A stretch of DNA of 64,000 nt from Euryhalocaulis caribicus (GTDB taxonomy: Bacteria; Pseudomonadota; Alphaproteobacteria; Caulobacterales; Maricaulaceae), in the NCBI RefSeq assembly GCF_000412185.1, contig NZ_ASJA01000012.1, positions 1 through 64,000 of the forward strand. Direction: 5' to 3'. Position numbers and translations under genes: made by a program. The notes under the pieces are model-generated. The model was not told the DNA's origin and searched no databases. It was given only the letters and a program-made list of their open reading frames with translations. Shown here piece after piece: positions 1 to 64,000 of this stretch (positions are counted from its first letter, which is position 1; every line of letters begins with the position of its first letter).

Positions 1-33
1 GGCTCTCAGAACAAAGCGCCTGCCTCCAACGCC

Positions 34-85
34 TCCCCTCATCCGGCCCTCCGGGCCACCTTCTCCCCTCCACAGGAGAGAAGGG
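34..85. repeat. GC-rich dyad repeat, intergenic
   Basis: Two short inverted repeats lie back to back: GGCCC/GGGCC with a 3-nt loop at 45-57, and CCTTCTC at 59-65 pairing with GAGAAGG at 78-84. The wording (CCTCATCCGG...CACCTTCTCC) resembles the short palindromic intergenic repeats common in alphaproteobacterial genomes. No second copy was noticed in this window, so repeat status is an inference from the pattern. Confidence 0.45.
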
Positions 86-176
86 ACGAACGGAAAACCT
101 GATCAAACAAAACGGGAACCAAACCCGGCCCGGAGAGCTTCTCCAGCCACTCGATATTTCCAAGGGGGAAGCCGCC

Positions 177-494
177 ATGACCCGAATTCTCGCCGCCGCC
201 GCTCTGGCCGCCTTCGCGCTCGCCGCCTGCGACACGGTTACCAAGGGCACGCCCGCCGGTCCCATCGCCACGGCCTGCGAAGACAATCTGGGACTGGGCG
301 AGGGCGTCTGCGCCTGTATCGAGCGTAAGGCCGCCGGCGACCTCTCCGACGACGCCTATGACTTCCTCGCCGCCAGCCTGTCGGGCGATAATGACCGCGC
401 GGACGGCCTGCAGCGCGACCTCAGCGTGTCGGAGGCGACGGCCGCCAGCATGATCATGGTCACCGCGCCCGCCGCCTGCATGTCGGAAGGCTAG
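177..494 (+). CDS. Small predicted lipoprotein of unknown function
   Basis: A 105-residue protein that begins with a lipoprotein signal peptide ending in the lipobox LAAC, with Cys18 as the predicted lipidated residue. The mature part has three further cysteines in a CEDNLGLGEGVCAC context near residues 34-47 and one near the C terminus, so disulfide formation in the periplasm is possible. The ATG follows a purine-rich AAGGGGGAAG at about 9 bases, which supports this start. I do not recognise a family. It stands alone, with a likely terminator overlapping its stop codon, and the MATE gene follows on the same strand. Confidence 0.75.
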   Translation: MTRILAAAALAAFALAACDTVTKGTPAGPIATACEDNLGLGEGVCACIERKAAGDLSDDAYDFLAASLSGDNDRADGLQRDLSVSEATAASMIMVTAPAACMSEG

Positions 495-507
495 GGGCGC
501 TTTTTTT
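465..507 (+). terminator. Rho-independent terminator of the small lipoprotein gene
   Basis: GCGCCC at 465-470 can pair with GGGCGC at 495-500, extended inside by GCC/GGC, and is followed at once by seven Ts (501-507). The stem includes the stop codon of the lipoprotein gene, so the transcript would end right behind translation. Confidence 0.6.
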
Positions 508-680
508 CGTTAGACCCTCTTGATCTGAACCGGGCTTGAGGTTGCAGGCTGCGCTTTCATTTCTTCTGATAGCGCCCGGAAACCTCATGACCCTCTTTCC
601 CCTCGCCGCCCTGAACGCCTTTCACCTGACAACCTTTTTGACTGACAGAACGGGGCGAAGCGGCTAGGGCTGCGCGTCTC

Positions 681-2039
681 ATGGCGCGCCCCGAACTCAA
701 CCGCAAACGGGCCTTCTCGCTGGCCTGGCCGCTGATCTTCGCCAATGCGGCGCAGCCGCTGGCGGGGCTCACCGACACCGCCGTCATCTCGCTGGAGGGC
801 ATGGCCGCCCAGATCGGCGGGGTGGGGCTGGGCATCGTCGCCTATTCGCCGCTCTATTGGGGCTTCTATTTCTTGCGCATGGGCACGACGGGCCTCGCCG
901 CACAGGCCGATGGCGCGGACGACGAAGGCTCGCTCCAGCGCGTCCTGATGCGCTCCATCGCCGTGGCGGTGGTGGTCGGCATCCTGATTATCGCCTGCCA
1001 GTGGCTCTGGCGCGGCGCGGCGTTTTCCATCCTTCAGGGCAGCGCGGATGTCGAGGCCGCGGCCGACGCCTATCTCGCCCCGCGCCTGTGGGGCGGGCCG
1101 GCGGTGCTGGGCATGTTCGCGCTCACCGGCTGGCTGATCGGGGTGGGGCGCACCGGCTCGCTGATGGCGATCCATATCGTCTTCGCGGCGGTGAATATCG
1201 CGCTGGATCTGTTGTTCGTGCTGGGCTTCGGCTGGGGTCCGGCCGGGGTCGGCTGGGCCACCACTATCGCCGAATATGCCGGGCTGGCGGTCGCCGCTTT
1301 CTACGTGATCCGCGTCATCGGCCAGCGCGGCGGCTGGTCGGAGGACACGTTCAACGCCGACCGGCTGCGCGATATCACCGCCGTCATGGCGCTGTTCCGC
1401 GTCTCCGTGGCGTTGTTCATCCGCTCCATGACGCTGGTCGTCGCCTTCGGCTGGTTCCAGAACACCGCCGCGCGGCTGGGCGATGTCGTCATCGCCTCCA
1501 ACCAGGTGCTGTTGCAGTTCATCACGCTGTGGGCTTTCGCGCTGGACGCTTTCGCCTTCACTGCGGAATCGGAAGTCGGGGCCGCGGTGGGCCGCCGCGA
1601 CGTGCCGCGCCTGCGCCGCGCCATCCGCATCACCACGGAACTGGCGCTGGGCGCCGCGGTCGTCTTCACCGTCATCACCCTGCTGGCCGGGCCGCCCGTC
1701 CTGCGCCTGATTGTGGAGGACGAGACCGTGCGCGCCTTCGCGATGAACTACGTGCCCTATGTCGCCGCCGTGCCGTTGCTGGGCGTCTGGGCGTGGCAGC
1801 TGGACGGCGTCTTCACCGGCGCCACGCGCGCGGCCACCATGGCCATCGCCTCCATCGCCGCGGCGGGCGCCTATCTGGCCAGCGACGCCGTGCTCACCCC
1901 CGCCTTCGGGGTGGCGGGCATGTGGTGGGCGTTCCTGGCCTTCTATCTCTATCGCGGGATTTCGCTGGCCGTGGCCTATCCGGCGCTGGAGCGTTCGGTG
2001 TCAGCGCCGTCCGGTTCCAACCGCCTCGGCGACGCTTGA
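681..2039 (+). CDS. MATE-family multidrug/drug-proton antiporter (DinF type)
   Basis: A 452-residue polytopic inner-membrane protein of the multidrug and toxic compound extrusion family. The N-terminal segment (SLAWPLIFANAAQPLAGLTD, about residues 13-32) is the typical first MATE helix, and about twelve hydrophobic helices follow in two six-helix bundles. The length fits the family (about 440-460). Members export cationic drugs or metabolites using H+ or Na+ gradients; the substrate cannot be read from sequence. Its last 39 bases overlap the 3' end of the convergent pyrD gene. No strong ribosome-binding site precedes the ATG at 681. Confidence 0.9.
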   Translation: MARPELNRKRAFSLAWPLIFANAAQPLAGLTDTAVISLEGMAAQIGGVGLGIVAYSPLYWGFYFLRMGTTGLAAQADGADDEGSLQRVLMRSIAVAVVVGILIIACQWLWRGAAFSILQGSADVEAAADAYLAPRLWGGPAVLGMFALTGWLIGVGRTGSLMAIHIVFAAVNIALDLLFVLGFGWGPAGVGWATTIAEYAGLAVAAFYVIRVIGQRGGWSEDTFNADRLRDITAVMALFRVSVALFIRSMTLVVAFGWFQNTAARLGDVVIASNQVLLQFITLWAFALDAFAFTAESEVGAAVGRRDVPRLRRAIRITTELALGAAVVFTVITLLAGPPVLRLIVEDETVRAFAMNYVPYVAAVPLLGVWAWQLDGVFTGATRAATMAIASIAAAGAYLASDAVLTPAFGVAGMWWAFLAFYLYRGISLAVAYPALERSVSAPSGSNRLGDA

Positions 2040-3065
2040 GACGCCCTCGGCCTTCAGCGCCGTCACCAGCTCGGTCTTGATGCGGGCGATTAGCGACGGG
2101 CCGTGCAGCGCCAGCGCGCTGTATAGCTGCACCGCGCTCGCCCCCGCCTTGATCTTGGCCAGCGCATCGGCGCCGGAAGCCACGCCCCCGACCCCGATCA
2201 GTTGCACGCGCGGCCCGCACTCGGCGCGGAAACGGCCCAGCAGGCGGGTGGATTTCTCGAACAGCGGCGCGCCGGAAAGCCCGCCGGCCTCGCCTTTGTA
2301 TTCGCTGGTCAGCGTGTCCGGCCGGTCCAGCGTGGTATTGGAAATGATCAGCGCGTCCACGCCCCCGGCGCGCGCCGCCTCGCAAATCGGCTCGACCGCG
2401 TCATCGTCAAGGTCCGGCGCCAGTTTCACGAATAGCGGCGGCGAGGCCTTGTCGCCCGCCATCTGGCCACGCGCCTCGCTCAGCCGGTCGAACAGCTCGT
2501 CCAGCGCGTCCGGGTCCTGCAGCTTGCGGAGGCCGGGCGTGTTGGGGGAGGAAATATTGATCGTGAAATAATCGGCCAGCGGCCAGAACCGCCGCAGCCC
2601 GGTGATGTAGTCGCCGATCCGGTCCTCCGAATCCTTGTTGGCGCCCAGATTGACGCCCAGCGGGCCGGGCCGCGCGCCAAGCGCCTCCAGCCGCGCCGCG
2701 GCGGCCTCCATGCCTTCATTATTGAAGCCCATGCGGTTGATCACCGCGCGGTCCTCCATCAGGCGGAACAGGCGCGGCTTGGGATTCCCGGCCTGCGGAC
2801 GCGGGGTGACCGTTCCGATCTCCACGAAGCCGAAACCGGTCTTCAGCATGGGGATCGGCGCGCGGGCATCCTTGTCGAACCCGGCGGCCAGCCCCAGCGG
2901 ATTGGACAGTTTCAGCCCCGCCAGCTCTGTGCGCAGGATGGGGTCGTCCGGCTCGTCGTTCACCGGGCCGAACCCGGCCTCCAGCGCGCGGATGGTCGTG
3001 GTGTGCGCCAACTCCGGGGGGAGGCGGCGCAGGGCGGTCGCGGCAAGGTCGTGAAAGCCAGTCAT
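2001..3065 (-). CDS. pyrD: Dihydroorotate dehydrogenase (quinone), class 2
   Basis: This enzyme catalyses the fourth step of de novo pyrimidine synthesis, oxidising dihydroorotate to orotate with FMN and passing electrons to membrane quinone. Class 2 features are visible: an N-terminal amphipathic stretch for membrane contact, SNPLGLAAGFDKD (about 54-66), NRMGFNNEG (110-118), and the NISSPNTPGL segment (170-179) with the catalytic serine typical of class 2. The phosphate-binding C terminus reads GVGGVASGADALAKI. The ATG at 3065 matches family N termini; an in-frame GTG at 3077 would add four residues. It converges on the MATE gene with a 39-base overlap. Confidence 0.96.
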   Translation of the reverse strand: MTGFHDLAATALRRLPPELAHTTTIRALEAGFGPVNDEPDDPILRTELAGLKLSNPLGLAAGFDKDARAPIPMLKTGFGFVEIGTVTPRPQAGNPKPRLFRLMEDRAVINRMGFNNEGMEAAAARLEALGARPGPLGVNLGANKDSEDRIGDYITGLRRFWPLADYFTINISSPNTPGLRKLQDPDALDELFDRLSEARGQMAGDKASPPLFVKLAPDLDDDAVEPICEAARAGGVDALIISNTTLDRPDTLTSEYKGEAGGLSGAPLFEKSTRLLGRFRAECGPRVQLIGVGGVASGADALAKIKAGASAVQLYSALALHGPSLIARIKTELVTALKAEGVSSVAEAVGTGRR

Positions 3066-3164
3066 AGGCGCCGCCACATAGGCTCAAGCATCGTTCTGGA
3101 CAAGGCGGAAGGAAAGCCGCTATACAGGTTTATATTCCTATTCACGCCGGAAAGGCGGATCACA

Positions 3165-3797
3165 ATGCTGACCCACCGCCAGATCTGGGCGGGCGTTGAC
3201 CGCCTCGCCGCCCGCAGCGGGCTCAGCCCCTCCGGCCTTGCCAAGGCCGCCGGGCTGGACCCCACCACGTTCAACAAGTCCAAGCGCGCCAGCGCCGACG
3301 GCGCCAAGCCGCGCTGGCCCTCCACCGAAAGCCTCGCCAAGGCGCTGAAGGCGGCGGGCGCGAGTTTCGAGGATTTCGCGGCGCTCGCCGAGGGCCGCCG
3401 CGCCGGGGCCGGGCGCGTTGCGCCGCTGATCGGGTTCGCCCAGGCCGGCAATGACGGCTTCTTCGACGACGCCGGCTTCCCGGTGGGGGCGAGCTGGGAG
3501 CACGTGCATTTCCCGGGCGTGGAGGACGAGAACGCCTATGTTCTGGAAATCGCGGGCGATTCCATGGCCCCGGTCTATCGCGACGGCGACCGCATCGTGG
3601 TCTCCCCCGCCTCCAACCCCCGCCGCGGCGACCGGGTGGTGGTGAAGACCACGAAGGGCGAGGTGCTGGCCAAGGAACTGCGCCGCCGCACGGCCGAGAC
3701 GATAGAACTGACCTCGCTCAATCCGGATTATCCCGACCGCACGTTGAGCGCCGCCGAAATCGAATGGATCGCCCGCGTCGTCTGGGCCAGCCAGTAG
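3165..3797 (+). CDS. HTH regulator with S24 (LexA/CI-like) peptidase domain
   Basis: A 210-residue repressor-like protein. Residues 1-75 form a helix-turn-helix domain (QIWAGVDRLAARSGLSPSGLAK), and residues 85-210 form an S24 domain. The catalytic pair is visible: Ser133 in GDSMAP and Lys170 in VLAKEL, 37 residues apart as in LexA. An Ala-Gly pair (94-95, in FAQAG) lies 38 residues before the serine, the place where LexA and phage repressors self-cleave. It may be a damage- or stress-responsive repressor that autocleaves, but this is inference; many such chromosomal proteins are uncharacterised. ATG 3165 follows AAAGGCGGAT. It diverges from pyrD. Confidence 0.85.
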   Translation: MLTHRQIWAGVDRLAARSGLSPSGLAKAAGLDPTTFNKSKRASADGAKPRWPSTESLAKALKAAGASFEDFAALAEGRRAGAGRVAPLIGFAQAGNDGFFDDAGFPVGASWEHVHFPGVEDENAYVLEIAGDSMAPVYRDGDRIVVSPASNPRRGDRVVVKTTKGEVLAKELRRRTAETIELTSLNPDYPDRTLSAAEIEWIARVVWASQ

Positions 3798-3806
3798 GGG
3801 AGCGTC

Positions 3807-4559
3807 TTACGGCTCGCCCAGCCAGTCACGGATCAGCGCCGCGCGCGCTTCATCCTCATCGAGAGCTTCGCGAAGCGCCCCGGCGCGCTGAACGGCCGCG
3901 TCGTCGAACGCTGTCTCCACCGGCTGCGCCAGCGTCCAGTCCAGCGTAGCCCTGGCGCGGTCGCGGTGGGCGGCCGGGTCCAGCGCCAGCAGCAAGGCGG
4001 CGTATTGCGCCCCGGCCATCGGCGCCGCGCCAAGCTGCAGCGCCGCTTCGAAATCAGCGATCCCGTCCGGGGCGTTCGCGCCGTAAAGGCGCTGCGCCGT
4101 CTCCCCGCCGCGCCACAGAATTTCCAGGTGCCAAGCGCCGGACACCGCCCGCGCCTGCGCGTTGTTCGGCTGCAGGGTCTGGGCGCGGTCCAGCGCCTCG
4201 CGGCCTCTGGCGGCGGAGCCGCGGAAATAATTGGCGATGTCGGAACTCGCCCGCGCCTCCAGCCCGTAGGAGACCGCCAGCTGGACCAGGGCGGACACGC
4301 TGTCCGGGTCCATCTCCAGCGCCGCCTCGGCATGACCGCGCGCGGTCCGCGCGGCGCGCGCATTCGCGCCCTCAAGGACCAGCCGCGTGCTGATCGCCTC
4401 GGCCGCCAGAACTTGCGCCTCGGCGCGTTCGATTTCGGCGGCCGTCTCCGCGGCGCGGACATAGTCGCCGCTGGCATAGGCCTGTCGCGCCGCGCCGATG
4501 TCCGCGAGGGCGGGGCCGGCGGCCGTGAGCGCCAGGAGGGCCGTTAGCAGGGTTCTCAT
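3807..4559 (-). CDS. Exported TPR-like protein of unknown function
   Basis: A 250-residue protein that starts with a cleavable signal peptide ([19 protein letters not shown]), so it is probably periplasmic. The rest is almost all helical and Ala-rich with degenerate tetratricopeptide-like repeats, for example around ARQAYASGDYVRAAETAAEI and AALEMDPDSVSALVQLA. Such proteins usually scaffold envelope complexes, but no partner is evident. I chose the start at 4559 because it places the signal peptide at the N terminus; an upstream in-frame start would add 14 residues with no signal character. It converges on the S24 regulator with 9 bases between stops. Confidence 0.75.
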   Translation of the reverse strand: MRTLLTALLALTAAGPALADIGAARQAYASGDYVRAAETAAEIERAEAQVLAAEAISTRLVLEGANARAARTARGHAEAALEMDPDSVSALVQLAVSYGLEARASSDIANYFRGSAARGREALDRAQTLQPNNAQARAVSGAWHLEILWRGGETAQRLYGANAPDGIADFEAALQLGAAPMAGAQYAALLLALDPAAHRDRARATLDWTLAQPVETAFDDAAVQRAGALREALDEDEARAALIRDWLGEP

Positions 4560-4624
4560 GAAGGGCAAGGGTAGCGCGCCCGCCGTCCCGCGCCAGCGCA
4601 CAGGGCAGGACAGAGCGGGCGGCG

Positions 4625-4858
4625 CTATGCCTTGGCGGCGGGCGCCTTGGGATACTGGAAGACCTCTTCCAGTCCCACGCCGAACGCCTCGGCCATCTGG
4701 AACGCCACTTCCAGCGAGGGCGAATAGCGGCCTTGTTCGATGGCGATGACGGTCTGGCGCGTGACGCCGACCTTGCGGGCCAGCTCGGCCTGGGTCATCT
4801 CGCCGGCCTCGAACCGCAGGCGGCGGATATTATTGGTGATGCGCGTTTTCTTCGCCAT
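4625..4858 (-). CDS. XRE-family HTH regulator (module 1)
   Basis: A 77-residue protein consisting almost only of a Cro/CI-type helix-turn-helix (MTQAELARKVGVTRQTVIAI at about 21-40, then EQGRYSPSLEVAFQMAEAFG). It is the last gene of a two-gene operon: its ATG overlaps the stop codon of the upstream membrane-protein gene (TGATG, 1 base), so translation is probably coupled. It resembles the 64-residue regulator at 8062-8256 in sequence (shared pattern TRQTV/SRQTV, RYSPSL/RYDPSL, EEVF/EEIF) and in context. A likely role is autoregulation of its own operon. Confidence 0.88.
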   Translation of the reverse strand: MAKKTRITNNIRRLRFEAGEMTQAELARKVGVTRQTVIAIEQGRYSPSLEVAFQMAEAFGVGLEEVFQYPKAPAAKA

Positions 4859-5277
4859 CAGATCGCCTGCCGGTAATAGACCAGCTTGGAGGCAAGGCTC
4901 ACCGCCTCGCTGACGAACAGGGCGAAGAGGAGGGCGTTGGCGGCGGCGAAATTCGTCGCGCCGACCAGCATCAGGCCCAGCGTCAGCACCACGCCGACGC
5001 CCAGGATGAAACCGCCATTGCGCTCGGCCTTCAGGCTGATGAAGCGTTCGCGCTCGTCGGTCTCGTCATCGCCCTTCTCCATGAAGATCGCCACGACGAT
5101 ATGGCCGGCCGCCACGATGGCGACAAAGCCGATCATGGTGACGAAAAGGATGGCGGTGGAGGCCGCCAGCACCCCCTCGCCGCTGAGGATCATCTCCGCG
5201 TGCAGCGCGAAATAGATCCCGTACCAGATAACCAGGCCGGCCAGCGTGATGGCGGCGGATTTTTCGTGAAAGCTCAT
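4858..5277 (-). CDS. Small four-helix membrane protein paired with XRE regulator (module 1)
   Basis: A 139-residue protein with four predicted transmembrane segments arranged as two hairpins (about 8-28, 38-65, 90-108 and 112-132). A charged cytoplasmic loop reads GDDETDERERFISLKAERNG. The DETDERE..I motif before a membrane hairpin is typical of small DUF2178-like membrane proteins that are encoded next to YozG-like XRE regulators; the family assignment is tentative. It is the first gene of the operon and carries the promoter region. A role in sensing a membrane signal or sequestering the downstream regulator is inference only. Confidence 0.8.
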   Translation of the reverse strand: MSFHEKSAAITLAGLVIWYGIYFALHAEMILSGEGVLAASTAILFVTMIGFVAIVAAGHIVVAIFMEKGDDETDERERFISLKAERNGGFILGVGVVLTLGLMLVGATNFAAANALLFALFVSEAVSLASKLVYYRQAI

Positions 5278-5284
5278 GTCAGGT

Positions 5285-5327
5285 CCTTCATACTAAAGGT
5301 CAAAGATTATTTACATCCCGATATGTA
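5285..5327 (-). promoter_or_regulatory. Candidate promoter/operator dyads of module 1
   Basis: Two inverted repeats lie just upstream of the module 1 operon: CCTTCATACTAAAGG at 5285-5299 (imperfect, outer arms CCTT/AAGG) and TACAT-N6-ATGTA at 5312-5327 (perfect 5-bp arms). The region is markedly AT-rich compared with its surroundings. They are plausible binding sites for the XRE regulator of this operon, but no consensus is known to me. Confidence 0.4.
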
Positions 5328-5368
5328 TGATCAGGCCGACTTCATGTCAATAATATTTTACTAAACTC

Positions 5369-5402
5369 GAAAAAGAAAAAGGGCGGCCCGTTGGGGCCGC
5401 CC
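5369..5402 (-). terminator. Rho-independent terminator downstream of the 88-residue gene
   Basis: GGGCGGCCC at 5381-5389 pairs perfectly with GGGCCGCCC at 5394-5402. Read on the minus strand the stem is followed by a T-rich tract (complement of 5369-5380), as expected for the minus-strand gene that ends at 5437. Confidence 0.85.
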
Positions 5403-5436
5403 CCGATCCTTCAAGCCGTTATTGTCCGGCGAACCG

Positions 5437-5703
5437 CTAGTGGTTCTTGAACAGGGCCGGGAAGTTCTGGCGGATGATGTCATCGCCGCCCGGCGCTTCG
5501 GAAAGCGCCCGCATGAACAGGGCGGTGTTGGAGGCAGCGCCGCGGAAATCGAAGGTGAATTCCTCGAACTTGCAGCCGTCCAGAACCGGCGGCTCGCCCC
5601 CGGAATAGGCCAGGGTCACGTTGCGGAACGTGCAGTTCTCGAACGTCTCCCCGTCCAGATCGACCGTGGCGTTTTCGAATGTCTCGTCTTTATGCGTGGC
5701 CAT
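5437..5703 (-). CDS. Small pentapeptide-like protein of unknown function
   Basis: An 88-residue soluble protein. The first half has a short run of pentapeptide-like units (FENATVDLDGETFENCTFRN), which would form a partial right-handed beta helix. The second half (about 45-88) is unlike the repeat and ends in PALFKNH. No catalytic motif is visible and I do not recognise a function. The ATG at 5703 is preceded by GGAG at about 12 bases and keeps the repeat near the N terminus; an in-frame start at 5772 would add a low-complexity leader without support. A strong terminator follows. Confidence 0.65.
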   Translation of the reverse strand: MATHKDETFENATVDLDGETFENCTFRNVTLAYSGGEPPVLDGCKFEEFTFDFRGAASNTALFMRALSEAPGGDDIIRQNFPALFKNH

Positions 5704-5789
5704 GTGCGCGGCAGCTCCGTTGGGAATTGAGGTTTCGTGAAAAGGGATAGCGGTTCGGTGGCGGGTTTCCAAATCCCATACGTTTCAAT

Positions 5790-5929
5790 CGTCATTCCGG
5801 ACGGAGCGTAGCGGAGATCCGGAACCTACCGAGGGGCGAACAACGCTTGGCGCACTTGTGAGTCGCCCAAGAGGCAAATTCACGGTGGGTAGGTTCCGGA
5901 TAATGGCCCTGCCATTTCCGGAATGACGG
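5790..5929. repeat. Palindromic repeat element, copy A (double REP)
   Basis: A 140-bp element bounded by the inverted repeat CGTCATTCCGG (5790-5800) and CCGGAATGACG (5919-5929). Inside, ATCCGGAACCTACC (5817-5830) pairs perfectly with GGTAGGTTCCGGAT (5888-5901). Each end can form its own REP-type hairpin (TTCCGGA...TCCGGAA), and a central piece reading TTGTGAGTC.CCCAAG.GGCAA is shared with copy B at 6291-6424 in the same orientation. The two copies frame the GIY-YIG gene. Confidence 0.85.
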
Positions 5930-5946
5930 GAAGCGGAGGCGTGCGT

Positions 5947-6255
5947 TCAGAAAGGCTGATTACGGAGGGCGTCTTCGTAAAGGTCTTTCCAGGTGGGGTT
6001 CATGCCTTCGATCAGGGCGACCTTCCACTCACGCTTCCATTTCTTCATTTGTTTTTCGCGGCCGATGGCGGCTTCGGCGCTGGCGTGCTGCTCGAACCAG
6101 ACGAGTTGCGTGATCTTGTATTTTCGGGTGTGGCCGGGGATTTCCAGAAGTCGGTGTTCCCAGACGCGTTTCACCAGATTGCTTGTAACGCCGAGATAGA
6201 TCGCGCCGCGCGGCCGGTTGGCGAGCAGATAAACCCAGAAGAGTTTTTCATGCAT
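5947..6255 (-). CDS. GIY-YIG nuclease-domain protein
   Basis: A 102-residue single-domain protein of the UvrC/endonuclease-like GIY-YIG superfamily. The two signature strands read VYLL (about 8-11) and IYLGVTSNLVKRVWEHR (about 19-35), with the conserved Arg and His in the helix. The acidic metal ligand is likely the Glu in GREKQMKKWKREWK or nearby. Bacterial standalone members are uncharacterised; they may cut DNA hairpins or flaps. The gene is tightly framed by two direct copies of a ~135-bp palindromic element: its stop is 18 bases from copy A and its start 36 bases from copy B. Confidence 0.9.
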   Translation of the reverse strand: MHEKLFWVYLLANRPRGAIYLGVTSNLVKRVWEHRLLEIPGHTRKYKITQLVWFEQHASAEAAIGREKQMKKWKREWKVALIEGMNPTWKDLYEDALRNQPF

Positions 6256-6290
6256 GGCATTGCCTGTGCTCGAGGGCCGATTTCCTCATC

Positions 6291-6424
6291 CGTCATTCCG
6301 GACGGAGCGAAGCGAAGATCCGGAACCTACCGCGCTTGAAACTACTGAAGGCTCATTTGTGAGTCACCCAAGGGGCAAGTTCGCCGCCGGTAGGGATAAT
6401 GGCTTTGCCATTTCCGGAATGACG
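6291..6424. repeat. Palindromic repeat element, copy B (double REP)
   Basis: A 134-bp element with the same outer inverted repeat as copy A (CGTCATTCCGG at 6291-6301, CCGGAATGACG at 6414-6424), the same direction, and the shared central TTTGTGAGTC.CCCAAG.GGCAA. The right inner arm has lost about six bases (GTAGGGATAATGG against GTAGGTTCCGGATAATGG in copy A), so its inner stem is broken while the outer stem is intact. Confidence 0.85.
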
Positions 6425-6434
6425 GACAGGGGCC

Positions 6435-8015
6435 TTACGAATCCCGCGAGAGGGCGCCTTCGATCATGGCGATGGTTTCGGGGAGGCCGTAGATGGCGGC
6501 GAAGCTGCCGAAGCGCGGGCCCTGGCTCTGGCCGAACAGGACCTCGTAGAGGGCCTGGAACCAGTCGCGCAGATTCTCGAACTCGTGCGCCTTGCCGATG
6601 GAATAGACCTCGGTCTGGATCGTTTCCGGATCGGACTCCGCCGATTCCAGCGCGCGGAAGCGGCGCACCAGCTCCTCCATCGCCGCGCGTTCCTGATCGG
6701 TCGGCGCGCGATACTGTTTCGCCGGGTGCACGAAGTCCCGGTAATAGGCCAGCGCATGGCCGACCAGCGCGTCGGTCAGGGGATAGGTCTCGGGCGTCGC
6801 ATCCGGCTGGTAGCGGGTGATGAAGCCCCAGATCGTCTCCTTGTCCGCCGCGCCGGCGGCGGAGACGAGGTTCAGCAATAGCGCGAAGCTGATCGGCGAG
6901 CCCTGTTCCGGCGGGTTCCCCTCATGGATATGCCAGGCCGGGTTCTCGACCTGCTTGTCCGGCTCCTGCCGCCCATAGGCGGAGAGGTGGGAGATATATT
7001 CGTCCACCGTCTTGGGAATGATGTCGAAATAGAGCTTCTTGGCCGTCTTGGGCTTGGTGAAGTTGAACAGCGACAGGCTCTCCGGCGGGCCGTAGGTCAG
7101 CCATTCCTCGACCGTCAGGCCGTTGCCCTTGGACTTGGAGATCTTCTCCCCCTTCTCGTCCAGGAACAGCTCGTAATTGAAGCCGTCGGGCGGCTTGCCG
7201 CCAAGGACGCGGCAGATTTTCGAGGAGACCTTCACGGACTCGATCAGGTCCTTGCCGGACATCTCGTAATCCACCCCCAGCGCGGCCCAGCGCAGCGCCC
7301 AGTCCGGCTTCCACTGGATTTTCACATGGCCGCCGGTGACCGGGACTTCGGTTTTTTCGCCGTCCTCGTCCTCGAACACGATCGTGCCGGAATCGACATT
7401 GCGCTCCAGCGTCGGGACCTGCAGCACCTTTCCCGATTTGGGCGAAACGGGGAGGAAGGGCGAATAGGTTTCCTGCCGCTCCCTGCCCAGCGTCGGTAGC
7501 ATGATCTCCATAACCTGGTCGAAGCGGGCGAGCATGGTCAGCAGCGCCTCGTCAAAGGCGCCGGACTTGTACTGCTCGGTCGAGGACAGGAATTCGTATT
7601 CGAACCCGAAAGCGTCGAGGAATTCGCGCAGGCGGGCATTATTGTGATGGGCGAAGCTCTCATGCTCGCCGAACGGGTCGGGGACCTTGGTCAGGGGCAG
7701 ACCGAGATGTTCGGCCAGCATGTCCTGGTTCGGGAGGTTGGTCGGGACTTTCCGGAACCCGTCCATGTCGTCCGAAAACGTGATCAGGCGCGTCTTGTAG
7801 GCGCCATCGGTCAGCGCCTCGAACGCGCGGCGCACCATGGTCGTGCGCACGACCTCGCCGAACGTGCCCATATGCGGCAGGCCGGACGGGCCGTATCCGG
7901 TCTCGAACACGACCGGTTTTTCCGTGCCGCGGGACTCGACGCGTTTGACGAGGGCGCGGGCCTGTTCGAAGGGCCAGGCCTTGGCGGAGCGGGCAATATC
8001 GGAAAGGTCAGTCAT
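6435..8015 (-). CDS. lysK: Lysyl-tRNA synthetase, class I (archaeal type)
   Basis: A 526-residue class I LysRS that charges tRNA-Lys with lysine; this form occurs in archaea, alphaproteobacteria and spirochaetes in place of the common class II enzyme. Class I signatures are clear: the HIGH-like motif PHMG (47-50) in GYGPSGLPHMGTFGEV and the KMSKS-like KISKS (291-295). The helical anticodon-binding C terminus follows. I chose ATG 8015 because the N terminus then reads as in the family; the longer open frame upstream overlaps an XRE gene. Repeat copy B lies 10 bases downstream of the stop. Confidence 0.96.
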   Translation of the reverse strand: MTDLSDIARSAKAWPFEQARALVKRVESRGTEKPVVFETGYGPSGLPHMGTFGEVVRTTMVRRAFEALTDGAYKTRLITFSDDMDGFRKVPTNLPNQDMLAEHLGLPLTKVPDPFGEHESFAHHNNARLREFLDAFGFEYEFLSSTEQYKSGAFDEALLTMLARFDQVMEIMLPTLGRERQETYSPFLPVSPKSGKVLQVPTLERNVDSGTIVFEDEDGEKTEVPVTGGHVKIQWKPDWALRWAALGVDYEMSGKDLIESVKVSSKICRVLGGKPPDGFNYELFLDEKGEKISKSKGNGLTVEEWLTYGPPESLSLFNFTKPKTAKKLYFDIIPKTVDEYISHLSAYGRQEPDKQVENPAWHIHEGNPPEQGSPISFALLLNLVSAAGAADKETIWGFITRYQPDATPETYPLTDALVGHALAYYRDFVHPAKQYRAPTDQERAAMEELVRRFRALESAESDPETIQTEVYSIGKAHEFENLRDWFQALYEVLFGQSQGPRFGSFAAIYGLPETIAMIEGALSRDS

Positions 8016-8061
8016 GGGAAGGCGTTGTAACGCGCCGCGATGGCGAGGCAAGCGGGCGGAC

Positions 8062-8256
8062 TCACGCCTCGTCGTCGAAGATCTCCTCGATCGGGCGGCC
8101 GAACAGCCGGGCGATGCGGAAGGCGAGCGGCAGGGAGGGGTCGTAACGCCCCGCCTCCAGCGCATTCACGGTCTGGCGGGAGACGTCGAGCTTTTCGGCC
8201 AGCGCGCCTTGCGTCCAGCCCATTTCGGCGCGGAGTTGGCGCAGGATGTTCTTCAT
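8062..8256 (-). CDS. XRE-family HTH regulator (module 2)
   Basis: A 64-residue protein made of a single Cro/CI-type helix-turn-helix (MGWTQGALAEKLDVSRQTVN at about 12-31, then EAGRYDPSLPLAFRIARLFG). It is the last gene of a three-gene operon and overlaps the preceding membrane-protein gene by four bases (ATGA), so the two are translationally coupled. It is the second copy in this window of the arrangement membrane protein(s) followed by a tiny XRE regulator. It is a good candidate for binding the inverted repeat in the promoter at 8917-8973. Confidence 0.9.
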   Translation of the reverse strand: MKNILRQLRAEMGWTQGALAEKLDVSRQTVNALEAGRYDPSLPLAFRIARLFGRPIEEIFDDEA

Positions 8257-8657
8257 CCGCCATACCGCCGGTTGAGCACCGCCATGGCCGCCGTGTGAGT
8301 GAGCGCGGCGGCGGGCAGCAGCAGGAAGAGCGGGGGCTCCGGCCAGCCCATGATGAAGCTGAAGATGCCCCAGAGCGAGGCCGCGAAGACCACGCCGCCG
8401 GCGCTGATCATGATGGCGCGGAACTGGATCTCCCGCTGCATCTCGTCGCCGCCGCGCGTCATGCGCACGAACTCATACCCCCACCAGGCCATCGGCAGGA
8501 CAGGCAGGGCGGCCAGCGCCAGCCGGACGCCCTGCTGCGAGACAGACGAGAACAGCAGGATGGAGGGCACCAGGACGGCGACATAGAGCAGAAGCGCCAG
8601 CGTGCCTGTCCGGCGAAAGCGTTTCAGGCGCGACTGGCTGGGCGCGGTCCCGCTCAT
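8253..8657 (-). CDS. Four-helix membrane protein of module 2
   Basis: A 134-residue protein with four predicted transmembrane helices (about 22-42, 46-62, 80-100 and 104-124). Between helices 2 and 3 lies a cytoplasmic charged loop, TRGGDEMQREIQFRAI, that parallels the DETDERERFISLKA loop of the module 1 membrane protein. This shared loop suggests a common, possibly signal-transmitting part. Its start (ATG 8657) overlaps the stop of the 82-residue gene by four bases, and its stop overlaps the XRE start. The function is unknown. Confidence 0.8.
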   Translation of the reverse strand: MSGTAPSQSRLKRFRRTGTLALLLYVAVLVPSILLFSSVSQQGVRLALAALPVLPMAWWGYEFVRMTRGGDEMQREIQFRAIMISAGGVVFAASLWGIFSFIMGWPEPPLFLLLPAAALTHTAAMAVLNRRYGG

Positions 8658-8902
8658 GCCGCGCCGCGCCCGCACAGCGCGCGCCAGATGCGGGCGCGGT
8701 TGGAAAATGCGGTCCAGCCGAGCACCACCCCGCCGACCCAGAACACCGCCTCGGTCGATACCGCAGCGATGGTGACCAGCACGGTCCACAGCGCGACGCC
8801 CGGGTCCATGAACAGCCAGACGCCCAGCATGGTCAGCCAGGTGGTCGTGCAGACGCCCAGCGCGATGGCGAGAAGCAGCAGCTTGAGCGATTTCGAAGTC
8901 AT
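8654..8902 (-). CDS. Small membrane protein, first gene of module 2
   Basis: An 82-residue protein with two predicted transmembrane segments (about 7-31 and 38-62) and a short basic C terminus (NRARIWRALCGRGAA). I recognise no family. It opens the three-gene operon that ends in the XRE regulator; every junction is an ATGA overlap, so the three proteins are probably made in fixed ratio. The start is supported by GGAGATCGCC shortly upstream of the ATG. Confidence 0.7.
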   Translation of the reverse strand: MTSKSLKLLLLAIALGVCTTTWLTMLGVWLFMDPGVALWTVLVTIAAVSTEAVFWVGGVVLGWTAFSNRARIWRALCGRGAA

Positions 8903-8916
8903 GGCGATCTCCTGAT

Positions 8917-8973
8917 TGGAAAGTGTGCTTTACAAGTATGCGCCGCCGCCCAGCCTGTCAAGCACGCTTTCCA
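8917..8973 (-). promoter_or_regulatory. Promoter of module 2 with a 14-bp inverted-repeat operator
   Basis: Two arms, TGGAAAGTGTGCTT (8917-8930) and AAGCACGCTTTCCA (8960-8973), are inverted copies matching at 13 of 14 positions, 29 bases apart. On the minus strand the upstream arm overlaps a consensus -35 (TTGACA); 17 bases later lies TACTTG or a close -10 variant, partly covered by the second arm. This looks like an operator that would block the promoter, most simply for the XRE regulator of the operon. Confidence 0.65.
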
Positions 8974-9043
8974 TTTTGTGCGCAAAAAGAGCCGGGCTGC
9001 GTCTGGCCGATAGCCAGCCATGGCAAGGCGCGGCGGGCGGCGT

Positions 9044-9850
9044 CTATCTGAAGAAACGTAGCGCGGCCGAGATAATGGCTTCAGGCGCATCTTCCTGCAC
9101 CAGATGGCCGGCGCCGGGGATTTCCGTCAGTTCGCAATCGGGCAGCATGGCCGATAATTCGCGGCCGCGGGCAAGGGGTATCCATTCGTCATCACAGCCC
9201 CACAGGAGCGTGACGGGAAAGCGCAACTCCCCGTACTGGTCCTGAACAGCATCGGTGTATTTCAGATCCATCTGGGCGATCTGGCGGTAGAAGCCGGGTT
9301 GGCCGGATTCGCCCAGCCAGGGCGTCAGATAAGGCTCGAGTTCGGCATCGCTCATCGGGCGCGAAGCCGCGCCGCGGATATAGGCGCGCAGGATGGCGCG
9401 CTGCAGGTAATCCGGGACCCCGGCGAAGGCGGCTTCATGCTCGCGCACATGCTGCACGAAAGGCGAACCCCAGGGACGGATGGCGACCGGGTCGATCAGC
9501 AGCAGCCTTTCGTAGTCCAGCCGGTTGAGAAAGTGCGCGCGCAGCGCGGTCGCGCCACCGAAGTCATGCGCCATGACCTGCGGCTTCACCAGGCCCCAAT
9601 GTTCGAACAGCGCGGCCAGCACCTCATTCTGGACGCCAAGGGAGACGTCGGCGTCGGGTTTGGCGGACAGGCCGTAACCCAGCAGATCGTAGAGATAGAC
9701 CGTATGATCGCGCGCCAGCTCCGGCGCGATCCTGCGCCAGACGTGAGATGAGAATGGCGTCCCGTGCAGGAGGACAAGCGCGGGACCATCGCCAAGACGG
9801 TCCCACGCAATGTCATGGCCCTTGAATTGAAAGCGCTTTTCGAGCCGCAC
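9044..9850 (-). CDS. Alpha/beta hydrolase with Asp nucleophile (haloalkane dehalogenase-like)
   Basis: A 268-residue alpha/beta-hydrolase-fold protein. The oxyanion region is LLHGTPFSSHVW (about 28-39), and the nucleophile elbow reads MAHDFGGATA with aspartate in the nucleophile position instead of serine, as in haloalkane and fluoroacetate dehalogenases and epoxide hydrolases. The catalytic histidine is in GAGHLVQEDAPE near the C terminus. It is the third gene of the betaine-synthesis operon, 11 bases after the second methyltransferase, so a link to methylamine or SAM metabolism is possible but unproven. The start is a GTG at 9850. Confidence 0.85.
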   Translation of the reverse strand: MRLEKRFQFKGHDIAWDRLGDGPALVLLHGTPFSSHVWRRIAPELARDHTVYLYDLLGYGLSAKPDADVSLGVQNEVLAALFEHWGLVKPQVMAHDFGGATALRAHFLNRLDYERLLLIDPVAIRPWGSPFVQHVREHEAAFAGVPDYLQRAILRAYIRGAASRPMSDAELEPYLTPWLGESGQPGFYRQIAQMDLKYTDAVQDQYGELRFPVTLLWGCDDEWIPLARGRELSAMLPDCELTEIPGAGHLVQEDAPEAIISAALRFFR

Positions 9851-9861
9851 GCGAGGACGGC

Positions 9862-10695
9862 CTATTCCGGCTTGCGGAAGTGGAGGATGCCCCAGTTCAG
9901 CTTGCCCGTGGCCGCGCCGTCGACCCAGTGGCCGAGGCCCTCGATCATGTTGTCGATATATTCGGTGGAGACCGTTTTCTCGATATTCTCGCGGTCCTTG
10001 ATCAACTCCTCCCGGACGCGGCCATAATGGCGGCCCAGCTGGTCGGGATATTCGCGAACATCGACCTCTACCAGGCCCGCCTTCTTCGCCGCTTCGCGGT
10101 AGAAGGCGACCGAGGCCAGAGAGGAGAGGCGGATGCGGTTGAGGATCGGCTGCAGTTCGCCGTCATCGGCATCGTCGGCCTTCATCGGGTCGGTGAAGAT
10201 GATATCGCCGCCCGGTTTCACGATGCGGGCGCATTCTTCAATGATGCCTTGGCGGTCGCCGCCGTGCAGGAAGCTGTCCTGTGACCACATGGCGTCAAAG
10301 GCGCCGTCCTCGGCGGGGACTTCGTTGAACGAGCCGTGGATCACCTCGATCTCGTCATGGAAGCCGGCCTTGGCGTTCAGCTGGCGGTTAATCTCGTTCT
10401 GCTTGTCCGCGATATTGACGCAGGTCACTTTCCAGTCGCGATTGCGCACCATCCAGCGAGCCCCGCCGCCATAGCCGGCGCCGAGATCCACCACGTGCGC
10501 GCCCTTGGGCAGGTCCAGCATGTCGGCGATGGTCTCCACCGTGCGGATGCTGGCGTCCCGGATCGCCTCGTCCTCGGACTTGTAGAGGCCGACATGGATA
10601 TCCTCGCCGCCCCAGACATCCAGATAGAAGCGGACGGCGTCGTCGCTGTCGTAATAGTCCTCCGCGACGGCGGAGGCCTGTTTATGATTTTCCAT
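9862..10695 (-). CDS. Sarcosine/dimethylglycine N-methyltransferase
   Basis: A 277-residue class I SAM-dependent methyltransferase that catalyses the later methylations of glycine to betaine (sarcosine to dimethylglycine to glycine betaine). Motif I is VVDLGAGYGGGARWMV (about 67-82), followed by WSQDSFLHGGD and the post-motif FTDPMKADD characteristic of SDMT-type enzymes. With the preceding glycine/sarcosine methyltransferase it would give de novo synthesis of the compatible solute glycine betaine, a trait of halophiles. ATG 10695 overlaps the preceding gene by 14 bases; a TTG at 10716 is the alternative start. Confidence 0.92.
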   Translation of the reverse strand: MENHKQASAVAEDYYDSDDAVRFYLDVWGGEDIHVGLYKSEDEAIRDASIRTVETIADMLDLPKGAHVVDLGAGYGGGARWMVRNRDWKVTCVNIADKQNEINRQLNAKAGFHDEIEVIHGSFNEVPAEDGAFDAMWSQDSFLHGGDRQGIIEECARIVKPGGDIIFTDPMKADDADDGELQPILNRIRLSSLASVAFYREAAKKAGLVEVDVREYPDQLGRHYGRVREELIKDRENIEKTVSTEYIDNMIEGLGHWVDGAATGKLNWGILHFRKPE

Positions 10696-11509
10696 GATCA
10701 AATTTCTTTTGCGCAACGTGAATGAAGAAATCGGGGTTATCGACCGGCTTGTCGTTGAAATCGCCGTAGGTCTCGATGTTCTGGAAACCCGCCTCGGTCA
10801 TCAGGCCCTCGACATAGTTCCGGCGCAGCGGAAACATGTTCAGGTGATAGGTCTGCCCGTCTGAAAATTCGTAGCAGAAACGCGCCAGGCCATCGTCGAC
10901 CTTCTCGGGAAAGACATTGACGTCCTTGCCGGTATAGACCGAGTGCTTGGAGCCGTAATTGCCGTCCAGGATCGCATCGTAATTGCGGTGATCCATGATC
11001 AGCACGCCGTCATGTTTCAGCGCGGCGTAGAATTCGGCCAGGGCGCGGCGGCGGTCGGCCTCTTCATGCAGGTGGGTGAAGGAATTCCCCAGACAGATGA
11101 CCGCGTCATACTTGCCCTGGATATCCTTGTTCAGCCAGCGCCAGTCGCTGCACACCGTCTTGAGGATCTGGTCGTGCTCGACGCCGTTGTCGAAGGCCAT
11201 GGCCAGCATCTGGGCGCTGCCGTCGCAACTGGTGACGTCCAGCCCCGCCTTCTTCAGGCGGATGGAGTGGAAACCGGTGCCGGTGGCGACGTCCAGAATC
11301 TTGTGCTTGCCGTATTTTTTCAGGACGTCGACGAAGAACTGGCCTTCGCTTTTCGCGCGGCCTTCCCAGTCGATCAGCTCGTCCCATTTCTCGACGAACC
11401 CGCGGATATATTCGTTCTGGTAGTGATTGGTGTCGCGGACCTTCAGAGGGTCGCTGCCGTAATCCTGTTTGTTTGTGTCGCGACTTTTCAAGTCAGCTGA
11501 CGTTGACAT
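10682..11509 (-). CDS. Glycine/sarcosine N-methyltransferase
   Basis: A 275-residue class I SAM-dependent methyltransferase for the first two steps of betaine synthesis from glycine. Motif I is ILDVATGTGFHSIRL (about 71-85), and the sequence includes the GSMT-type features CLGNSFTHL and MDHRNYD. It is the first gene of a three-gene operon with the second methyltransferase and an Asp-nucleophile hydrolase. Its product S-adenosylhomocysteine inhibits the enzyme in characterised relatives. A ~310-base region with several hairpins separates it from the peroxiredoxin gene and may control expression. Confidence 0.93.
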   Translation of the reverse strand: MSTSADLKSRDTNKQDYGSDPLKVRDTNHYQNEYIRGFVEKWDELIDWEGRAKSEGQFFVDVLKKYGKHKILDVATGTGFHSIRLKKAGLDVTSCDGSAQMLAMAFDNGVEHDQILKTVCSDWRWLNKDIQGKYDAVICLGNSFTHLHEEADRRRALAEFYAALKHDGVLIMDHRNYDAILDGNYGSKHSVYTGKDVNVFPEKVDDGLARFCYEFSDGQTYHLNMFPLRRNYVEGLMTEAGFQNIETYGDFNDKPVDNPDFFIHVAQKKFDHGKS

Positions 11510-11756
11510 ACCTTACCTGCGCTTTTGCTTCGTATCGGAGGCGCCAGAGCGCTCCTCCCAGGTTCCCATAACCGGCGCGCCGCACTTGGCATGCGGACTT
11601 TTTATGGGCCGGCTGGGGTGAAAATCTGGGCGGCCCCGGCCGTCTCGTGGAAACCCCCCGGATTACGAAGGGTTCCTCGACCGACCCAATATGCATAGGT
11701 GATATCGGCGGCGGTTTTAACCGGGCGCGCGGAAATTCATGAAAACTTTTTGCGGC
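11510..11756 (-). promoter_or_regulatory. Long structured 5' leader/promoter region of the betaine operon
   Basis: This gene-free stretch holds several potential RNA hairpins when read toward the methyltransferase gene. CCGCA/TGCGG lies around 11580-11600 and GGCCGG/CCGGCC around 11607-11642. Next to the start codon is a domain closed by ACCTG/CAGGT (about 11515-11563) that contains GGAG-GA-GCGC-TCTG-GCGC-CTCC. The sequence GAGGAGCGCT inside it equals the core of S-adenosylhomocysteine riboswitches, but the remaining helices of that family are not evident. A 67-codon open frame starting at 11696 runs through it and is probably meaningless. Confidence 0.45.
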
Positions 11757-11800
11757 GCAATATAAAACGCGGCGCGGAAAAAATAATTCCGCGCCGCGTT
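11757..11800 (-). terminator. Strong terminator after the peroxiredoxin gene
   Basis: AACGCGGCGCGGAA (11766-11779) and TTCCGCGCCGCGTT (11787-11800) form a perfect 14-bp stem with a 7-base loop. On the minus strand it is followed by TTTTATATT. It ends the peroxiredoxin transcript before the betaine operon leader. Confidence 0.92.
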
Positions 11801-11820
11801 TCTTTAGGCAAGTCAGGGGT

Positions 11821-12456
11821 TTACCGGTTGGGCTGCGGCGTCGTGCGCAAATAAGGCTTAATTTTGTTATAGCCTTTTGTGAACAGTTGATCGGCCTCTT
11901 CGTCGCTCAGCGACGGTACAATGATCACGTCCTCGCCATCGCGCCAGTTCACCGGGGTGGCAACCTTGAATTGATCGGTCAGCTGCAGCGAATCGATCAG
12001 GCGCAGCACTTCCTGGAAATTCCGGCCGGCGCTGGGCGGGTAGGCGAAGAAGGCGCGGACTTTCCTGTTCGGGTCGATCACGAACACCGTGCGCACCGTC
12101 ACCTTGGCGTCGGCGTTCGGGTGGATCATGCCATAAAGATTGGCGATCTGGTTGTCCTGATCCGCGATGATCGGGAAATTCACCGCGCAGCCTTGGGTCT
12201 CCTCGATATCGCCGATCCAGCCCTTGTGGTCCTCCAGCGGGTCGACGGAGATGGCGATGGCCTTGGCGTTCCGCTTGTCGAACTCGCCCTTCAGCTTCGC
12301 CGTCTCGCCCAGCTCTGTCGTGCAGACCGGGGTGTAGTCGGCCGGGTGGGAGAAGAAGATCGCCCACTGATCGCCGATCCAGTCGTGAAAGCTGATGCGG
12401 CCTTGCGTCGTCTCGGCTTCGAAATCGGGGACGGTGTCGCCAATCTGCAAGCTCAT
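11821..12456 (-). CDS. Peroxiredoxin, 1-Cys Prx6 type
   Basis: A 211-residue thiol peroxidase of the Prx6 subfamily. The peroxidatic cysteine is Cys45 in HPADYTPVCTTELG; the extended C-terminal half (VNWRDGEDVIIVPSLSDEEA) is typical of 1-Cys enzymes and absent from AhpC. It reduces hydrogen peroxide and organic hydroperoxides in the cytoplasm. A second cysteine (Cys90, GCAVNFP) is not at the usual resolving position. It is a single-gene unit with an SD-like GAGGAGCC before the ATG and a strong terminator behind. Confidence 0.95.
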   Translation of the reverse strand: MSLQIGDTVPDFEAETTQGRISFHDWIGDQWAIFFSHPADYTPVCTTELGETAKLKGEFDKRNAKAIAISVDPLEDHKGWIGDIEETQGCAVNFPIIADQDNQIANLYGMIHPNADAKVTVRTVFVIDPNRKVRAFFAYPPSAGRNFQEVLRLIDSLQLTDQFKVATPVNWRDGEDVIIVPSLSDEEADQLFTKGYNKIKPYLRTTPQPNR

Positions 12457-12636
12457 ATCGGTGGCTCCTCTTTGCTGCCAGGCGGGAACGGGAATGCGTC
12501 CCGGACTAGGTGGCGCGAGGCCCGGCGCTTTGCAAGGGAGGACGATCCGGGAATTCCGGTCTGACCGGAACAGGATTCCGCCGCGGCGGCGCCTGCGCGC
12601 CAGAGCCGCAAGATTATTGCGGAAACAGCGCCTGAG

Positions 12637-13596
12637 TCAGGCCGAACAACTGGCCCCGCCCAGAACGCAGAACCGGGCGCAATGGGGGTGGTTGAGTTTG
12701 ACCGGCTTCAGAGACCCGGCCAGCGTGCGCGCCAGCTCGAACTCCTCGTCATAAGGGGTCAGGGTGCAGGCGATCACGGCGGGGGCGTCATCGCCCCGGC
12801 GTTTGACGATCATGCGGCTGGTCGCGCACATCATCGCGCCTGGATCGACGCCCAGAATGCCCCAGCATTCGGTGGTGATCTCCGGCACGTCCGCGCTCTC
12901 GTCCATCTCGGGAAAGATCAGCAGGCGGGACGGGTCCTGCGCGGGGATATCCAGCCCCTCCCGCTCGAACAGGCGCAGGAATCCGGCGCGCGCCTCGTCT
13001 TCGGTTTCTCCGGTCAGGCTGCGTCCGGCGGCGGACAGGCGGAATCCCTCGTCCCGCAGCCAGCGCACGCCCTTCATGGTTTTCCCGAAAGCGCCTTCGC
13101 CGCGCTCGGCGTCGTGCACCGCGGCGCTGTAATGGTCGATGCTGATGCGCAGGGTCAGGCGGCCGCCATATTCGGCGTTCAGCGCCGCCATGTCTTTCTG
13201 CACCTTCGGGCGCATCATGGGGCGCATGGCGTTGGTCAGGATCAGAACCTCGTGCCCGCGGGCCAGCGCATCGCCCGCCATTGCGGCCATGTCGGGATTC
13301 ATGAAGGGCTCGCCGCCGGTGAAGCCGATCTCCACCGGGCCGATCCCCATCTCGTCGATCTCGTCCAGAAAGCGCGCGGCCTCGGCGCGGGTCAGATAGA
13401 CCAGCGCGTCATTGGTCGGCGAGCTTTCGATATAGCAGTTCAGGCACTCGATATTGCACAGCGTGCCGGTGTTGAACCACAGCGTCTCCAGCCGGGCGAA
13501 ATCGACGCTGGCGCGGCGCTCTCCCTTCGCTGTGATGTCCGGATCGCGAAACTTTGCGGGGTCCAGGCGGGGTTCGGTATCGGTTTGCACGCTCAT
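12637..13596 (-). CDS. Radical SAM protein with C-terminal cysteine cluster
   Basis: A 319-residue radical S-adenosylmethionine enzyme. The [4Fe-4S] motif is CX3CX2C (Cys47, Cys51, Cys54, in TLCNIECLNCYIE), followed by the SAM-contacting GFTGGEPFMNPD. The C-terminal third carries further cysteines (CWGIL, MMCATS, IACTL, HCARFC, ASC), which suggests a SPASM- or Twitch-like auxiliary cluster domain. Such enzymes often modify peptides or cofactors, but no precursor peptide or partner gene lies next to it: the neighbours are a peroxiredoxin and tRNA-Gly. The substrate is unknown. It stands alone on the minus strand. Confidence 0.85.
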   Translation of the reverse strand: MSVQTDTEPRLDPAKFRDPDITAKGERRASVDFARLETLWFNTGTLCNIECLNCYIESSPTNDALVYLTRAEAARFLDEIDEMGIGPVEIGFTGGEPFMNPDMAAMAGDALARGHEVLILTNAMRPMMRPKVQKDMAALNAEYGGRLTLRISIDHYSAAVHDAERGEGAFGKTMKGVRWLRDEGFRLSAAGRSLTGETEDEARAGFLRLFEREGLDIPAQDPSRLLIFPEMDESADVPEITTECWGILGVDPGAMMCATSRMIVKRRGDDAPAVIACTLTPYDEEFELARTLAGSLKPVKLNHPHCARFCVLGGASCSA

Positions 13597-13726
13597 GCAT
13601 CATGGATATGGGGCGCGCGGCGCGGTTTCCAGCCGTTCACGTCAGCGCTGGCGCAATCGTGATCGCGGCGCGCGCCGCTTGCCCGCAGGCGCAAAGCCTT
13701 GGTATTCCCCGTCCCGCGCGCTTCGC

Positions 13727-13800
13727 GCGGGTATGATGTAACGGTAGCCTGTCAGCTTCCCAAGCTGATCGTGCGGGTTCGATTCCCGCTACCCGCTCCA
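13727..13800 (+). tRNA. tRNA-Gly (anticodon CCC)
   Basis: A 74-nt cloverleaf with acceptor stem GCGGGTA/TACCCGC, anticodon stem TCAGC/GCTGA with loop TTCCCAA (anticodon CCC), T arm GCGGG-TTCGATT-CCCGC, and an encoded 3' CCA (13798-13800). It reads GGG codons. Confidence 0.96.
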
Positions 13801-13847
13801 GCGCGCCTCCCGGCAGATGCGGAACACCGTCCCAATCGATCCGGGGT

Positions 13848-15254
13848 TCAGGACCGTCCGCTATAGAAAACGCCCAGCCTGAATACGGCCCAGAGCAGGC
13901 CCGTCGCCGCGGTCGCCATCATCATCAGCGCCATGTCCGGCAGGAACAGGTAGAGCGTGCCGATCGATATTCCGAACAGCGCGGGGATGAGATGGAGCGC
14001 GGTCCAGGCGAGCGCGATCATCATCGGCAAAGGAAGCCAGATGCTGACCAGACCGGAGAACCCTGACTTCGCGCGCAGCCTGTCCCGGTGCAGCCAGGCC
14101 CAGACCGCGCAGAACACGAAGAAGGGCGGCAGCAGCGCGAACATCAGAAAGACCGATTTACGGCTCCAGCCGCCCGCATCGCCGTCATGGTCGAGCCCCA
14201 GCGCTGTTGCGCTGAGCCCGGTGCGGAGCGTGGCCGTTTCCCCGAATCCGAAGCCACTGCCGGCATTCACCAGAACCACAGCCCCTTTGCGCTCCGCCGG
14301 AACGAAAAGGGCGAGCGTTTCGACCCCGCGGCTTGTGCCGGTGTGAAAGACTGTTCCGCTCTCGGCGTCCAGCGACCAGCCGAAGCCGTAATTTGGCGAG
14401 GCGCCGCTGGCCGGGCGCAGCATGTCCGCCTTGCTGTCGGCGCTGATGACGTCGTCCTGGCCGTTCATCATGACCGCCAGATACCGCGCCAGATCGTCGG
14501 CGCTGGCGATGACGCCGCCCGCCGGCGCGGTGACGCGGTTCGGACGGCTGTCCTTCACGGGCCGCTTTGTCCCGAACCACGGCAGATGCCCTCTCGCCAC
14601 GCCGTCATGGCGTTCGCCGTCGGCGACAAAGCTGTTCTCCATGCCGATCGGCGCCAGAATCCGGCGCTCCACATAGCCGGCGTAATCCTCGCCGCTTACC
14701 GCCTCGATAACCGCGCCGAGGATCTGGTAATTGGCGTTGGAATAATCCCAGACGGTTCCCGGTTGATGGGCGGGCGTCCATTGCGCGATCTGCGCAACGT
14801 GCTGTGAAAGCGCGTCTTCGGCGCCGCTTTGATCGGTGTGCGCGCCATTGCCCTGCCGGGTCGAATATCCGCTGGTATGGCCCAGCAATTGCCGGATCGT
14901 GATCGCGCCGGAGGGCCGGTCCGCGAAGACCTCCAGATAGCGGGAAACCGGCGCGTCCAGATCGACCTGGCCGGCTTCGACCAGTTGCATCACCGCCATC
15001 GCCGTAATGCTCTTGGAGATGGAGCCGATCAGGAACGGGGTGTCCGGCGTAACGGGATCGCCGCTTCCGCGCAGGACCTCGCCCCGCGCGCCGGATGTGA
15101 TTTCGCCGTCCTCGACCACGGCATAGGCAAGGCCCGGCGTCCCGGAAGCCGGCATTTCCGCGTTGATGAATTCATCAATGGATCCGGAAGACGCCGCGGC
15201 CTGAAGCGCGGCCGTCAGTCCCAGAACAACAAGCAAAGCCAAGACACGCCGCAT
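13848..15254 (-). CDS. Serine hydrolase, class C beta-lactamase/esterase family, membrane-anchored
   Basis: A 468-residue protein with a signal peptide, a periplasmic beta-lactamase-fold domain (about 25-340) and three or four C-terminal transmembrane helices (about 355-465). Catalytic motifs are visible: SxxK as Ser78-Lys81 (IGSISKSI), YxN as Tyr171-Asn173 (DYSNAN) and a KTG-like HTG in FHTGTSRG. Relatives are D-aminopeptidases, esterases and penicillin-binding-protein-like hydrolases, and true resistance activity is not implied. The membrane-spanning tail is less common in the family. It stands alone downstream of tRNA-Gly on the opposite strand. Confidence 0.88.
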   Translation of the reverse strand: MRRVLALLVVLGLTAALQAAASSGSIDEFINAEMPASGTPGLAYAVVEDGEITSGARGEVLRGSGDPVTPDTPFLIGSISKSITAMAVMQLVEAGQVDLDAPVSRYLEVFADRPSGAITIRQLLGHTSGYSTRQGNGAHTDQSGAEDALSQHVAQIAQWTPAHQPGTVWDYSNANYQILGAVIEAVSGEDYAGYVERRILAPIGMENSFVADGERHDGVARGHLPWFGTKRPVKDSRPNRVTAPAGGVIASADDLARYLAVMMNGQDDVISADSKADMLRPASGASPNYGFGWSLDAESGTVFHTGTSRGVETLALFVPAERKGAVVLVNAGSGFGFGETATLRTGLSATALGLDHDGDAGGWSRKSVFLMFALLPPFFVFCAVWAWLHRDRLRAKSGFSGLVSIWLPLPMMIALAWTALHLIPALFGISIGTLYLFLPDMALMMMATAATGLLWAVFRLGVFYSGRS

Positions 15255-15344
15255 AGTTCGCTCCCCCCGCTCAATGCTGCAATGCAGAGCATGGAGCGGC
15301 GGGATTTTTTTCGCCAGTCGCAGGCGCGATTTTTCAGCGTGACG

Positions 15345-15560
15345 CTAGAACATGCTGCCGCTGCGGCCGGTCTCGACGCCGGCCAGGTTCACGATATGGG
15401 TGAGGAACATCAGGGTCAGGGCGGCGAAGCCCAGCCCGATGAACATCCAGGGGATATAACGCACCTTGCCCAGCGTCGGCGGGCGCTGGCCGCGCCAGAT
15501 GCAGAAGGCGGCGACGGCCAGGCTGGCCAGCGCGGCGAGGGCGGAGCCGATATAGCCCAT
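15345..15560 (-). CDS. Small two-helix membrane protein coupled to glycosyltransferase
   Basis: A 71-residue protein with two predicted transmembrane helices (about 4-22 and 36-62). Its ATG at 15560 shares a base with the stop codon of the preceding glycosyltransferase (TGA and ATG overlap), so the two are translationally coupled. I do not recognise the family. It could be an accessory subunit of the membrane-bound glycosyltransferase, as small proteins often are in polysaccharide synthases, but that is inference from the coupling. Confidence 0.7.
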   Translation of the reverse strand: MGYIGSALAALASLAVAAFCIWRGQRPPTLGKVRYIPWMFIGLGFAALTLMFLTHIVNLAGVETGRSGSMF

Positions 15561-17056
15561 CAGCGCGGCCGCCGGTCCGCGGCGCCGTGCTCTGTCTTTT
15601 CCCAAAAATGAGGCCGTCTGATCAGTTGCATGAGCGCCCACGCCGCCGCCGGTGTCTGGAACAGCCAGTAAATCGGCTGCCAGAGCGCCGCGCGCAAGAG
15701 GGCCGGCGCACGCGCGCGCCGCGCGGCGGGAATGGCGCTGGACGCCGCAATGGCCCAGACCAGCAATGGCAGGGCGTACGCCCAAAAGGGCGGCGCGGGC
15801 CAGACACCCGCGGCCGCGCCAATTGCCCAGCCGGCGAGCAGCGCCAGCGCGGGGGCATAGAGAAAGGCGCTCAGCACGCCCGCGCCCAGCGTGGCGCAGA
15901 GCGACAGCGCGCCCGCCGCGCCCGCGCCGGTTTCGCGGGGCCGGGCGCGCACCAGCAGGGTTTGCATATAGCCCTTGATCCAGCGCGAGCGCTGACGCGT
16001 CCAGTCGGCGCGATTGGTCGTGGCTTCCTCCAGCGTGGGCGGGGCGATCATGCCGCAGCGCCAGCCCTGCGCGGCCAGCCGGAAACCCAGATCGGCGTCC
16101 TCGGTCACGTTGAACGGATCCCATGCGCCCACCGCGCGCAGCTTCGAGACCACGAAATGATTGCTGGTCCCGCCCAGCGGGATCGGCAGGCCAAGCCGGA
16201 CCAGCAGCGGCAGCCAGAGATGGAAGTGAATGGCGTATTCCAGCGCGAAGGCGCGGGTGATCCAGTTGTCGCCGCCATTATAGCATTCCAGAGGCGCCTG
16301 AACGCAGGCCAGCTCCGGGTTGGCCGCCAGCGCCGCAGCGGCCTCGCGCAGCTGGTCCGGGGCCGGCCAGTCCTCTGCGTCATAGATCGTGGCGAGGCTG
16401 CCGCGCGCGAATTTCAGGGCGTAGTTGAGGGCCTTGGGCTTTGTGCGCGGGTTGGCGGGCGGCACGGGAATGATTTCGAACCGGCTGTCCAGCTTCAGGG
16501 CGCGCGCAGCCTCCAGCGTCTCCCTGTCGTCCGCCTCTATGATCAGCTTGGCGTCCAGCTTCGCCGCCGGATAGTCCAGCATCTCGATGGCCCGCACCAG
16601 ACCGGGCAGCGCGGCCGTTTCCCGGTAAAGCGGCACAAGCACGGTGTAGACAGGCAGGCCGGCATCGCTCAGCGGCGGCGCTTCATCGGCAATGGGCGGC
16701 AGAACAATGGAGAAGGCGCGGAGCACGATAAGCGCGCCGAAGGCGCTTCCCAGCACAAGGCTCCCCGCCCCCAGGGTGGCGGACGCCGGGACAATACAGG
16801 CCAGCGCCAGAAGGAACGCGCCGGCCGAGGCGAGGGCGATCTTCTGTTCGCCGATCAGCGTGTGGCGGGCCGAGGCCATGGGAAAGCGCCGCGCCAGCGA
16901 ATGGATGGCCGATTCGAGAATCCGCGCGCGCAGTCTGGCCGAAAGCCTCGGCGGCTCTCTCCGCGCGCGAAAATGCGGCACAGGCGCAGACGCGCGGGCG
17001 CCCATGCCCGCGCGCTGCACGCCTGCGCGTCCGGGTCCGGTCCGGGCGTCAGGCAA
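15560..17056 (-). CDS. Membrane glycosyltransferase, family 2 (cellulose-synthase-like)
   Basis: A processive-type GT2 of up to 498 residues. The catalytic pattern is complete: DAED (in IYDAEDWPAP), TED (in NVTEDADLGF) and QxxRW (RQRSRWIKGYMQ). Two transmembrane helices precede the catalytic domain and three or four follow, as in cellulose- and hyaluronan-synthase-like enzymes. The start is uncertain: TTG 17056 has a good GGGGAGG ribosome site, while ATGs at 17005 and 16879 are alternatives. A perfect CtrA box 20 bases upstream of the TTG would place an activated transcript start near it, which makes the later starts worth considering. A small membrane protein is coupled downstream. Confidence 0.88.
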   Translation of the reverse strand: MPDARTGPGRAGVQRAGMGARASAPVPHFRARREPPRLSARLRARILESAIHSLARRFPMASARHTLIGEQKIALASAGAFLLALACIVPASATLGAGSLVLGSAFGALIVLRAFSIVLPPIADEAPPLSDAGLPVYTVLVPLYRETAALPGLVRAIEMLDYPAAKLDAKLIIEADDRETLEAARALKLDSRFEIIPVPPANPRTKPKALNYALKFARGSLATIYDAEDWPAPDQLREAAAALAANPELACVQAPLECYNGGDNWITRAFALEYAIHFHLWLPLLVRLGLPIPLGGTSNHFVVSKLRAVGAWDPFNVTEDADLGFRLAAQGWRCGMIAPPTLEEATTNRADWTRQRSRWIKGYMQTLLVRARPRETGAGAAGALSLCATLGAGVLSAFLYAPALALLAGWAIGAAAGVWPAPPFWAYALPLLVWAIAASSAIPAARRARAPALLRAALWQPIYWLFQTPAAAWALMQLIRRPHFWEKTEHGAADRRPR

Positions 17057-17075
17057 GCCGGTCCTCCCCAGACCG

Positions 17076-17091
17076 TTAACTTTCCATTAAC
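17076..17091 (-). promoter_or_regulatory. CtrA-binding box upstream of the glycosyltransferase
   Basis: TTAA-CTTTCCA-TTAAC is an exact match to the CtrA consensus TTAA-N7-TTAA(C). It lies in the 107-base gap between fcl (ending at 17164) and the membrane glycosyltransferase. CtrA is the master cell-cycle regulator of Caulobacter relatives, so the glycosyltransferase may be made at one cell-cycle stage. Confidence 0.6.
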
Positions 17092-17163
17092 ACACTTGTA
17101 GCCGCTGCCTGCGAAGGCTGGCAAGCCGAACCGATAATTTTCAATAAGTTGGAAGGCTGCGCG

Positions 17164-18129
17164 TCAGGCGGCCCTGGCGTCGGCCTTGTTCTCGAGGAAC
17201 CATTCATAGGCGTTGGCCAGGCCCTCTTCGAGGCCGATGGAGGGCGCCCAGCCCAGGCCGCGAATCTTGTCGGCGCTCATCAGCTTGCGGGGCGTGCCGT
17301 CCGGCTTGGTCTCGTCCTTGGTCAGGTCGCCTTTGAAGCCGACGACTTTCATGACCTGACGGGCCAGTTCCTCAATCGTTACGTCCGTGCCGCTGCCCAC
17401 GTTCACGTGCTGGTCTTGCGAATAGGTCTTCATCAGGAAGACCAGCGCATCGGCGCAGTCATCGACATGCAGGAATTCGCGGCGCGGCGACCCCGTGCCC
17501 CAGATTTCCATGGAGGACTGCCCGGCGAGCTTGGCCTCGTGCGCCTTGCGGATCAGGGCCGGAATGACGTGCGAGTTCTGCAGGTCGTAATTGTCGCGCG
17601 GGCCGTAGAGATTGGTCGGCATGGCGGAGATGAAGTCGTCGCCATATTGCCGGCGATAGGCCTGGCAGAGTTTCAGCCCGGCGATCTTGGCGACCGCGTA
17701 CCACTCGTTCGTCGGCTCCAGCGCGCCGGTCAGCAGGGCGTCCTCGGTGATCGGCTGGTCGGCGAATTTCGGATAGATGCAGGAGGAGCCGAGGAAGACC
17801 AGCTTCTCCACGCCCACATTATGGGCGGCGTGGATGACATTGCCGGCGATCATCAGGTTCTCGTACAGGAACTCCGCCGGATAGGTGTCGTTGGCGAGGA
17901 TCCCGCCCACCTTGGCCGCGGGCACGAAGACCGCGTCCGGCTTTTCCGCCTTCATCCAGCGTTCGACCTCGTCCTGACGGACCAGGTCCGCGTCGGCGCG
18001 CGTGGCGGTCAGCAGCGCGCCGATATTTTCCCGCTCCAGCCGCCGGCAAAGCGCCGAGCCGACCATGCCGCGATGGCCGGCCACCCAGACGCGCTTGCCT
18101 TCAAGACTGTATGCGGGGGCGTCAGCCAT
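17164..18129 (-). CDS. fcl: GDP-L-fucose synthase
   Basis: A 321-residue short-chain dehydrogenase/epimerase that converts GDP-4-keto-6-deoxymannose to GDP-L-fucose with NADPH. The nucleotide-binding motif is [12 protein letters not shown] (about 15-26), the catalytic serine lies in GSSCIYP, and the YxxxK pair in [21 protein letters not shown] and [10 protein letters not shown] are typical of the family. It follows gmd with an 8-base overlap, so the two steps from GDP-mannose to GDP-fucose form one unit for surface glycan synthesis. Confidence 0.96.
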
Positions 18130-19192
18130 GGCGGTTTTTCCGGTCTTTCTCGCGCAGAACGGTTTTCAGATCGTCTTCCACCATCTCGGTTACAAGGTCG
18201 CGGAAGCTGGTCGTCGGCGTCCAGCCCAGCTTTTCCTTGGCCTTGGCCGGATCGGACAGCAGCAGGTCCACCTCGGTCGGGCGGAAATAGCGCGGGTCGA
18301 TCCGGACCAGCGTCTCGCCGCTGTCGGAGTCATAGCCGACTTCGTCCACGCCTTCGTCTTTCCAGGCGATGGTCTTGCCAACCTCGGCGAAGGCCAGTTC
18401 GACGAATTCGCGCACGCTATGCGTCTCGCCCGTGCCCAGAACGAAATCGTCCGGTTCGTCCTGCTGCACGATGCGCCACATGCCTTCGACATAGTCGCGG
18501 GCATGGCCCCAGTCGCGCTTGGCGTCCAGATTGCCCAGGAACAGCGTGTCCTGCAGGCCGTGTTTGATGGCCGCGACGGCGCGCGTGATCTTGCGCGTCA
18601 CGAAGGTCTCGCCGCGCAGCGGGCTTTCATGGTTGAACAGGATGCCATTGGAGGCGTGATAGCCGTAGGCCTCGCGGTAATTGACCGTCACCCAGTAGGC
18701 ATAGGCTTTCGCGGCCGCATACGGGCTGCGCGGATAGAAGGGCGTGGTCTCGGTCTGCGGCGTTTCCACGACCTTGCCGTAAAGCTCCGACGTCGAGGCC
18801 TGATAGAAGCGCGTCTTCTCGCCAAGGCCCAGGATGCGGATCGCCTCCAGCATGCGCAACGCGCCGATGGCGTCGGAGTTCGCGGTGTATTCCGGCGTCT
18901 CGAAGCTGACCTGAACGTGGCTCTGCGCGCCCAGATTATAGATCTCGTCCGGCTGGCTCTCCTGAACCAGGCGGATCAGGTTCGTGGAATCGGTCAGGTC
19001 GCCATAATGCAGAAACATCCGCACATCTTTTTCATGCGGGTCCTGATACAAATCGTCGATCCGTTCGGTATTGAACGAGGACGAGCGGCGCTTCACGCCG
19101 TGAACGATATAACCCTTGTCCAGAAGCAGCCGGGCCAGATACGCGCCGTCCTGGCCCGTAATCCCGGTAATCAACGCCGTCTTGCGATCCAT
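18122..19192 (-). CDS. gmd: GDP-mannose 4,6-dehydratase
   Basis: A 356-residue extended SDR enzyme that makes GDP-4-keto-6-deoxymannose from GDP-mannose. Visible motifs are the NADP site [14 protein letters not shown] (about 9-22), the signature [24 protein letters not shown] with the catalytic Thr/Ser-Glu, and YxxxK as [10 protein letters not shown]. Length and start match the family. It is the first gene of the gmd-fcl pair; the upstream 335 bases carry strong RNA hairpins and the divergent ABC exporter gene. Confidence 0.97.
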
Positions 19193-19527
19193 TTAAATCC
19201 ACTCGAAACCTGCCGCGCCGGCCGGTGCAAACCGGTGGCGCTGGCGAACAAATAACCGCCCGCGGGCAACAGGAACGTCGCGCCCGGCTTTCTCGCAAAA
19301 GAAAGCCGGTCAGATACCGGGCGTGTCCTGTTTCCGGCGGAGAACCCCTCAAGAGCAACGGCGAAGCCGTCGAAACCCTGTGAAACCACGGGGCAAGCTG
19401 CCGATCAAGGCTTCTAGAACCCGCATTGCACAAACGCAAGGAAAGGCGCGGCAAACCATTGCCGCAGGCAGGCCTCTCCGCTAGTCACGGTCCTCCAAGG
19501 GGTTTTCCGCCATATGGCTGTTTTTCG
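19193..19527. promoter_or_regulatory. Divergent intergenic region with three strong hairpins
   Basis: This gene-free region separates gmd (minus) from the exporter permease (plus). It holds three clean dyads: CCGGCTTTCT/AGAAAGCCGG (19284-19309, 10-bp stem), ACGGC-GAA-GCCGT (19358-19370) and CCCTGTG-AAAC-CACGGGG (19376-19393). None is followed by a T run, so they are not ordinary terminators; they could structure the leader of either gene. No clear -35/-10 pair was identified. Confidence 0.45.
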
Positions 19528-20349
19528 ATGACCGCCGCGTCGCCTGACATGGGTGTCCGCACGTCCCGCTGGGCCGAGGCCTGGCGCGACCTGACGCAGA
19601 GCCTGCGCCTGACGCCGTTCTGGATGCGGCTGGCCTATCAGCGCGTGCGCGGCCGCTACCAGCGCCTGTCGCTGGGCCTGATCTGGCACCCGCTATCCTA
19701 CGCCTTCGTGGTGATTTCGCTGGGCTATATGTGGGCGGCGATCATGGGGCGCGAGGCGTCCTATTTCATGCCCTATGTGGCCGTGGGCTTCGCGACCTGG
19801 TTTTTCATCTCCAACGCGATCAGCGGCGCGACGGATATTTTCAACGGCGCGCGGCGGCACATCATGGCGCGGCCGACGCCCCTGATGATGTTCATTTTCG
19901 AACGCACGGCGGCGAACCTCATGGCCTTCTTCCTGGAAGCGCCGCTGTTTTTTCTCGTGGCGCTGCTGGTGGGGCGCGATTTCGGCTGGATCGTTCTGCT
20001 GGCGCTGCCGGGCCTGGGCCTGCTGATTCTCAACGCGATCTGGGCGAACCTGTTTTTCGCCATCGCGGTCGCGCGTTTTCCCGACCTTGGAGAGATGGTG
20101 CGCAACATCATGCGCATCGCCTTCTTCTTCACCCCGATCATCTGGTCGGTGGACGTCAATCCGCGGGTGGAGAACGTCTCCCAGTGGAACCCGTTCTATC
20201 ACGCGGTGGAGGTGGTCCGCGCGCCGTTCATGGGCGCCCCGCCGGACCGCATCAGCTATATCGTCGTTTCGGCCATTGCGGCGGTCGGCCTGACCCTGAC
20301 GATTCCGATGTTCGTCTATGCGCGCCGCCGCGTGCCTTACTGGGTCTGA
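19528..20349 (+). CDS. ABC transporter permease, polysaccharide exporter (Wzm/KpsM type)
   Basis: A 273-residue ABC-2-type permease with six predicted transmembrane helices, similar to Wzm, KpsM and TagG proteins that export O-antigen, capsule or teichoic acid chains. Typical elements are LAYQRVRGRYQRLSLGLIWHPL near the N terminus and FFFTPIIWSVD ... WNPFYHAVEVVRAPFMG in the second half. It forms the membrane channel with the ATPase encoded 7 bases downstream. ATG 19528 gives a normal length; a longer open frame upstream lacks support. It diverges from gmd and fcl. Confidence 0.92.
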   Translation: MTAASPDMGVRTSRWAEAWRDLTQSLRLTPFWMRLAYQRVRGRYQRLSLGLIWHPLSYAFVVISLGYMWAAIMGREASYFMPYVAVGFATWFFISNAISGATDIFNGARRHIMARPTPLMMFIFERTAANLMAFFLEAPLFFLVALLVGRDFGWIVLLALPGLGLLILNAIWANLFFAIAVARFPDLGEMVRNIMRIAFFFTPIIWSVDVNPRVENVSQWNPFYHAVEVVRAPFMGAPPDRISYIVVSAIAAVGLTLTIPMFVYARRRVPYWV

Positions 20350-20356
20350 TCGTCTG

Positions 20357-21877
20357 ATGGCCCGTCTGGTTCTTGAAAACGTCGTCATGGAGTATCCGCC
20401 CCTGCGGCGCAGCTTCGTGCGCTCCCTGGCCGACGCCACGCGCAAGCGCGCGCCCATGACGTTCGCCCTGAACAACGTAAATCTCACCCTTGAGGACGGC
20501 GACCGCGTGGCTCTTCTGGGCCCCAATGGCGCGGGCAAGACCACGCTGCTTTCGGTCATGGCCGGCATCTATCCGCCGCTGCGCGGCCGGGTGACGATCG
20601 AGGGGACGATGGAGACGCTGTTTTCCATCTCCGCCGGCGTCGACCGCGAGCTTCCGGGGCACGCCAATATCAATCTCCATCTCCGCCGCCTCGGCGTCAC
20701 GGGCAAGGAGGCGAAGGAAGCGCGCGCCTATATCGCCGAACTCAGCGAGCTGGGCGGGAAGCTGGACAGCCCGGTTCACACCTATTCCGCCGGGATGAGC
20801 ATGCGTCTGGCCTTCGCGATGGCCATGGCGACCGATCCGGAAATCCTGCTGATCGACGAATATTTCGGGGCGGGCGACCGGGCCTTTCAGGAAAAGGCGC
20901 GCGCGGCGATGCTGGAAAAGGTGGAGCATTCCCGCATCGTGGTCTTCGCCTCTCACAATCCGCGCCTGCTGGAGAGCATCTGCAACAAGGCGCTGATCAT
21001 GAACGCCGGGCAGGTGCAGGATTACGGCGATTTCGAACCGGTCATCGCCCGCTATCTGGAATCGCTGCGGGAAGACCCGAAAGTCTCCCGCAAGGACATG
21101 ATGGAAACCGCCGGCGCGGCCGAGCCGCCGTCCCTGATCCTCACGCCTTCGCGGCGCGCGGCCAGCCTTAAATCGCAAGCGTCCGGCGATACGCCGTCCT
21201 GCGCGGCGATCTCGGCCGCCGGCGAAAGCGGCGCGGCGTTTTTCTCCGCGTTGGGGGAGCTGGCCCGCAGCGCGGACATGACCCTGATTGATATTCCCGC
21301 CATGTTCGCCGAACAGGGCGTCAAACCGGCCGCGCGCGTGACCTCCCTGCGGGAGGATGCGCCGGCAACCGGCGCGCTTCTCACCGGGATGCGTGGTTGG
21401 CCGGCTTTCGGATCCAGCGTGCTGGCGACGGGTAAGGTCGCTGTCTTGATCCGCGATCCGCGCGAGCTGGCGGCCGAGTTCTGGCTGATGGAAAGCGGAC
21501 TGGCCGAGGGCGGGCTGGACCGCGCGCTAGCGGAACTGGACGACCAGAAACCCTCGCGCCTGCCCGCCGCCATCGCCGCGGCGCGCGGGCTTTATGAAAC
21601 GCTCGCGGCGGGCGGGGCGTATTCCCGCCCCGGCATCGCCCTGTTTTCGGCGGAGGCCGCCTGGGCCGACCCGGAGGGCGCGATCCGGGCCATTGCCGGC
21701 CATCTGGGACTGGCGGCGGACGATCAGGCCATGAAGGCCGCCGCGGCGGCCTTTGCCCCGCCGGCCCTGCGCTCCCCCATGTCGGCGCTGCGCGCGAACG
21801 AACAGGGACAGATTCGCATGGCGCTGAACCGCATCGCGCGGGAGCTGGGCTACCACACGCCGGAGCCGGCCAGGTGA
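20357..21877 (+). CDS. Polysaccharide ABC exporter ATPase fused to a sulfotransferase-like domain
   Basis: A 506-residue two-part protein. Residues 1-245 are a Wzt/KpsT-type ATPase: Walker A GPNGAGKTT (55-63), signature YSAGM (143-147) and Walker B ILLIDEYFGAGD (163-174). After a linker, residues 280-506 align by eye with the two sulfotransferase-like proteins encoded next: ISAAGESGAAFFSAL matches their KAGS segment, VAVLIRDPRELAAEFWLMES matches their 3'-phosphate motif RDPRDILTSLYFS, and the ends also match. The 5'-phosphosulfate-binding lysine is lost, so this domain is probably a non-catalytic binding part, in the position where Wzt proteins carry a glycan-recognition domain. Confidence 0.9.
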   Translation: MARLVLENVVMEYPPLRRSFVRSLADATRKRAPMTFALNNVNLTLEDGDRVALLGPNGAGKTTLLSVMAGIYPPLRGRVTIEGTMETLFSISAGVDRELPGHANINLHLRRLGVTGKEAKEARAYIAELSELGGKLDSPVHTYSAGMSMRLAFAMAMATDPEILLIDEYFGAGDRAFQEKARAAMLEKVEHSRIVVFASHNPRLLESICNKALIMNAGQVQDYGDFEPVIARYLESLREDPKVSRKDMMETAGAAEPPSLILTPSRRAASLKSQASGDTPSCAAISAAGESGAAFFSALGELARSADMTLIDIPAMFAEQGVKPAARVTSLREDAPATGALLTGMRGWPAFGSSVLATGKVAVLIRDPRELAAEFWLMESGLAEGGLDRALAELDDQKPSRLPAAIAAARGLYETLAAGGAYSRPGIALFSAEAAWADPEGAIRAIAGHLGLAADDQAMKAAAAAFAPPALRSPMSALRANEQGQIRMALNRIARELGYHTPEPAR

Positions 21878-22710
21878 CGATCCTCGTCACCGCAAGCGCG
21901 TCTCCCGCCTCCGCCGGCGAATATGACGATACGATCCAGGTCGACCCGTCCGCGCGCTGGGCGGGGCCGAGCGCCTATCTCTTCTCCCTGCACAAGGCGG
22001 GCAGCAGCCTGCTGAACGGCATGGTGGAAATGCTGTGCGAGGCGAACGGCGCGGCGTTCATCCCCGTGCCGAACCTCCTGCGCCGGGCCGGGCACAACCC
22101 CAATCGCGACGTTGTCATGGATGACAGCGCCTTCGCCGCGACGGGCGTTGTCTATGGCGGTTTCCGTCTGCTGCCGGACTATAAGCTGCCCGGCCTTGAG
22201 GAGGCACCGAAAATCCTGCTGCTTCGCGATCCGCGCGATATCCTGACATCGCTTTATTTCTCGGTCGCCAGCAGCCATGTCGCGCCGGGCGAAGGGGCGC
22301 TGAAACAGGCGTTCGAGCGTAACCGCGAATATGTGAAGGCCGCGCCGATCAACCGGATCGTGAAAGAACGCGCGCCGAACCTGAAAACCCAGATAGAGCG
22401 TTATCTGGAAAAACTGCCGCGCCGGGGGCTGGCGGTCTATCACTATGAAGACGTGGTTCTGAACAAGGCGGCATGGATTGCGGACCTTGCCGATGTGCTG
22501 GGGCTGGACGCGGATGAGGAAACGGCGCGGGCGATTCTGGACCGCTTCGACATTGTTCCGGACAGTGAAGCGCCGGACAGTCATGTGCGCCGCGTCCTGC
22601 CGGGCGATCACCGGGACAAGCTGGGTCCAAAGACCATAGACATGCTGGACGCGCTGTTCACAGGCATTTATGACCCGCTACTTTCGGCGCGGCGGGAAAT
22701 CCCGTCATGA
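21874..22710 (+). CDS. Sulfotransferase-family protein 1
   Basis: A 278-residue cytoplasmic protein of the sulfotransferase P-loop-like fold. The 5'-phosphosulfate loop reads SLHKAGSSLLNGM (about 35-47), and the 3'-phosphate site is LLLRDPRDILTSLYFS (about 117-132). Such enzymes move sulfate from PAPS to sugars or other acceptors; with the exporter and glycosyltransferases around it, glycan sulfation is likely. The GTG start at 21874 overlaps the stop of the ATPase fusion (GTGA), so translation is coupled. It is a paralogue of the next gene and of the C-terminal domain of the ATPase. Confidence 0.85.
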   Translation: MTILVTASASPASAGEYDDTIQVDPSARWAGPSAYLFSLHKAGSSLLNGMVEMLCEANGAAFIPVPNLLRRAGHNPNRDVVMDDSAFAATGVVYGGFRLLPDYKLPGLEEAPKILLLRDPRDILTSLYFSVASSHVAPGEGALKQAFERNREYVKAAPINRIVKERAPNLKTQIERYLEKLPRRGLAVYHYEDVVLNKAAWIADLADVLGLDADEETARAILDRFDIVPDSEAPDSHVRRVLPGDHRDKLGPKTIDMLDALFTGIYDPLLSARREIPS

Positions 22711-22749
22711 CGGCACACGGATAGATGGCGGAAGAATAACAAGATCAAG

Positions 22750-23559
22750 ATGACCCTGTCCTTCAAGCTCAAGTCCGGCGAAAAGCCCCCGGTCGACCTT
22801 CCCGAAACCGAATCCGAGGCGCAAAGCGTTCTGGCTTTCTCCATGGCCAAGGCCGGCAGCACCTTGCTGTTCGACCTCCTGCACGATCTCGCGCCCGCCG
22901 CGGGGCTGGCCTATTTCTCGCCGGAAAACGCGGTCTGGGGCCGCAAGGACCGCAAGGCGGGCAAGGTCTATGACATGTCGCCGGTTTTCCGCGACAAGGG
23001 CTATTGCTATGGCGGATTCCGCTTCTACCCGGCCTATGACGTGCCGGTCATCGAAACCGCGCCGTCCATCCTTCTGGTCCGCGACCCGAAGGACATGCTG
23101 GTCTCCAATTATTTCTCCAACGCCTTCTCTCACCGCCCGCCCACCGATGACGAGGAGTCTCCCGCCTATCAGCAGTTCATGAAGCGGCGGGAGCGTATCC
23201 GGAACACCGACATCAACGACTATGTCCGCCAGATCGTGGGCAACACCCAGCGCATGTTCGCCAGCTACCGCGCCCTGCTGCACAAGCCGACGCTGAAGAT
23301 TTTCCGCTATGAGGACGTGATCGAGCAGAAGCGCCCTTGGGTGGACGAGATTCTGGAGCATTTCGGCTGGGCCGTGCCGGGTGAAACGGTGGACGAGATC
23401 ATCGCCCGCTACGACCTGTTTCCGGACGCCGAAAAACCGGACGCGCATGTGCGGCAGGTGAAGCCGGGCAATTATCGCGAGCATTTGAACAAGCAGACGG
23501 TCACGGCGATCAACGCCGCCCTCGCTGAGGATCTGGCCGTTCTCGGCTATACCCGCTGA
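22750..23559 (+). CDS. Sulfotransferase-family protein 2
   Basis: A 269-residue paralogue of the preceding protein. The PAPS-binding elements are SMAKAGSTLLFDLL (about 33-46) and ILLVRDPKDMLVSNYFS (about 113-129); a GGFRFYPAYD segment between them is shared with the neighbour (GGFRLLPDYK). Its stop codon shares a base with the start of the following glycosyltransferase, which ties sulfation and sugar transfer into one translation unit. The acceptor is unknown. A 39-base gap separates it from sulfotransferase 1. Confidence 0.85.
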   Translation: MTLSFKLKSGEKPPVDLPETESEAQSVLAFSMAKAGSTLLFDLLHDLAPAAGLAYFSPENAVWGRKDRKAGKVYDMSPVFRDKGYCYGGFRFYPAYDVPVIETAPSILLVRDPKDMLVSNYFSNAFSHRPPTDDEESPAYQQFMKRRERIRNTDINDYVRQIVGNTQRMFASYRALLHKPTLKIFRYEDVIEQKRPWVDEILEHFGWAVPGETVDEIIARYDLFPDAEKPDAHVRQVKPGNYREHLNKQTVTAINAALAEDLAVLGYTR

Positions 23560-24791
23560 TGTCCGCCCCGCGCCGCCGCGCCAGACGTCCCGGCCGCTCC
23601 ATAGGCGCGGTGCGCGGCATGCGGCAGGAGGTGCGCCGCAAGGACGTGAAGACGCTGGACCGGGCGCAGCTTGAAGACCTGCTGCGCAAGGAAATCCTCC
23701 GCCGCAAGGATGCGGAGAAGAATCTGGTTGAAGCTTGGCGGCTGGCCTCCGACCGCGAAGACCATATCCGGGCGCTCACAAACACTCTGGAAATTCTGCG
23801 CGCAAACCCCGTCAAACGCCTCGGCTGGGCGATCGCGCGCCGCACGGGCGGGTCGCTGAAACGGCAATTGCGCCATCGCGCCAATCAGGCGCTGCTTCGC
23901 GTCTTCAAGGTCGGGCTGAACGACTATAATCATTATGAGCCGCGGCCCATGCAGCTTCCGGCCGCCTATGCGAAGACGCGGCCGCCGGAAGACCCGCCGA
24001 AAATCTCCATCGTGACCCCGTCCTACAACTCGGCGAACTTCATCGCCGCGACGATCCATTCGGTGCTCGATCAGGAATATCCGAACCTGGAATATATCTG
24101 TCAGGACGGCGCCTCGAAGGACGGCACGGCGAGGATCATCAAGAGCTACGAGGACCGCCTGCATCACTGGGCCAGCGAGCGCGACAGCGGCTTCACCCAG
24201 GCGATCAATCGCGGTTTTTCGCACGCCACCGGCGATATTCTGGCCTGGCTGAACTCCGACGATCTGATGCTGCCCGGCAGTCTCGCCTATGTGGCGCGCT
24301 ATTTCGCGGCGCATCCGGAGGTGGATGTCGTCTATGGCCACCGCATCATCATCGACGAATGGGACCGCGAGATTGGCCGCTGGATCGTGCCGCCGCATTC
24401 CGACAAGGCGATCAAATACGCCGACTATATCCCGCAGGAGACGATGTTCTGGCGCCGCAGCCTCTGGGAGAAAGTCGGCGGCGAACTGGACGAAGCGTTC
24501 AACTTCGCCATCGACTGGGACCTGATCCTGCGCTTTCAGGCGGCCGGGGCGAAATTCCACCGCCTGCCGCGTTTTCTGGGGGCGTTCCGCGCCCATCAGG
24601 CGCAAAAGTCCCAGGCGGCGATCACCTCGGTCGGCCATGGAGAAATGGACATCCTGCGCGAACGCGCGCTGGGCTACGCGCCCGACCACGCGGAAATCGC
24701 CAAAGTGGTCCGCCAGTACAAGCTGCACCACGCCGTTCTGAGCATGCGCGCCCGCGCGCGCAGCCGCGCAGGCCGCCGAAAGGCCCGCTGA
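23559..24791 (+). CDS. Glycosyltransferase, family 2, with N-terminal coiled coil
   Basis: A 410-residue GT2 enzyme. Residues 1-100 are basic and helical, with a likely coiled coil (EDLLRKEILRRKDAEKNLVEAWRLASD). The GT-A domain starts near 147 (KISIVTPSYNSANFIAATIH) and shows the nucleotide-binding ICQDGASKDGT and the metal-binding WLNSDDLM. A later QETMFWRR and FAIDWDL are typical of WcaA-like transferases. No transmembrane helices are seen. It is the last gene of the exporter-sulfotransferase operon and probably extends or decorates the exported glycan. Confidence 0.9.
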   Translation: MSAPRRRARRPGRSIGAVRGMRQEVRRKDVKTLDRAQLEDLLRKEILRRKDAEKNLVEAWRLASDREDHIRALTNTLEILRANPVKRLGWAIARRTGGSLKRQLRHRANQALLRVFKVGLNDYNHYEPRPMQLPAAYAKTRPPEDPPKISIVTPSYNSANFIAATIHSVLDQEYPNLEYICQDGASKDGTARIIKSYEDRLHHWASERDSGFTQAINRGFSHATGDILAWLNSDDLMLPGSLAYVARYFAAHPEVDVVYGHRIIIDEWDREIGRWIVPPHSDKAIKYADYIPQETMFWRRSLWEKVGGELDEAFNFAIDWDLILRFQAAGAKFHRLPRFLGAFRAHQAQKSQAAITSVGHGEMDILRERALGYAPDHAEIAKVVRQYKLHHAVLSMRARARSRAGRRKAR

Positions 24792-24871
24792 CGCCCGGCC
24801 GGCTATAGACTTTGCCATGGTCTGTTGTGCTAACTCTGGCTCTTCCTTTCCTGCCGGAGTGATCCCAAAGC

Positions 24872-27343
24872 ATGTCCGAAAATCGAATTACCAAGTCCAT
24901 TCTGCTTCTTTCCGTGGCCGGGGGCCTGCTCTGCGCGGGCGGCGCGGCGGCCGCGCAGGACGCGCCCATCGTCCAGCCCGGCGCGCCGGGTCAGGACGCG
25001 CGCGACCTGACCGCGGAAGAGGCCACGCGGATTGCCGATACGCGCTATTCCCCGGCGGACCGGCGCTACATGCAGGACATGATTCATCACCACTATCAGG
25101 CCGTTGAAATGGCCGCGCTGGTGGAGGCGCGCACCAATAATCCCGCTATCGTCACCGCCGCGGCCCGTATCGACGCCTCTCAGGAGGACGAGATCGCCTT
25201 CATGCAGGACTGGCTGCGGAGCCGCGGCGAGGACGCGCCCGACCCGGCGTCGCACGCCGGCATGGACCACGCCGATATGGGGCACGGCACGATGGCCGGC
25301 ATGGCGAGTCCGGAGGAGATGGAGCGCCTCGCCTCCCTGCAGGGAACGGAGTTCGACCGCCTGTTCCTGGAACTGATGATCGACCATCACGACGGCGCGC
25401 TGGTCATGACCGATGAATTGCTGGATCAGCCCGGCTCGGCCTATGACCCGGCGCTGTTCGAATTCACCAGCGACGTGGTCAACAGCCAGGAGGCCGAGAT
25501 CGAGCGCATGAACCTGCTCCTGTCGGAGCTGTCCGCCGATCCGCGCGCGGTTCTGGGCGCAGGTTTCCGCGACGCGGAAGAGGCGATTTCCAACATGACG
25601 CTGGTCGCCGCGCTACCCAAGCCGACCGGCTTTTTCGACCCCGAAAACCCGGCCGCGCTTCAGCCTGTCGTTCCCGATGAGGACGAGGATCAGGCGGAAG
25701 AAGACGCAAACGCCGGTGAGGACGCGGAAGGAGCCGCGCAGGAGGGGCCGCGCGAGGGCGATGGCGAGGACGACACCGTGTTTGGCGAACGCTCGCCGCT
25801 CCTCAGCTTCGCCAATACGGACATGGCCTTCTTTGGCGACACGCTGATCGCCGGCAATTATCACGGCTTCAACATCTACAAGCTGAGCGAGAACGGCGTG
25901 CCGCAGCATTTGAGCTCGGTCGTGTGTCCGGGCGGGCAGGGCGATGTCTCTGTCGTCGGCGACCTGCTGATCATGTCGGTCGAGCAGACGCGCGGCCGTG
26001 TCGATTGCGGCCTGCAGGGCGTCGCCGGGGATGTCAGCGATGAGCGCTTCCGCGGGCTGCGCATCTTCGATATTGCCGACCTGCGGCGTCCGCGTCAGGT
26101 CGGGCAGGTCCAGACCTGCCGCGGCTCCCACACCCATTCGGTGGTCTCCGCGAACGACGACCGCATCGTGGTCTATAATTCCGGCACCGCCGGGGTGCGC
26201 GACGAGGAAGAGCTTGAGGGCTGTGTCGGCGGCATTCCGGGCGATTCCCGCACGGCCCTGTTCCGCGTGGACGTGATCGAAATCCCGGTCGACAACCCGG
26301 GCCAGGCGCGGATCATCGATTCCCCGACCGTCTTTGCGGACTCTGAGACCGGCAATATCGCCGGCCTGTGGCAGGGCGGCGACCATGGCGAGGGGACGCA
26401 GGACACCAACCAGACCAATCACTGCCACGACATCACGGTTTTTCCGGCTCTGAATCTCGCGGCGGGCGCCTGTTCGGGCAATGGCATCATCTTCGACATC
26501 ACCGATCCGCGGAAACCCACCCGCATCGACGCCGTGACCGACGAGGGCTTTGCCTACTGGCATTCCGCGACATTCAATAATGACGGGACCAAGGTGCTGT
26601 TCACCGACGAATGGGGCGGTGGATCCCGCCCGCGCTGCCGCGCCTTCGACCGCGCGGACTGGGGCGCCAACGCGATCTACGACATCGTGGACGGCGAACT
26701 GCAGGCGCGCAGTCATTACAAGCTGCCGGCCCCGCAATCGGACAAGGAAAACTGCGTCGCGCACAACGGCTCCATCGTCCCGGTGCCGGGGCGCGATATC
26801 TTCGTGCAGGCCTGGTATCAGGGCGGCGTCTCGGTGATCGATTTCACCGACTCGGAAAACCCGGTGGAAATCGCCTATTTCGATCGTGGCCCGATCGACG
26901 CCGAACAGCTGGTGCTGGCCGGTTACTGGTCCGCCTACTGGTATGACGGCCGCATCTACGGCACCGAAATCGCCCGCGGCCTCGACGTGTTCGCGCTGGA
27001 GCCGAGCGAATACCTGACCGAGGACGAGATCGCGGCGGCGTCGCTGGCCCGGCAGGGCGGGGCGTTCAACCCGCAGCAGCAATTCCCGGTGAGCTGGCCC
27101 GACCATCCGGCGGTCGCCCGCGCCTATGTGGACCAGTTGGCCCGCGCCGGCGCGCTGGACGAGGCGGCGGTCGAGGACATGGACGCGGCGCTGACGCAGG
27201 CCGAAGCCCGCATCGACGCCTCCGAACAGGATGCGGACCTGGCGGCGCGGCTGGAAGCCTTCTCCGGCTCCGGCGGCGCTGACGCCAAGGCCGTGGCGCT
27301 GGACGAGACGCTGGCCGGGATCGCAGCGCGGCTTCGCGGCTAG
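24872..27343 (+). CDS. Exported DUF305 - LVIVD beta-propeller fusion protein
   Basis: An 823-residue secreted protein with a signal peptide ending near AAAAQ (about 28). Residues 45-225 are a DUF305 ferritin-like four-helix region with the paired metal-ligand motifs MIHHHYQAVEMA and LMIDHHDGALVM and a Met/His-rich loop (HAGMDHADMGHGTMAGM). A very acidic linker (about 265-310) leads to a beta-propeller built of LVIVD-type repeats (about 315-705) with several cysteines. The C-terminal 100 residues are helical. Copper or another metal is a reasonable ligand for the first domain, but the fused function is unknown. It stands alone with a terminator behind. Confidence 0.88.
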   Translation: MSENRITKSILLLSVAGGLLCAGGAAAAQDAPIVQPGAPGQDARDLTAEEATRIADTRYSPADRRYMQDMIHHHYQAVEMAALVEARTNNPAIVTAAARIDASQEDEIAFMQDWLRSRGEDAPDPASHAGMDHADMGHGTMAGMASPEEMERLASLQGTEFDRLFLELMIDHHDGALVMTDELLDQPGSAYDPALFEFTSDVVNSQEAEIERMNLLLSELSADPRAVLGAGFRDAEEAISNMTLVAALPKPTGFFDPENPAALQPVVPDEDEDQAEEDANAGEDAEGAAQEGPREGDGEDDTVFGERSPLLSFANTDMAFFGDTLIAGNYHGFNIYKLSENGVPQHLSSVVCPGGQGDVSVVGDLLIMSVEQTRGRVDCGLQGVAGDVSDERFRGLRIFDIADLRRPRQVGQVQTCRGSHTHSVVSANDDRIVVYNSGTAGVRDEEELEGCVGGIPGDSRTALFRVDVIEIPVDNPGQARIIDSPTVFADSETGNIAGLWQGGDHGEGTQDTNQTNHCHDITVFPALNLAAGACSGNGIIFDITDPRKPTRIDAVTDEGFAYWHSATFNNDGTKVLFTDEWGGGSRPRCRAFDRADWGANAIYDIVDGELQARSHYKLPAPQSDKENCVAHNGSIVPVPGRDIFVQAWYQGGVSVIDFTDSENPVEIAYFDRGPIDAEQLVLAGYWSAYWYDGRIYGTEIARGLDVFALEPSEYLTEDEIAAASLARQGGAFNPQQQFPVSWPDHPAVARAYVDQLARAGALDEAAVEDMDAALTQAEARIDASEQDADLAARLEAFSGSGGADAKAVALDETLAGIAARLRG

Positions 27344-27354
27344 GCCGTATTCGG

Positions 27355-27390
27355 CAAAGAAAAAGGGGCGGGTCCGGCCGCCCCTTTTTT
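27355..27390. terminator. Bidirectional terminator between convergent genes
   Basis: GGGGCGG (27365-27371) and CCGCCCC (27378-27384) form the stem, flanked by an A-rich tract on the left and TTTTTT (27385-27390) on the right. It can end both the plus-strand DUF305 gene and the minus-strand ugd transcript. Confidence 0.9.
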
Positions 27391-27401
27391 ATGTGTGAGC
27401 C

Positions 27402-28724
27402 CTAGAGCAGCTTTTTCGGGCGGCCGACGCTGACATAGTCGAAGCCGCGGCGCTCCATGTCTTCCGGCTCGTAGATGTTGCGCAGATCGACCAGCGTATC
27501 GCCCTTCATGCCGTCTTTCAGGCGCTTGAGGTCGAGGGCGCGGAACTGGTCCCACTCGGTGATGATGACCAGCGCGTCGACGCCGTCCGCGGCGTCATAG
27601 GCGTTCTTGCACCAGGTCATGTCGCCGATTTCCAGAAGCTTCGCCGCTTCCTCCATGCCTTCCGGGTCGAAAGCGCGGATGGATGCGCCCTGATCGGCGA
27701 GGGCCGGCAGGATGGCGAGGCTCGGCGCTTCGCGCATGTCGTCGGTATTGGGCTTGAAGGTCAGGCCCAGCACGCCGATCGTCTTGCCTTTGACCGACCC
27801 GCCGCACGCCGCCACGACCTTGCTGGCCATCAGCTCCTTGCGGGAATCGTTCACCTTCACGACCGTTTCCACGATGTCGATGGGCGATCCGGCCTCCTGC
27901 GCCGTGCGCACCAGCGCCAGCGTGTCCTTGGGGAAGCAGGAGCCGCCATAGCCCGGTCCGGCGTGCAGGAATTTTGACCCGATACGCCCGTCCAGCCCTA
28001 CGCCCCGCGCCACTTCCTGCACGTTCGCGCCGACATGCTCGCACAGCTCGGCGATTTCGTTGATAAAGGTGATCTTGGTCGCCAGAAACGCGTTCGCCGC
28101 ATACTTGATCAGCTCTGACGTGCGGCGATTGGTGAACACGATGGGCGTCTGGTTCAGATAGAGCGGGCGATACAGCTCGTTCATCACGTCGCGGGCGCGT
28201 GCGGCGTCCGTGCCGACCACAACCCGGTCGGGGCGCTTGAAGTCGCTGATCGCCGCGCCTTCGCGCAGGAATTCCGGGTTGGAAACCACGTCGAACTCGG
28301 CGTCCGGACGCGTCTCGCGGATGATCTTTTCCACCTCGTCGCCGGTGCCGACCGGCACGGTGGATTTGGTGACGACCACCGTATAGCCGTCCATCTTCTC
28401 GGCGATTTCCTTCGCCGCGGCATAGACATAGGACAGGTCCGCGAACCCGTCGCCGCGGCGCGAGGGCGTGCCGACCGCGATGAACACCGCGTCCGCTTCC
28501 TTCACCGCCTGATCCAGCGTGGTGGCGAATTTCAGCCGCCCCGCCTCGACATTGGTCGCGACCAGTTTTTCCAGGCCCGGCTCGAAGATCGGGATCTCGC
28601 CCTTGTCCAGACGGGCGATCTTGGATTCGTCCTTGTCGACACAGGTCACGACATGGCCGAAATCGGCGAAACAGGCACCCGACACCAGGCCCACATAGCC
28701 GGTGCCGATCATCGCTACGCGCAT
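27402..28724 (-). CDS. ugd: UDP-glucose 6-dehydrogenase
   Basis: A 440-residue enzyme that oxidises UDP-glucose to UDP-glucuronate with two NAD+. The N-terminal Rossmann motif is [19 protein letters not shown] (about 5-23), and the catalytic cysteine is in [14 protein letters not shown] (about 256-269). The C-terminal domain carries [19 protein letters not shown]. It supplies uronic acid for surface glycans together with the adjacent phosphomannomutase and kdsD. AGGAAACCC before the ATG is a plausible ribosome site. Confidence 0.97.
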
Positions 28725-28757
28725 GGGTTTCCTCCTGAGAAAGCGGGGTTTGCGGCG

Positions 28758-30257
28758 TTAGATCTTCTGGTCGAATTCGCCGATTTCGGGATGGCGCGCC
28801 AGGCGCGCCTCGATATCGCGGAACATGGCGACCATGTCGTCCTTTGAACTCGGGCTCTCCACCACCACGACAAGGTTGGGCGTGTTGGAGGAGGCGCGCA
28901 CGAGGCCCCATGTGCCGTCGGACAGCGTCACACGGACGCCGTTCACGGTGACCACGTCGGTGATCTTGCGGCCCAGGATCTCGCCGTCATTTTCGGCCAG
29001 TTCACGGTATTCCTCGATGATCCGGTCGACGACATCGTATTTCTTCTCGTCGTCGCAATGCGGCGACATGGTGGGCGAGCCCCAGACCCTGGGCAGCGCC
29101 TCGCGCAGATCGGCCAGTGACTTGCCGGGATTGCGGTCCAGCATGCGCAGGATGGCGGCCGCTGAAATCAGGCCGTCGTCATAGCCGCGCCCGATCGGGG
29201 CGTTGAAGAAATAATGGCCCGACTTCTCGAACCCGGCCAGCGCGCCCAGCTCACGCACGCGGCGCTTGATATAGGAATGGCCGGTTTTCCAGTAATCGGT
29301 CTCGGCCTTGTTTTCCTGCATCACCGGATCGGTGTTGAACAGGCCCGTGGATTTCACGTCGGCGACGAATTGCGCCTCCGGGAATTCGTGGCTGAGATCG
29401 CGGGCCAGGATCACGCCCATCTTGTCGGCGAAGATTTCCTCGCCCGTATTGTCCACCACGCCGCAACGGTCGCCGTCGCCGTCGAAGGCCAGGCCGATAT
29501 CGGCCTTCTCCTCGCGCACGCGCTCGGCCATGGCGTGCAGCATCTTCATGTCTTCCGGGTTCGGATTGTATTTCGGGAAGGAGTGGTCGAGATCGCAATC
29601 CATCTCGATCACCTCCGCGCCCAGCGCCTTCAGCGCCTTGGGCGCGAACGCGCCGGCCGTGCCGTTGCCCGCCGCCACAACGGCGCGGATCGGGCGGGAC
29701 AGCTTGTCGCCGCCGGCCGCGTCCGCGATGTAACGCTCGGCGACGCCCAGCTCCCGCGTATAGTGCCCGCCATGGCGCGCCTGGGAGCGGTTCTCCAGAA
29801 CGATTTCCTTCAGGCGCTTCATCTCGTCCGGTCCGAATGTCAGCGTCTTCTCGACGCCCATCTTCACGCCGGTCCAGCCATTGGCGTTATGGCTGGCCGT
29901 GACCATCGCCACGCACGGAATGTCCAGATCATATTGCGCGAAATAGGCCATGGGGGACAGCGCCAGGCCGATATCGTGAACCTCGATCCCCGCATTCATC
30001 AGGCCCACCGTCAGCGCCTGCTTGATGGACAGCGAATAGGACCGGTAATCGTGCGCGGTGATGATCTTGGGCTTCACCCCGGTTTCGTGGATCAGCGTGC
30101 CAAGGCCCAGCCCCAGCGCCTGAACGCCATAAAGATTCAGCTCCTCGCCGAATTTCCAGCGCGCGTCATACTCGCGGAAGCCCGTCGCCTTGATCAGGGG
30201 CAGCGTTTCATAGTCCCAGCTATTGGGCGCGATCTGGTCTTTGGGGTCGGGAAGCAT
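28758..30257 (-). CDS. Phosphomannomutase/phosphoglucomutase
   Basis: A 499-residue alpha-D-phosphohexomutase that interconverts the 6- and 1-phosphates of mannose or glucose. It supplies mannose-1-phosphate toward GDP-mannose (and so GDP-fucose) or glucose-1-phosphate toward UDP-glucose. The phosphoserine loop reads VTASHNANGWTGVKMG (usually TASHNP; here Ala replaces Pro), the metal loop is DGDGDRCG, and the sugar-binding loop is GFEKSGHYFF. ATG 30257 gives an N terminus close to the family; the open frame extends 20 codons upstream without support. It is 33 bases upstream of ugd on the same strand and probably co-transcribed. Confidence 0.93.
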   Translation of the reverse strand: MLPDPKDQIAPNSWDYETLPLIKATGFREYDARWKFGEELNLYGVQALGLGLGTLIHETGVKPKIITAHDYRSYSLSIKQALTVGLMNAGIEVHDIGLALSPMAYFAQYDLDIPCVAMVTASHNANGWTGVKMGVEKTLTFGPDEMKRLKEIVLENRSQARHGGHYTRELGVAERYIADAAGGDKLSRPIRAVVAAGNGTAGAFAPKALKALGAEVIEMDCDLDHSFPKYNPNPEDMKMLHAMAERVREEKADIGLAFDGDGDRCGVVDNTGEEIFADKMGVILARDLSHEFPEAQFVADVKSTGLFNTDPVMQENKAETDYWKTGHSYIKRRVRELGALAGFEKSGHYFFNAPIGRGYDDGLISAAAILRMLDRNPGKSLADLREALPRVWGSPTMSPHCDDEKKYDVVDRIIEEYRELAENDGEILGRKITDVVTVNGVRVTLSDGTWGLVRASSNTPNLVVVVESPSSKDDMVAMFRDIEARLARHPEIGEFDQKI

Positions 30258-30335
30258 GCGTGACGTTCCGTGTGCAGTGGCTCTTGAAGCTTGAACTGTG
30301 CATAGCCACGCCGCCATGGCGCGGCAAGCAAGCGG

Positions 30336-31304
30336 TCAGGCGATTCCCGCCCGCAGCAAATCGTGAATGTGCAGGATGCCGGCGGGCTTTCCGTCTTCCA
30401 GCGCGAACAGTACCGTAATGCGCGGCGATTGCGCCGTCATGCGGCGCAGCGCGTCGGCGGCCAGCACGCCCGGCTCCGTCGTGATCGGGTTGGCGGTCAT
30501 CACGGCGCTGGCCGGCTGGTCCAGAAGGCCGCCGCCCATGTGCCGGCGCAAATCGCCATCGGTGATAATCCCGGCCAGCTTTCCGTTCGCACCGGTCACG
30601 CCGACCGCGCCAAAACCCTTCTCGCTCATCGCGATCAGCGCCTCGGACATGGGCGTGTCCGCCGCTGTCAGCGGCATCTCCTCGCCTGCGTGCATCAGGT
30701 CGCCGACCCGCATCAGCCGCGCGCCCAGCGCGCCGCCGGGGTGGAACTGGCGGAAATGCTCGGCGGTGAAGCCGCGCTGTTCCAGCAGCGCCACGGCCAG
30801 CGCGTCGCCCAGCGCGATTTGCAGCGTGGTGGAGGTTGTGGGCGCCTTGGTCTCGGCGCAGGCTTCCGGCGCGTCCGGCAGGACTAGCGCGATATCGGCG
30901 GCGCGGCCCAGCGTGCTTTCCGCCATGGCGGTTATGGCGATCAGCGGGATGGCGAAGCGGCGGCAATAGCCGATCAGGTCGCTCAGCTCCTGCGTCTCGC
31001 CGGAGCGGGACAGGGCGATCACCACGTCGTCGGGCGTGATCATGCCCATATCGCCGTGGCTGGCCTCGGTCGGGTGGACATAGAGCGCGGGCGTGCCGGT
31101 GGAGGCCATGGTCGCGGCGATCTTGCGCGCCACATGGCCCGACTTGCCGATGCCGGCCAGCACAGCGCGGCCCTTCGCTTCGACGATTCTGCCGACCGCC
31201 GCGTCGAACGCGCCGTCCAGCGCCTGCTCAAGCGCGGTCAGGGCGTCCGCCTCGATACGCAGGACGCGCTTTCCGGCCTCGATGGATGGGGTCTGTTTGC
31301 TCAT
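30336..31304 (-). CDS. kdsD: Arabinose-5-phosphate isomerase (SIS and CBS domains)
   Basis: A 322-residue KdsD/KpsF-family isomerase that converts ribulose-5-phosphate to arabinose-5-phosphate, the first step of Kdo synthesis for LPS. The SIS domain (about 30-180) has ISGSG-like GIGKSGHVARKIAATMASTGTPA and HPTEASHGDMGM; two CBS motifs follow (about 200-322) with TDGDLRRHMGGG. It overlaps the upstream hypothetical gene by four bases (ATGA) and lies upstream of the phosphomannomutase gene, in a sugar-nucleotide supply operon. Confidence 0.95.
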   Translation of the reverse strand: MSKQTPSIEAGKRVLRIEADALTALEQALDGAFDAAVGRIVEAKGRAVLAGIGKSGHVARKIAATMASTGTPALYVHPTEASHGDMGMITPDDVVIALSRSGETQELSDLIGYCRRFAIPLIAITAMAESTLGRAADIALVLPDAPEACAETKAPTTSTTLQIALGDALAVALLEQRGFTAEHFRQFHPGGALGARLMRVGDLMHAGEEMPLTAADTPMSEALIAMSEKGFGAVGVTGANGKLAGIITDGDLRRHMGGGLLDQPASAVMTANPITTEPGVLAADALRRMTAQSPRITVLFALEDGKPAGILHIHDLLRAGIA

Positions 31305-31888
31305 TCAACCGGCTCCACGCTCAGCTGGGCGATGTCCAGCGTCTTGCCTTCGCCTGACGGATCCGGCCACACGCCCAGATAGTCGACGCCCGGCGGGCCG
31401 TCTTTCTCCGGCAGGGCGAAGGTGAAGACATAGGTCTCGAACTCCCGCGTCGGAGTAAACTCCCGCCAGCCGCTCGAGCCGGGGGAGTCGCCGGTGAAGT
31501 AACCGACCAGGAAGCGATCGGTTGCATCCGCGCCGCGCGCCCGCGCCAGCACGGCGACCCGCACGGTGCGCCCGTTCAGCGCGCGCTCCTGCCGCGGGGC
31601 GATGGTGATGAACACGCCGGCGGAGCCATCGCCCACGCCCTCGGCCCGGGTGGCGCGGGCGCGGGCGTATTCCACCTCGTCGCCATCCTCGCTTTCGTGC
31701 AGGTCCACGGACAGGCCCTCGGCGGCCCGCAGGGCGCGCAGATCCGCCCCCCGCGCCAGCATCGGCCCGTTCGCCGAATCCTGGTTCAGGGCCAGCGTGT
31801 TGCTGCGGTCCGGGCCGGGCAGGAGGGCCGCGGTGATCATCCCCGCGATCAGCAGGATGAACAGGGGGTAGAAAAGACGGTCAGGCAT
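31301..31888 (-). CDS. Membrane-anchored protein of unknown function
   Basis: A 195-residue protein with one N-terminal transmembrane helix (MPDRLFYPLFILLIAGMITAALL), which could be an uncleaved anchor. The remaining part is soluble and beta-rich, resembling a carbohydrate-binding-like sandwich (WREFTPTREFETYVFTFALP, DYLGVWPDPSGEGKTLDIAQLSVEP). I do not recognise a family with certainty. It is the first gene of the kdsD-mutase-ugd group, with an ATGA overlap to kdsD, so a role in surface glycan assembly is likely. ATG 31888 is preferred over TTG 31891. Confidence 0.7.
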   Translation of the reverse strand: MPDRLFYPLFILLIAGMITAALLPGPDRSNTLALNQDSANGPMLARGADLRALRAAEGLSVDLHESEDGDEVEYARARATRAEGVGDGSAGVFITIAPRQERALNGRTVRVAVLARARGADATDRFLVGYFTGDSPGSSGWREFTPTREFETYVFTFALPEKDGPPGVDYLGVWPDPSGEGKTLDIAQLSVEPVE

Positions 31889-31939
31889 CAAATGGCTCGC
31901 GCTTTGCGCTGGAACTCAAGCGCGTGTAGACGGGCGGGC

Positions 31940-32935
31940 ATGAGCGGTGTCAAGAGCGATCCGAACACGCGCGCCGTGCTTGTGCCGGCGCTGGACGACC
32001 GCGCGGCGTTTGCCGTGCTGGTCAAGCGGCTGGCCGCCGCCGCGCCGGACGCCTTTATCGTGGTGGCCGATGACGGCTCCATGAAGGCGCCCGTGCAGGC
32101 CGTCGATATCGCCGCCGCGGGGATGGACGGCGTTGTTCTGCGCCTTGAGCGCAATCTGGGCCACCAGCGCGCCATCCTCACCGGTCTCAACTGGATCATG
32201 CGCGAAAAGCCGGGCGCGGCCGTCATCGTCATGGATTCGGATGGCGAGGATGATCCCGCCGACATCCCGCGCCTTCTGGAAGCCATGGAGGCGTCCGGCG
32301 CGGACGCCGTGGTGGCCGAGCGCGGACGTCGCTCGGTGCCGTTCTGGTTCCGCATGTTCCTGCGCCTCTATTACGCGTTCTTCTGGGTGCTAACCGGCAT
32401 GCGCCTGCGTCATGGCAATTTTTCGGCGCTCGCCCCCGCGGCCGCCCTGCGTATCGCGCGGATGGACGAGGCCTGGTCGCATTATGGCGCGGCCATCCTC
32501 TCCGCCCGTCTCGACGTGGCGCGCATCACCATCGACCGGGCGCAGCGGATCGAGGGCCGCTCGCGCATGTCGCTGACCTCGCTGGTCGTGCATGGCATGC
32601 GCTCCATCATCGTGTTCGCGGACCGGGTTCTTGCGCGCGCCACTCTGTTCGCCGCCGGGCTGGGCGCGGTCTGCGCCGCGTTGCTGGTGGTCGCCGCGGT
32701 GATCAAGCTGTGGGGCGCGGCGTCTCCGGGCTGGTTCACCGCTGCGGCGGGCCTGCTGACCGTGATGATGATCCAGTCCGCGGTGCTGGCGCTGCTGGCC
32801 GTGGTGCTGGCCGCGGCGGGCCGCTCCGCCGCGCCGCCCGCGCGCCCGGACGTGCTGGCGCTGATTGAGCGGGTCGAACCGGCGCGCCCGGACGGCTATG
32901 ACGAAAAGGCCCAGCAGGGGAGAGGCCAGACATGA
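31940..32935 (+). CDS. Glycosyltransferase family 2 with C-terminal membrane helices
   Basis: A 331-residue GT2 of the dolichyl-phosphate-mannose-synthase/polyprenyl-phosphate glycosyltransferase type. The GT-A part (about 1-225) has [23 protein letters not shown] and the DxD-type [11 protein letters not shown]; two or three helices follow (about 232-305). Enzymes of this type transfer a sugar to a lipid carrier at the inner membrane. It diverges from the kdsD group and overlaps the following fsa gene by four bases. The open frame extends upstream of 31940 but is antisense to the previous gene. Confidence 0.88.
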
Positions 32936-33594
32936 AATTCTTTCTCGATACCGCCGACACAGACGAGATCCGCCAATATGCCGGAACCGGCATGATCGAC
33001 GGCATCACCACGAACCCGTCCCTGATCGCCAAATCGGGGCGCGACGTGTTCGAGGTGCTGGAGGAAATCTGCGGCCTCGTCTCCGGCCCGGTCAGCGCGG
33101 AAGTCACCGCCACCGACACGGACGGGATGCTGGCCGAAGCCGCGCGCCTGCGGGAGATCGCCGGTAATATCGTCATCAAGGCGCCGCTGACCTGGGCGGG
33201 GCTGACCGCCACGCGCAAGCTGGCCGATGACGGCGTGGCGGTGAACGTGACGCTGTGCTTCTCCGCCAATCAGGCGCTGCTCGCCGCCAAGGCCGGCGCG
33301 GCCTATATTTCCCCTTTCATCGGGCGGATCGACGATATGGGCGCGGACGGCATGGAGCTGATCCGGGAGATCCGCGCCATCTATGACAACTACCCGGATT
33401 TCAAGACCGAGATCCTGGCCGCTTCCATCCGCACCAGCGCCCATGTGCGCGACAGCGCGCTGGCCGGCGCGGATGTGGCCACCCTGCCGCCCGCCACGCT
33501 GGAGGCGCTGGCGAAGCACCCCCTGACCGACAAGGGGCTGGATGCGTTTCTGAAAGACTGGGCCGCCACCGGCCAGTCGCTTCTCAAAGAATAG
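32932..33594 (+). CDS. fsa: Fructose-6-phosphate aldolase/transaldolase-like protein
   Basis: A 220-residue member of the small transaldolase/FSA family. The Schiff-base lysine is Lys83 in [12 protein letters not shown], and the family signature [14 protein letters not shown] starts the protein, with [10 protein letters not shown] shortly after. It would move or release dihydroxyacetone units between sugar phosphates in the cytoplasm; sequence alone does not separate aldolase from transaldolase activity. It overlaps the GT2 gene by four bases and is followed by gpmA 13 bases later. Confidence 0.92.
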
Positions 33595-33607
33595 GACAGC
33601 TACCGAC

Positions 33608-34330
33608 ATGCCCAAGCTTGCCCTGATCCGTCACGGCCAGTCGCAATGGAATCTGGAAAACCGCTTCACCGGCTGGGTCGATGTCGACCTGACCGAGCAG
33701 GGCGTGCAGCAGGCGCGCCGCGGCGGCGAGTTGCTGAAAGCCGAGGGCGTGGATTTCGATTGCGCCTTCACCTCCATGCAGACGCGCGCCATCCGCACGT
33801 TGTGGCTCGCGCTGGAGGAATTGGACGCGGTCTGGCTGCCGGTGACCAAGGACTGGCGCCTGAACGAGCGTTCCTATGGCGGGCTGAGCGGTCTGAACAA
33901 GGCGGAGACCGCCGAAAAACATGGCGAGGAGAAGGTCCTGGTCTGGCGCCGTTCCTACGACACGCCGCCGCCGCCGCTGGAAAAGTCCAGCGAGTTCCAC
34001 CCCCGCCATGACCGGCGCTACAACCGCCTCTCCGACGAGGAGTTGCCGGACACCGAATCCCTGAAGACCACGCTGGAGCGCGTGCTGCCATACTGGGAAA
34101 GCGACATCGCGCCGAAGCTGGCGGGCGGCGAGAACGTCATCATCTCCGCGCATGGCAATTCCCTGCGCGCGCTGATGAAGCATTTGTTCAGGGTGTCGGA
34201 CGAGGATATCGCGTCCTATGAAATCCCTACCGGCAATCCGCTGCTGATCGAGATGGGGCAGGACCTGTCCCTCCAGAATGCGCGTTATCTGGATTCGGAC
34301 CGCGCCAAGCCTCTGCCCGATTTCAAGTGA
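33608..34330 (+). CDS. gpmA: 2,3-bisphosphoglycerate-dependent phosphoglycerate mutase
   Basis: A 240-residue glycolytic mutase that interconverts 3- and 2-phosphoglycerate. The phosphohistidine motif is [18 protein letters not shown] (about 6-23, His9), and the second catalytic histidine lies in [30 protein letters not shown] and [12 protein letters not shown] are typical. The stop codon overlaps the GTG start of the ribD deaminase gene. Confidence 0.97.
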
Positions 34331-34779
34331 GCACGGACGACGACACGCATTACATGATGCGCGCCCTCGCACTGGCCGAGCCCATGCGGGGCCGCACGGC
34401 CCCCAATCCGGCGGTCGGTTGCGTCATCGTGAAGAAGGGGGAGGTCGTGGGCGAAGCGGCGACGGCCCCCGGCGGCCGTCCGCACGCCGAAACGCAGGCG
34501 CTGGAAAAGGCCGGCAAACGCGCGAAGGGCGCGGACATCTATGTCAGCCTGGAACCCTGCGCCCATCACGGCGTCACCCCGCCCTGCGCGGAGGCGCTGG
34601 TGAAGGCGCAGCCCGCCCGCGTCATTGTCGCCTGCCGCGACGACGATCCGCGCACCAACGGACAGGGAATCGAGATTCTGAAAAAAGCCGGGATCAAGGT
34701 GACCGAAGGCGTGCTGGAGGCCGAAGCCCGCGCCCAGAACGCCACCTTTTTCGCAAGGTTCATACGCGGTGGGCCTTAG
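34327..34779 (+). CDS. ribD: RibD-type pyrimidine deaminase, reductase domain absent
   Basis: A 150-residue protein covering only the zinc deaminase half of RibD (riboflavin synthesis, deamination of diaminohydroxyphosphoribosylaminopyrimidine). Zinc ligands are His53 in PHAET and Cys78 and Cys87 in [12 protein letters not shown]. Full RibD proteins are about 360 residues with a C-terminal reductase; here the frame stops at the domain border ([10 protein letters not shown]) and is followed by an AT-rich orphan gene, with no reductase sequence downstream. It may be a natural single-domain enzyme or a gene cut by an insertion or deletion. The GTG start overlaps gpmA. Confidence 0.85.
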
Positions 34780-34836
34780 GTGCTAGCATTAGGCCTCCGT
34801 CTTTTTGAAAATCAATGAGAGTTCGGCAGAATCGTC

Positions 34837-34842
34837 TATACT
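34837..34842 (+). promoter_or_regulatory. -10 element immediately before an orphan gene
   Basis: TATACT lies six bases upstream of the ATG at 34849, so a transcript starting at the usual distance would begin at or next to the start codon and be leaderless. No ribosome-binding site precedes this ATG, and no good -35 was found 17 bases upstream. Confidence 0.4.
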
Positions 34843-34848
34843 CAAACG

Positions 34849-35565
34849 ATGATTAAGAAACGTCTTGTGGTCGGCACCACCGGGATTATTTCCCTTTTCG
34901 CTTCATTGTTATTTGGCGGCGCCATATGGCTATGGCGGACAATAACTTTTGGACTTGATTTGCTTGGTTTAATTAACGTTCCAAATGAAGCTCAACGTGC
35001 CAAGGAAATGTTGAGCTCTGAGCCCAATCTGTGGGTCATTGCAGCTACTTTTGTTGGATTAGCGGGACTTTTTTATGCGTTAATGCCGATTAAACAAAAA
35101 GGTAATGTTAGAGGTGTCAGGAATTCTGATTCCGATGATAATTTAAAATATTCATTCAACGTATCATTGAGTGAGGAGAACGGCGTAATTTTAAATGGCT
35201 CCGCAGTTGATAAATTAATATTTACGACAAAAAGTAATTTGGAGAAAAGAATATTTTATAAGGTAAAAAATATGTCTCTAAAAATGGAAAACAGTCCAAA
35301 ATTTTCTGTAAAAAGTGAGGCGGATCAAATTCATGTATTGCTACCGGGACAAAGCAATAAACATCCGATCGCAGTGCGATCAAAAAATGGTAATGCTTCG
35401 TCTAATAACGGCGAATTTCAAGTATCGACTATGTATGGTGAAAGAGATGATAATTTAAATTGGATATACAGGGTCAGCGGAAAAGTAATATTTCGCTTCA
35501 AGCCAGTAAAGGGAGTGACTGTCTTGTTTGAAAAAACCATGGAAACGTGGGATCCGGTAGCGTAA
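34849..35565 (+). CDS. AT-rich orphan membrane protein, probably acquired
   Basis: A 238-residue protein with two transmembrane helices (about 8-30 and 62-82). After a polar linker comes a ~140-residue C-terminal domain that is probably all-beta. Codon use is strikingly different from every neighbour: A/T-ending codons, many Lys, Asn and Ile, and far lower GC, most extreme from 35100 to 35500. It therefore looks like a horizontally acquired single gene. Two-helix-plus-beta proteins occur among phage-defence effectors, but no partner gene is present and I make no functional claim. It sits behind the truncated ribD. Confidence 0.75.
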   Translation: MIKKRLVVGTTGIISLFASLLFGGAIWLWRTITFGLDLLGLINVPNEAQRAKEMLSSEPNLWVIAATFVGLAGLFYALMPIKQKGNVRGVRNSDSDDNLKYSFNVSLSEENGVILNGSAVDKLIFTTKSNLEKRIFYKVKNMSLKMENSPKFSVKSEADQIHVLLPGQSNKHPIAVRSKNGNASSNNGEFQVSTMYGERDDNLNWIYRVSGKVIFRFKPVKGVTVLFEKTMETWDPVA

Positions 35566-35580
35566 AATATAATCTCATAT

Positions 35581-36621
35581 TTATTTAAGTTCGCTTAGAA
35601 TCTTCTCGTAAAATGCCATCGAGTCCCGCTGGAAGGCCGCCTTGGTGAAGGTCGCCTCATAGGTTTCCGTGCCGCCCGCGACCAGCTTCTCCGCCAGGCC
35701 GTCTTCCTCCGCCACGCGCCGGATGGCCTCGCGGAAGGCGTCCACGTCGTCCTTGGGGACCAGCAGGCCGTTCTCGCCGTCTTTCACATAGGCCGCTGGG
35801 CCGACCGCGTCGGCCGCGACCAGCGGGCGTTTCGCTGCCCAGGCGTCCACCGTCACCGTCCCGAAAGGCTCATAGCGTGAGGGGAAAGCCACCACGTCGC
35901 AGGCCGCCAGCAGCGCGCCGCGGTCATTGCGCCAGCCGAGGAATTTCGCCCGGTCTGCGACGCCCAGTTTTTCAGCCTGTTCTTTCAGGTCCATTTCCAG
36001 CGGACCTTCGCCGGCGATCCAGGCGTAATGGCCGGGCAGATCGGCCAGCGCCTCCAGCAGGACATCCAGCCCCTTTTTCCAGTGCAGCCGCGCCAGCGCC
36101 AGCATGACGGGCGCGTCCTCCGGCGTCTGCAGCGCGGCGCGGTCCACCGGCGCGGTGTTTTCGAAATCGGCCGTGGTGTGGATCAGCCCGATCCGGTCCT
36201 GCGGCACGCCCTGTTCGCGGATATGGCGGCAGAGATCCTTGGTCAGGCCGACATGCCAGTCGCAATTGGTGAAGCGCTGCAGCTTGTAATAGCCGCCATA
36301 CCAGCCGATCTGGCGGCGCTTGTAGGCGCGCGGCGCATAGGTGCCCGCCCGGCCCATCCAGTATTCGATCAGGTCGGGCTGGAAGTCCTTGATCGCCCGC
36401 TTCAGCACCTGGTCGGTGGGCAGGCGCCAGAGATTGTCGAACGAGGCGGTGTCGACCGTGATGCCGGCCTTTTCGAACTCCTCGATCCGGTGGCGATTGT
36501 CAGGCCGCGTCACGACCCGCTGTTCCACGCCGTCCATCTCGGCGAGCGCCAGAACGGATTCCAGCATGATGTTCTCTGCGCCGCCTTCCTTGGCGCCGGC
36601 CATCACATGCATGAGCCGCAT
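35581..36621 (-). CDS. Glycosyltransferase family 4
   Basis: A 346-residue retaining GT-B enzyme. The N-terminal glycine-rich loop is HVMAGAKEGGAENIM (about 5-19), and the C-terminal half has the donor-binding region ALARLHWKKGLDVLLEAL, AGEGPL and FPSRYEPFGTVTVDAWAAKRP, the last being the GT4 acidic motif with Asp in place of the usual second Glu. It is cytoplasmic or membrane-associated and probably adds a sugar to LPS or the exported glycan. ATG 36621 follows GGGGAGG at a good distance; the open frame extends 22 codons upstream. It is transcribed divergently from the pentapeptide gene. Confidence 0.9.
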   Translation of the reverse strand: MRLMHVMAGAKEGGAENIMLESVLALAEMDGVEQRVVTRPDNRHRIEEFEKAGITVDTASFDNLWRLPTDQVLKRAIKDFQPDLIEYWMGRAGTYAPRAYKRRQIGWYGGYYKLQRFTNCDWHVGLTKDLCRHIREQGVPQDRIGLIHTTADFENTAPVDRAALQTPEDAPVMLALARLHWKKGLDVLLEALADLPGHYAWIAGEGPLEMDLKEQAEKLGVADRAKFLGWRNDRGALLAACDVVAFPSRYEPFGTVTVDAWAAKRPLVAADAVGPAAYVKDGENGLLVPKDDVDAFREAIRRVAEEDGLAEKLVAGGTETYEATFTKAAFQRDSMAFYEKILSELK

Positions 36622-36744
36622 GAGCGGACCTCCCCGAATCGGTGCATTCTTGTGGGCGGACTTCCGATGCAAGCGGTCCAGAGTCAATGCTCCGTTAACG
36701 GCAGAGGCGTAATTCTAACGATTGGAACAGGGGCTGGATGCGTC

Positions 36745-38052
36745 ATGAGCGCCGCGCAGGAATTCAAGTACCGCAACATCACCCAGGCCGAGGCCGAGGA
36801 GATATGTGATCGCCATGACCGCCTGTGGCGTGGCGCGCCGGGCGGAGCCCGTGCGAATTTCTCGTTCTGCGACCTCAGCAATATCGTCCTGCCGGACCGT
36901 GACCTGACCGACGCCAATTTTACCGCCGCGATGCTGAATTACGCCGATATGCGCGGCTGCAAGCTGGATAACGCCACCTTCTTCATGGCCGATCTGCGCC
37001 GCGCGCGGCTGACCGGCGCCTCCATGCGGCGGGTCGATCTGCGCGGCGCCCTGCTGCGCGGGGCGGAACTGGATGCGGTGGACCTCTATGAGGCCGATCT
37101 GCGCGAAGGCTCCATCGCCCAGAGCGACAAGCTGGCCGGCCTGACCTATCTCACCCACGCCGCCACCTCCGCCGACGCCAGCGACGCCAATCTGCGCGGC
37201 GCGGACATGACCAAGGTGCGGATGTCCGGCTCCACGGCCGTGAAAGCCGATTTCACCGACGCCATCCTGCGCAACGCCAATCTGTCCCGCGCCGATATGC
37301 GTCAGGCCTGTCTTTCCGGCGCCAATCTGGAGGGAGCCGATCTTTCCAGCGCCAATCTCTGCGGCGCGGATCTGCATGATTCCGTTCTGACCGGCGCCAA
37401 GCTGGACGGCGCCCAGACGCGCGAAACCAATATGGACGGCGCGCTGACCGACGCGCTGGCCGGCCTCGCCCCCAATGAGCTGGAACGCCCGGCCCCGGAC
37501 ATGCTGGCCGATCACTCCCGCTGGTATGACAGCAACGGGAAAGAGGGGAAGCCCTGTATCTTCGACGGGGTGGATTTGCGATCGGTTCGCTCTCTCAAGG
37601 GACGCAACCTCACCGCGATGAGCGCCGTCGGCGCGATTCTCTATGGTCTCGACCTTGAGGGCGCACAGCTTCAGGGCGCGAAGTTCCGGGGCGCCGATCT
37701 GCGCATGTGCAATCTGCGCAAGGCCGATCTGCGCGGCGCGGACCTGACCGGCGCCAAGCTGGCCAATGCCGATTTGCGCGATGCGCGCCTTGGCCCGATC
37801 TATCTGGACGATCACCGCAGCGTGGCGGCCTCCCTGAAGGATGCGGCGGCGCGCTATGCCGATTTCCGCGGCAGCGACCTGCGGCGGGTGGACCTGACCG
37901 GGGCGGATCTCTCCTACGCGGTCATGGATTGCGCCCGGATCGACCACAGCATTTTCCGGAGCGCCCGTCTGGAGGGCGCGCGCCTGACCGGCTTCAATCT
38001 GGAAGCGCCGGAATTTTCAGGCGCGGAAGGCCTGAACAAGGCCACGGCATAA
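36745..38052 (+). CDS. Pentapeptide-repeat protein
   Basis: A 435-residue protein made largely of A(D/N)LXX pentapeptides in two blocks (about 48-245 and 290-425), which should fold as right-handed quadrilateral beta helices. The break between them (about 246-285, PNELERPAPDMLADHSRWYDSNGKEGKPC) carries a short helical insert. Such proteins act as scaffolds or, in a few cases, mimic DNA to protect gyrase; nothing here decides which. No signal peptide or membrane helix is present, so it is probably cytoplasmic. ATG 36745 is the first in-frame ATG after the divergent promoter region. Confidence 0.88.
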   Translation: MSAAQEFKYRNITQAEAEEICDRHDRLWRGAPGGARANFSFCDLSNIVLPDRDLTDANFTAAMLNYADMRGCKLDNATFFMADLRRARLTGASMRRVDLRGALLRGAELDAVDLYEADLREGSIAQSDKLAGLTYLTHAATSADASDANLRGADMTKVRMSGSTAVKADFTDAILRNANLSRADMRQACLSGANLEGADLSSANLCGADLHDSVLTGAKLDGAQTRETNMDGALTDALAGLAPNELERPAPDMLADHSRWYDSNGKEGKPCIFDGVDLRSVRSLKGRNLTAMSAVGAILYGLDLEGAQLQGAKFRGADLRMCNLRKADLRGADLTGAKLANADLRDARLGPIYLDDHRSVAASLKDAAARYADFRGSDLRRVDLTGADLSYAVMDCARIDHSIFRSARLEGARLTGFNLEAPEFSGAEGLNKATA

Positions 38053-38079
38053 AAAAGGGCGGCGCCGCGCGCCGCCCTT
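38051..38079 (-). terminator. Terminator of the Hsp20 gene
   Basis: AAGGGCGGCG (38055-38064) and CGCCGCCCTT (38070-38079) form a 10-bp stem. On the minus strand it is followed by a T run (complement of 38051-38056), fitting the end of the Hsp20 gene at 38106. It may also slow plus-strand transcription from the pentapeptide gene. Confidence 0.85.
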
Positions 38080-38105
38080 CCTGATCGTTTCGACGAAGCA
38101 AAGCC

Positions 38106-38576
38106 TTACGCGGCTTTCGACTTGCCCTCGATCGCTTTACGGCTCTTGCCGTTTGAGCCGATCTCGATCTTGCGGGGTTTCAGCGCCTCGGGGATTTCCC
38201 GCTGCAGCTGGATGACCAGCAGGCCATCGACAAGATCGGCGTCTTTCACGAACACGTGGTCGGCCAAGTGGAAGCGGCGCTCGAACGCGCGCTCTGCAAT
38301 GCCGCGATGAACGAAATTGCGTCCATCGTCTTCCTCGCCCTGGTTCTTGCGGCCCGTCACGGTCAGGACATTCTCGCGCACTTCCAGGTCGAGATCGTCC
38401 TTGCCGAAACCGGCGACCGCCAGCTCCACGCGATAGGTGTTTTCGTTGATCTGCTCGATATTGTAAGGCGGATAGCCTTGGCCGGCCTCAACATTGGCGG
38501 CGGCGTCCAGAAGATCCGCCAGCCGGTCGAAACCGACTATGGTCCGGTAAAGCGGATTCAGATCCATGGTTCTCAT
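38106..38576 (-). CDS. Hsp20/alpha-crystallin small heat-shock protein
   Basis: A 156-residue IbpA-like holdase chaperone that binds unfolding proteins under heat stress. The alpha-crystallin domain spans about 35-130 (YNIEQINENTYRVELAVAGF, DDLDLEVRENVLTVTGRK, FHLADHVFVKDADLVDGLLVIQL), followed by a PEALKPRKIEI tail holding the conserved I-x-I-type motif. ATG 38576 stands 8 bases after GGAGG; a GTG at 38582 would be too close to it. Expression is probably heat-controlled by an RpoH-type promoter and a ROSE-like RNA thermometer upstream. Confidence 0.95.
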   Translation of the reverse strand: MRTMDLNPLYRTIVGFDRLADLLDAAANVEAGQGYPPYNIEQINENTYRVELAVAGFGKDDLDLEVRENVLTVTGRKNQGEEDDGRNFVHRGIAERAFERRFHLADHVFVKDADLVDGLLVIQLQREIPEALKPRKIEIGSNGKSRKAIEGKSKAA

Positions 38577-38686
38577 CTTCACGTCCTCCTTCGAAGCGAC
38601 ATGTTTTCACCTAAAATGCGCCCCATGATGGCGGCGCCTGAATGGCGAAGCGGGCGAAACTCTTCCGCTCCGCTCGCCGATCTTCT
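38577..38686 (-). ncRNA. ROSE-like RNA thermometer in the Hsp20 leader
   Basis: The ~100-base leader of the Hsp20 mRNA ends in a hairpin (complement of 38583-38600) in which GUC-G-CUUC pairs with GGAGGAC around a GAA loop. This hides the Shine-Dalgarno GGAGG and leaves one unpaired G. This is the hallmark of ROSE elements (U[U/C]GCU opposite the SD), which melt on heating and are typical of alphaproteobacterial small heat-shock genes. The more upstream helices were not worked out. Confidence 0.65.
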
Positions 38687-38714
38687 AGGTAAGAGAGGGC
38701 AACCCGGAATCAAG
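38687..38714 (-). promoter_or_regulatory. Candidate RpoH (sigma-32) promoter of the Hsp20 gene
   Basis: On the minus strand CTTG is followed after exactly 17 bases by CTTACCT, matching the alphaproteobacterial RpoH pattern CTTG-N17-CYTATNT at all but one position. The expected transcript start gives a leader of about 100 bases, the usual length of a ROSE element. Confidence 0.55.
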
Positions 38715-38775
38715 AGTTCGGCGCGCTGGATAAAGCGCTTGCCAGACCCCCCTAATGACGCTGCAAGAAACGCCC

Positions 38776-39768
38776 ATGAAACACGCTATTCTGACCCTTG
38801 TATCTCTCACCGCCGCGACTGCGCTGATCGCCTGCGGCGACCAGTCCGCCACCGCCAATCAGGAGCCTGACGAGGCGGACGCGGCCGCAACCGCCGCCGA
38901 TGCCGACGCCGACGGTACGGGGTCGTACGAAAACCTTTCCGCCGTCGCCGCCGCGCCCTGGCGCCCTGAAGAGGATTCCGCGCGCGATGAATGGCGCCAC
39001 CCGGCCGAAACGCTGGAATTCTTTGGCGTGGACCCATCGGGCGCGGTGGCTGAAGTCTGGCCGGGCCGCGGCTATTACGCCCGCATTCTCGCGCCCTGGA
39101 TCGCCGCCAATGGCGGGACCTATTACGCGATCCACCCGGCGGACATGAGCACCGATGACGGCGCCGACGAGCGGCAGGCCTTTGAAGCGGCCTTCCCAGA
39201 CGATGTCTTTGGCGACATTCATCACGGTTCGCTGACCGGCGAGTCCGGGCAACTGGTGGATAATCCGGCCTCGCTCGACGCCGTCCTGACGTTCCGCAAC
39301 GTGCATAATTGGGTGGGGCGCGGTTTCGATCAGAAAGCTTTCAATGATTTCTACGCCGCCTTGAAACCTGGCGGCGTTCTGGGCGTGGTGGAGCATCGCC
39401 TGCCCTCCGGGCAGTCCGATATCCGCGCCTCCAGCGGCTATGTCGCGGTGGAATATGTCCGTTCCCTGGCGGACGAGACCGGTTTTGAATTTGTCGAGGC
39501 CAGCGAGATCAACGCCAATCCGGCCGATACCGCCGATCACCCTTTCGGCGTCTGGACCCTGCCGCCGAGCCGCCGCTCGCCCGAGCCGGGCTCCCCGGAA
39601 GCGGAGAATTTCGACCGCGCCGCCTTTGACGCCATCGGCGAAAGCGACCGCATGACCCTGTTGTTCCGCAAACCGCTGGAATCCCCGCAAGCCGCGGCGG
39701 ATGGTGCCGAGGCGGAGGCGGAAGACAGCGAAGCCGGTGAAGCCGGGGCGGAGCCGGACTCCGAATGA
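38776..39768 (+). CDS. Predicted lipoprotein with methyltransferase-like domain
   Basis: A 330-residue protein with a lipoprotein signal (MKHAILTLVSLTAATALIAC, lipobox LIAC) and an acidic Ala/Asp-rich linker. Next comes a class I methyltransferase-like domain (about 60-280: VAEVWPGRGYYARILAPWIA in place of motif I, DAVLTFRNVHNW, ALKPGGVLGVVEHR). It matches the exported predicted methyltransferases (COG4798-like). SAM is not known to be available in the periplasm, so a catalytic role there is questionable. The tail is again very acidic. An in-frame ATG at 38755 would add seven residues. It overlaps the SCP2 gene by four bases. Confidence 0.8.
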   Translation: MKHAILTLVSLTAATALIACGDQSATANQEPDEADAAATAADADADGTGSYENLSAVAAAPWRPEEDSARDEWRHPAETLEFFGVDPSGAVAEVWPGRGYYARILAPWIAANGGTYYAIHPADMSTDDGADERQAFEAAFPDDVFGDIHHGSLTGESGQLVDNPASLDAVLTFRNVHNWVGRGFDQKAFNDFYAALKPGGVLGVVEHRLPSGQSDIRASSGYVAVEYVRSLADETGFEFVEASEINANPADTADHPFGVWTLPPSRRSPEPGSPEAENFDRAAFDAIGESDRMTLLFRKPLESPQAAADGAEAEAEDSEAGEAGAEPDSE

Positions 39769-40082
39769 GCCTGACGCTTGAAGACGTGACCGACCGGCTG
39801 CGTGAGCGCGCCGGGCAGGCCGAAGGGCTGGGCAAGACCGCCAAGCTGGACTTTGGCGATGACGGCGTGGTGCATCTGGACGCCCGCAAGAGTCCGCCGG
39901 AAGTCAGCAACGACGATCACCCCGCCGACGCCACGCTGCGCCTGACGCTGGACGATTTGCGGGCGCTGGCGAAGGGGGAGCTGGACCCGATGCGGGCCCT
40001 GTTCACGCGCCGTCTCAAGCTTCAGGGCGACAAGGGGCTGGCGATGAAGCTGGCCTCCATTTTCCGGGAATCGCGGACTTAA
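39765..40082 (+). CDS. SCP2 sterol/lipid-carrier-domain protein
   Basis: A 105-residue single SCP2 domain, a hydrophobic-pocket fold that binds fatty acyl or other lipids. Family features are VVHLDARKSPPEVSNDDHPADATLRLTLDDLRALAKGELDP spread over residues 35-75, and the RRLKLQGDKGLAMKL helix at the end. It is cytoplasmic and coupled by an ATGA overlap to the upstream lipoprotein gene, and is followed four bases later by a lysophospholipase-like hydrolase, which suggests a small lipid-handling operon. Confidence 0.92.
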   Translation: MSLTLEDVTDRLRERAGQAEGLGKTAKLDFGDDGVVHLDARKSPPEVSNDDHPADATLRLTLDDLRALAKGELDPMRALFTRRLKLQGDKGLAMKLASIFRESRT

Positions 40083-40086
40083 GTAA

Positions 40087-41028
40087 GTGACTCTTCAGCC
40101 GTCGCGCCTTGTCAGCATCAATCGGGACACGCCGCCCGAGGGGGCGGAGGCCTTCTGCCTGCGCCGCGACGGCCGGAATATACGCTTCATGTTGGCCCCG
40201 GGCGGCGAGGAATCGCGCGGAACCGTGCTGATCTCTCCCGGCCGCTGCGAGTTTATCGAGAAATATTTCGAGGTGGCGCGGGAGATCCAGTCCCGCGGCT
40301 TCGCGGTTTTCATCACCGATCATTACGGACAGGGTCTTTCCGACCGTCCCCTGAAGGACCGTTTCAAGGGCCATATCGACAGTTTCGACACCTATGCGGC
40401 CGATTTCGAGGCCATGATCAGCGCCGTCTGGGACCGGCTTCCGGGGCCGCACGTGCTGCTGGGCCACTCCATGGGCGGCATGGTCGCGGTGAAAATGCTG
40501 GCGCGCGGACGCATTCCGGTGCGCGCCTGCGCGCTTTCAGCGCCCATGCTGGGCATAAACGGGCTGGCGCCGGGCGCATCCATCGCCGCCACCGCGGCCG
40601 TCCTTCTGGGGCTGGCGGCGCGATACGTGCCCGGACGGGACACGGATGTGAAAGCGCCCACCTATCACGGCAACATGCTGACCCATGATCAGGCGCGTTT
40701 CGACCGGATGGTGCGCTATTATGAGGCCGATCGCGCCCTGATGCTGGGGGCGCCGACCTTCGGCTGGGTCGCCGCCGCGGCGCGCGCAATTGACGAAACA
40801 CGGCGTCCGGGCTTTGCCGAATCCATCCAGGTTCCCATGCTGATCGCCAGCGCCGCGGATGATTCCCTTGTCTCCACGCGCGCGCAGGAGCGCTTTGCGG
40901 CGCACTCTCTCAGCGCCCAACTGGTCGACATGCCTCATGCGCGGCATGAAATCCTGATGGAAAAGGATGAAATCCGGCAGCGATTCTGGGCAGCCTTTGA
41001 CGCGCTTCTGACCCGCGCGAAACTCTAG
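40087..41028 (+). CDS. Alpha/beta hydrolase, lysophospholipase (PldB) type
   Basis: A 313-residue serine hydrolase resembling PldB and monoacylglycerol lipases. The nucleophile elbow is LLGHSMGGMVAVKM, the oxyanion segment ISPGRCEFIEKYFEVAREI (which marks the lysophospholipase group), the catalytic Asp is in ASAADDSLVS and the His in MPHARHEILMEKDEIR. It probably recycles lysophospholipids or monoglycerides at the inner membrane face. The GTG start at 40087 follows the SCP2 stop by four bases. Its stop overlaps the 3' end of the convergent hisN by four bases. Confidence 0.9.
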   Translation: MTLQPSRLVSINRDTPPEGAEAFCLRRDGRNIRFMLAPGGEESRGTVLISPGRCEFIEKYFEVAREIQSRGFAVFITDHYGQGLSDRPLKDRFKGHIDSFDTYAADFEAMISAVWDRLPGPHVLLGHSMGGMVAVKMLARGRIPVRACALSAPMLGINGLAPGASIAATAAVLLGLAARYVPGRDTDVKAPTYHGNMLTHDQARFDRMVRYYEADRALMLGAPTFGWVAAAARAIDETRRPGFAESIQVPMLIASAADDSLVSTRAQERFAAHSLSAQLVDMPHARHEILMEKDEIRQRFWAAFDALLTRAKL

Positions 41029-41843
41029 AAGCTGGCGGCGCGGCGCAGCGACACCATCGCCTGATCATGCAGGCGCGCATCCCCGGCGGCGATAATCTGG
41101 CCGCCATCGGAAGGGTCCCCGCCCCGCCAGTCGGTAATAATGCCCCCCGCGCCCTCGACCACCGGGATCAGGGCGCGCACGTCATGGGCGGAAAGCCCGG
41201 CCTCGATCACCAGGTCCAGCCCGCCCTGCGCCAGCATGGCGTAGGCATAGGCGTCCAGCCCGTAACGGGTGACGCGCGCCGTGCATCGAATCTGCTCGAA
41301 CGCGCCCGGTTCGCCGCCGGTAAAAAGTTTCGGATCGGTGGTGGAAAGCGCCGCTTGGCGCAGATGTTCGCAGGGTTTTGTGCGCAGCACGGTTTCGGAG
41401 CCGCCCTGTTTCAGAACCGATTTTTCCTCAAACCCGATAAAGCGCTCGCGCAAATAGGGCTGGTCGATAATTCCCAGCACGGGCTTTCCCTGCCAGGACA
41501 GGGCTATCAGCGTGGTCCAGCTGGGCAGGCCGCACATGAAGGCGCGGGTGCCGTCGATGGGATCCAGCGTCCAGGTGAAATCGCTTTCGGCGCGTTTGCC
41601 TGGAAATTCCTCGCCTTCGATCCCGTGATCGGGATAGGCGGCCTCGATCTTTTCGCGGATCGCGGTTTCCGCGGCGCGGTCGGCCTCCGTTACGGGGTCG
41701 AAATCGCCGTCCCCGGCCTTGTTCTCTATGACAAACTCGGACCGGAAAAAGGGCAGGGCAGCCGCGCCGGCCGCATCCGCCAGCGTCTCGGCGAAGCGGG
41801 CCAGCCCGGGCAGATCGGCGGAAGGCGGGATTGTTTCAGTCAC
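41025..41843 (-). CDS. hisN: Histidinol-phosphatase, inositol-monophosphatase family
   Basis: A 272-residue IMPase-fold phosphatase. The metal-binding motifs are complete: GEE (in GIEGEEFPG), DPIDGT (in WTLDPIDGTRAFMCGLP) and the C-terminal AGLSAHDVRALIPVVEGAGG. The pattern FMCGLP and the long N terminus match the HisN group that removes phosphate from L-histidinol phosphate in alphaproteobacteria. This fits the his operon at 47.7-54.1 kb, which has no phosphatase gene of its own. The start is GTG 41843. Confidence 0.88.
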   Translation of the reverse strand: MTETIPPSADLPGLARFAETLADAAGAAALPFFRSEFVIENKAGDGDFDPVTEADRAAETAIREKIEAAYPDHGIEGEEFPGKRAESDFTWTLDPIDGTRAFMCGLPSWTTLIALSWQGKPVLGIIDQPYLRERFIGFEEKSVLKQGGSETVLRTKPCEHLRQAALSTTDPKLFTGGEPGAFEQIRCTARVTRYGLDAYAYAMLAQGGLDLVIEAGLSAHDVRALIPVVEGAGGIITDWRGGDPSDGGQIIAAGDARLHDQAMVSLRRAASF

Positions 41844-41882
41844 GGTTCAGAGCGAATAGCACGCCTGCCCGCCTGAAAGCTA

Positions 41883-42257
41883 TCAGGCCGCGTCGGCCGA
41901 ATCCGCCCGCATCGATTTCGCCAGATCCAGCAGGCGCCGGCGCGGCGTTTCTTCCAGCTGGTAATAGGCGGTCAGCAATTCCCGCGTTTCCGGACGGGAC
42001 ATCATGTCCGCTTCCGGCTCCGCGTCATTGGACGGCCCGGCCTCCAGCCCGTCATAGAAATAGTTCACCGGCACGTTGAGCGAGGTGGACAATTCATACA
42101 GACGGCTGGCGCTGACGCGATTGGCGCCGCACTCATATTTCTGGATTTGCTGGAACCGCACGCCCACGCTCTCGGCCAGTTGCTGCTGGGTCAGGCCCAG
42201 AAGACGGCGGCGGCGGCGAAGCCGGGTTCCTACGTGATGGTCGATGGCGTTGGTCAT
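41883..42257 (-). CDS. XRE-family regulator, alphaproteobacterial PraR-like type
   Basis: A 124-residue protein with a Cro/CI HTH at about 10-65 (RRRRRLLGLTQQQLAESVGVRFQQIQKYECGANRVSASRLYELS). A C-terminal helical tail (ETRELLTAYYQLEETPRRRLLDLAKSM) probably mediates dimerisation. This architecture is widespread in alphaproteobacteria, where the rhizobial PraR relatives control surface and biofilm genes; the target here is unknown. ATG 42257 fits the family N terminus (TNAIDHHVGTRLRRRR). It stands alone, 40 bases from hisN. Confidence 0.88.
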   Translation of the reverse strand: MTNAIDHHVGTRLRRRRRLLGLTQQQLAESVGVRFQQIQKYECGANRVSASRLYELSTSLNVPVNYFYDGLEAGPSNDAEPEADMMSRPETRELLTAYYQLEETPRRRLLDLAKSMRADSADAA

Positions 42258-42415
42258 GATCCCCCTCGCGCGATGCTTTACGGCAAGGCCAGTCCTGGCG
42301 GCCTCTGCCAAGGGTTGAGCAAAACCCGTGCCGGTTCGCTCAACGCGCGAGACGTTTCAGAATGGGACGAAACAGGGGTGCGGCGAAAATGACCGATTAT
42401 TTTTGTGCAGTGCGG

Positions 42416-42444
42416 TTGCATCATTGTGCGCCGCAGCGTAATGT
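42416..42444 (+). promoter_or_regulatory. Sigma-70-type promoter of the candidate small RNA
   Basis: TTGCAT (42416-42421) and TAATGT (42439-42444) are spaced by exactly 17 bases. The predicted transcript start is near 42451. There is no open reading frame downstream on this strand, which fits a small-RNA promoter. Confidence 0.6.
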
Positions 42445-42450
42445 TTGTGC

Positions 42451-42533
42451 GTTGCAGCGAGAGCTGCTCGCGCCCTTCTTGGGCGTTTCCTCCCTATCTT
42501 ACTCAGCCGCGCGCAAGCGCGGCTGCTTTTTTT
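42451..42533 (+). ncRNA. Candidate trans-acting small RNA with C/U-rich anti-SD stretch
   Basis: About 83 nt from a predicted start to a terminator. There are three clear parts: GCAGC-GAGA-GCTGC (42454-42467, a GNRA-capped stem), CGCCC-TTCTT-GGGCG (42471-42485), and a terminator stem CAGCCGCG/CGCGGCTG (42504-42525) followed by TTTTTTT (42527-42533). Between the second and third hairpins lies an unpaired TTTCCTCCCTATCTTACT whose TCCTCCC is complementary to Shine-Dalgarno sequences, the targeting device of several alphaproteobacterial sRNAs. The terminator is antisense to the 3' end of the next gene. No protein frame explains it. Confidence 0.65.
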
Positions 42534-43401
42534 CCGGGTCCCTCAAGCGGGCCTCCCAGTCAATTTCGCACAATATGCCGATCAGGCGGGTCATTCTCCG
42601 GCGCATCCGGTCAAACCGGGGCTGGCGCGGGGCGATCTCCGCCTCGTTCATATAGAGGCTGCGGCACAGCTCTATCTGCAGCGCATGAATTCCCGCCTGC
42701 GGCCGGCCATAGCGGCTGGTGGTGTAGCCCCCGGCATAGGGCGCGTTGCGGGTCACGCGATAACCCAGGGTGCGCAGGGTCATCTCCACCGCGCCGCTCA
42801 GCTGGGCGTCGCAGGACGCCCCGAAGCGGTCGCCCAGAACGATATCGGCCCGCCCGCCGCTGCCCGATGGCATGGAATGGCAGTCGATCAGGATGGCGAA
42901 GCCATGGTCCCGGCGCAGGCGCTCCAGCTCGGCGTCCAGCGCATCGTGATAGGGGTCGTGGAATTGCTCGATCCGCGCGACCGCCTCTTCCAGCCTCAGA
43001 AGACGGCGATAGATGCCGCGCCCGTCCGCCACCACGCGGGGAATGGCGCCCAGACCGTTCGCCACCCGCGGCGAGCGCGGATTGGCCCAGGCGGGCAGGG
43101 CGTCTCGGAACATCTTGGGGTCCAGTTCCCACGGGTCGCGGTTCGGGTCTATGTAGGCGCGGGCGAAATTGGCGCGCACCAGCGTCGCGCCGAATTCCGG
43201 CGCCGTCTGGAAAAGCTGGTCGACAAAGGCGTCTTCGGAGGTGCGGACCGCGTGGCGGTCGACTTCAATCTCGTCGAAAAACGCCTGTGGCGCGTATTCT
43301 CCGCTATGGGGGGAGGCAAACACCAGCGGCGCCGGCGCGCAATCCTCCGCGGGGCGAAATACGTCTACGGGTTGAACAGGCTGGCCATGCTCGGCGCTCA
43401 T
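42499..43401 (-). CDS. N-formylglutamate amidohydrolase family protein
   Basis: A 300-residue zinc hydrolase of the HutG/N-formylglutamate deformylase family. Recognisable elements are FASPHSGEYAPQAFFD (about 29-44), GRGIYRRLLRLEEAV and the metal/active-site segment LIDCHSMPSG. In histidine breakdown the enzyme releases glutamate from N-formylglutamate, but no hut genes lie nearby. A close homologue next to cpdR is a common arrangement in alphaproteobacteria, so the physiological role may be different. Its last codons overlap the terminator of the candidate sRNA on the other strand. Confidence 0.9.
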   Translation of the reverse strand: MSAEHGQPVQPVDVFRPAEDCAPAPLVFASPHSGEYAPQAFFDEIEVDRHAVRTSEDAFVDQLFQTAPEFGATLVRANFARAYIDPNRDPWELDPKMFRDALPAWANPRSPRVANGLGAIPRVVADGRGIYRRLLRLEEAVARIEQFHDPYHDALDAELERLRRDHGFAILIDCHSMPSGSGGRADIVLGDRFGASCDAQLSGAVEMTLRTLGYRVTRNAPYAGGYTTSRYGRPQAGIHALQIELCRSLYMNEAEIAPRQPRFDRMRRRMTRLIGILCEIDWEARLRDPEKKQPRLRAAE

Positions 43402-43565
43402 AAGCCAAGATTAGCGCACGCGGCCGGGTTTGCGAACTTGCAGCCCCAGCCCGGGCGTTAAAGAGGATTTTTACCCTCTTGGTGGCAGAAAGGCGCTGAC
43501 GCGCGGCGACCCATGATTCGCCGCCGTGCTATTTAACGGACGACACGGCAAACGGATTACAGATT

Positions 43566-43931
43566 ATGGCGACCATCCTTCTCGCCGAGGACGATCACTC
43601 CATGCGGGACTTCCTGTGCAAGGCGCTGGAGCGCGCGGGCCATGTCGTCACCTCCTGCGCCGACGGCGATGAGGGCATGCGCTCTCTGAAAGCCGCCGCC
43701 GGGTCCTATGATTTGCTGCTGACCGATATCGTCATGCCCGGGATGGACGGAATCGAGCTGGCGCGCGCCGGCGCCGATCTCGACCCCTCCATGAAGATCA
43801 TGTTCATCACCGGTTTCGCCGCCGTGGCGCTGAACCCCAATTCGGGCGCGCCGGTGGACGCCAAGGTTCTGTCCAAGCCGTTCCATCTGCGCGACCTCGT
43901 CAATGAGGTCGACCGCGTGATGGCGGCCTGA
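43566..43931 (+). CDS. cpdR: CpdR, single-domain response regulator/ClpXP adaptor
   Basis: A 121-residue receiver domain with no output domain. The phosphoacceptor is Asp54 in LLTDIVMPGMDG, with the acidic pair Glu8-Asp9-Asp10 and the Lys in LSKPFHLRDL. The stretch KIMFITGFAAVALNP and KVLSKPFHLRDLVNEVD are near-identical to Caulobacter CpdR. In that organism, unphosphorylated CpdR primes ClpXP to degrade cell-cycle proteins, and CckA-ChpT controls its phosphorylation. It diverges from the amidohydrolase gene. A TTAA-N7-TTTT near 43460 is a weak CtrA-like site. Confidence 0.95.
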   Translation: MATILLAEDDHSMRDFLCKALERAGHVVTSCADGDEGMRSLKAAAGSYDLLLTDIVMPGMDGIELARAGADLDPSMKIMFITGFAAVALNPNSGAPVDAKVLSKPFHLRDLVNEVDRVMAA

Positions 43932-43954
43932 ACCGCCGCCAAGCGGCTTTCCTG

Positions 43955-44800
43955 CTAGATTCGGTGCGTTGATCCGGCCTCGTCCCAATCGGGGGCCCAG
44001 TCGGGATCGATGCGGCGACCGTCCGGATCGGCCAGATTGCTGATCGCGCTGATTTCGGCGGGCTCCAGTTCGAAATCGAAGATATCGAAATTGTCCGCCG
44101 CGTGGTCCTTGCTGGAGGTGCGCGGAATGGCGACGACGCCGCGCTGAACCAGCCAGCGCAGGGCCACCTGGCCGCCTGATTTTCCGTAGCGTTCGCCAAT
44201 GCTGGTCAGCGTATTGTCCTCAAACACCTGCCCGCCATGACCCAGCGGCGAATAGGCGGTCACGGCGAGGCCCAGATTGCGCGCCGCGTCCAGAACCGGC
44301 GACTGGTCCAGATAGACGTGATGTTCGATCTGGTTGTCGGCGACGGGGCCGGGGCAGGCCTCCACGGCCTCCTTCATCAGCGCCACCGTATAGTTCGACA
44401 GGCCGATATGACGTGTCAGGCCCTGTTCGCGCGCATCGTTCAGCGCGCTCATCGTTTCCTCGATCGGCACATCGAAGACCGGCCAGTGCAACAGCGTCAG
44501 GTCGACATGGTCCAGATCCAGCCGTTTCAGGCTCTCCTTCAGCGAGGATTGCAGATCGCCGTCGCGGAACTTGTCGCGCCAGATCTTGGTGGTGACGAAA
44601 ATATCGTTCCGGTCCACGCCCGAATCCGCGATGCCCGCGCCCACTTCGCTTTCATTTTCATAGGCCTGCGCCGTGTCGATATGGCGGTAGCCGATATCCA
44701 GCGCGGCCTTGGTCATGTTGCGCGCCTCGTCGCCTTTCAGCTCCCACGTGCCGAAGCCGAGCGCCGGAATTTCCGCGCCATTGCCGTTAATCTTTTTCAT
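43955..44800 (-). CDS. Aldo/keto reductase (2,5-diketo-D-gluconate reductase-like)
   Basis: A 281-residue NADPH-dependent AKR. The catalytic tetrad is visible: Asp in HIDTAQAYENE, Tyr47-region, Lys in FVTTKIWRDKF and His in LTLLHWPVFD; AVTAYSPLGHGG and IPRTSSKDHAADN complete the family pattern. It reduces aldehydes or keto-sugars in the cytoplasm; the true substrate is not readable. It stands alone, converging on cpdR with a 23-base gap. Confidence 0.93.
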   Translation of the reverse strand: MKKINGNGAEIPALGFGTWELKGDEARNMTKAALDIGYRHIDTAQAYENESEVGAGIADSGVDRNDIFVTTKIWRDKFRDGDLQSSLKESLKRLDLDHVDLTLLHWPVFDVPIEETMSALNDAREQGLTRHIGLSNYTVALMKEAVEACPGPVADNQIEHHVYLDQSPVLDAARNLGLAVTAYSPLGHGGQVFEDNTLTSIGERYGKSGGQVALRWLVQRGVVAIPRTSSKDHAADNFDIFDFELEPAEISAISNLADPDGRRIDPDWAPDWDEAGSTHRI

Positions 44801-44949
44801 AGAAATTTCTGTCCCGTTATTGCTTGAATACGGCTTTGAAACGGGGCGCGCGGCAAGGCGGTTCCAGCCCGGTGCACATGGCGCGCAGCACAGCGCTTGC
44901 GGAGCGCGCCCGGCCCCGGTATATCCCGCCCCTTCCCTATGACGGGTCA

Positions 44950-45024
44950 GGGCGCGTAGCTCAGTGGGAGAGCACTACGTTGACATCGTAGGGGTCGCTG
45001 GTTCAATCCCAGCCGCGCCCACCA
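44950..45024 (+). tRNA. tRNA-Val (anticodon GAC)
   Basis: A 75-nt cloverleaf with acceptor stem GGGCGCG/CGCGCCC, anticodon stem CTACG/CGTAG with loop TTGACAT (anticodon GAC), T arm GCTGG-TTCAATC-CCAGC, and encoded ACCA end (45021-45024). It reads GUC/GUU codons. Confidence 0.96.
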
Positions 45025-45059
45025 TTCCTTTGAAAATTCAAACCGGATAGACTTGGCCC

Positions 45060-45752
45060 ATGCGCCAGGCCGTTCCCCGTTCCGGTTATCCCGCCGCCGC
45101 CGAAACGGCGGCGTTCCGCGACGCCTACCGGGCGGAGAATGTCCCCGAATCCTATTCCGGCTGGGGGCATTTCCGGGCGATCTTCGGCGGTTATGGCGCG
45201 GTCTTCCTGCTTTGTCTCTTGCTGCTGGACCGTGTCAGCGGGTGGGAGTGGGCGGTCCCGCCGGTGACGTTTCTCTACGCCAATCTGTCGGAATATTTCG
45301 GGCATCGCTTCGCCATGCACCGGCGCGTTCCGGGCCTGTCGCTGATCCACAAGCGGCACGTGAAACAGCATCATCGCTTCTTCCTGAATGACGATCTGGC
45401 GATGGAAAGTCCGGATGATTTCAAGGCCGTGCTTTTCCCGGCCTATCTGACGGCCTTCTTCTTTATCGCGTTCAGCCTGCCGGCCGCGCTGCTGCTGGCC
45501 TGGCTGTGGTCGGATGACGCCGCCTTGCTCTTCCTGGCCACGTCTCTGGCCTATTACCTGGTCTATGAAGCGGCGCATTTCATTTGCCATTTGCCCGACG
45601 ATTCCGCGGCGCTGCGCATTCCGGGCATGAAACGGCTTGTAACCCATCACCGGCTTCACCACCGTGCCGATCTGATGGCGCGCGCCAATTTCAACTTCAT
45701 GTTTCCGCTGGGCGACTGGATTTTCGGCCCGCGCCGCGCCCGGGAAAACTGA
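45060..45752 (+). CDS. Fatty acid hydroxylase/sterol desaturase family protein
   Basis: A 230-residue membrane di-iron oxygenase-like protein. The histidine boxes are HRFAMH, HKRHVKQHH and HHRLHH, in the order of the family, between four predicted transmembrane helices. Relatives hydroxylate fatty acids, sphingoid bases or carotenoids. It lies 35 bases after tRNA-Val and may be read from the same region. The ATG at 45060 follows the tRNA without a strong ribosome site. Confidence 0.9.
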   Translation: MRQAVPRSGYPAAAETAAFRDAYRAENVPESYSGWGHFRAIFGGYGAVFLLCLLLLDRVSGWEWAVPPVTFLYANLSEYFGHRFAMHRRVPGLSLIHKRHVKQHHRFFLNDDLAMESPDDFKAVLFPAYLTAFFFIAFSLPAALLLAWLWSDDAALLFLATSLAYYLVYEAAHFICHLPDDSAALRIPGMKRLVTHHRLHHRADLMARANFNFMFPLGDWIFGPRRAREN

Positions 45753-45829
45753 TAGTCTCTTAACCCTCTTGGAACTTATACCCGTCTAGGTTGTCACGCT
45801 TGGGGAGGAAGCATCGGACAGGAGCCGGT

Positions 45830-47605
45830 GTGACAAACAAGAGAACGAAACTGTTTTCACATCCAGCAATCGACGAGGCGGCCGCCGGGTCCGCCCGCAT
45901 GTGGTCCGCGCGTCTGGTGATGATCATGCTGACGCTGCCGCTGGCCTATATCGGCGCCGGCGCCGGCGTTGCGCTGACCTGGGGCGGGGCGATCCTTTCG
46001 GCGGAAACCCTGTCCTTTATCGCCACGCGGCCGTTTCGCACGGCGCGCACGCGCAGCGATTTTCAGCGCGGGCTTTATCTGTTCTCCTCGCTCTACACCA
46101 TTCTCGCCTGGCTGCTTCTGGGCGTTCTGTACTGGATGACCGGGGAGCCGGCGCTGATGATCACCGCGCTGGCCGTTCTGGCGGGCCAGCTGATCTATGT
46201 TCAGGGGTTCATGCACGGATCGCCGATCACCCTGGCGATTGGCGGCATTCCCGCCACGGCGGCGCTGATTGGCGCGCCCCTGCTGATCCACCCGTTCGAG
46301 CCGCGCTACCAGCTGGTGCTGGTGGGCAGCCTGATCCTGATGTCGGCTTTCGCCTGGCGCGCGGCGCGCCTGAACTTTTCCACGCGCGCCGCCCTGCGTT
46401 CCGCGACCGATCAGCTGGAAGATGAAAAGCAGTCTGTCGAGGCCGCCAGCGAAGCAAAATCCGCCTTCCTGGCGACCATGAGCCATGAAATCCGAACCCC
46501 GCTAAATGGCATGCTGGGGATGGCGCATGCGCTGGAAAGCGATGATCTGAGCGAGGAACAGAAAGAGCGCGTGCGGACGATCATCGATTCCGGTTATCTG
46601 CTGACCGCCGTGCTGAACGATGTTCTGGATCTGTCGAAGATCGAGGCCGGGAAGCTGGAAATCGCGCCCATCGACGATGATTTCCACCAGACGCTGCATC
46701 GGGTCGTCCGCCTTTTCGAGCCACAGGCCAGCGACAAGGGCGTGACCCTTTCCCTGACCATTGACCCCTCCCTGCCGCAATGGCTGCGCTTTGACCCGGT
46801 GCGGGTGCGCCAATGCCTGTCCAACTTGCTTTCCAACGCGGTGAAATTCACCGCCGCCGGGCGTATCGAGGTCTCGGCAAGGGCGGAGGACGCGCCGGAC
46901 GGAAAACGAATTCTCATAAGCGTGTCCGACACGGGTATCGGCATGTCGCCCAAGGCGGTGGACGGCCTGTTCACACCCTTCACGCAGGCCGACGCCAGCA
47001 TCACGCGGCGCTTTGCCGGAACCGGTCTGGGCCTGTCCATCGTGCGTCAGCTCGCCCGTCTGATGGGCGGCGAAATTTCCGCCCAAAGCGTGGAGGGCGA
47101 GGGGTCCGTTTTCACGCTGGATTTCCAGGTTCAGGAGGCCGAGCAGAAAGGGCCGCCGGAAACAGGCGGGGCGCGCATGGCGCAGGACGATGCGCGGAAC
47201 CTTTTGCTGGAGCGCCGTATCCTGGTGGCGGACGACAACGCGGTGAACCGGCAGGTCACGCGCATCTTCCTTGCGCCGCTGGGCTGCGAAATCATCGAGG
47301 CGACCGATGGGGCGGAGGCGATTTCCGCGCTCGGCGAGCAGAAATTCGATATCGTCCTCATGGATATTCACATGCCCGGCATGGACGGGATCGAAGCGAT
47401 CCGCCAGATCCGCAAATCCCCCGAAAACTGGTCCTGCGTGCCGGTTGTCGCCCTGACGGCCGACGCGATGGAGGAAGACCGCGCCCGCTATCTGGAGGCC
47501 GGCATGGACGGCGCTGCGGTGAAGCCACTGGACCAGCGCCAGCTTTTCACCGCCATGGCGACCGCCGTCGAAACGCGGCGCCGTCTCTCGGCCAGGGCCG
47601 CCTGA
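45830..47605 (+). CDS. Hybrid sensor histidine kinase/response regulator
   Basis: A 591-residue membrane sensor. The N-terminal part has about six transmembrane helices (about 25-180) with no obvious extracellular domain. It is followed by HisKA with SHEIRTPLNGMLGMA (phospho-His), HATPase_c with NLLSNAVKF, DTGIGM and GTGLGLSIV, and a C-terminal receiver with RILVADDNAVNRQV and the Asp in IVLMDIHMPGMDG. The signal and downstream partner are unknown; phosphorelay through a histidine phosphotransferase is likely. I chose GTG 45830 because AGGAG precedes it at a good distance; a TTG at 45791 would add 13 residues. Confidence 0.92.
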   Translation: MTNKRTKLFSHPAIDEAAAGSARMWSARLVMIMLTLPLAYIGAGAGVALTWGGAILSAETLSFIATRPFRTARTRSDFQRGLYLFSSLYTILAWLLLGVLYWMTGEPALMITALAVLAGQLIYVQGFMHGSPITLAIGGIPATAALIGAPLLIHPFEPRYQLVLVGSLILMSAFAWRAARLNFSTRAALRSATDQLEDEKQSVEAASEAKSAFLATMSHEIRTPLNGMLGMAHALESDDLSEEQKERVRTIIDSGYLLTAVLNDVLDLSKIEAGKLEIAPIDDDFHQTLHRVVRLFEPQASDKGVTLSLTIDPSLPQWLRFDPVRVRQCLSNLLSNAVKFTAAGRIEVSARAEDAPDGKRILISVSDTGIGMSPKAVDGLFTPFTQADASITRRFAGTGLGLSIVRQLARLMGGEISAQSVEGEGSVFTLDFQVQEAEQKGPPETGGARMAQDDARNLLLERRILVADDNAVNRQVTRIFLAPLGCEIIEATDGAEAISALGEQKFDIVLMDIHMPGMDGIEAIRQIRKSPENWSCVPVVALTADAMEEDRARYLEAGMDGAAVKPLDQRQLFTAMATAVETRRRLSARAA

Positions 47606-47660
47606 TCTTCTTCCCGGCCTGACCGTCTGCACAGACAGCAGATTCTCTGCAGTCCTGTCA

Positions 47661-47688
47661 TTGCTTCTTTGTATTAGCGCGCTAAAAC
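47661..47688 (+). promoter_or_regulatory. Promoter and palindromic operator of the histidine operon
   Basis: TTGCTT (47661-47666) and TAAAAC (47683-47688) form a -35/-10 pair with a 16-base spacer. The spacer and -10 are covered by GTATTAGCGCGCTAAAAC (47671-47688), whose inner TTAGCGCGCTAA is a perfect 12-bp palindrome. A repressor bound here would exclude RNA polymerase. The TrpR-like first gene of the operon is the natural candidate. Confidence 0.65.
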
Positions 47689-47700
47689 GCTGATACGGAG

Positions 47701-48039
47701 ATGACGATGACCGAACAGACAGCAAATACAGATGAAAAACCGCGGGCCGAGACGACAGAAGCGTCCCGCGACGGCCTGTTCAGGGCTGTCCTCACGCTGG
47801 GGTCGGAAGCGGACGCGCGCGCTTTCCTGACGGATCTGCTGACGCCGTCTGAGCTGCGCGCCTTGGCCGAACGCTGGCTTGTGGCCCGGCTGCTGGACGA
47901 GGGCGCGCTGTCCTACCGGGAGATCGCCGAACGCGCCCAGACCAGCACCACGACCGTGGTCCGCGTCGCGCGCTTCCTGAAAGAAGAGCCCCACCAGGGA
48001 TACCGCCTGGTTCTGGACCGCATGAAGGATACGCCATGA
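47701..48039 (+). CDS. TrpR-like regulator of the YerC/YecD family, first gene of the his operon
   Basis: A 112-residue protein whose C-terminal 85 residues form a TrpR-type helical DNA-binding domain (LTPSELRALAERWLVARLLDEGALSYREIAERAQTSTTTVVRVARFL). YerC/YecD proteins are predicted in other bacteria to repress histidine genes, which fits its place directly upstream of hisG (ATGA overlap) and the palindromic operator in the promoter. Histidine or a derivative may be the co-repressor; that is inference. The first 25 residues are polar and disordered. An in-frame ATG two codons later (MTEQ) is the alternative start. Confidence 0.88.
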   Translation: MTMTEQTANTDEKPRAETTEASRDGLFRAVLTLGSEADARAFLTDLLTPSELRALAERWLVARLLDEGALSYREIAERAQTSTTTVVRVARFLKEEPHQGYRLVLDRMKDTP

Positions 48040-48923
48040 CAGAGCGCCGCCTGCGCATCGCCATTCAGAAGAAGGGACGGCTGGCCGACGCCAGCCTGAA
48101 ACTGCTCAAGGACGCCGGCTATCGCGCCGTTCAGGGCAAGAACGAGCTGCTCTACCGCGTGGAGAACGCGCCGATTGATCTTATGCGCGTCCGTGACGAC
48201 GACATTCCGGGTTTTCTGGAAGACGGCGTTTGCGAGCTGGGCGTCATTGGCGAGAACGTGATGGCCGAGGCCTTCGCCGGAAATGGCGAGCATGAGCGCC
48301 CGGAGATCATCCAGAAGCTGGGTTTCGGCAAATGCCGCCTGATGGTCGCCATGCCCGAGGCTGCCCGATATGACGGCCCGGCCAGTCTGGAAGGCATGCG
48401 CATCGCCACCTCCTATCCCGGCCTGCTGGGCGAGTTTCTGCGCCGGAACGGGGTGAAAGCGACGCCGATCCTGATGCATGGCGCGGTCGAGGTCGCGCCG
48501 CGGCTGAAGATGGCGCAGGCCATCTGCGATCTGGTTTCCACCGGCTCCACGCTCGAGGCGAACAATCTCAAAGCGGTGGAGCTGGTCTTTGAAAGTCAGG
48601 CCGTGCTGGCGCTTACGCGGGCCGGGATTGATCCGGCGGTGCAAAACGTGGCTGACAGCGTCATCGCCCGGATCGAGGGCGTGGTGGCGACGCAGGGCAC
48701 GAAATATATCCTGATGAACGCGCCGCGCGCCGCATTGGATGAAATCGCGGAAATTCTGCCCGGCGCCAATTCCCCGACCGTGCTTCCGCTCGCGGGCAAG
48801 GAAGACAAGGTCGCGGTGCATGCCGTCTGCCGTGAATCGGTGTTCTGGGAGACGCTGGAAAAGCTGAAGGCCGCGGGCGCCTCCGCGATCCTCGTCCTGC
48901 CGATAGAAAAGATGATGATGTGA
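48036..48923 (+). CDS. hisG: ATP phosphoribosyltransferase, long form
   Basis: A 295-residue enzyme for the first and regulated step of histidine synthesis, joining ATP and PRPP. The length and the C-terminal regulatory domain (ALDEIAEILPGANSPTVLPLAGKEDKVAVHAVCRE) identify the long, homohexameric form that is feedback-inhibited by histidine without HisZ. The PRPP loop reads DLVSTGSTLEANNLK. It overlaps the regulator gene by four bases and hisD by one base. Confidence 0.96.
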   Translation: MTERRLRIAIQKKGRLADASLKLLKDAGYRAVQGKNELLYRVENAPIDLMRVRDDDIPGFLEDGVCELGVIGENVMAEAFAGNGEHERPEIIQKLGFGKCRLMVAMPEAARYDGPASLEGMRIATSYPGLLGEFLRRNGVKATPILMHGAVEVAPRLKMAQAICDLVSTGSTLEANNLKAVELVFESQAVLALTRAGIDPAVQNVADSVIARIEGVVATQGTKYILMNAPRAALDEIAEILPGANSPTVLPLAGKEDKVAVHAVCRESVFWETLEKLKAAGASAILVLPIEKMMM

Positions 48924-50206
48924 TGCGCTGGCTGGATTGGAACAACGCCACGGAAGCCGAACGCGCCGCGGCGCTGGCGCGGCCCGCAGCCCGCATCGAC
49001 CGGGCGTTGCGCGACCGCGTGATCGAGATTCTTGATGACGTTGCGGCCAAGGGCGCGGCGGCCGTGGATGAGTGGGCGCTGGAAATTGACGGCGCGGCGG
49101 TCAGGAAGCTGGACGCCGGCGCCATAAGCCGCGCCGCCGAAGGCGCGCTGAACAAGGCCGACCGCGCTGCGGTGATAGCCGCGCGGGACGCCGTTACCCG
49201 GTTCCACGAAGCGGTGCGGCCAAAGGATTCGCCGAGAATCGAGACCGTGCCGGGGATTGAATGCCAACGCGTCTGGCGGCCTCTGGATACGGTCGGGCTC
49301 TATATTCCCGGCGGCACGGCGCCGCTGCTCTCCACCCTGATCATGCTGGTTATCCCGGCGCGCATCGCGGGCGTCCGGCGGATCGCCGCCGTCACGCCTC
49401 CGGACAAGGACGGCGAGTTGCCGCCGGTGATCGCGGCGGCGGCGGAACTGTGCGGGCTGGAGGAAATCTGGCTGGCGGGCGGGGCGCAGGCTGTGGCGGC
49501 CATGGCCTATGGCGCGGGAATGCCGCGGTGCGACAAGATTTTCGGGCCCGGAAACGCCTGGGTCGCCGAAGCCAAGCGTCAGGCCAGCCAGCGCCCGGGC
49601 GGCCCGGCTATCGATATGCCCGCCGGTCCCAGCGAGCTGATGGTGATTGCCGACGCCAGCGCCGATCCGGACATCGTGGCCGCCGACCTGCTCAGCCAGG
49701 CCGAGCACGACCCCTACGCCCAGATCGTTCTGGCGGCGGAAGGCGAGGCCGTTGCGCATGCGGTGCAGGATGCGCTGGCCCGGCAGATCGACATGCTGCC
49801 GCGCGGAGAAATAGCCCGCGCCTCGCTGGCCGAGGGCCTCGCCATAATCGTTTCCTCCGCGGACGAAGCGGCGGCGGCGGCGGAGGCTTACGCGCCGGAA
49901 CATCTCAGCCTGAACATTGAAAACGCGGACGCCATGGCCGCGCGCATCACCCGTGCGGGAACGGTTTTCATCGGCGCCTACGCCTCCGAGAGTTTTGGCG
50001 ATTACTGCGCTGGGCCAAACCATGTTCTGCCGACGGACGGCGCTGCGCGGGCCTGGTCGGGTCTGTCGGTGGACAGCTTCATGCGCGCGATGACTCTGCA
50101 AACTGTCACCGCGCGGGGCGCGCGGGACCTTGCCCCGACCGCCGCGCGTCTGGCGCGGCTTGAGGGGCTGGAGGCGCACGCCCGCGCCGCGGAGTTCCGC
50201 CGATGA
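48923..50206 (+). CDS. hisD: Histidinol dehydrogenase
   Basis: A 427-residue zinc enzyme for the last two oxidation steps from histidinol to histidine. Typical elements are [52 protein letters not shown] and the zinc/catalytic region [14 protein letters not shown] and [11 protein letters not shown]. The ATG at 48923 shares its first base with the hisG stop codon; a GTG one codon earlier is the alternative. It overlaps the next gene by four bases. Confidence 0.97.
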
Positions 50207-51435
50207 CCGGATGGGAAATCACGGGCCGGCTGGACCTCAGCCGTCCGGCCTATGTCGCCGCGCCGGATTTGCTGGAGGCGGTCCGCGCCCGCCTGTCAGA
50301 CATTCTGGGGGTGGACGCGGCCGGCGTCGTGTTGACGGCGGACGCCGATCGTGTCCGGGCGGAATGGCGCGCGGCGGCGGGCGATACCTTGAATGATCAG
50401 GCCGGGCGTCCGGTATCGGCGCTGCCCGGGATGACGCTGGACCTGCCGGCGCTGACCGCCGCCGGTCCGGCGGAGACCGGGCTGTGCGCGCTGGTTCTGG
50501 AAAGCGGCGCGCATGCCGGGGCGCTGCGCCGTGACAGTGAGAAGCGAATCCCGCCGCTTTTGCTGCGCGCTGCGCTGAAAGGCCTGGCGCCCGCGGGGCT
50601 GGCGGAGGACGACATACGGACCGGCGCCCGTGACGCCGAACTGACCCGGTTGATCGCGGCGCTGGACGCGGACCCCGCCATCGCTGGCGTCCGAATGGCC
50701 GGGGAGGCGCTGGAGATTGAATCTTCCGACCGCGCGGCGCTGGCGGAGCGTTTGCGCCGCGCGGGTCTGGTGTTCGCGGAAACGGATAGCGGCTATCGCG
50801 GCTATATTCCCGATGCGGCCACGGCGCGGCAGGCGGCGCTGGCGCTGGGCGCCGGGCCGGCGGCCGCGCGGCAGGCCTCCCGCCGCCGCTCGACGCGCGA
50901 AACCGATATTCTGGTCGCCGTCGATCTGGATGGAAGCGGGGCGCGCATCCATACGGGCCTGCCCTTCTACGATCACATGCTGGAACAGATCGCCGCGCAT
51001 GGCGGGTTTGGCCTCACCGTTGCGGCGGAAGGCGATCTGACCGTGGACGCCCACCACACGATCGAGGACGTGGCGCTGGCGCTGGGCGAGGCGCTGGCCG
51101 AGGCGCTGGGCGACAAGAAGGGGATAGGGCGCTACGGCTTTACCGCGCCGATGGACGAGGCGCAGGCCTCTATCGCCATCGACCTGTCGGGCCGTCCCCT
51201 GTCGCGATTCGAGGGATCTTTCGCGCGCGACGAAATCGGCGGTTTCCCGACCGAGATGACGCCGCACGTCTTCCGCTCTCTGGCGGACTCCCTGCGCGCC
51301 GCCGTGCATGTGAAAGTCGAGGGCGAAGACGATCACCACAAGGTCGAGGCCTGTTTCAAAGGCTTCGGACGGGCCCTGCGGCAGGCCATCCGGATGGAGG
51401 GCGGCGAGACCCCCTCCACCAAGGGCGTGCTGTGA
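50203..51435 (+). CDS. hisB: Imidazoleglycerol-phosphate dehydratase fused to a HisC-like remnant
   Basis: A 410-residue protein. Residues 227-410 are a complete His[50 protein letters not shown] and the final STKGVL, with all metal ligands. Residues 1-225 do not belong to HisB. Segments 21-50 ([20 protein letters not shown]) and 141-215 ([14 protein letters not shown] and [23 protein letters not shown]) read like the ends of histidinol-phosphate aminotransferase (HisC). The PLP-lysine core is missing. The gene sits where hisC-hisB would be expected, so a decayed HisC fused to HisB is the best explanation. ATGA overlaps link it to hisD and hisH. Confidence 0.88.
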
Positions 51436-52022
51436 GCGTCGCCGTTGTCGATCTGGGATGCGGCAATATCGCCTCCATGATGTTCGCGCTGGAGCGGCTG
51501 GGCGCCCGGGCGGCGCTGACCCGCGCCGCGTCGGATATTGCCGCAGCGGACCGCGTGATCCTGCCGGGCGTCGGCACGGCGGGCTTTGCCATGCGGCAAA
51601 TCGATGCGCTGGGCCTGCGCGATGGATTGATGTCAGCGCGCCCCCTTCTGGGCGTCTGTCTTGGCCACCAATTGCTGTTTGAGCGCAGCGAGGAGGGCGG
51701 CGTGGACGGCCTCGGCCTTATCGAAGGAGACGTGACCCGGCTTCAGGGCGCGCCGGACCGGCCCATTCCGCATATGGGCTGGAATACGCTGGACATAGAC
51801 CAGCCGGATTGCCCGCTGCTCAAGGGCGTCGAGGACGGGGCGTTTGTCTATTTCGTGCACACGTTCGCCAGCCATGCCGGCCCGTCCACCGCCGCTTCCA
51901 CGCGCTATGGGGAGGCGTTCTCCTCCGTGGCCGCTGCGGACGGCGTCTATGGCTGCCAGTTCCACCCGGAGCGCTCCGCCGCGCCGGGCGCGCAAATCCT
52001 CAAGAATTTTCTGGAGCTCTGA
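51432..52022 (+). CDS. hisH: Imidazole glycerol phosphate synthase, glutaminase subunit
   Basis: A 196-residue class I glutamine amidotransferase that supplies ammonia to HisF. The catalytic triad is visible: Cys in [12 protein letters not shown], and His-Glu in CQFHPERS near the C terminus; the N terminus [17 protein letters not shown] and PHMGWNTL are typical. The GTG start overlaps the hisB stop codon. In the operon it precedes hisA and its partner hisF. Confidence 0.96.
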
Positions 52023-52023
52023 C

Positions 52024-52773
52024 GTGATTATCTATCCCGCCATCGACCTCATGGAGGGCGCGGTCGTGCGCCTGAACAAGGGCCGTTTCGACCGCTCCAC
52101 CGAATACTCGACCCGTCCGGCGGAGGTTCTGGAGAGCTTCGCGGCGGCCGGGGCCGAGTGGACGCATATTGTCGATCTGGACGGCGCCCGCGCGGGCGAA
52201 CCGCGCCAGCATGACCTGATCGGCGAGCTGGCGGGCCAGACCGATCTTAAAATTCAGGCGGCGGGGGGCGTACGAAAGCGCGAGGATATTGCCCGCCTTC
52301 TGGATTCCGGCGTCACGCGCGTCGTCATCGGCTCCATGTGCGTGAAATCGCCCGATACGGTGGAAGCCTGGATCGCCGAATTCGGGACCGAACATATCGC
52401 CGCCGCGATGGATGTGCGGATGGAGGACAACGCCCCCGAAGTCGCCATTTCAGGCTGGGCGGAGGATTCCGGCATCGATCTGTGGACCGCGCTCAACGCC
52501 TTCCCGAAAGGCAAGCTGGTTCACCTGCTGACCACCGATGTAAACCGCGACGGCGCCATGAAGGGCCCGAATATGCGCCTGCTGGATCAGATGCGCGGGC
52601 GGCGGCCGGACCTCGACATTCAGGCTTCGGGCGGGGTGCGCGACATTGCCGATATCCGGGCGCTGGCCGAAATGGGCGCGGGCGGCGCGGTGGTCGGCAA
52701 AGCGCTGTATGAAAACCGTCTGGATCTGAAGGAGGCCCTGAGTGCTGGCGCGCCGGATCATCCCCTGCCTTGA
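52024..52773 (+). CDS. hisA: ProFAR isomerase (phosphoribosylformimino-AICAR-P isomerase)
   Basis: A 249-residue TIM-barrel isomerase. The catalytic aspartates are in [15 protein letters not shown] (about 3-17) and [14 protein letters not shown]; the phosphate sites are [12 protein letters not shown] and [11 protein letters not shown]. The start is a GTG one base after the hisH stop, giving the standard N terminus. It overlaps hisF by 32 bases. Confidence 0.96.
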
Positions 52774-53509
52774 CGTAAAGGATCGCGCGGTCGTGAAGGG
52801 CGTGCGCTTTCGCGCGCATGAGCGCGTGGGCGACGCCGTGGCCCTGGCCGAAACCTATCGTGACGCCGGCGCGGACGAACTGGTCTTCTACGACATCACC
52901 GCCAGCGCGGAGCGACGCACGCTCGACTATGGCTGGGTGCGGGAAATCGCCCATGCGCTGGACATTCCGTTCTGCGTGGCCGGGGGAATCCGCAGCGTGG
53001 AGGCGGCGGTGAAATGTCTGGAGAACGGGGCGGACAAGGTTTCGATCAATTCCCCGGCGCTGGAACGCCCGGATCTGATCGACGAAATCGCCGCCGTGGC
53101 GGGCAGCCAGTGCGTGGTGGCCGGCGTCGATAGTTTGCATGTGAACAATGACTGGTTTGTCTATCAATACACAGGCAGCGAGGCGGCCACGCAGGAGTCC
53201 GGCCGCCGCACGCTGGACTGGATAAAAGAGGCGCAGGAGCGCGGCGCGGGAGAGATCGTCCTGAACTGCATGGATCAGGATGGCGTGCGCGCCGGATATG
53301 ACATCGGGCAGCTGCGCGCCGCGCGCGATCTCCTGACCATACCGCTGATCGCTTCCGGCGGGGCCGGGACGATGGCGCATTTCCGGGACGTGTTCGAGGG
53401 CGCGGATGTTTCGGGCGCGCTGGCCGCCAGCGTGTTTCACAAGAACGTATTTACGATACCTGATCTGAAAGAAAGGCTGGACCAATGGGGCGTGAGCGTC
53501 AGGCGCTGA
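52742..53509 (+). CDS. hisF: Imidazole glycerol phosphate synthase, cyclase subunit
   Basis: A 255-residue TIM-barrel cyclase that makes IGP and AICAR with ammonia channelled from HisH. Visible: [21 protein letters not shown] at the start with the catalytic Asp, [35 protein letters not shown] with the second Asp, and [11 protein letters not shown]. It starts with GTG inside hisA (32-base overlap) and ends inside hisIE (25-base overlap). Confidence 0.97.
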
Positions 53510-54126
53510 CCGCGGCGGATATCGACACTCTGGACTGGGAAAAGGGCGAGGGCCTGATCCCGGCCATCGCGCAGGATGCGGATACGCTGCAGGTCCTGAT
53601 GCTGGCCTGGGTCAGCCGCGAGTCGCTGGCCGAGAGCTTCAGGACCGGGCAGGCGGTTTTCCATTCCCGTTCGCGCCAGTCGCTCTGGCGCAAGGGCGAG
53701 ACGTCGGGGAACACCCTGACCCTGAAAGCCATCCACCCCGATTGCGATCAGGACACGCTGCTGATGCTGGTCTCCCCCGCCGGGCCGGCCTGTCACCTGG
53801 AAACCACCAGCTGTTTCGGCGATGACGACGCGCCGGGGCTGGGCCGTCTGGCGCGGCTGGCCCGGACAGTGAAGAGCCGCAAGACCGCCTCCCCGGACGA
53901 GAGCTACACCGCAAGCCTGCTGGCTGAAGGGCCGATCCGCGCCGCGCAGAAGCTGGGCGAGGAAGGGGTTGAGACCGCGCTGGCCGGGGCCGCCGAAGAC
54001 CTGCCCCACCTGCACGAAGAGGCGGCGGATCTTCTCTACCATCTCGTCGTGTTGCTGGAATCGCGCGACACGTCGCTGAATGCGGTGCTGAAGGTTCTGG
54101 AAGACCGCGCTAGACAAGGGACATGA
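53485..54126 (+). CDS. hisIE: Bifunctional phosphoribosyl-AMP cyclohydrolase/phosphoribosyl-ATP pyrophosphatase
   Basis: A 213-residue fusion of HisI and HisE for steps two and three of histidine synthesis. Residues 18-120 are HisI ([36 protein letters not shown], zinc-binding DCDQD and CHLETTSCF). Residues 125-213 are HisE ([32 protein letters not shown]). Such fusion is usual in enterobacteria; many alphaproteobacteria encode the two separately. It is the last his gene, with a four-base overlap to apbC. Confidence 0.95.
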
Positions 54127-55193
54127 CAGACCCCAGCGAAGCCCGCCTCCTGAAAGCTCTATCGGACGTCCGGATCCCGGACGGCAAGCGCGACATCGTT
54201 TCCGCCGGCCGCGTGGAGTCCGTAAGCGCGAAGGATGGCGCGGCGCAGCTTGTCCTCGCCGCCGATGGCGATGAACCGCAAGCCTGGGAACAGGTCTCGG
54301 AAGCCGCCCGGACGGCGCTGGCGGGCGTCGAGGGCGTGGAGAAAGCGCGCGTCATCCTCACCGCCCACAAGGCCGGGCCTTCGGTTCAGGAAACCGCGAA
54401 AAAGCCCGAAACCAAACCCGAAGCGCCGGACGGCGCGAAGGACGTCAAACGCATCATCGCTGTCGCGTCCGGCAAGGGCGGCGTGGGAAAATCCACGGTC
54501 ACAGCCAATCTGGCGGTGGCGCTGTCGCAACTGGGCCTGAAGGTCGGGCTTCTCGACGCCGACATCTACGGCCCCAGCCAGCCCAAGCTGCTGGGGCTTG
54601 AGGGACGGCCGGATTCCGACTCTGACCGCAAGCGCATCACGCCCATGTCCGCACACGGGCTGAAGGTCCTTTCCATCGGGTCGATGGTGGACGCGGAACA
54701 GCCCATGGTGTGGCGCGGGCCGATGACGTCCAACGCCATGCTGCAGATGCTGAACGAGGGGGATTGGGGCGCGCTGGACGTGCTGCTGGTCGACATGCCG
54801 CCCGGCACCGGCGACACGGCGCTGGGCCTGGCCCAGACCAAGCGGCTGAATGGCGCGGTCATCGTCTCGACGCCGCAGGACCTCGCCCTGATCGACGCGC
54901 GGCGCTCCATCGCGATGTTCGATAAGGTGAATGTGCCGGTGTTCGGCGTGATCGAGAATATGAGCCAGTTCATCTGCCCGCATTGCGGCCAGGCCAGCGA
55001 TATCTTCGGTCATGGCGGCGCCCGGCATGAGGCGGAGGAACGCGGCCTGCCCTTCCTCGGCGAAATCCCGCTGACCATGCGTCTGCGCGAGTCGGGGGAA
55101 GAGGGCGCGCCGCTGGTCGCCACAGCCCCGGAAGACCCGGCGTCCGTCGTCTATTTCGACGTGGCGCGGACGCTGGTGGAGCGACTGCGCTGA
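54123..55193 (+). CDS. apbC: Iron-sulfur cluster carrier ATPase ApbC/Mrp
   Basis: A 356-residue Mrp/NBP35-family P-loop ATPase that carries and transfers [4Fe-4S] clusters. Residues 1-85 are a MIP18 (DUF59)-like domain, 100-356 the ATPase with the deviant Walker [26 protein letters not shown] and the CPHC cluster motif ([10 protein letters not shown]). It overlaps hisIE by four bases and so is likely co-transcribed with the his operon; no direct link to histidine is known. Confidence 0.94.
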
Positions 55194-55206
55194 TCTTCAC
55201 GGGAGT

Positions 55207-55297
55207 CCCCGGAATTGGCGCAGCCAATGTCCGGGGTCCAGAAAGGGCGGCGAACGAGAAGTCTGGATCCCGGATAAACGCTGCGCGTTTTCCGGGA
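55207..55297. repeat. Inverted pair of REP-type hairpins
   Basis: Two stem-loops face each other: CCCCGGA-a-TTGGC-gca-GCCAA-tg-TCCGGGG (55207-55236) and TCCCGGA-taAACGC-tgc-GCGTT-tt-TCCGGGA (55268-55297), joined by GTCCAGA and its inverse TCTGGAT. They lie between the convergent apbC and ABC-transporter genes. The hairpin design (outer CCGGA/TCCGG, mismatch, inner GC stem) resembles the ends of the repeat elements at 5.8 and 6.3 kb. Confidence 0.75.
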
Positions 55298-55323
55298 GCT
55301 ATGAAGAGGTTCGGGAGCTGAGG

Positions 55324-56067
55324 TCAGGCGAGTTCTAGATCGCCATTTTGCCGCCTTACGCCGAACACCCGCTCCAGTATCTTATCGCTCAACGCCTCGT
55401 CCGGCGCCCCGTCGGCGGCGATGCGGCCCTGATCCATGACGATGATCCGGCTGGCAAAGCGCGCGGCCAGCGAGAGATCGTGCAGCGCGGTCAGCACCAG
55501 CGTTCCGCGTCCGGCCTGGTCTTGCAACGCCTGCAAGACGCTCAACTGATGCGCCGGGTCCAGCGCCGCCGTGGGCTCGTCGGCCAGCAGGACCGGGGCC
55601 TCCACGGCAAAGGCGCGCGCCAGCAGGATGCGCACCCGCTCGCCCCCGGACAGGGTGTCGACATTGCGGTCCGCAAAGCCGTTGGCGTCGGCGGCGTCCA
55701 GTCCGCGTTCGATGGCGGCGCGGTCCATTTCGCTTTCGCGCCGCATCGGTCCGGCAAAGGGGTGCCGGCCCAGCGCCACCAGCGCCCGGCCGCTCATCGG
55801 CCATGCCGCGCGCCGTTCCTGAGGCAGATAGGCGATGGTCCGTCCACGTTGCCGCGGGGGCATCGCGGCGATCGCGCCGCCGTCCAGCGTCACCGCGCCG
55901 GCCTGAAGCGGCGTCAGTCCGCACGCCGCGCGCAATAGCGTTGTCTTGCCCGACCCGTTTGGCCCGACCAGCGCCACCAGTCCGCGTTCGGCGGCAAAGC
56001 TGACATCCGTGATGGCATTCTGCGCGCCCAGCCGCACGGTGACGTTATCGAAGCTGAGCGCGCTCAT
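55324..56067 (-). CDS. ABC transporter ATPase, iron-siderophore/heme/B12 type
   Basis: A 247-residue FecE/FepC/HmuV-like ATPase. Walker A is LVGPNGSGKTTLL (about 36-48), the signature LSGGERVRILLARAF, and Walker B PVLLADEPTAALDP, followed by the switch His in ALHDLSLAARFA. It energises the permease encoded directly upstream (ATGA overlap). No periplasmic binding protein or TonB receptor gene lies in the window, so the ligand is uncertain. ATG 56067 gives a full-length ATPase; the longer open frame upstream is antisense-like noise over the permease. Confidence 0.93.
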   Translation of the reverse strand: MSALSFDNVTVRLGAQNAITDVSFAAERGLVALVGPNGSGKTTLLRAACGLTPLQAGAVTLDGGAIAAMPPRQRGRTIAYLPQERRAAWPMSGRALVALGRHPFAGPMRRESEMDRAAIERGLDAADANGFADRNVDTLSGGERVRILLARAFAVEAPVLLADEPTAALDPAHQLSVLQALQDQAGRGTLVLTALHDLSLAARFASRIIVMDQGRIAADGAPDEALSDKILERVFGVRRQNGDLELA

Positions 56068-57050
56068 GCCGTCCTCGCCCTGTTGGACCGGATCAGCCAG
56101 AAGAAGAAGGGGGCGCCGACCAGCGCCGTCAGGACGCCCAGATAGATCGGCGTGCCGAAGCCCGAAAGCGCCCGCACCCCGATATCGGCGGCGTTCAGCA
56201 GCGCCGCGCCCAGAAAGGCGGCGGGCAGGATGGCCTTGCCCGGCGCATGACCCACAAATGGCCGCGCCAGATGCGGCGCCACCAGGCCGATAAATCCGAT
56301 CGCCCCCGCCGCAGCGACCGACGCGCCCACCGCCAGCGTCGCCCCGATCACCACGATCAATCGCGTGCGCGGCACGTTCACGCCAAGGCTTGCCGCCGCG
56401 TCCTCGCCAAGGCTGAGCGCGTCCAGCGCGCCGCGCTGCGTCAACAGAACGGCGATGCCCGCGATAATCAGCGGCCCGGTTATCATCATGTCGCGCGCAT
56501 TGGCATCGCGCAGCGATCCCATCAGCCAGTAGGCAATTTCCGAAAGCGCCCACGGATTGGGGGCCATGTTCAGCGCCAAAGCGGTCAACGCATTGGCGAA
56601 CGCCGCCACGGCCACCCCGGCCAGGATCAGGGTCAGCGCGCTGGCCCCGCGTCCGGCGACCGCGAACAGCGCGATCACGCCCAGCGCCCCGCCGCCCATT
56701 GCAGCCAGCGGCACGATGTCGAACCCAAGGCCGAAATACAGCGCGATCACCGCGCCCAGAGAGGCGGAGGACGTGACGCCCACAATGCCCGGATCGGCCA
56801 GCGGATTGCGGAAATAGCCCTGAAGCCCGGCCCCGGCCGCGCCCAGCGCCCCGCCCACCAGCGCGCCCAGCAGGGCGCGGGGAAAGCGGATCTCGCGGGC
56901 GATGGCCACGGCCTCGTCACCGCCGGCCCCGAACAGCGCGGCAACCGCGCCAACCGGACCCATCGGATAGGCGCCAAAGCCCAGCGCCGCGACAAACAGG
57001 ATCGCCGCCAGCGCCGCAAACCCCAGCGTCGCCTTGACCTCCGCGTTCAC
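56064..57050 (-). CDS. FecCD-family ABC transporter permease
   Basis: A 328-residue permease with about ten transmembrane helices, of the BtuC/FhuB/HmuU family that imports siderophores, heme or cobalamin. Recognisable are REIRFPRALLGALVGGALGAAGAGLQGYFRNPLADPGIVGVTS spread over about 50-95 and GAIGFIGLVAPHLARPFVGH near 240. GTG 57050 gives a family-length protein and overlaps the stop of the upstream hydrolase by four bases (GTGA). Confidence 0.92.
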   Translation of the reverse strand: MNAEVKATLGFAALAAILFVAALGFGAYPMGPVGAVAALFGAGGDEAVAIAREIRFPRALLGALVGGALGAAGAGLQGYFRNPLADPGIVGVTSSASLGAVIALYFGLGFDIVPLAAMGGGALGVIALFAVAGRGASALTLILAGVAVAAFANALTALALNMAPNPWALSEIAYWLMGSLRDANARDMMITGPLIIAGIAVLLTQRGALDALSLGEDAAASLGVNVPRTRLIVVIGATLAVGASVAAAGAIGFIGLVAPHLARPFVGHAPGKAILPAAFLGAALLNAADIGVRALSGFGTPIYLGVLTALVGAPFFFWLIRSNRARTA

Positions 57051-58024
57051 GATTGCGGGCGCGGCCAGGCCGAGAGCAGCGTCCTCAACGCCGCGATCAG
57101 GGCCAGCGGCTGATCCAGCATCAGGTGGTGGCGCGCCTCGGGGATAGAGATCATCGGCGTGCCTTCGGGCAGGATGCTGGCCATGTAGCGCCACACCTCG
57201 CCGGTCAGCAGGGCTGAAATCTCGCCGCGCATGACGGCCAGCGGACAGGCGACGTCCTTCAGATATTCAGCCGGCGCGTGATCGGGATATTGCATTTTCT
57301 GCCACAGCGCCGGATCGAACTTCCATGTCCAGCCCTGCTCCCCCTCGCCGGTCGTCACGGGTTTCAGGCTGTGCCGGGCGATATGATCCACGATGTACGG
57401 GTTCTCACAATCCTGATCGGGCAGCAGGCGGAAACGCGCCAGCGCCTCGGGCAGGTCTTTATATATACGGCCGCCGCGCTTGGGCGGGGCGGAGCGGCGT
57501 TGCTCGCCCGGCGGACGGATCGGGGAATCCAGGATCACGGCCCCGCCGATGTCTTCCCCGAACTGGCGCGCCAGCTCCATCATCACGAAGCCGCCGAAGG
57601 AATGGCCGATCATGACCGGCTTCACGCCGGATTTCATGGCGCCGGAATCTTTCGCCGCGGTCATCACTTCGCGCGCATAGATTTCCTGCCGGTATTCGTC
57701 CCGCCAGTCGGATTCGCCCATGCCGGAGAGGTTCAGCGCCGTGACGCAGCGATGTTTGGCCAGCGCCGGACCGATGAAATCCCACCATTTCATGTGCGCC
57801 ACGCCGCCATGCACCAGAACGACGCCCGGCTTGCCGGGATCGCCCCAGCGCTGCCAGGTGATGCGCGCCCCTTCCACCTCGCTCTCGCCCGGTTCGGGCT
57901 CGTTCCCGATCAGCGCCTCGAACCAGCCGGGGCGGGGCGGCCGGTCGCCGCCATAGCGGGCCAGCGGGAATGTGCGTTCGGGGCGGCCGTCGGGATTGTC
58001 GACGGTGGGTTTCGTCTTCGGCAT
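57047..58024 (-). CDS. Alpha/beta hydrolase coupled to the FecCD transporter
   Basis: A 325-residue serine hydrolase. Motifs: LVHGGVAHMKWWDFIGPAL (oxyanion region), the nucleophile elbow VMIGHSFGGFVMMEL, and the catalytic His in PEARHHLMLDQP. It is the first gene of a three-gene operon with the permease and ATPase, all joined by four-base overlaps. Hydrolases in iron-uptake operons can cleave ester siderophores, but this is only suggested by position; the sequence also fits general esterases. ATG 58024 gives a polar N terminus; the open frame extends 12 codons further. Confidence 0.86.
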   Translation of the reverse strand: MPKTKPTVDNPDGRPERTFPLARYGGDRPPRPGWFEALIGNEPEPGESEVEGARITWQRWGDPGKPGVVLVHGGVAHMKWWDFIGPALAKHRCVTALNLSGMGESDWRDEYRQEIYAREVMTAAKDSGAMKSGVKPVMIGHSFGGFVMMELARQFGEDIGGAVILDSPIRPPGEQRRSAPPKRGGRIYKDLPEALARFRLLPDQDCENPYIVDHIARHSLKPVTTGEGEQGWTWKFDPALWQKMQYPDHAPAEYLKDVACPLAVMRGEISALLTGEVWRYMASILPEGTPMISIPEARHHLMLDQPLALIAALRTLLSAWPRPQS

Positions 58025-58169
58025 GAATTGAGCGGTATATCCGCTTGTGCGCCGCGTCAATTAAGTGCGGCGCGAGTCTGGAGCGCGGCGGCGCCTGTGT
58101 TTAATCTGGCGCCGGAGATGCAGGCAAAAGCTCAACTTCAAGCTTGGACCGGGTGGGGATGATTACGCC

Positions 58170-59066
58170 ATGAATGATGAAAACAACGTCTATACGATGA
58201 CGTCCCAGACCATTTTCCCGCCCGCGCGGCCGCGGGCAAACGCGCCCGAGCCGCGGGGAAAACCGCTGCTGGAGGCGCTGGCGCCGGAGGGGACGACCGT
58301 CGAGAGCCTGACGCTGGAAGGGGCCGCGGGCACGATCTCCGCGGCGATTGCCCGCCGCGCAGCGCCCGGTCCGCTGATCCTGTTTCTGGGCGGCAATAAT
58401 CATTACATGGTCAAGCACGGGGCCAATAATGTCGAAAAGCTGATCCGTTTCGGCGACGTTCTGATGTTCGACCACCCCGGCTATGGCGACAGCGAAGGCC
58501 CGGCGCATTTCTCCAATATCCTGCCCGCCGGGGCGCGCATGGTCGGCCATGCGAAGGAACTGGCGGCGCAGCGCGGCCAGAAAACCGTTATCTGGTCGGC
58601 CTCGTTTGGCGGCTATATGGCCATCAAGGGCGCGGCGGAATACGGGCCGGACGCTCTTATCCTTGAAGGGCTGGCCCCCAGCGCGGTGGACTGGGCGCAT
58701 GCGCTCGGCGCGCGTCACGGCCGTTCCAAGGCGCGGGTGGAGCGCGCCATGGTGGAGGGCGGCGTGCCTGACCCTATTGTCTCCTATGACGGTCCGGTTC
58801 TGCAGCTCGCCGGTATGGGCGACACCGTCGTGCCCATCGATCTGTCGCGGAAACTGAAAACCTGGTTCGAGGAGCGCAGCGTCGATCTGGCCTATAAGGA
58901 AGTCGATGTGGCCTCTCATGATTTGCGGGTCAGTCAGGAAACGATGCGCGTTGCGCGCGATTTCCTGATCGCCAGGGGCGTCATGACGGCGGAACAGGTT
59001 CTCGATCCGCTCAGCTTCCGGTCCAACGCGATCAGCTTCCAGTCGGGCTCCGGCGCCGTGAACTGA
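58170..59066 (+). CDS. Alpha/beta-hydrolase-fold protein
   Basis: A 298-residue protein with a typical hydrolase core: LILFLGGNNHYMVKHGANN (oxyanion loop), DHPGYGDSEG, the nucleophile elbow IWSASFGGYMAIKGA with Ser, Asp in AGMGDTVVP and His in VASHDLRVSQE. This resembles the BAAT/acyl-CoA thioesterase or dienelactone-hydrolase-like group with no closer assignment. The N-terminal 50 residues are polar and lack a signal peptide. A second in-frame ATG at 58197 is possible. It diverges from the hydrolase-transporter operon. Confidence 0.83.
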   Translation: MNDENNVYTMTSQTIFPPARPRANAPEPRGKPLLEALAPEGTTVESLTLEGAAGTISAAIARRAAPGPLILFLGGNNHYMVKHGANNVEKLIRFGDVLMFDHPGYGDSEGPAHFSNILPAGARMVGHAKELAAQRGQKTVIWSASFGGYMAIKGAAEYGPDALILEGLAPSAVDWAHALGARHGRSKARVERAMVEGGVPDPIVSYDGPVLQLAGMGDTVVPIDLSRKLKTWFEERSVDLAYKEVDVASHDLRVSQETMRVARDFLIARGVMTAEQVLDPLSFRSNAISFQSGSGAVN

Positions 59067-59248
59067 CCGCCCGGTCAGATGATGGACCAGGTCTTAACCG
59101 GACCCGCGACCTGCGGGGCGCCCCGTTTCACCGCGAATTAACGACGTCTTCTAACCCCGTTTTTACCGCCGCTGTCCCATAACGGGTCGCGAAAGACAAA
59201 AGGGCGCCGCCGTACGCTGTGCGCGCTCGATACGGGGACAAGGGTGTG

Positions 59249-60724
59249 ATGGTGAAGACGATCCTGATCGTGGACGACGATCCGGCCCAGCGCCGGCTGA
59301 TGCAGGCCGTGATCGAGAAGCAGGGCTTCCGCGCCCTGCAGGCCGATGGCGGCGAAGTCGCGCTGGAAATGCTGAACGGGAAGAATCCCGAAGGCGTCGA
59401 TCTGGTCCTTTTGGACCTCGTCATGCCCGGCATGTCCGGCATGGAGACGCTGGAGATCGTGTCCCGGCAATATCCGGATATCCCGGTTATCGTATTGACC
59501 GCACAAGGCGGCATCGAGACCGTGGTGAAGGCCATGCAGGCCGGCGCGGTGGACTTTTCGGTGAAGCCGGCCAGCCCGGAGCGCATCGGGGTGGGCATCC
59601 GGAATGCCCTGAAGCTCAGCCAGCTTTCAGGCGAAGTCACGCGCCTGAAGACCAAGAATGACGGTGCGCTGACATTCGAGAACATGATCTCTGCCGCCCC
59701 CGTCATGCGCCAGGTCGTACGGCTGGGCCAGCGCGCGGCAAAATCCAATATTCCGATCCTGATTACCGGTGAATCCGGCGTCGGCAAGGAGCTGATCGCG
59801 CGGGCCATTCAAGGCGAAAGCGACCGTTCGGGCCGTCCTTTCATCACCGTGAACTGCGGCGCCATCCCGGAAAACCTCGTCGAATCCATCCTGTTCGGGC
59901 ACGAGAAGGGCTCTTTCACCGGCGCGGACAAGAAACATATCGGCAAATTCCAGGAAGCTTCCGGGGGAACCCTGTTCCTGGACGAGGTCGGCGAACTGCC
60001 GCTGGACATGCAGGTCAAGCTGCTGCGCGTCCTGCAGGAGGGCGAGGTCGATCCCGTCGGTTCAAAGAAGCCGGTGAAGGTGGATGTGCGCATTATCTCC
60101 GCCACCAACCGGGATTTGAGCGAACAGGTGCGTGAGGGCGCGTTCCGCGAGGATCTTTTCTACCGCCTCAATGTCTTCCCGATCGAGGCGCCGCCCCTGC
60201 GCGACCGCAAACAGGACATCCCGGCCCTGGTCGAGCATTTCATCCAGCGTTTCAACGCGCAGGAAAACCGCAATATCCAGAGCGCCACGCCTGAAACCCT
60301 GGCCATGCTGAAAGGCGAATACTGGCCCGGCAATGTGCGGCAGCTGGAGAATATGATCTTCCGCGCCGTCATCCTTTCCGACGGGGAAGAGCTGCATCCG
60401 GAGGATTTTCCGCACCTGACCGGCGTCGCCCCGGTGTTCGACGACGAGGATCACGCCGAGCCGGAACCGATCAATGGCGTGGAAACGCATGCAGACGCGG
60501 CGGAGGCCCTGATCGAGCACGCTGCGCCGGTGCCGATGATGGACGATAACGGCCATCTGCGTCCGCTGGAGGAGATCGAACGCGACCTGATCCAGTTCGC
60601 GATCGAGACCTATGCCGGCCGCATGGCGGAAGTCGCCCGCCGTCTCGGCATTGGCCGTTCGACCCTCTATCGCAAGGTGCGGGAGCACGAACTGGAAGTG
60701 GACTCGGCGCGCGAGGCGAGCTGA
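59249..60724 (+). CDS. Sigma-54-dependent response regulator, TacA-like
   Basis: A 491-residue NtrC-type activator. The receiver (1-120) has Asp56 in LVLLDLVMPGMSG. The AAA+ domain (about 145-380) has Walker A GESGVGKE (174-181), the sigma-54 contact loop GSFTGA (221-226; GAFTGA in most relatives) and Walker B TLFLDEVGELP. The C-terminal Fis-type HTH is EVARRLGIGRSTLYRKVREHEL. The receiver start (KTILIVDDDPAQRRLMQAVI) resembles Caulobacter TacA, a phosphorelay-controlled regulator of stalk genes; orthology is likely but not certain. It stands alone. Confidence 0.92.
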   Translation: MVKTILIVDDDPAQRRLMQAVIEKQGFRALQADGGEVALEMLNGKNPEGVDLVLLDLVMPGMSGMETLEIVSRQYPDIPVIVLTAQGGIETVVKAMQAGAVDFSVKPASPERIGVGIRNALKLSQLSGEVTRLKTKNDGALTFENMISAAPVMRQVVRLGQRAAKSNIPILITGESGVGKELIARAIQGESDRSGRPFITVNCGAIPENLVESILFGHEKGSFTGADKKHIGKFQEASGGTLFLDEVGELPLDMQVKLLRVLQEGEVDPVGSKKPVKVDVRIISATNRDLSEQVREGAFREDLFYRLNVFPIEAPPLRDRKQDIPALVEHFIQRFNAQENRNIQSATPETLAMLKGEYWPGNVRQLENMIFRAVILSDGEELHPEDFPHLTGVAPVFDDEDHAEPEPINGVETHADAAEALIEHAAPVPMMDDNGHLRPLEEIERDLIQFAIETYAGRMAEVARRLGIGRSTLYRKVREHELEVDSAREAS

Positions 60725-60730
60725 AGCGCC

Positions 60731-61234
60731 TCAGGCAATCGCTGGCCGCTTTGGCCAGATCATCTCGAAGCGTTCAAACACGGCGGGGGTTTCATCTGAG
60801 AAGGTGAAGCCCTCGCGCTTTGCCTGGCGCCGGAAAAAGTCGCGGTGCTGGCGCAGCCAGGCCGCCCGGCTTCGCGGCCCTTCGCCTTCCGACCAGGCAA
60901 AATCCCGCGTCACTTCGATGAAGGATTTTATGGCCACGCGGGTAGTCCGGATGACGGCGCGCGGCCGCCGCAATCCATCTATCACCAGCGAAAGATCGTC
61001 AATTTCGGGCATGCGCGCGCCGGATTCGTAGTCCCTCACCAGGCTGATGCAGGCGCGCTTCTTCCCGGAAACAATATAGCTGGCCAGCAGATTGGCGAGG
61101 CTTTGCGTATCGCCGAACCAGCAGACCTCGGCAGGGCGCCGCCAGGGCCGCGCGGTATCGGTCAGGAAGTCGCGCCAGAAAGTCGCCTGTCGCGGGCTCA
61201 GGCGGGGATCGGGTTTGATCTGGAGTGGCCGCAT
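60731..61234 (-). CDS. ASCH-domain protein
   Basis: A 167-residue protein whose central part matches the ASCH (PUA-like) fold: WFGDTQSLANLLASYIVSGKKRACISL, then RAVIRTTRVAIKSFIEVTRDFAWSEGEGPRSRAAW and HRDFFRRQ. Such proteins are thought to bind RNA or act on nucleosides (some relatives hydrolyse N4-acetylcytidine). The pattern EGEG..S...WR..H..FF is typical of the standalone group. It is the downstream member of a pair with the 158-residue gene, four bases apart. Confidence 0.85.
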   Translation of the reverse strand: MRPLQIKPDPRLSPRQATFWRDFLTDTARPWRRPAEVCWFGDTQSLANLLASYIVSGKKRACISLVRDYESGARMPEIDDLSLVIDGLRRPRAVIRTTRVAIKSFIEVTRDFAWSEGEGPRSRAAWLRQHRDFFRRQAKREGFTFSDETPAVFERFEMIWPKRPAIA

Positions 61235-61238
61235 GGCG

Positions 61239-61715
61239 CTAGTCCTCCTCCTTGCCTCCCTTGACGACAGTCAGTTTTGGCGGGCCGGACGGGCGCGGCG
61301 CGGCCGCCGGGGGCGCAGGCGCGTCCGCGTCCGGCGCATCGGGTTCAAAATCGTCGGATATGTCGCGGACATTCGCTCGCGGCTGGAATCCCTTGCCGCG
61401 GTTCATGGGCTTGCGGGCCTGCAGGCCGCCGCCGCGCTTCATGGGTTTGCGCGCCTTGCCGGAGGCCTTCTTGTGGATTTCCTTGACCTTGTGGTTCTGC
61501 AGGGCCGAGAGCGGCTCTGAAAGGTCGCCCTTTTCCGGATTGGCGAAGGCGGAGCCGTACTCTTCCAGCCGCTCCTCGACGGAGGCGATGAACTCGGCCT
61601 CCCACTCGGAAAGGCTGATTTCCTCGCCTTCGCCCTGTTCTTCGCTTTTGCGCTTGGCGCGGCGCAGCCGGGCCAGCGCCTTGCGGGTCTTTTTCTCGTC
61701 GACCCGGCGCGTCAT
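61239..61715 (-). CDS. Conserved basic/acidic protein of unknown function
   Basis: A 158-residue low-complexity protein. The N-terminal half is helical and highly charged (KKTRKALARLRRAKRKSEEQGEGEEISLSEWEAEFIASVEERLEEY). The middle is basic with repeated units (RKPMKRGGGLQARKPMNRGKGF), and the tail is acidic and Pro/Ala-rich. This suggests a largely unfolded nucleic-acid-binding protein. I do not recognise a characterised family. Its position four bases upstream of the ASCH gene suggests co-expression. Confidence 0.7.
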   Translation of the reverse strand: MTRRVDEKKTRKALARLRRAKRKSEEQGEGEEISLSEWEAEFIASVEERLEEYGSAFANPEKGDLSEPLSALQNHKVKEIHKKASGKARKPMKRGGGLQARKPMNRGKGFQPRANVRDISDDFEPDAPDADAPAPPAAAPRPSGPPKLTVVKGGKEED

Positions 61716-61824
61716 GGCGTTTCCTCTGTCCGGGCGCTTTTGCCGGATCGCATCCGGCGCGCCTCGTTCTTACACAGGAATTATCTGTCGCCCGCGCCTT
61801 GCGGGTCAATATCGCGCGGGGAAA

Positions 61825-62088
61825 TTACGTCTCGCCGACCGCGTGCAGATAGAGGTCCAGAACCGCTTCCTGCTCGCTGCGGTCCTGCTGGTCCATTTTC
61901 CGCAGACGCACGACCTGGCGCATGATCTTGGTGTCGAAGCCCATCGACTTGGCTTCGGCATAGACTTCCTTCATGTCCGCCATCACCTCGGCCTTGTCCG
62001 CCTCCAGCCGCTCGATGCGCTGGATAAAGCTGCGCAGGCGCTCCTGACCGCTCTGGTCGAGGCTCTGGGGCTGTGTGACGTCGTCCAT
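61825..62088 (-). CDS. gapR: GapR-type (DUF2312) nucleoid-associated protein
   Basis: An 87-residue all-helical protein. The core [49 protein letters not shown] matches GapR of Caulobacter, which clamps overtwisted DNA as a dimer of dimers and helps replication and chromosome segregation. The length (about 89 in Caulobacter) and the coiled-coil N terminus fit. It is a single gene on the minus strand, 109 bases from the next minus-strand gene. Confidence 0.93.
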
Positions 62089-62135
62089 GATGAAAGGCTC
62101 CGCTCTTTTGGGCGCTAGAATTGAAGGCGTGGAAC

Positions 62136-62852
62136 CTATGCGCCCGCCGCGCCGAACGGAAGGGCCGCGAGGCGCTTCAACTGCGCATTCTGCGCATCGC
62201 GGAACGCCGCATCGTCAATCACCCGCTGAACGAAGTCCGGCAGGGTCTCTTCGATCTCCAGAACATCCATGGCGTGCAGGATCGCTTCTTCCTGACTCAT
62301 CACTTTCAGGCCCGGCGCGTCCTGGTCCGCCGCCGCGCTGGCGGCCGCGCCCTCGCCCGCGCGCAGCGCGCCGAAGCGGCTGATATAGGCCTCGTAGCGG
62401 TCGGGCTTCGCGCCGTGCTCCACGGTTTCAGGAAAGGGCGCGTCGACGCGGTCATATTCGTGTCCCAACGCCTCGGTCCCGTCCATCACATCCAGCTGAC
62501 CGGCGTCCAGCAGGTTCACGAAGACTCGCGCCGTGGCCGATTGATGAGGGTGGAAGGTGGCGGGCATGGCGCCATAGCGGGTGAATTTCGCGCTATGAAC
62601 CACGGCGTAGCCTTTCAGCTCTGCCCGCAGGGTCGGCACCACGGCCTCGCCGCCGAACTTTTCCATCAGGCGGGTGGGGGAGGCGTTGGACCCGCTGGCC
62701 AGAATCGCCACGCGGGGAACCGCCATCGCGGCGTTCAGCGCCTCCCTGAAGCCGGGATCGTCATCGAACACCGCTTCGCCGCCGGAAAACACATAGCTGC
62801 GGCGCGGCGGCGCGAACGGATAGGCCAGTGCGCGTTCAATCTCCGGCGTCAC
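62136..62852 (-). CDS. Protein with gamma-glutamylcyclotransferase-like features
   Basis: A 238-residue cytoplasmic protein. The segment [19 protein letters not shown] (about 49-67) and the following [19 protein letters not shown] recall the GSN loop and core strands of the gamma-glutamylcyclotransferase/AIG2 fold, with Glu in [12 protein letters not shown] as a possible catalytic residue. The assignment is tentative because the family varies greatly. The GTG start lies 17 bases inside the end of the upstream lipoprotein hydrolase gene, so the two are probably co-translated. Confidence 0.6.
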
Positions 62853-63762
62853 GATAGACCGCCTCGATATGCTCCTTGATCAGGGCCTGCCGGAAATGGT
62901 GCGGCATATGCCCCATGCCGGGCAGGATGGAGAGCCTGGAATCGGGGATTTCCTCCGCCATGCGTTCGGCGTGCAGGCTGTGGGAGACCGTATCGTCCGC
63001 ATCGCCGTGCAGGATGGCGACCGGCATGTCCATCCGGCGGTAGCGGGACGACTGTTCGATCAGCTCGGCTTTCAGGCCCACCATGTCGTCAGAATTGGCC
63101 GCAAAGGCGCCGGGGCGCAGGAGCTGCCGGATGCCGGCGCGCTCGATATAGTTTTGCGGCGGCTCTTGCGGCGAAAACACGCTCTGCATGCCGCTTTCCA
63201 GCTGGCGCGGGGCGACCAGCGGAACGGCGGTGCGGTTGAACACCGGCCCGATCAGCGGTGCCGCCGACCAGTGATAATACCACGCGATCCCGCCCGGCCA
63301 TTCATGGCTGGGCGCGGAAATCAGCACCAGACCCGAAATCGCTTCGGGGTGATCCAGCGCCAGGCGCAGCGCCACCGACCCGCCAAAGGAATGGCCCACC
63401 ACCACCGGCTTCTCCAGCCCCTCGGCCTCGATCACCGCCAGCGCCGCCTCGGCCTGCCCGGCCAGCGTGCCCGCGCCCGCCGGGCGGCCCCGGCTGCGGC
63501 CAAGCCCCGGACGGTCATAGGCGACCACGCGAAACTGGTCCTCCAGCGCCGGGACCAGAGAGATTTCCAGATCGCCGCTATTGCCGGAGGCGCCGTGAAT
63601 CAACAAAAGCGGCCGGCCTTCGCCCCATTCGCGCACATGCAGGTTCGCGCCCTGCCAGTCGATAAAGTGTCCGTTGGTCATCGGCTCCGGCCGGTTGGTG
63701 GAGGCGCAGGCGGCCAGCGTCAGCGCGACCAGCCCGGCGGTCAGGATTGCAAGAAATTTCAA
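62836..63762 (-). CDS. Lipoprotein alpha/beta hydrolase
   Basis: A 308-residue hydrolase with a lipoprotein signal peptide (MKFLAILTAGLVALTLAAC), so it is probably anchored to the periplasmic face of a membrane. Catalytic motifs: LLIHGASGNSGD (oxyanion), VVVGHSFGGSVALRLAL with the nucleophile Ser, Asp in LHGDADDTVS and His in PGMGHMPHHF. The substrate is unknown. The start is TTG 63762, overlapping the upstream gene by four bases (TTGA); placing the start there keeps the signal peptide intact. Confidence 0.87.
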   Translation of the reverse strand: MKFLAILTAGLVALTLAACASTNRPEPMTNGHFIDWQGANLHVREWGEGRPLLLIHGASGNSGDLEISLVPALEDQFRVVAYDRPGLGRSRGRPAGAGTLAGQAEAALAVIEAEGLEKPVVVGHSFGGSVALRLALDHPEAISGLVLISAPSHEWPGGIAWYYHWSAAPLIGPVFNRTAVPLVAPRQLESGMQSVFSPQEPPQNYIERAGIRQLLRPGAFAANSDDMVGLKAELIEQSSRYRRMDMPVAILHGDADDTVSHSLHAERMAEEIPDSRLSILPGMGHMPHHFRQALIKEHIEAVYRDAGD

Positions 63763-64000
63763 AGCGCGCGCCCTTCGACCAGCGGCGCCAGCCGCTCCCT
63801 GCGCGTCGTGGCTTCTTCGTGGAAGGGGTGAATCTCCAGCGCCTCGCCATAGGCCTCATAGGCCGCTTCGTTGCGGTTCAGCCGTTCCAGTATCGTGCCC
63901 AGACCCACCAGCGCGCCAAAATGTTTTGGATCGGCGATCAGCGCCTTGTTCACAGCCTCCAGCGCCTGCGCGGCTTCGCCACCGGCTAGGTACAGCATGG
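63759..64000 (-). CDS. TPR-containing protein, 5' end outside the window
   Basis: Only the C-terminal ~80 residues are present. They contain two tetratricopeptide-like units (GEAAQALEAVNKALIADPKHFGALVGLGTILERLNRNEAAYEAYGEALEIHP) and a short basic tail. The reading frame runs off the right edge of the window without a convincing start, so the gene is partial. It is followed on the same strand by the lipoprotein hydrolase with a four-base overlap. Confidence 0.75.
   Translation of the reverse strand, partial: MLYLAGGEAAQALEAVNKALIADPKHFGALVGLGTILERLNRNEAAYEAYGEALEIHPFHEEATTRRERLAPLVEGRAL

Follow-up and report, generated by a model that had tools for sequence, protein, structure and literature searches.

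The window analyzed, by which we mean the whole stretch of 64,000 nucleotides of Euryhalocaulis caribicus DNA, contains a compact operon of five nearly touching or overlapping genes, with two genes of nucleotide-sugar synthesis as divergent neighbors. The features, in positions of the window, are the following:

17164..18129, minus strand: GDP-L-fucose synthase (fcl), divergent neighbor (PF01370, 3.3e-63)
18122..19192, minus strand: GDP-mannose 4,6-dehydratase (gmd), divergent neighbor (PF16363, 2.8e-158)
19528-24791, plus strand: the operon, in the order Wzm, Wzt, ST1, ST2, family 2 glycosyltransferase
19528..20349, plus strand: Wzm-type ABC exporter permease, 273 aa (NCBIfam NF050109 galactan_ABC_perm, 3.3e-54, below the curated cut-off)
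20357..21877, plus strand: Wzt-type ATPase with an appended pseudo-sulfotransferase tail, 506 aa, one open frame
20357..21070, plus strand: ATPase (nucleotide-binding) domain of the Wzt, residues 1-238 (Walker A GPNGAGKT, signature YSAGM, Walker B LLIDE, H-loop ASHN)
21071..21193, plus strand: linker, about residues 239-279, placed by the end point of the nearest homologs
21194..21859, plus strand: pseudo-sulfotransferase domain, residues 280-501 (about 222 residues), delimited by hhalign, HMM, AlphaFold2, and Foldseek
21452..21463, plus strand: kept RDPR motif, residues 366-369, nearly invariant in the family alignment
21874..22710, plus strand: intact sulfotransferase ST1, 278 aa (PF00685, 6e-8)
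22750..23559, plus strand: intact sulfotransferase ST2, 269 aa (PF00685, 1.7e-9)
23559..24791, plus strand: family 2 glycosyltransferase of the same operon, 410 aa (PF00535, 9e-30)

Only 7 bases separate the end of the Wzm gene from the start of the Wzt ATPase, and the Wzt stop overlaps the GTG start of ST1 in the sequence GTGA; export and sulfation genes stand together in this single operon. The gmd and fcl genes, the latter name being presumptive for the PF01370 protein, constitute a GDP-fucose pathway transcribed divergently from the exporter operon. ST1 and ST2, which are 36% identical, had been described as intact paralogs, and so they proved: both match PF00685 above the Pfam cut-off and conserve the Lys, the RDPR/K..S motif, the His, and the PGD/N segment of the active type, with ST1 retaining K, S, RDPR..SLYFS, H, and PGDH in the family alignment. 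The genome contains an APS kinase for the supply of PAPS, and the Wzt at 20357-21877 is the sole Wzt of its kind there. A third sulfotransferase paralog (ST3) lies on another contig (C1:278960; L063:9762-10691) in a neighborhood without exporter genes, and is the best pairwise match of the Wzt tail. The operon glycosyltransferase, for its part, has about 145 residues preceding its GT2 domain, which segment includes a charged, coiled-coil-looking stretch.

The N-terminal half of the Wzt comprises a complete ABC ATPase (PF00005, 2e-21, residues 38-168), which the ABC motifs, the similarity to exporter ATPases, and the adjoining Wzm permease identify as that of a polysaccharide exporter. The best NCBIfam match was the galactan Wzt NF050108 (4.5e-56, below its curated 400-bit cut-off), and the relatives of the domain in the PDB were RfbE (8e-45) and TarH (3e-44), along with TagH and Wzt. 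The closest sequences, at 41-49% identity, are short ATPases of exporters, about 250 residues in length, together with the galactan/RfbE and TagH group; these nearest homologs stop at about residue 240-250—the present Wzt running about 256 residues further—and the closest relatives in the ATPase clade are without any such C-terminal domain. Because those relatives are short, the tail would most simply have been appended to a short, CBM-less exporter ATPase. Where the exported glycan is capped, Wzt has its C-terminal domain at the cytoplasmic entrance, and the modified end of the chain is bound there; such a recognition domain is a feature of the capped-glycan class only (PMC9445017). The statement of the earlier note that this position of Wzt proteins holds a glycan-recognition domain consequently applies to that class, but not to the nearest relatives of the present ATPase, which have none.

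The tail had no significant Pfam match of its own, and the Wzt_C jelly-roll (PF14524) gave no match after the ATPase, even at an E of 1. By descent, the tail is derived from a sulfotransferase: BLASTP aligned it with ST1 (1e-6, 223 columns), with ST2 (1e-5, 91 columns), and with ST3 (2e-8); the HMM-HMM comparison by hhalign with six sulfotransferases gave a probability of 96% and an E of 3e-9 over 221 columns; and on a profile HMM of 85 family members from public genomes, from which the tail was left out, it scored 29.4 bits, the top of 2000 shuffles being 2.7. The alignability with both following sulfotransferases noticed earlier by eye is thereby corroborated. The source of the tail lies within the local sulfotransferase family; from which paralog it came the tree cannot say, since a branch as long as that of the tail (3.51 versus a family median of 0.48, or about seven times faster) is subject to long-branch attraction.

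An AlphaFold2 model of the tail from an alignment of 29 relatives (pLDDT 83.9, pTM 0.83) displayed an alternating alpha/beta order, and the Foldseek matches in the PDB at E <=0.001 were sulfotransferases, the best being mSULT2A8 (2.2e-5), with TM values of about 0.35-0.53; the beta-sandwich on whose appearance the earlier proposal would have fallen was not seen. A single-sequence run gave a pLDDT of 38.6 and agreed with the former model in the secondary-structure order alone, so that the confident model, in requiring the family alignment, speaks for fold compatibility and is not an independent proof. The predictions thus support a tail whose structure fits the sulfotransferase fold and not a beta-sandwich.

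The active site, by contrast with that of ST1 and ST2, has been lost. The near-invariant positions replaced in the tail (tail numbering) are K27G, S30G, S112E, S116M, Y170A, W180A, H215A, and P221Q; the His after the SxYFS stretch is absent and the closing PGDH segment is gone, whereas R104-D105-P106-R107, E171, R217, and G222 are kept. Among the elements of an active PAPS sulfotransferase, the Lys, the Ser/Thr, the 3'-phosphate Ser, the His, and the RxxxPGD are missing, while the RDPR arginine, R217, and G222 stay. Extrapolating from what is known of the SULT enzymes, we assign K27 and S30 to the former PAPS loop, and the 3'-phosphate site to R104, S112, and R217, in which circumstance two arginines of a former anion site may remain, which persistence is a hint only. 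Catalysis by the tail seems very unlikely on this pattern of residues, and the enzyme is very probably dead. The earlier note had asserted as much, and its loss of the PAPS lysine recurs in the family alignment as a K-to-G replacement; of the RDPR..SxYFS motif that it had aligned, the RDPR stood, but both serines are replaced (E, M), and the closing segment that it had also considered alignable has lost its PGDH.

The tail was found in no other genome searched. It was absent from 299 genomes of the order and from 137 genomes of the family (that of Maricaulis); patterns of the tail had no match in genome_contigs, plasmids had no tail match, and viral_contigs contained no sulfotransferase relative; tail-only searches are sensitive to close relatives only. 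Further Wzt proteins with long tails, taken from the order and class, were considered as candidate fusions and rejected: their tails are Wzt_C-like or of other kinds, and none scores on the sulfotransferase profile. In the literature searched, no description of a Wzt-sulfotransferase fusion was found; in A. salmonicida, a separate gene with a sulfotransferase domain adjoins wzt (PMC4483657).

Sulfotransferases of the family nevertheless recur with Wzm and Wzt, often accompanied by gmd and fcl, in distantly related genomes, at loci L079, L081, L082, L087, L105, L119, L122, L123, and L125, and the hosts that bear the module are Alphaproteobacteria, a zetaproteobacterium, Sedimenticola, and a lentisphaerian. 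At L123 (Maricaulis salignorans, 3127-10714), the divergent fcl-gmd and Wzm-Wzt layout is similar to that of E. caribicus: Wzm and Wzt are followed by two other genes and then a distant sulfotransferase, and the C-terminus of the Wzt is a Wzt_C jelly-roll (7e-11). Two alphaproteobacterial genomes furthermore possess the mirror image of the present fusion, an intact sulfotransferase with a C-terminal Wzt_C-like domain (L087:5668-6993 and L233:9711-11036, both on the plus strand; 2.3e-5 and 4.9e-6, respectively, both slightly under the Pfam cut-off), which gene adjoins fcl and a Wzt with a clear Wzt_C. As in E. caribicus, the modules of sulfation and export share domains there within fcl-Wzm-Wzt loci, although in the opposite arrangement, the intact enzyme being the bearer of the glycan-binding-type domain. 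Since sulfotransferases and exporters thus exchange modules, a coupling role is plausible.

With the jelly-roll Wzt proteins (Wzt_C; E. coli O9a, Raoultella, and the Aquifex WzmWzt), the E. caribicus protein has in common an ABC-2 exporter ATPase with an extra C-terminal domain, a Wzm, and chain-modifying enzymes in the locus; but its tail has a predicted sulfotransferase fold, its ATPase is nearest the short class, and its operon is without a capping kinase or a methyltransferase with a coiled coil. The short CBM-less ATPases (KpsT, the N-terminal part of TagH, RfbE/galactan Wzt) are alike in the ATPase domain, but end at about 250 residues. With the PAPS-dependent sulfotransferases (PF00685; ST1, ST2, and ST3), the tail has in common the fold and an alignment of about 220 columns, though not the lysine, the serines, the His, the PGDH segment, or a significant Pfam match. 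A further likeness, drawn from description and not from sequence, is to the E. coli K5 protein KfiB, which carries a putative sulfotransferase annotation (PMC13171606) but is characterized as an accessory protein of capsule assembly and export with a reported interaction with KpsM/KpsT (PMC12834895); KfiB is a separate protein unfused to KpsT, the tail being fused to the Wzt. KfiB serves as a precedent for a non-catalytic partner of an exporter.

We tentatively propose, as the likeliest reading though one that we hold at a little under even, that the tail is a non-catalytic adaptor through which sulfation and export are coupled, having originated from a fused and inactivated paralog of ST1 and ST2. 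A sulfotransferase gene of that kind would have been fused in frame to the end of the short CBM-less Wzt and would then have lost catalysis; the tail could now sit on the cytoplasmic face of the exporter and keep the acceptor glycan, the active ST1 and ST2, or both close to the Wzm entrance, a dead tail being able to retain either a site that binds the acceptor or a face that dimerizes with ST1/ST2. Sulfation and export of what is probably a fucose-containing chain would then occur together. The fusion points to a physical connection of chain sulfation with export, although it is no proof of one.

Against this adaptor must be weighed, as a rather unlikely though substantial alternative, a sulfotransferase fused through the loss of a stop, inactive, drifting, and tolerated because it does no harm to the ATPase. 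The very long branch, the raised second-position GC, an alanine content of 24% as against 9-12% in the paralogs, the lack of tail relatives in genomes of the order and family, the disappearance of the catalytic residues, and the existence of short ATPases that do without a tail all agree with such a history; and the extreme divergence and alanine enrichment would also be expected of a weakly constrained passenger domain. However, the 244 codons of the tail carry neither stop nor frameshift, despite an identity of about 20% to the relatives, and the synonymous codon score of 0.379 lies between those of ST1 (0.318) and ST2 (0.423), with the other frames of the same strand far off; the gene-like usage thus indicates that the tail is coding. 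In addition, the tail has 48 consensus identities where the shuffle maximum was 41, fills 95% of the buried positions with a hydrophobic residue or Ala where that maximum was 89%, and gives a confident fold with the family alignment. We did not accept the retention of the hydrophobic core (p 3e-17) as proof of selection, since shuffled tails that were identically aligned reproduce most of the effect, and the core pattern exceeds such alignment-biased shuffles only in part. The same gene-like codons, which continue through the linker, make it very improbable that an assembly or sequencing error joined a short Wzt to a separate sulfotransferase-like gene starting near the pair of ATG codons at 248-249: the ATPase of the relatives does end at about residue 240-250, and there is one assembly only, but the join is in frame without an intergenic gap, the assembly is rated as 100% complete with 0.28% contamination, and a separate product would likewise be a dead sulfotransferase. 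Still more remote is an enzyme, sulfotransferase or other transferase, with a rebuilt active site: the compatible fold and the kept RDPR, E171, and R217 would allow it, but the tail retains none of the PAPS lysine, the phosphate-loop serine, the His after the SxYFS stretch, and the PGDH segment.

The earlier note had gone further than an adaptor in regarding the tail as a putative checkpoint reader, which would bind the completed chain at its sulfated end and license its export; the jelly-roll CBM plays that part for chains with methyl, phosphate, or Kdo caps. The tail does occupy the position of the CBM in a capped-glycan Wzt (PMC9445017), which position in the similar Maricaulis locus holds a jelly-roll; the two arginines from the presumed PAPS phosphate site (RDPR and R217) could bind an anion; and the sulfotransferase-Wzt_C fusions at L087 and L233 exist as a parallel. 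Nevertheless, the ATPase belongs to the class without a recognition domain, the RDPR may persist for structural reasons, and the site of a sulfotransferase is suited to the unsulfated acceptor, so that we consider such a reader decidedly unlikely. We favor an adaptor over a strict reader on two grounds: the unsulfated acceptor is what the fold is made to bind, and ATPases of this class are not known to require an export license. Binding of the acceptor or of a partner would be a more natural remnant of a dead sulfotransferase than binding of the sulfated product, and the broader claim of coupling by an adaptor is better supported than the reading of a sulfated chain end. It is a doubtful proposition that, on this polysaccharide ABC exporter, a pseudo-sulfotransferase took over the glycan-reader role of the jelly-roll and so created an undescribed kind of checkpoint between sulfation and export. 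In the known systems, the tail of the exporter reads a cap made by another enzyme, whereas the exporter of E. caribicus has incorporated what was once an enzyme of the modifying pathway, which arrangement, if functional, would represent a second, independent way of linking modification to export; and through the sulfotransferase-Wzt_C fusions, module exchange between sulfotransferases and exporters can be tested on further genomes.

Two minor observations concern other proteins of the loci compared. Directly after the Wzt of L087, a 742-aa protein (28-2253, minus strand) carries a Sulfotransfer_3 domain at its N-terminus and, toward the C-terminus, a part resembling a coiled coil (CC2-LZ, below the cut-off); it has the look of a chain terminator that sulfates and bears a molecular ruler. 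At L097:6928-8745 and L098:1178-3010, two proteins of about 606 residues, 77% identical, have a C-terminal sulfotransferase, preceded by an N-terminal half that, with no Pfam match, appears glycosyltransferase-like by eye.
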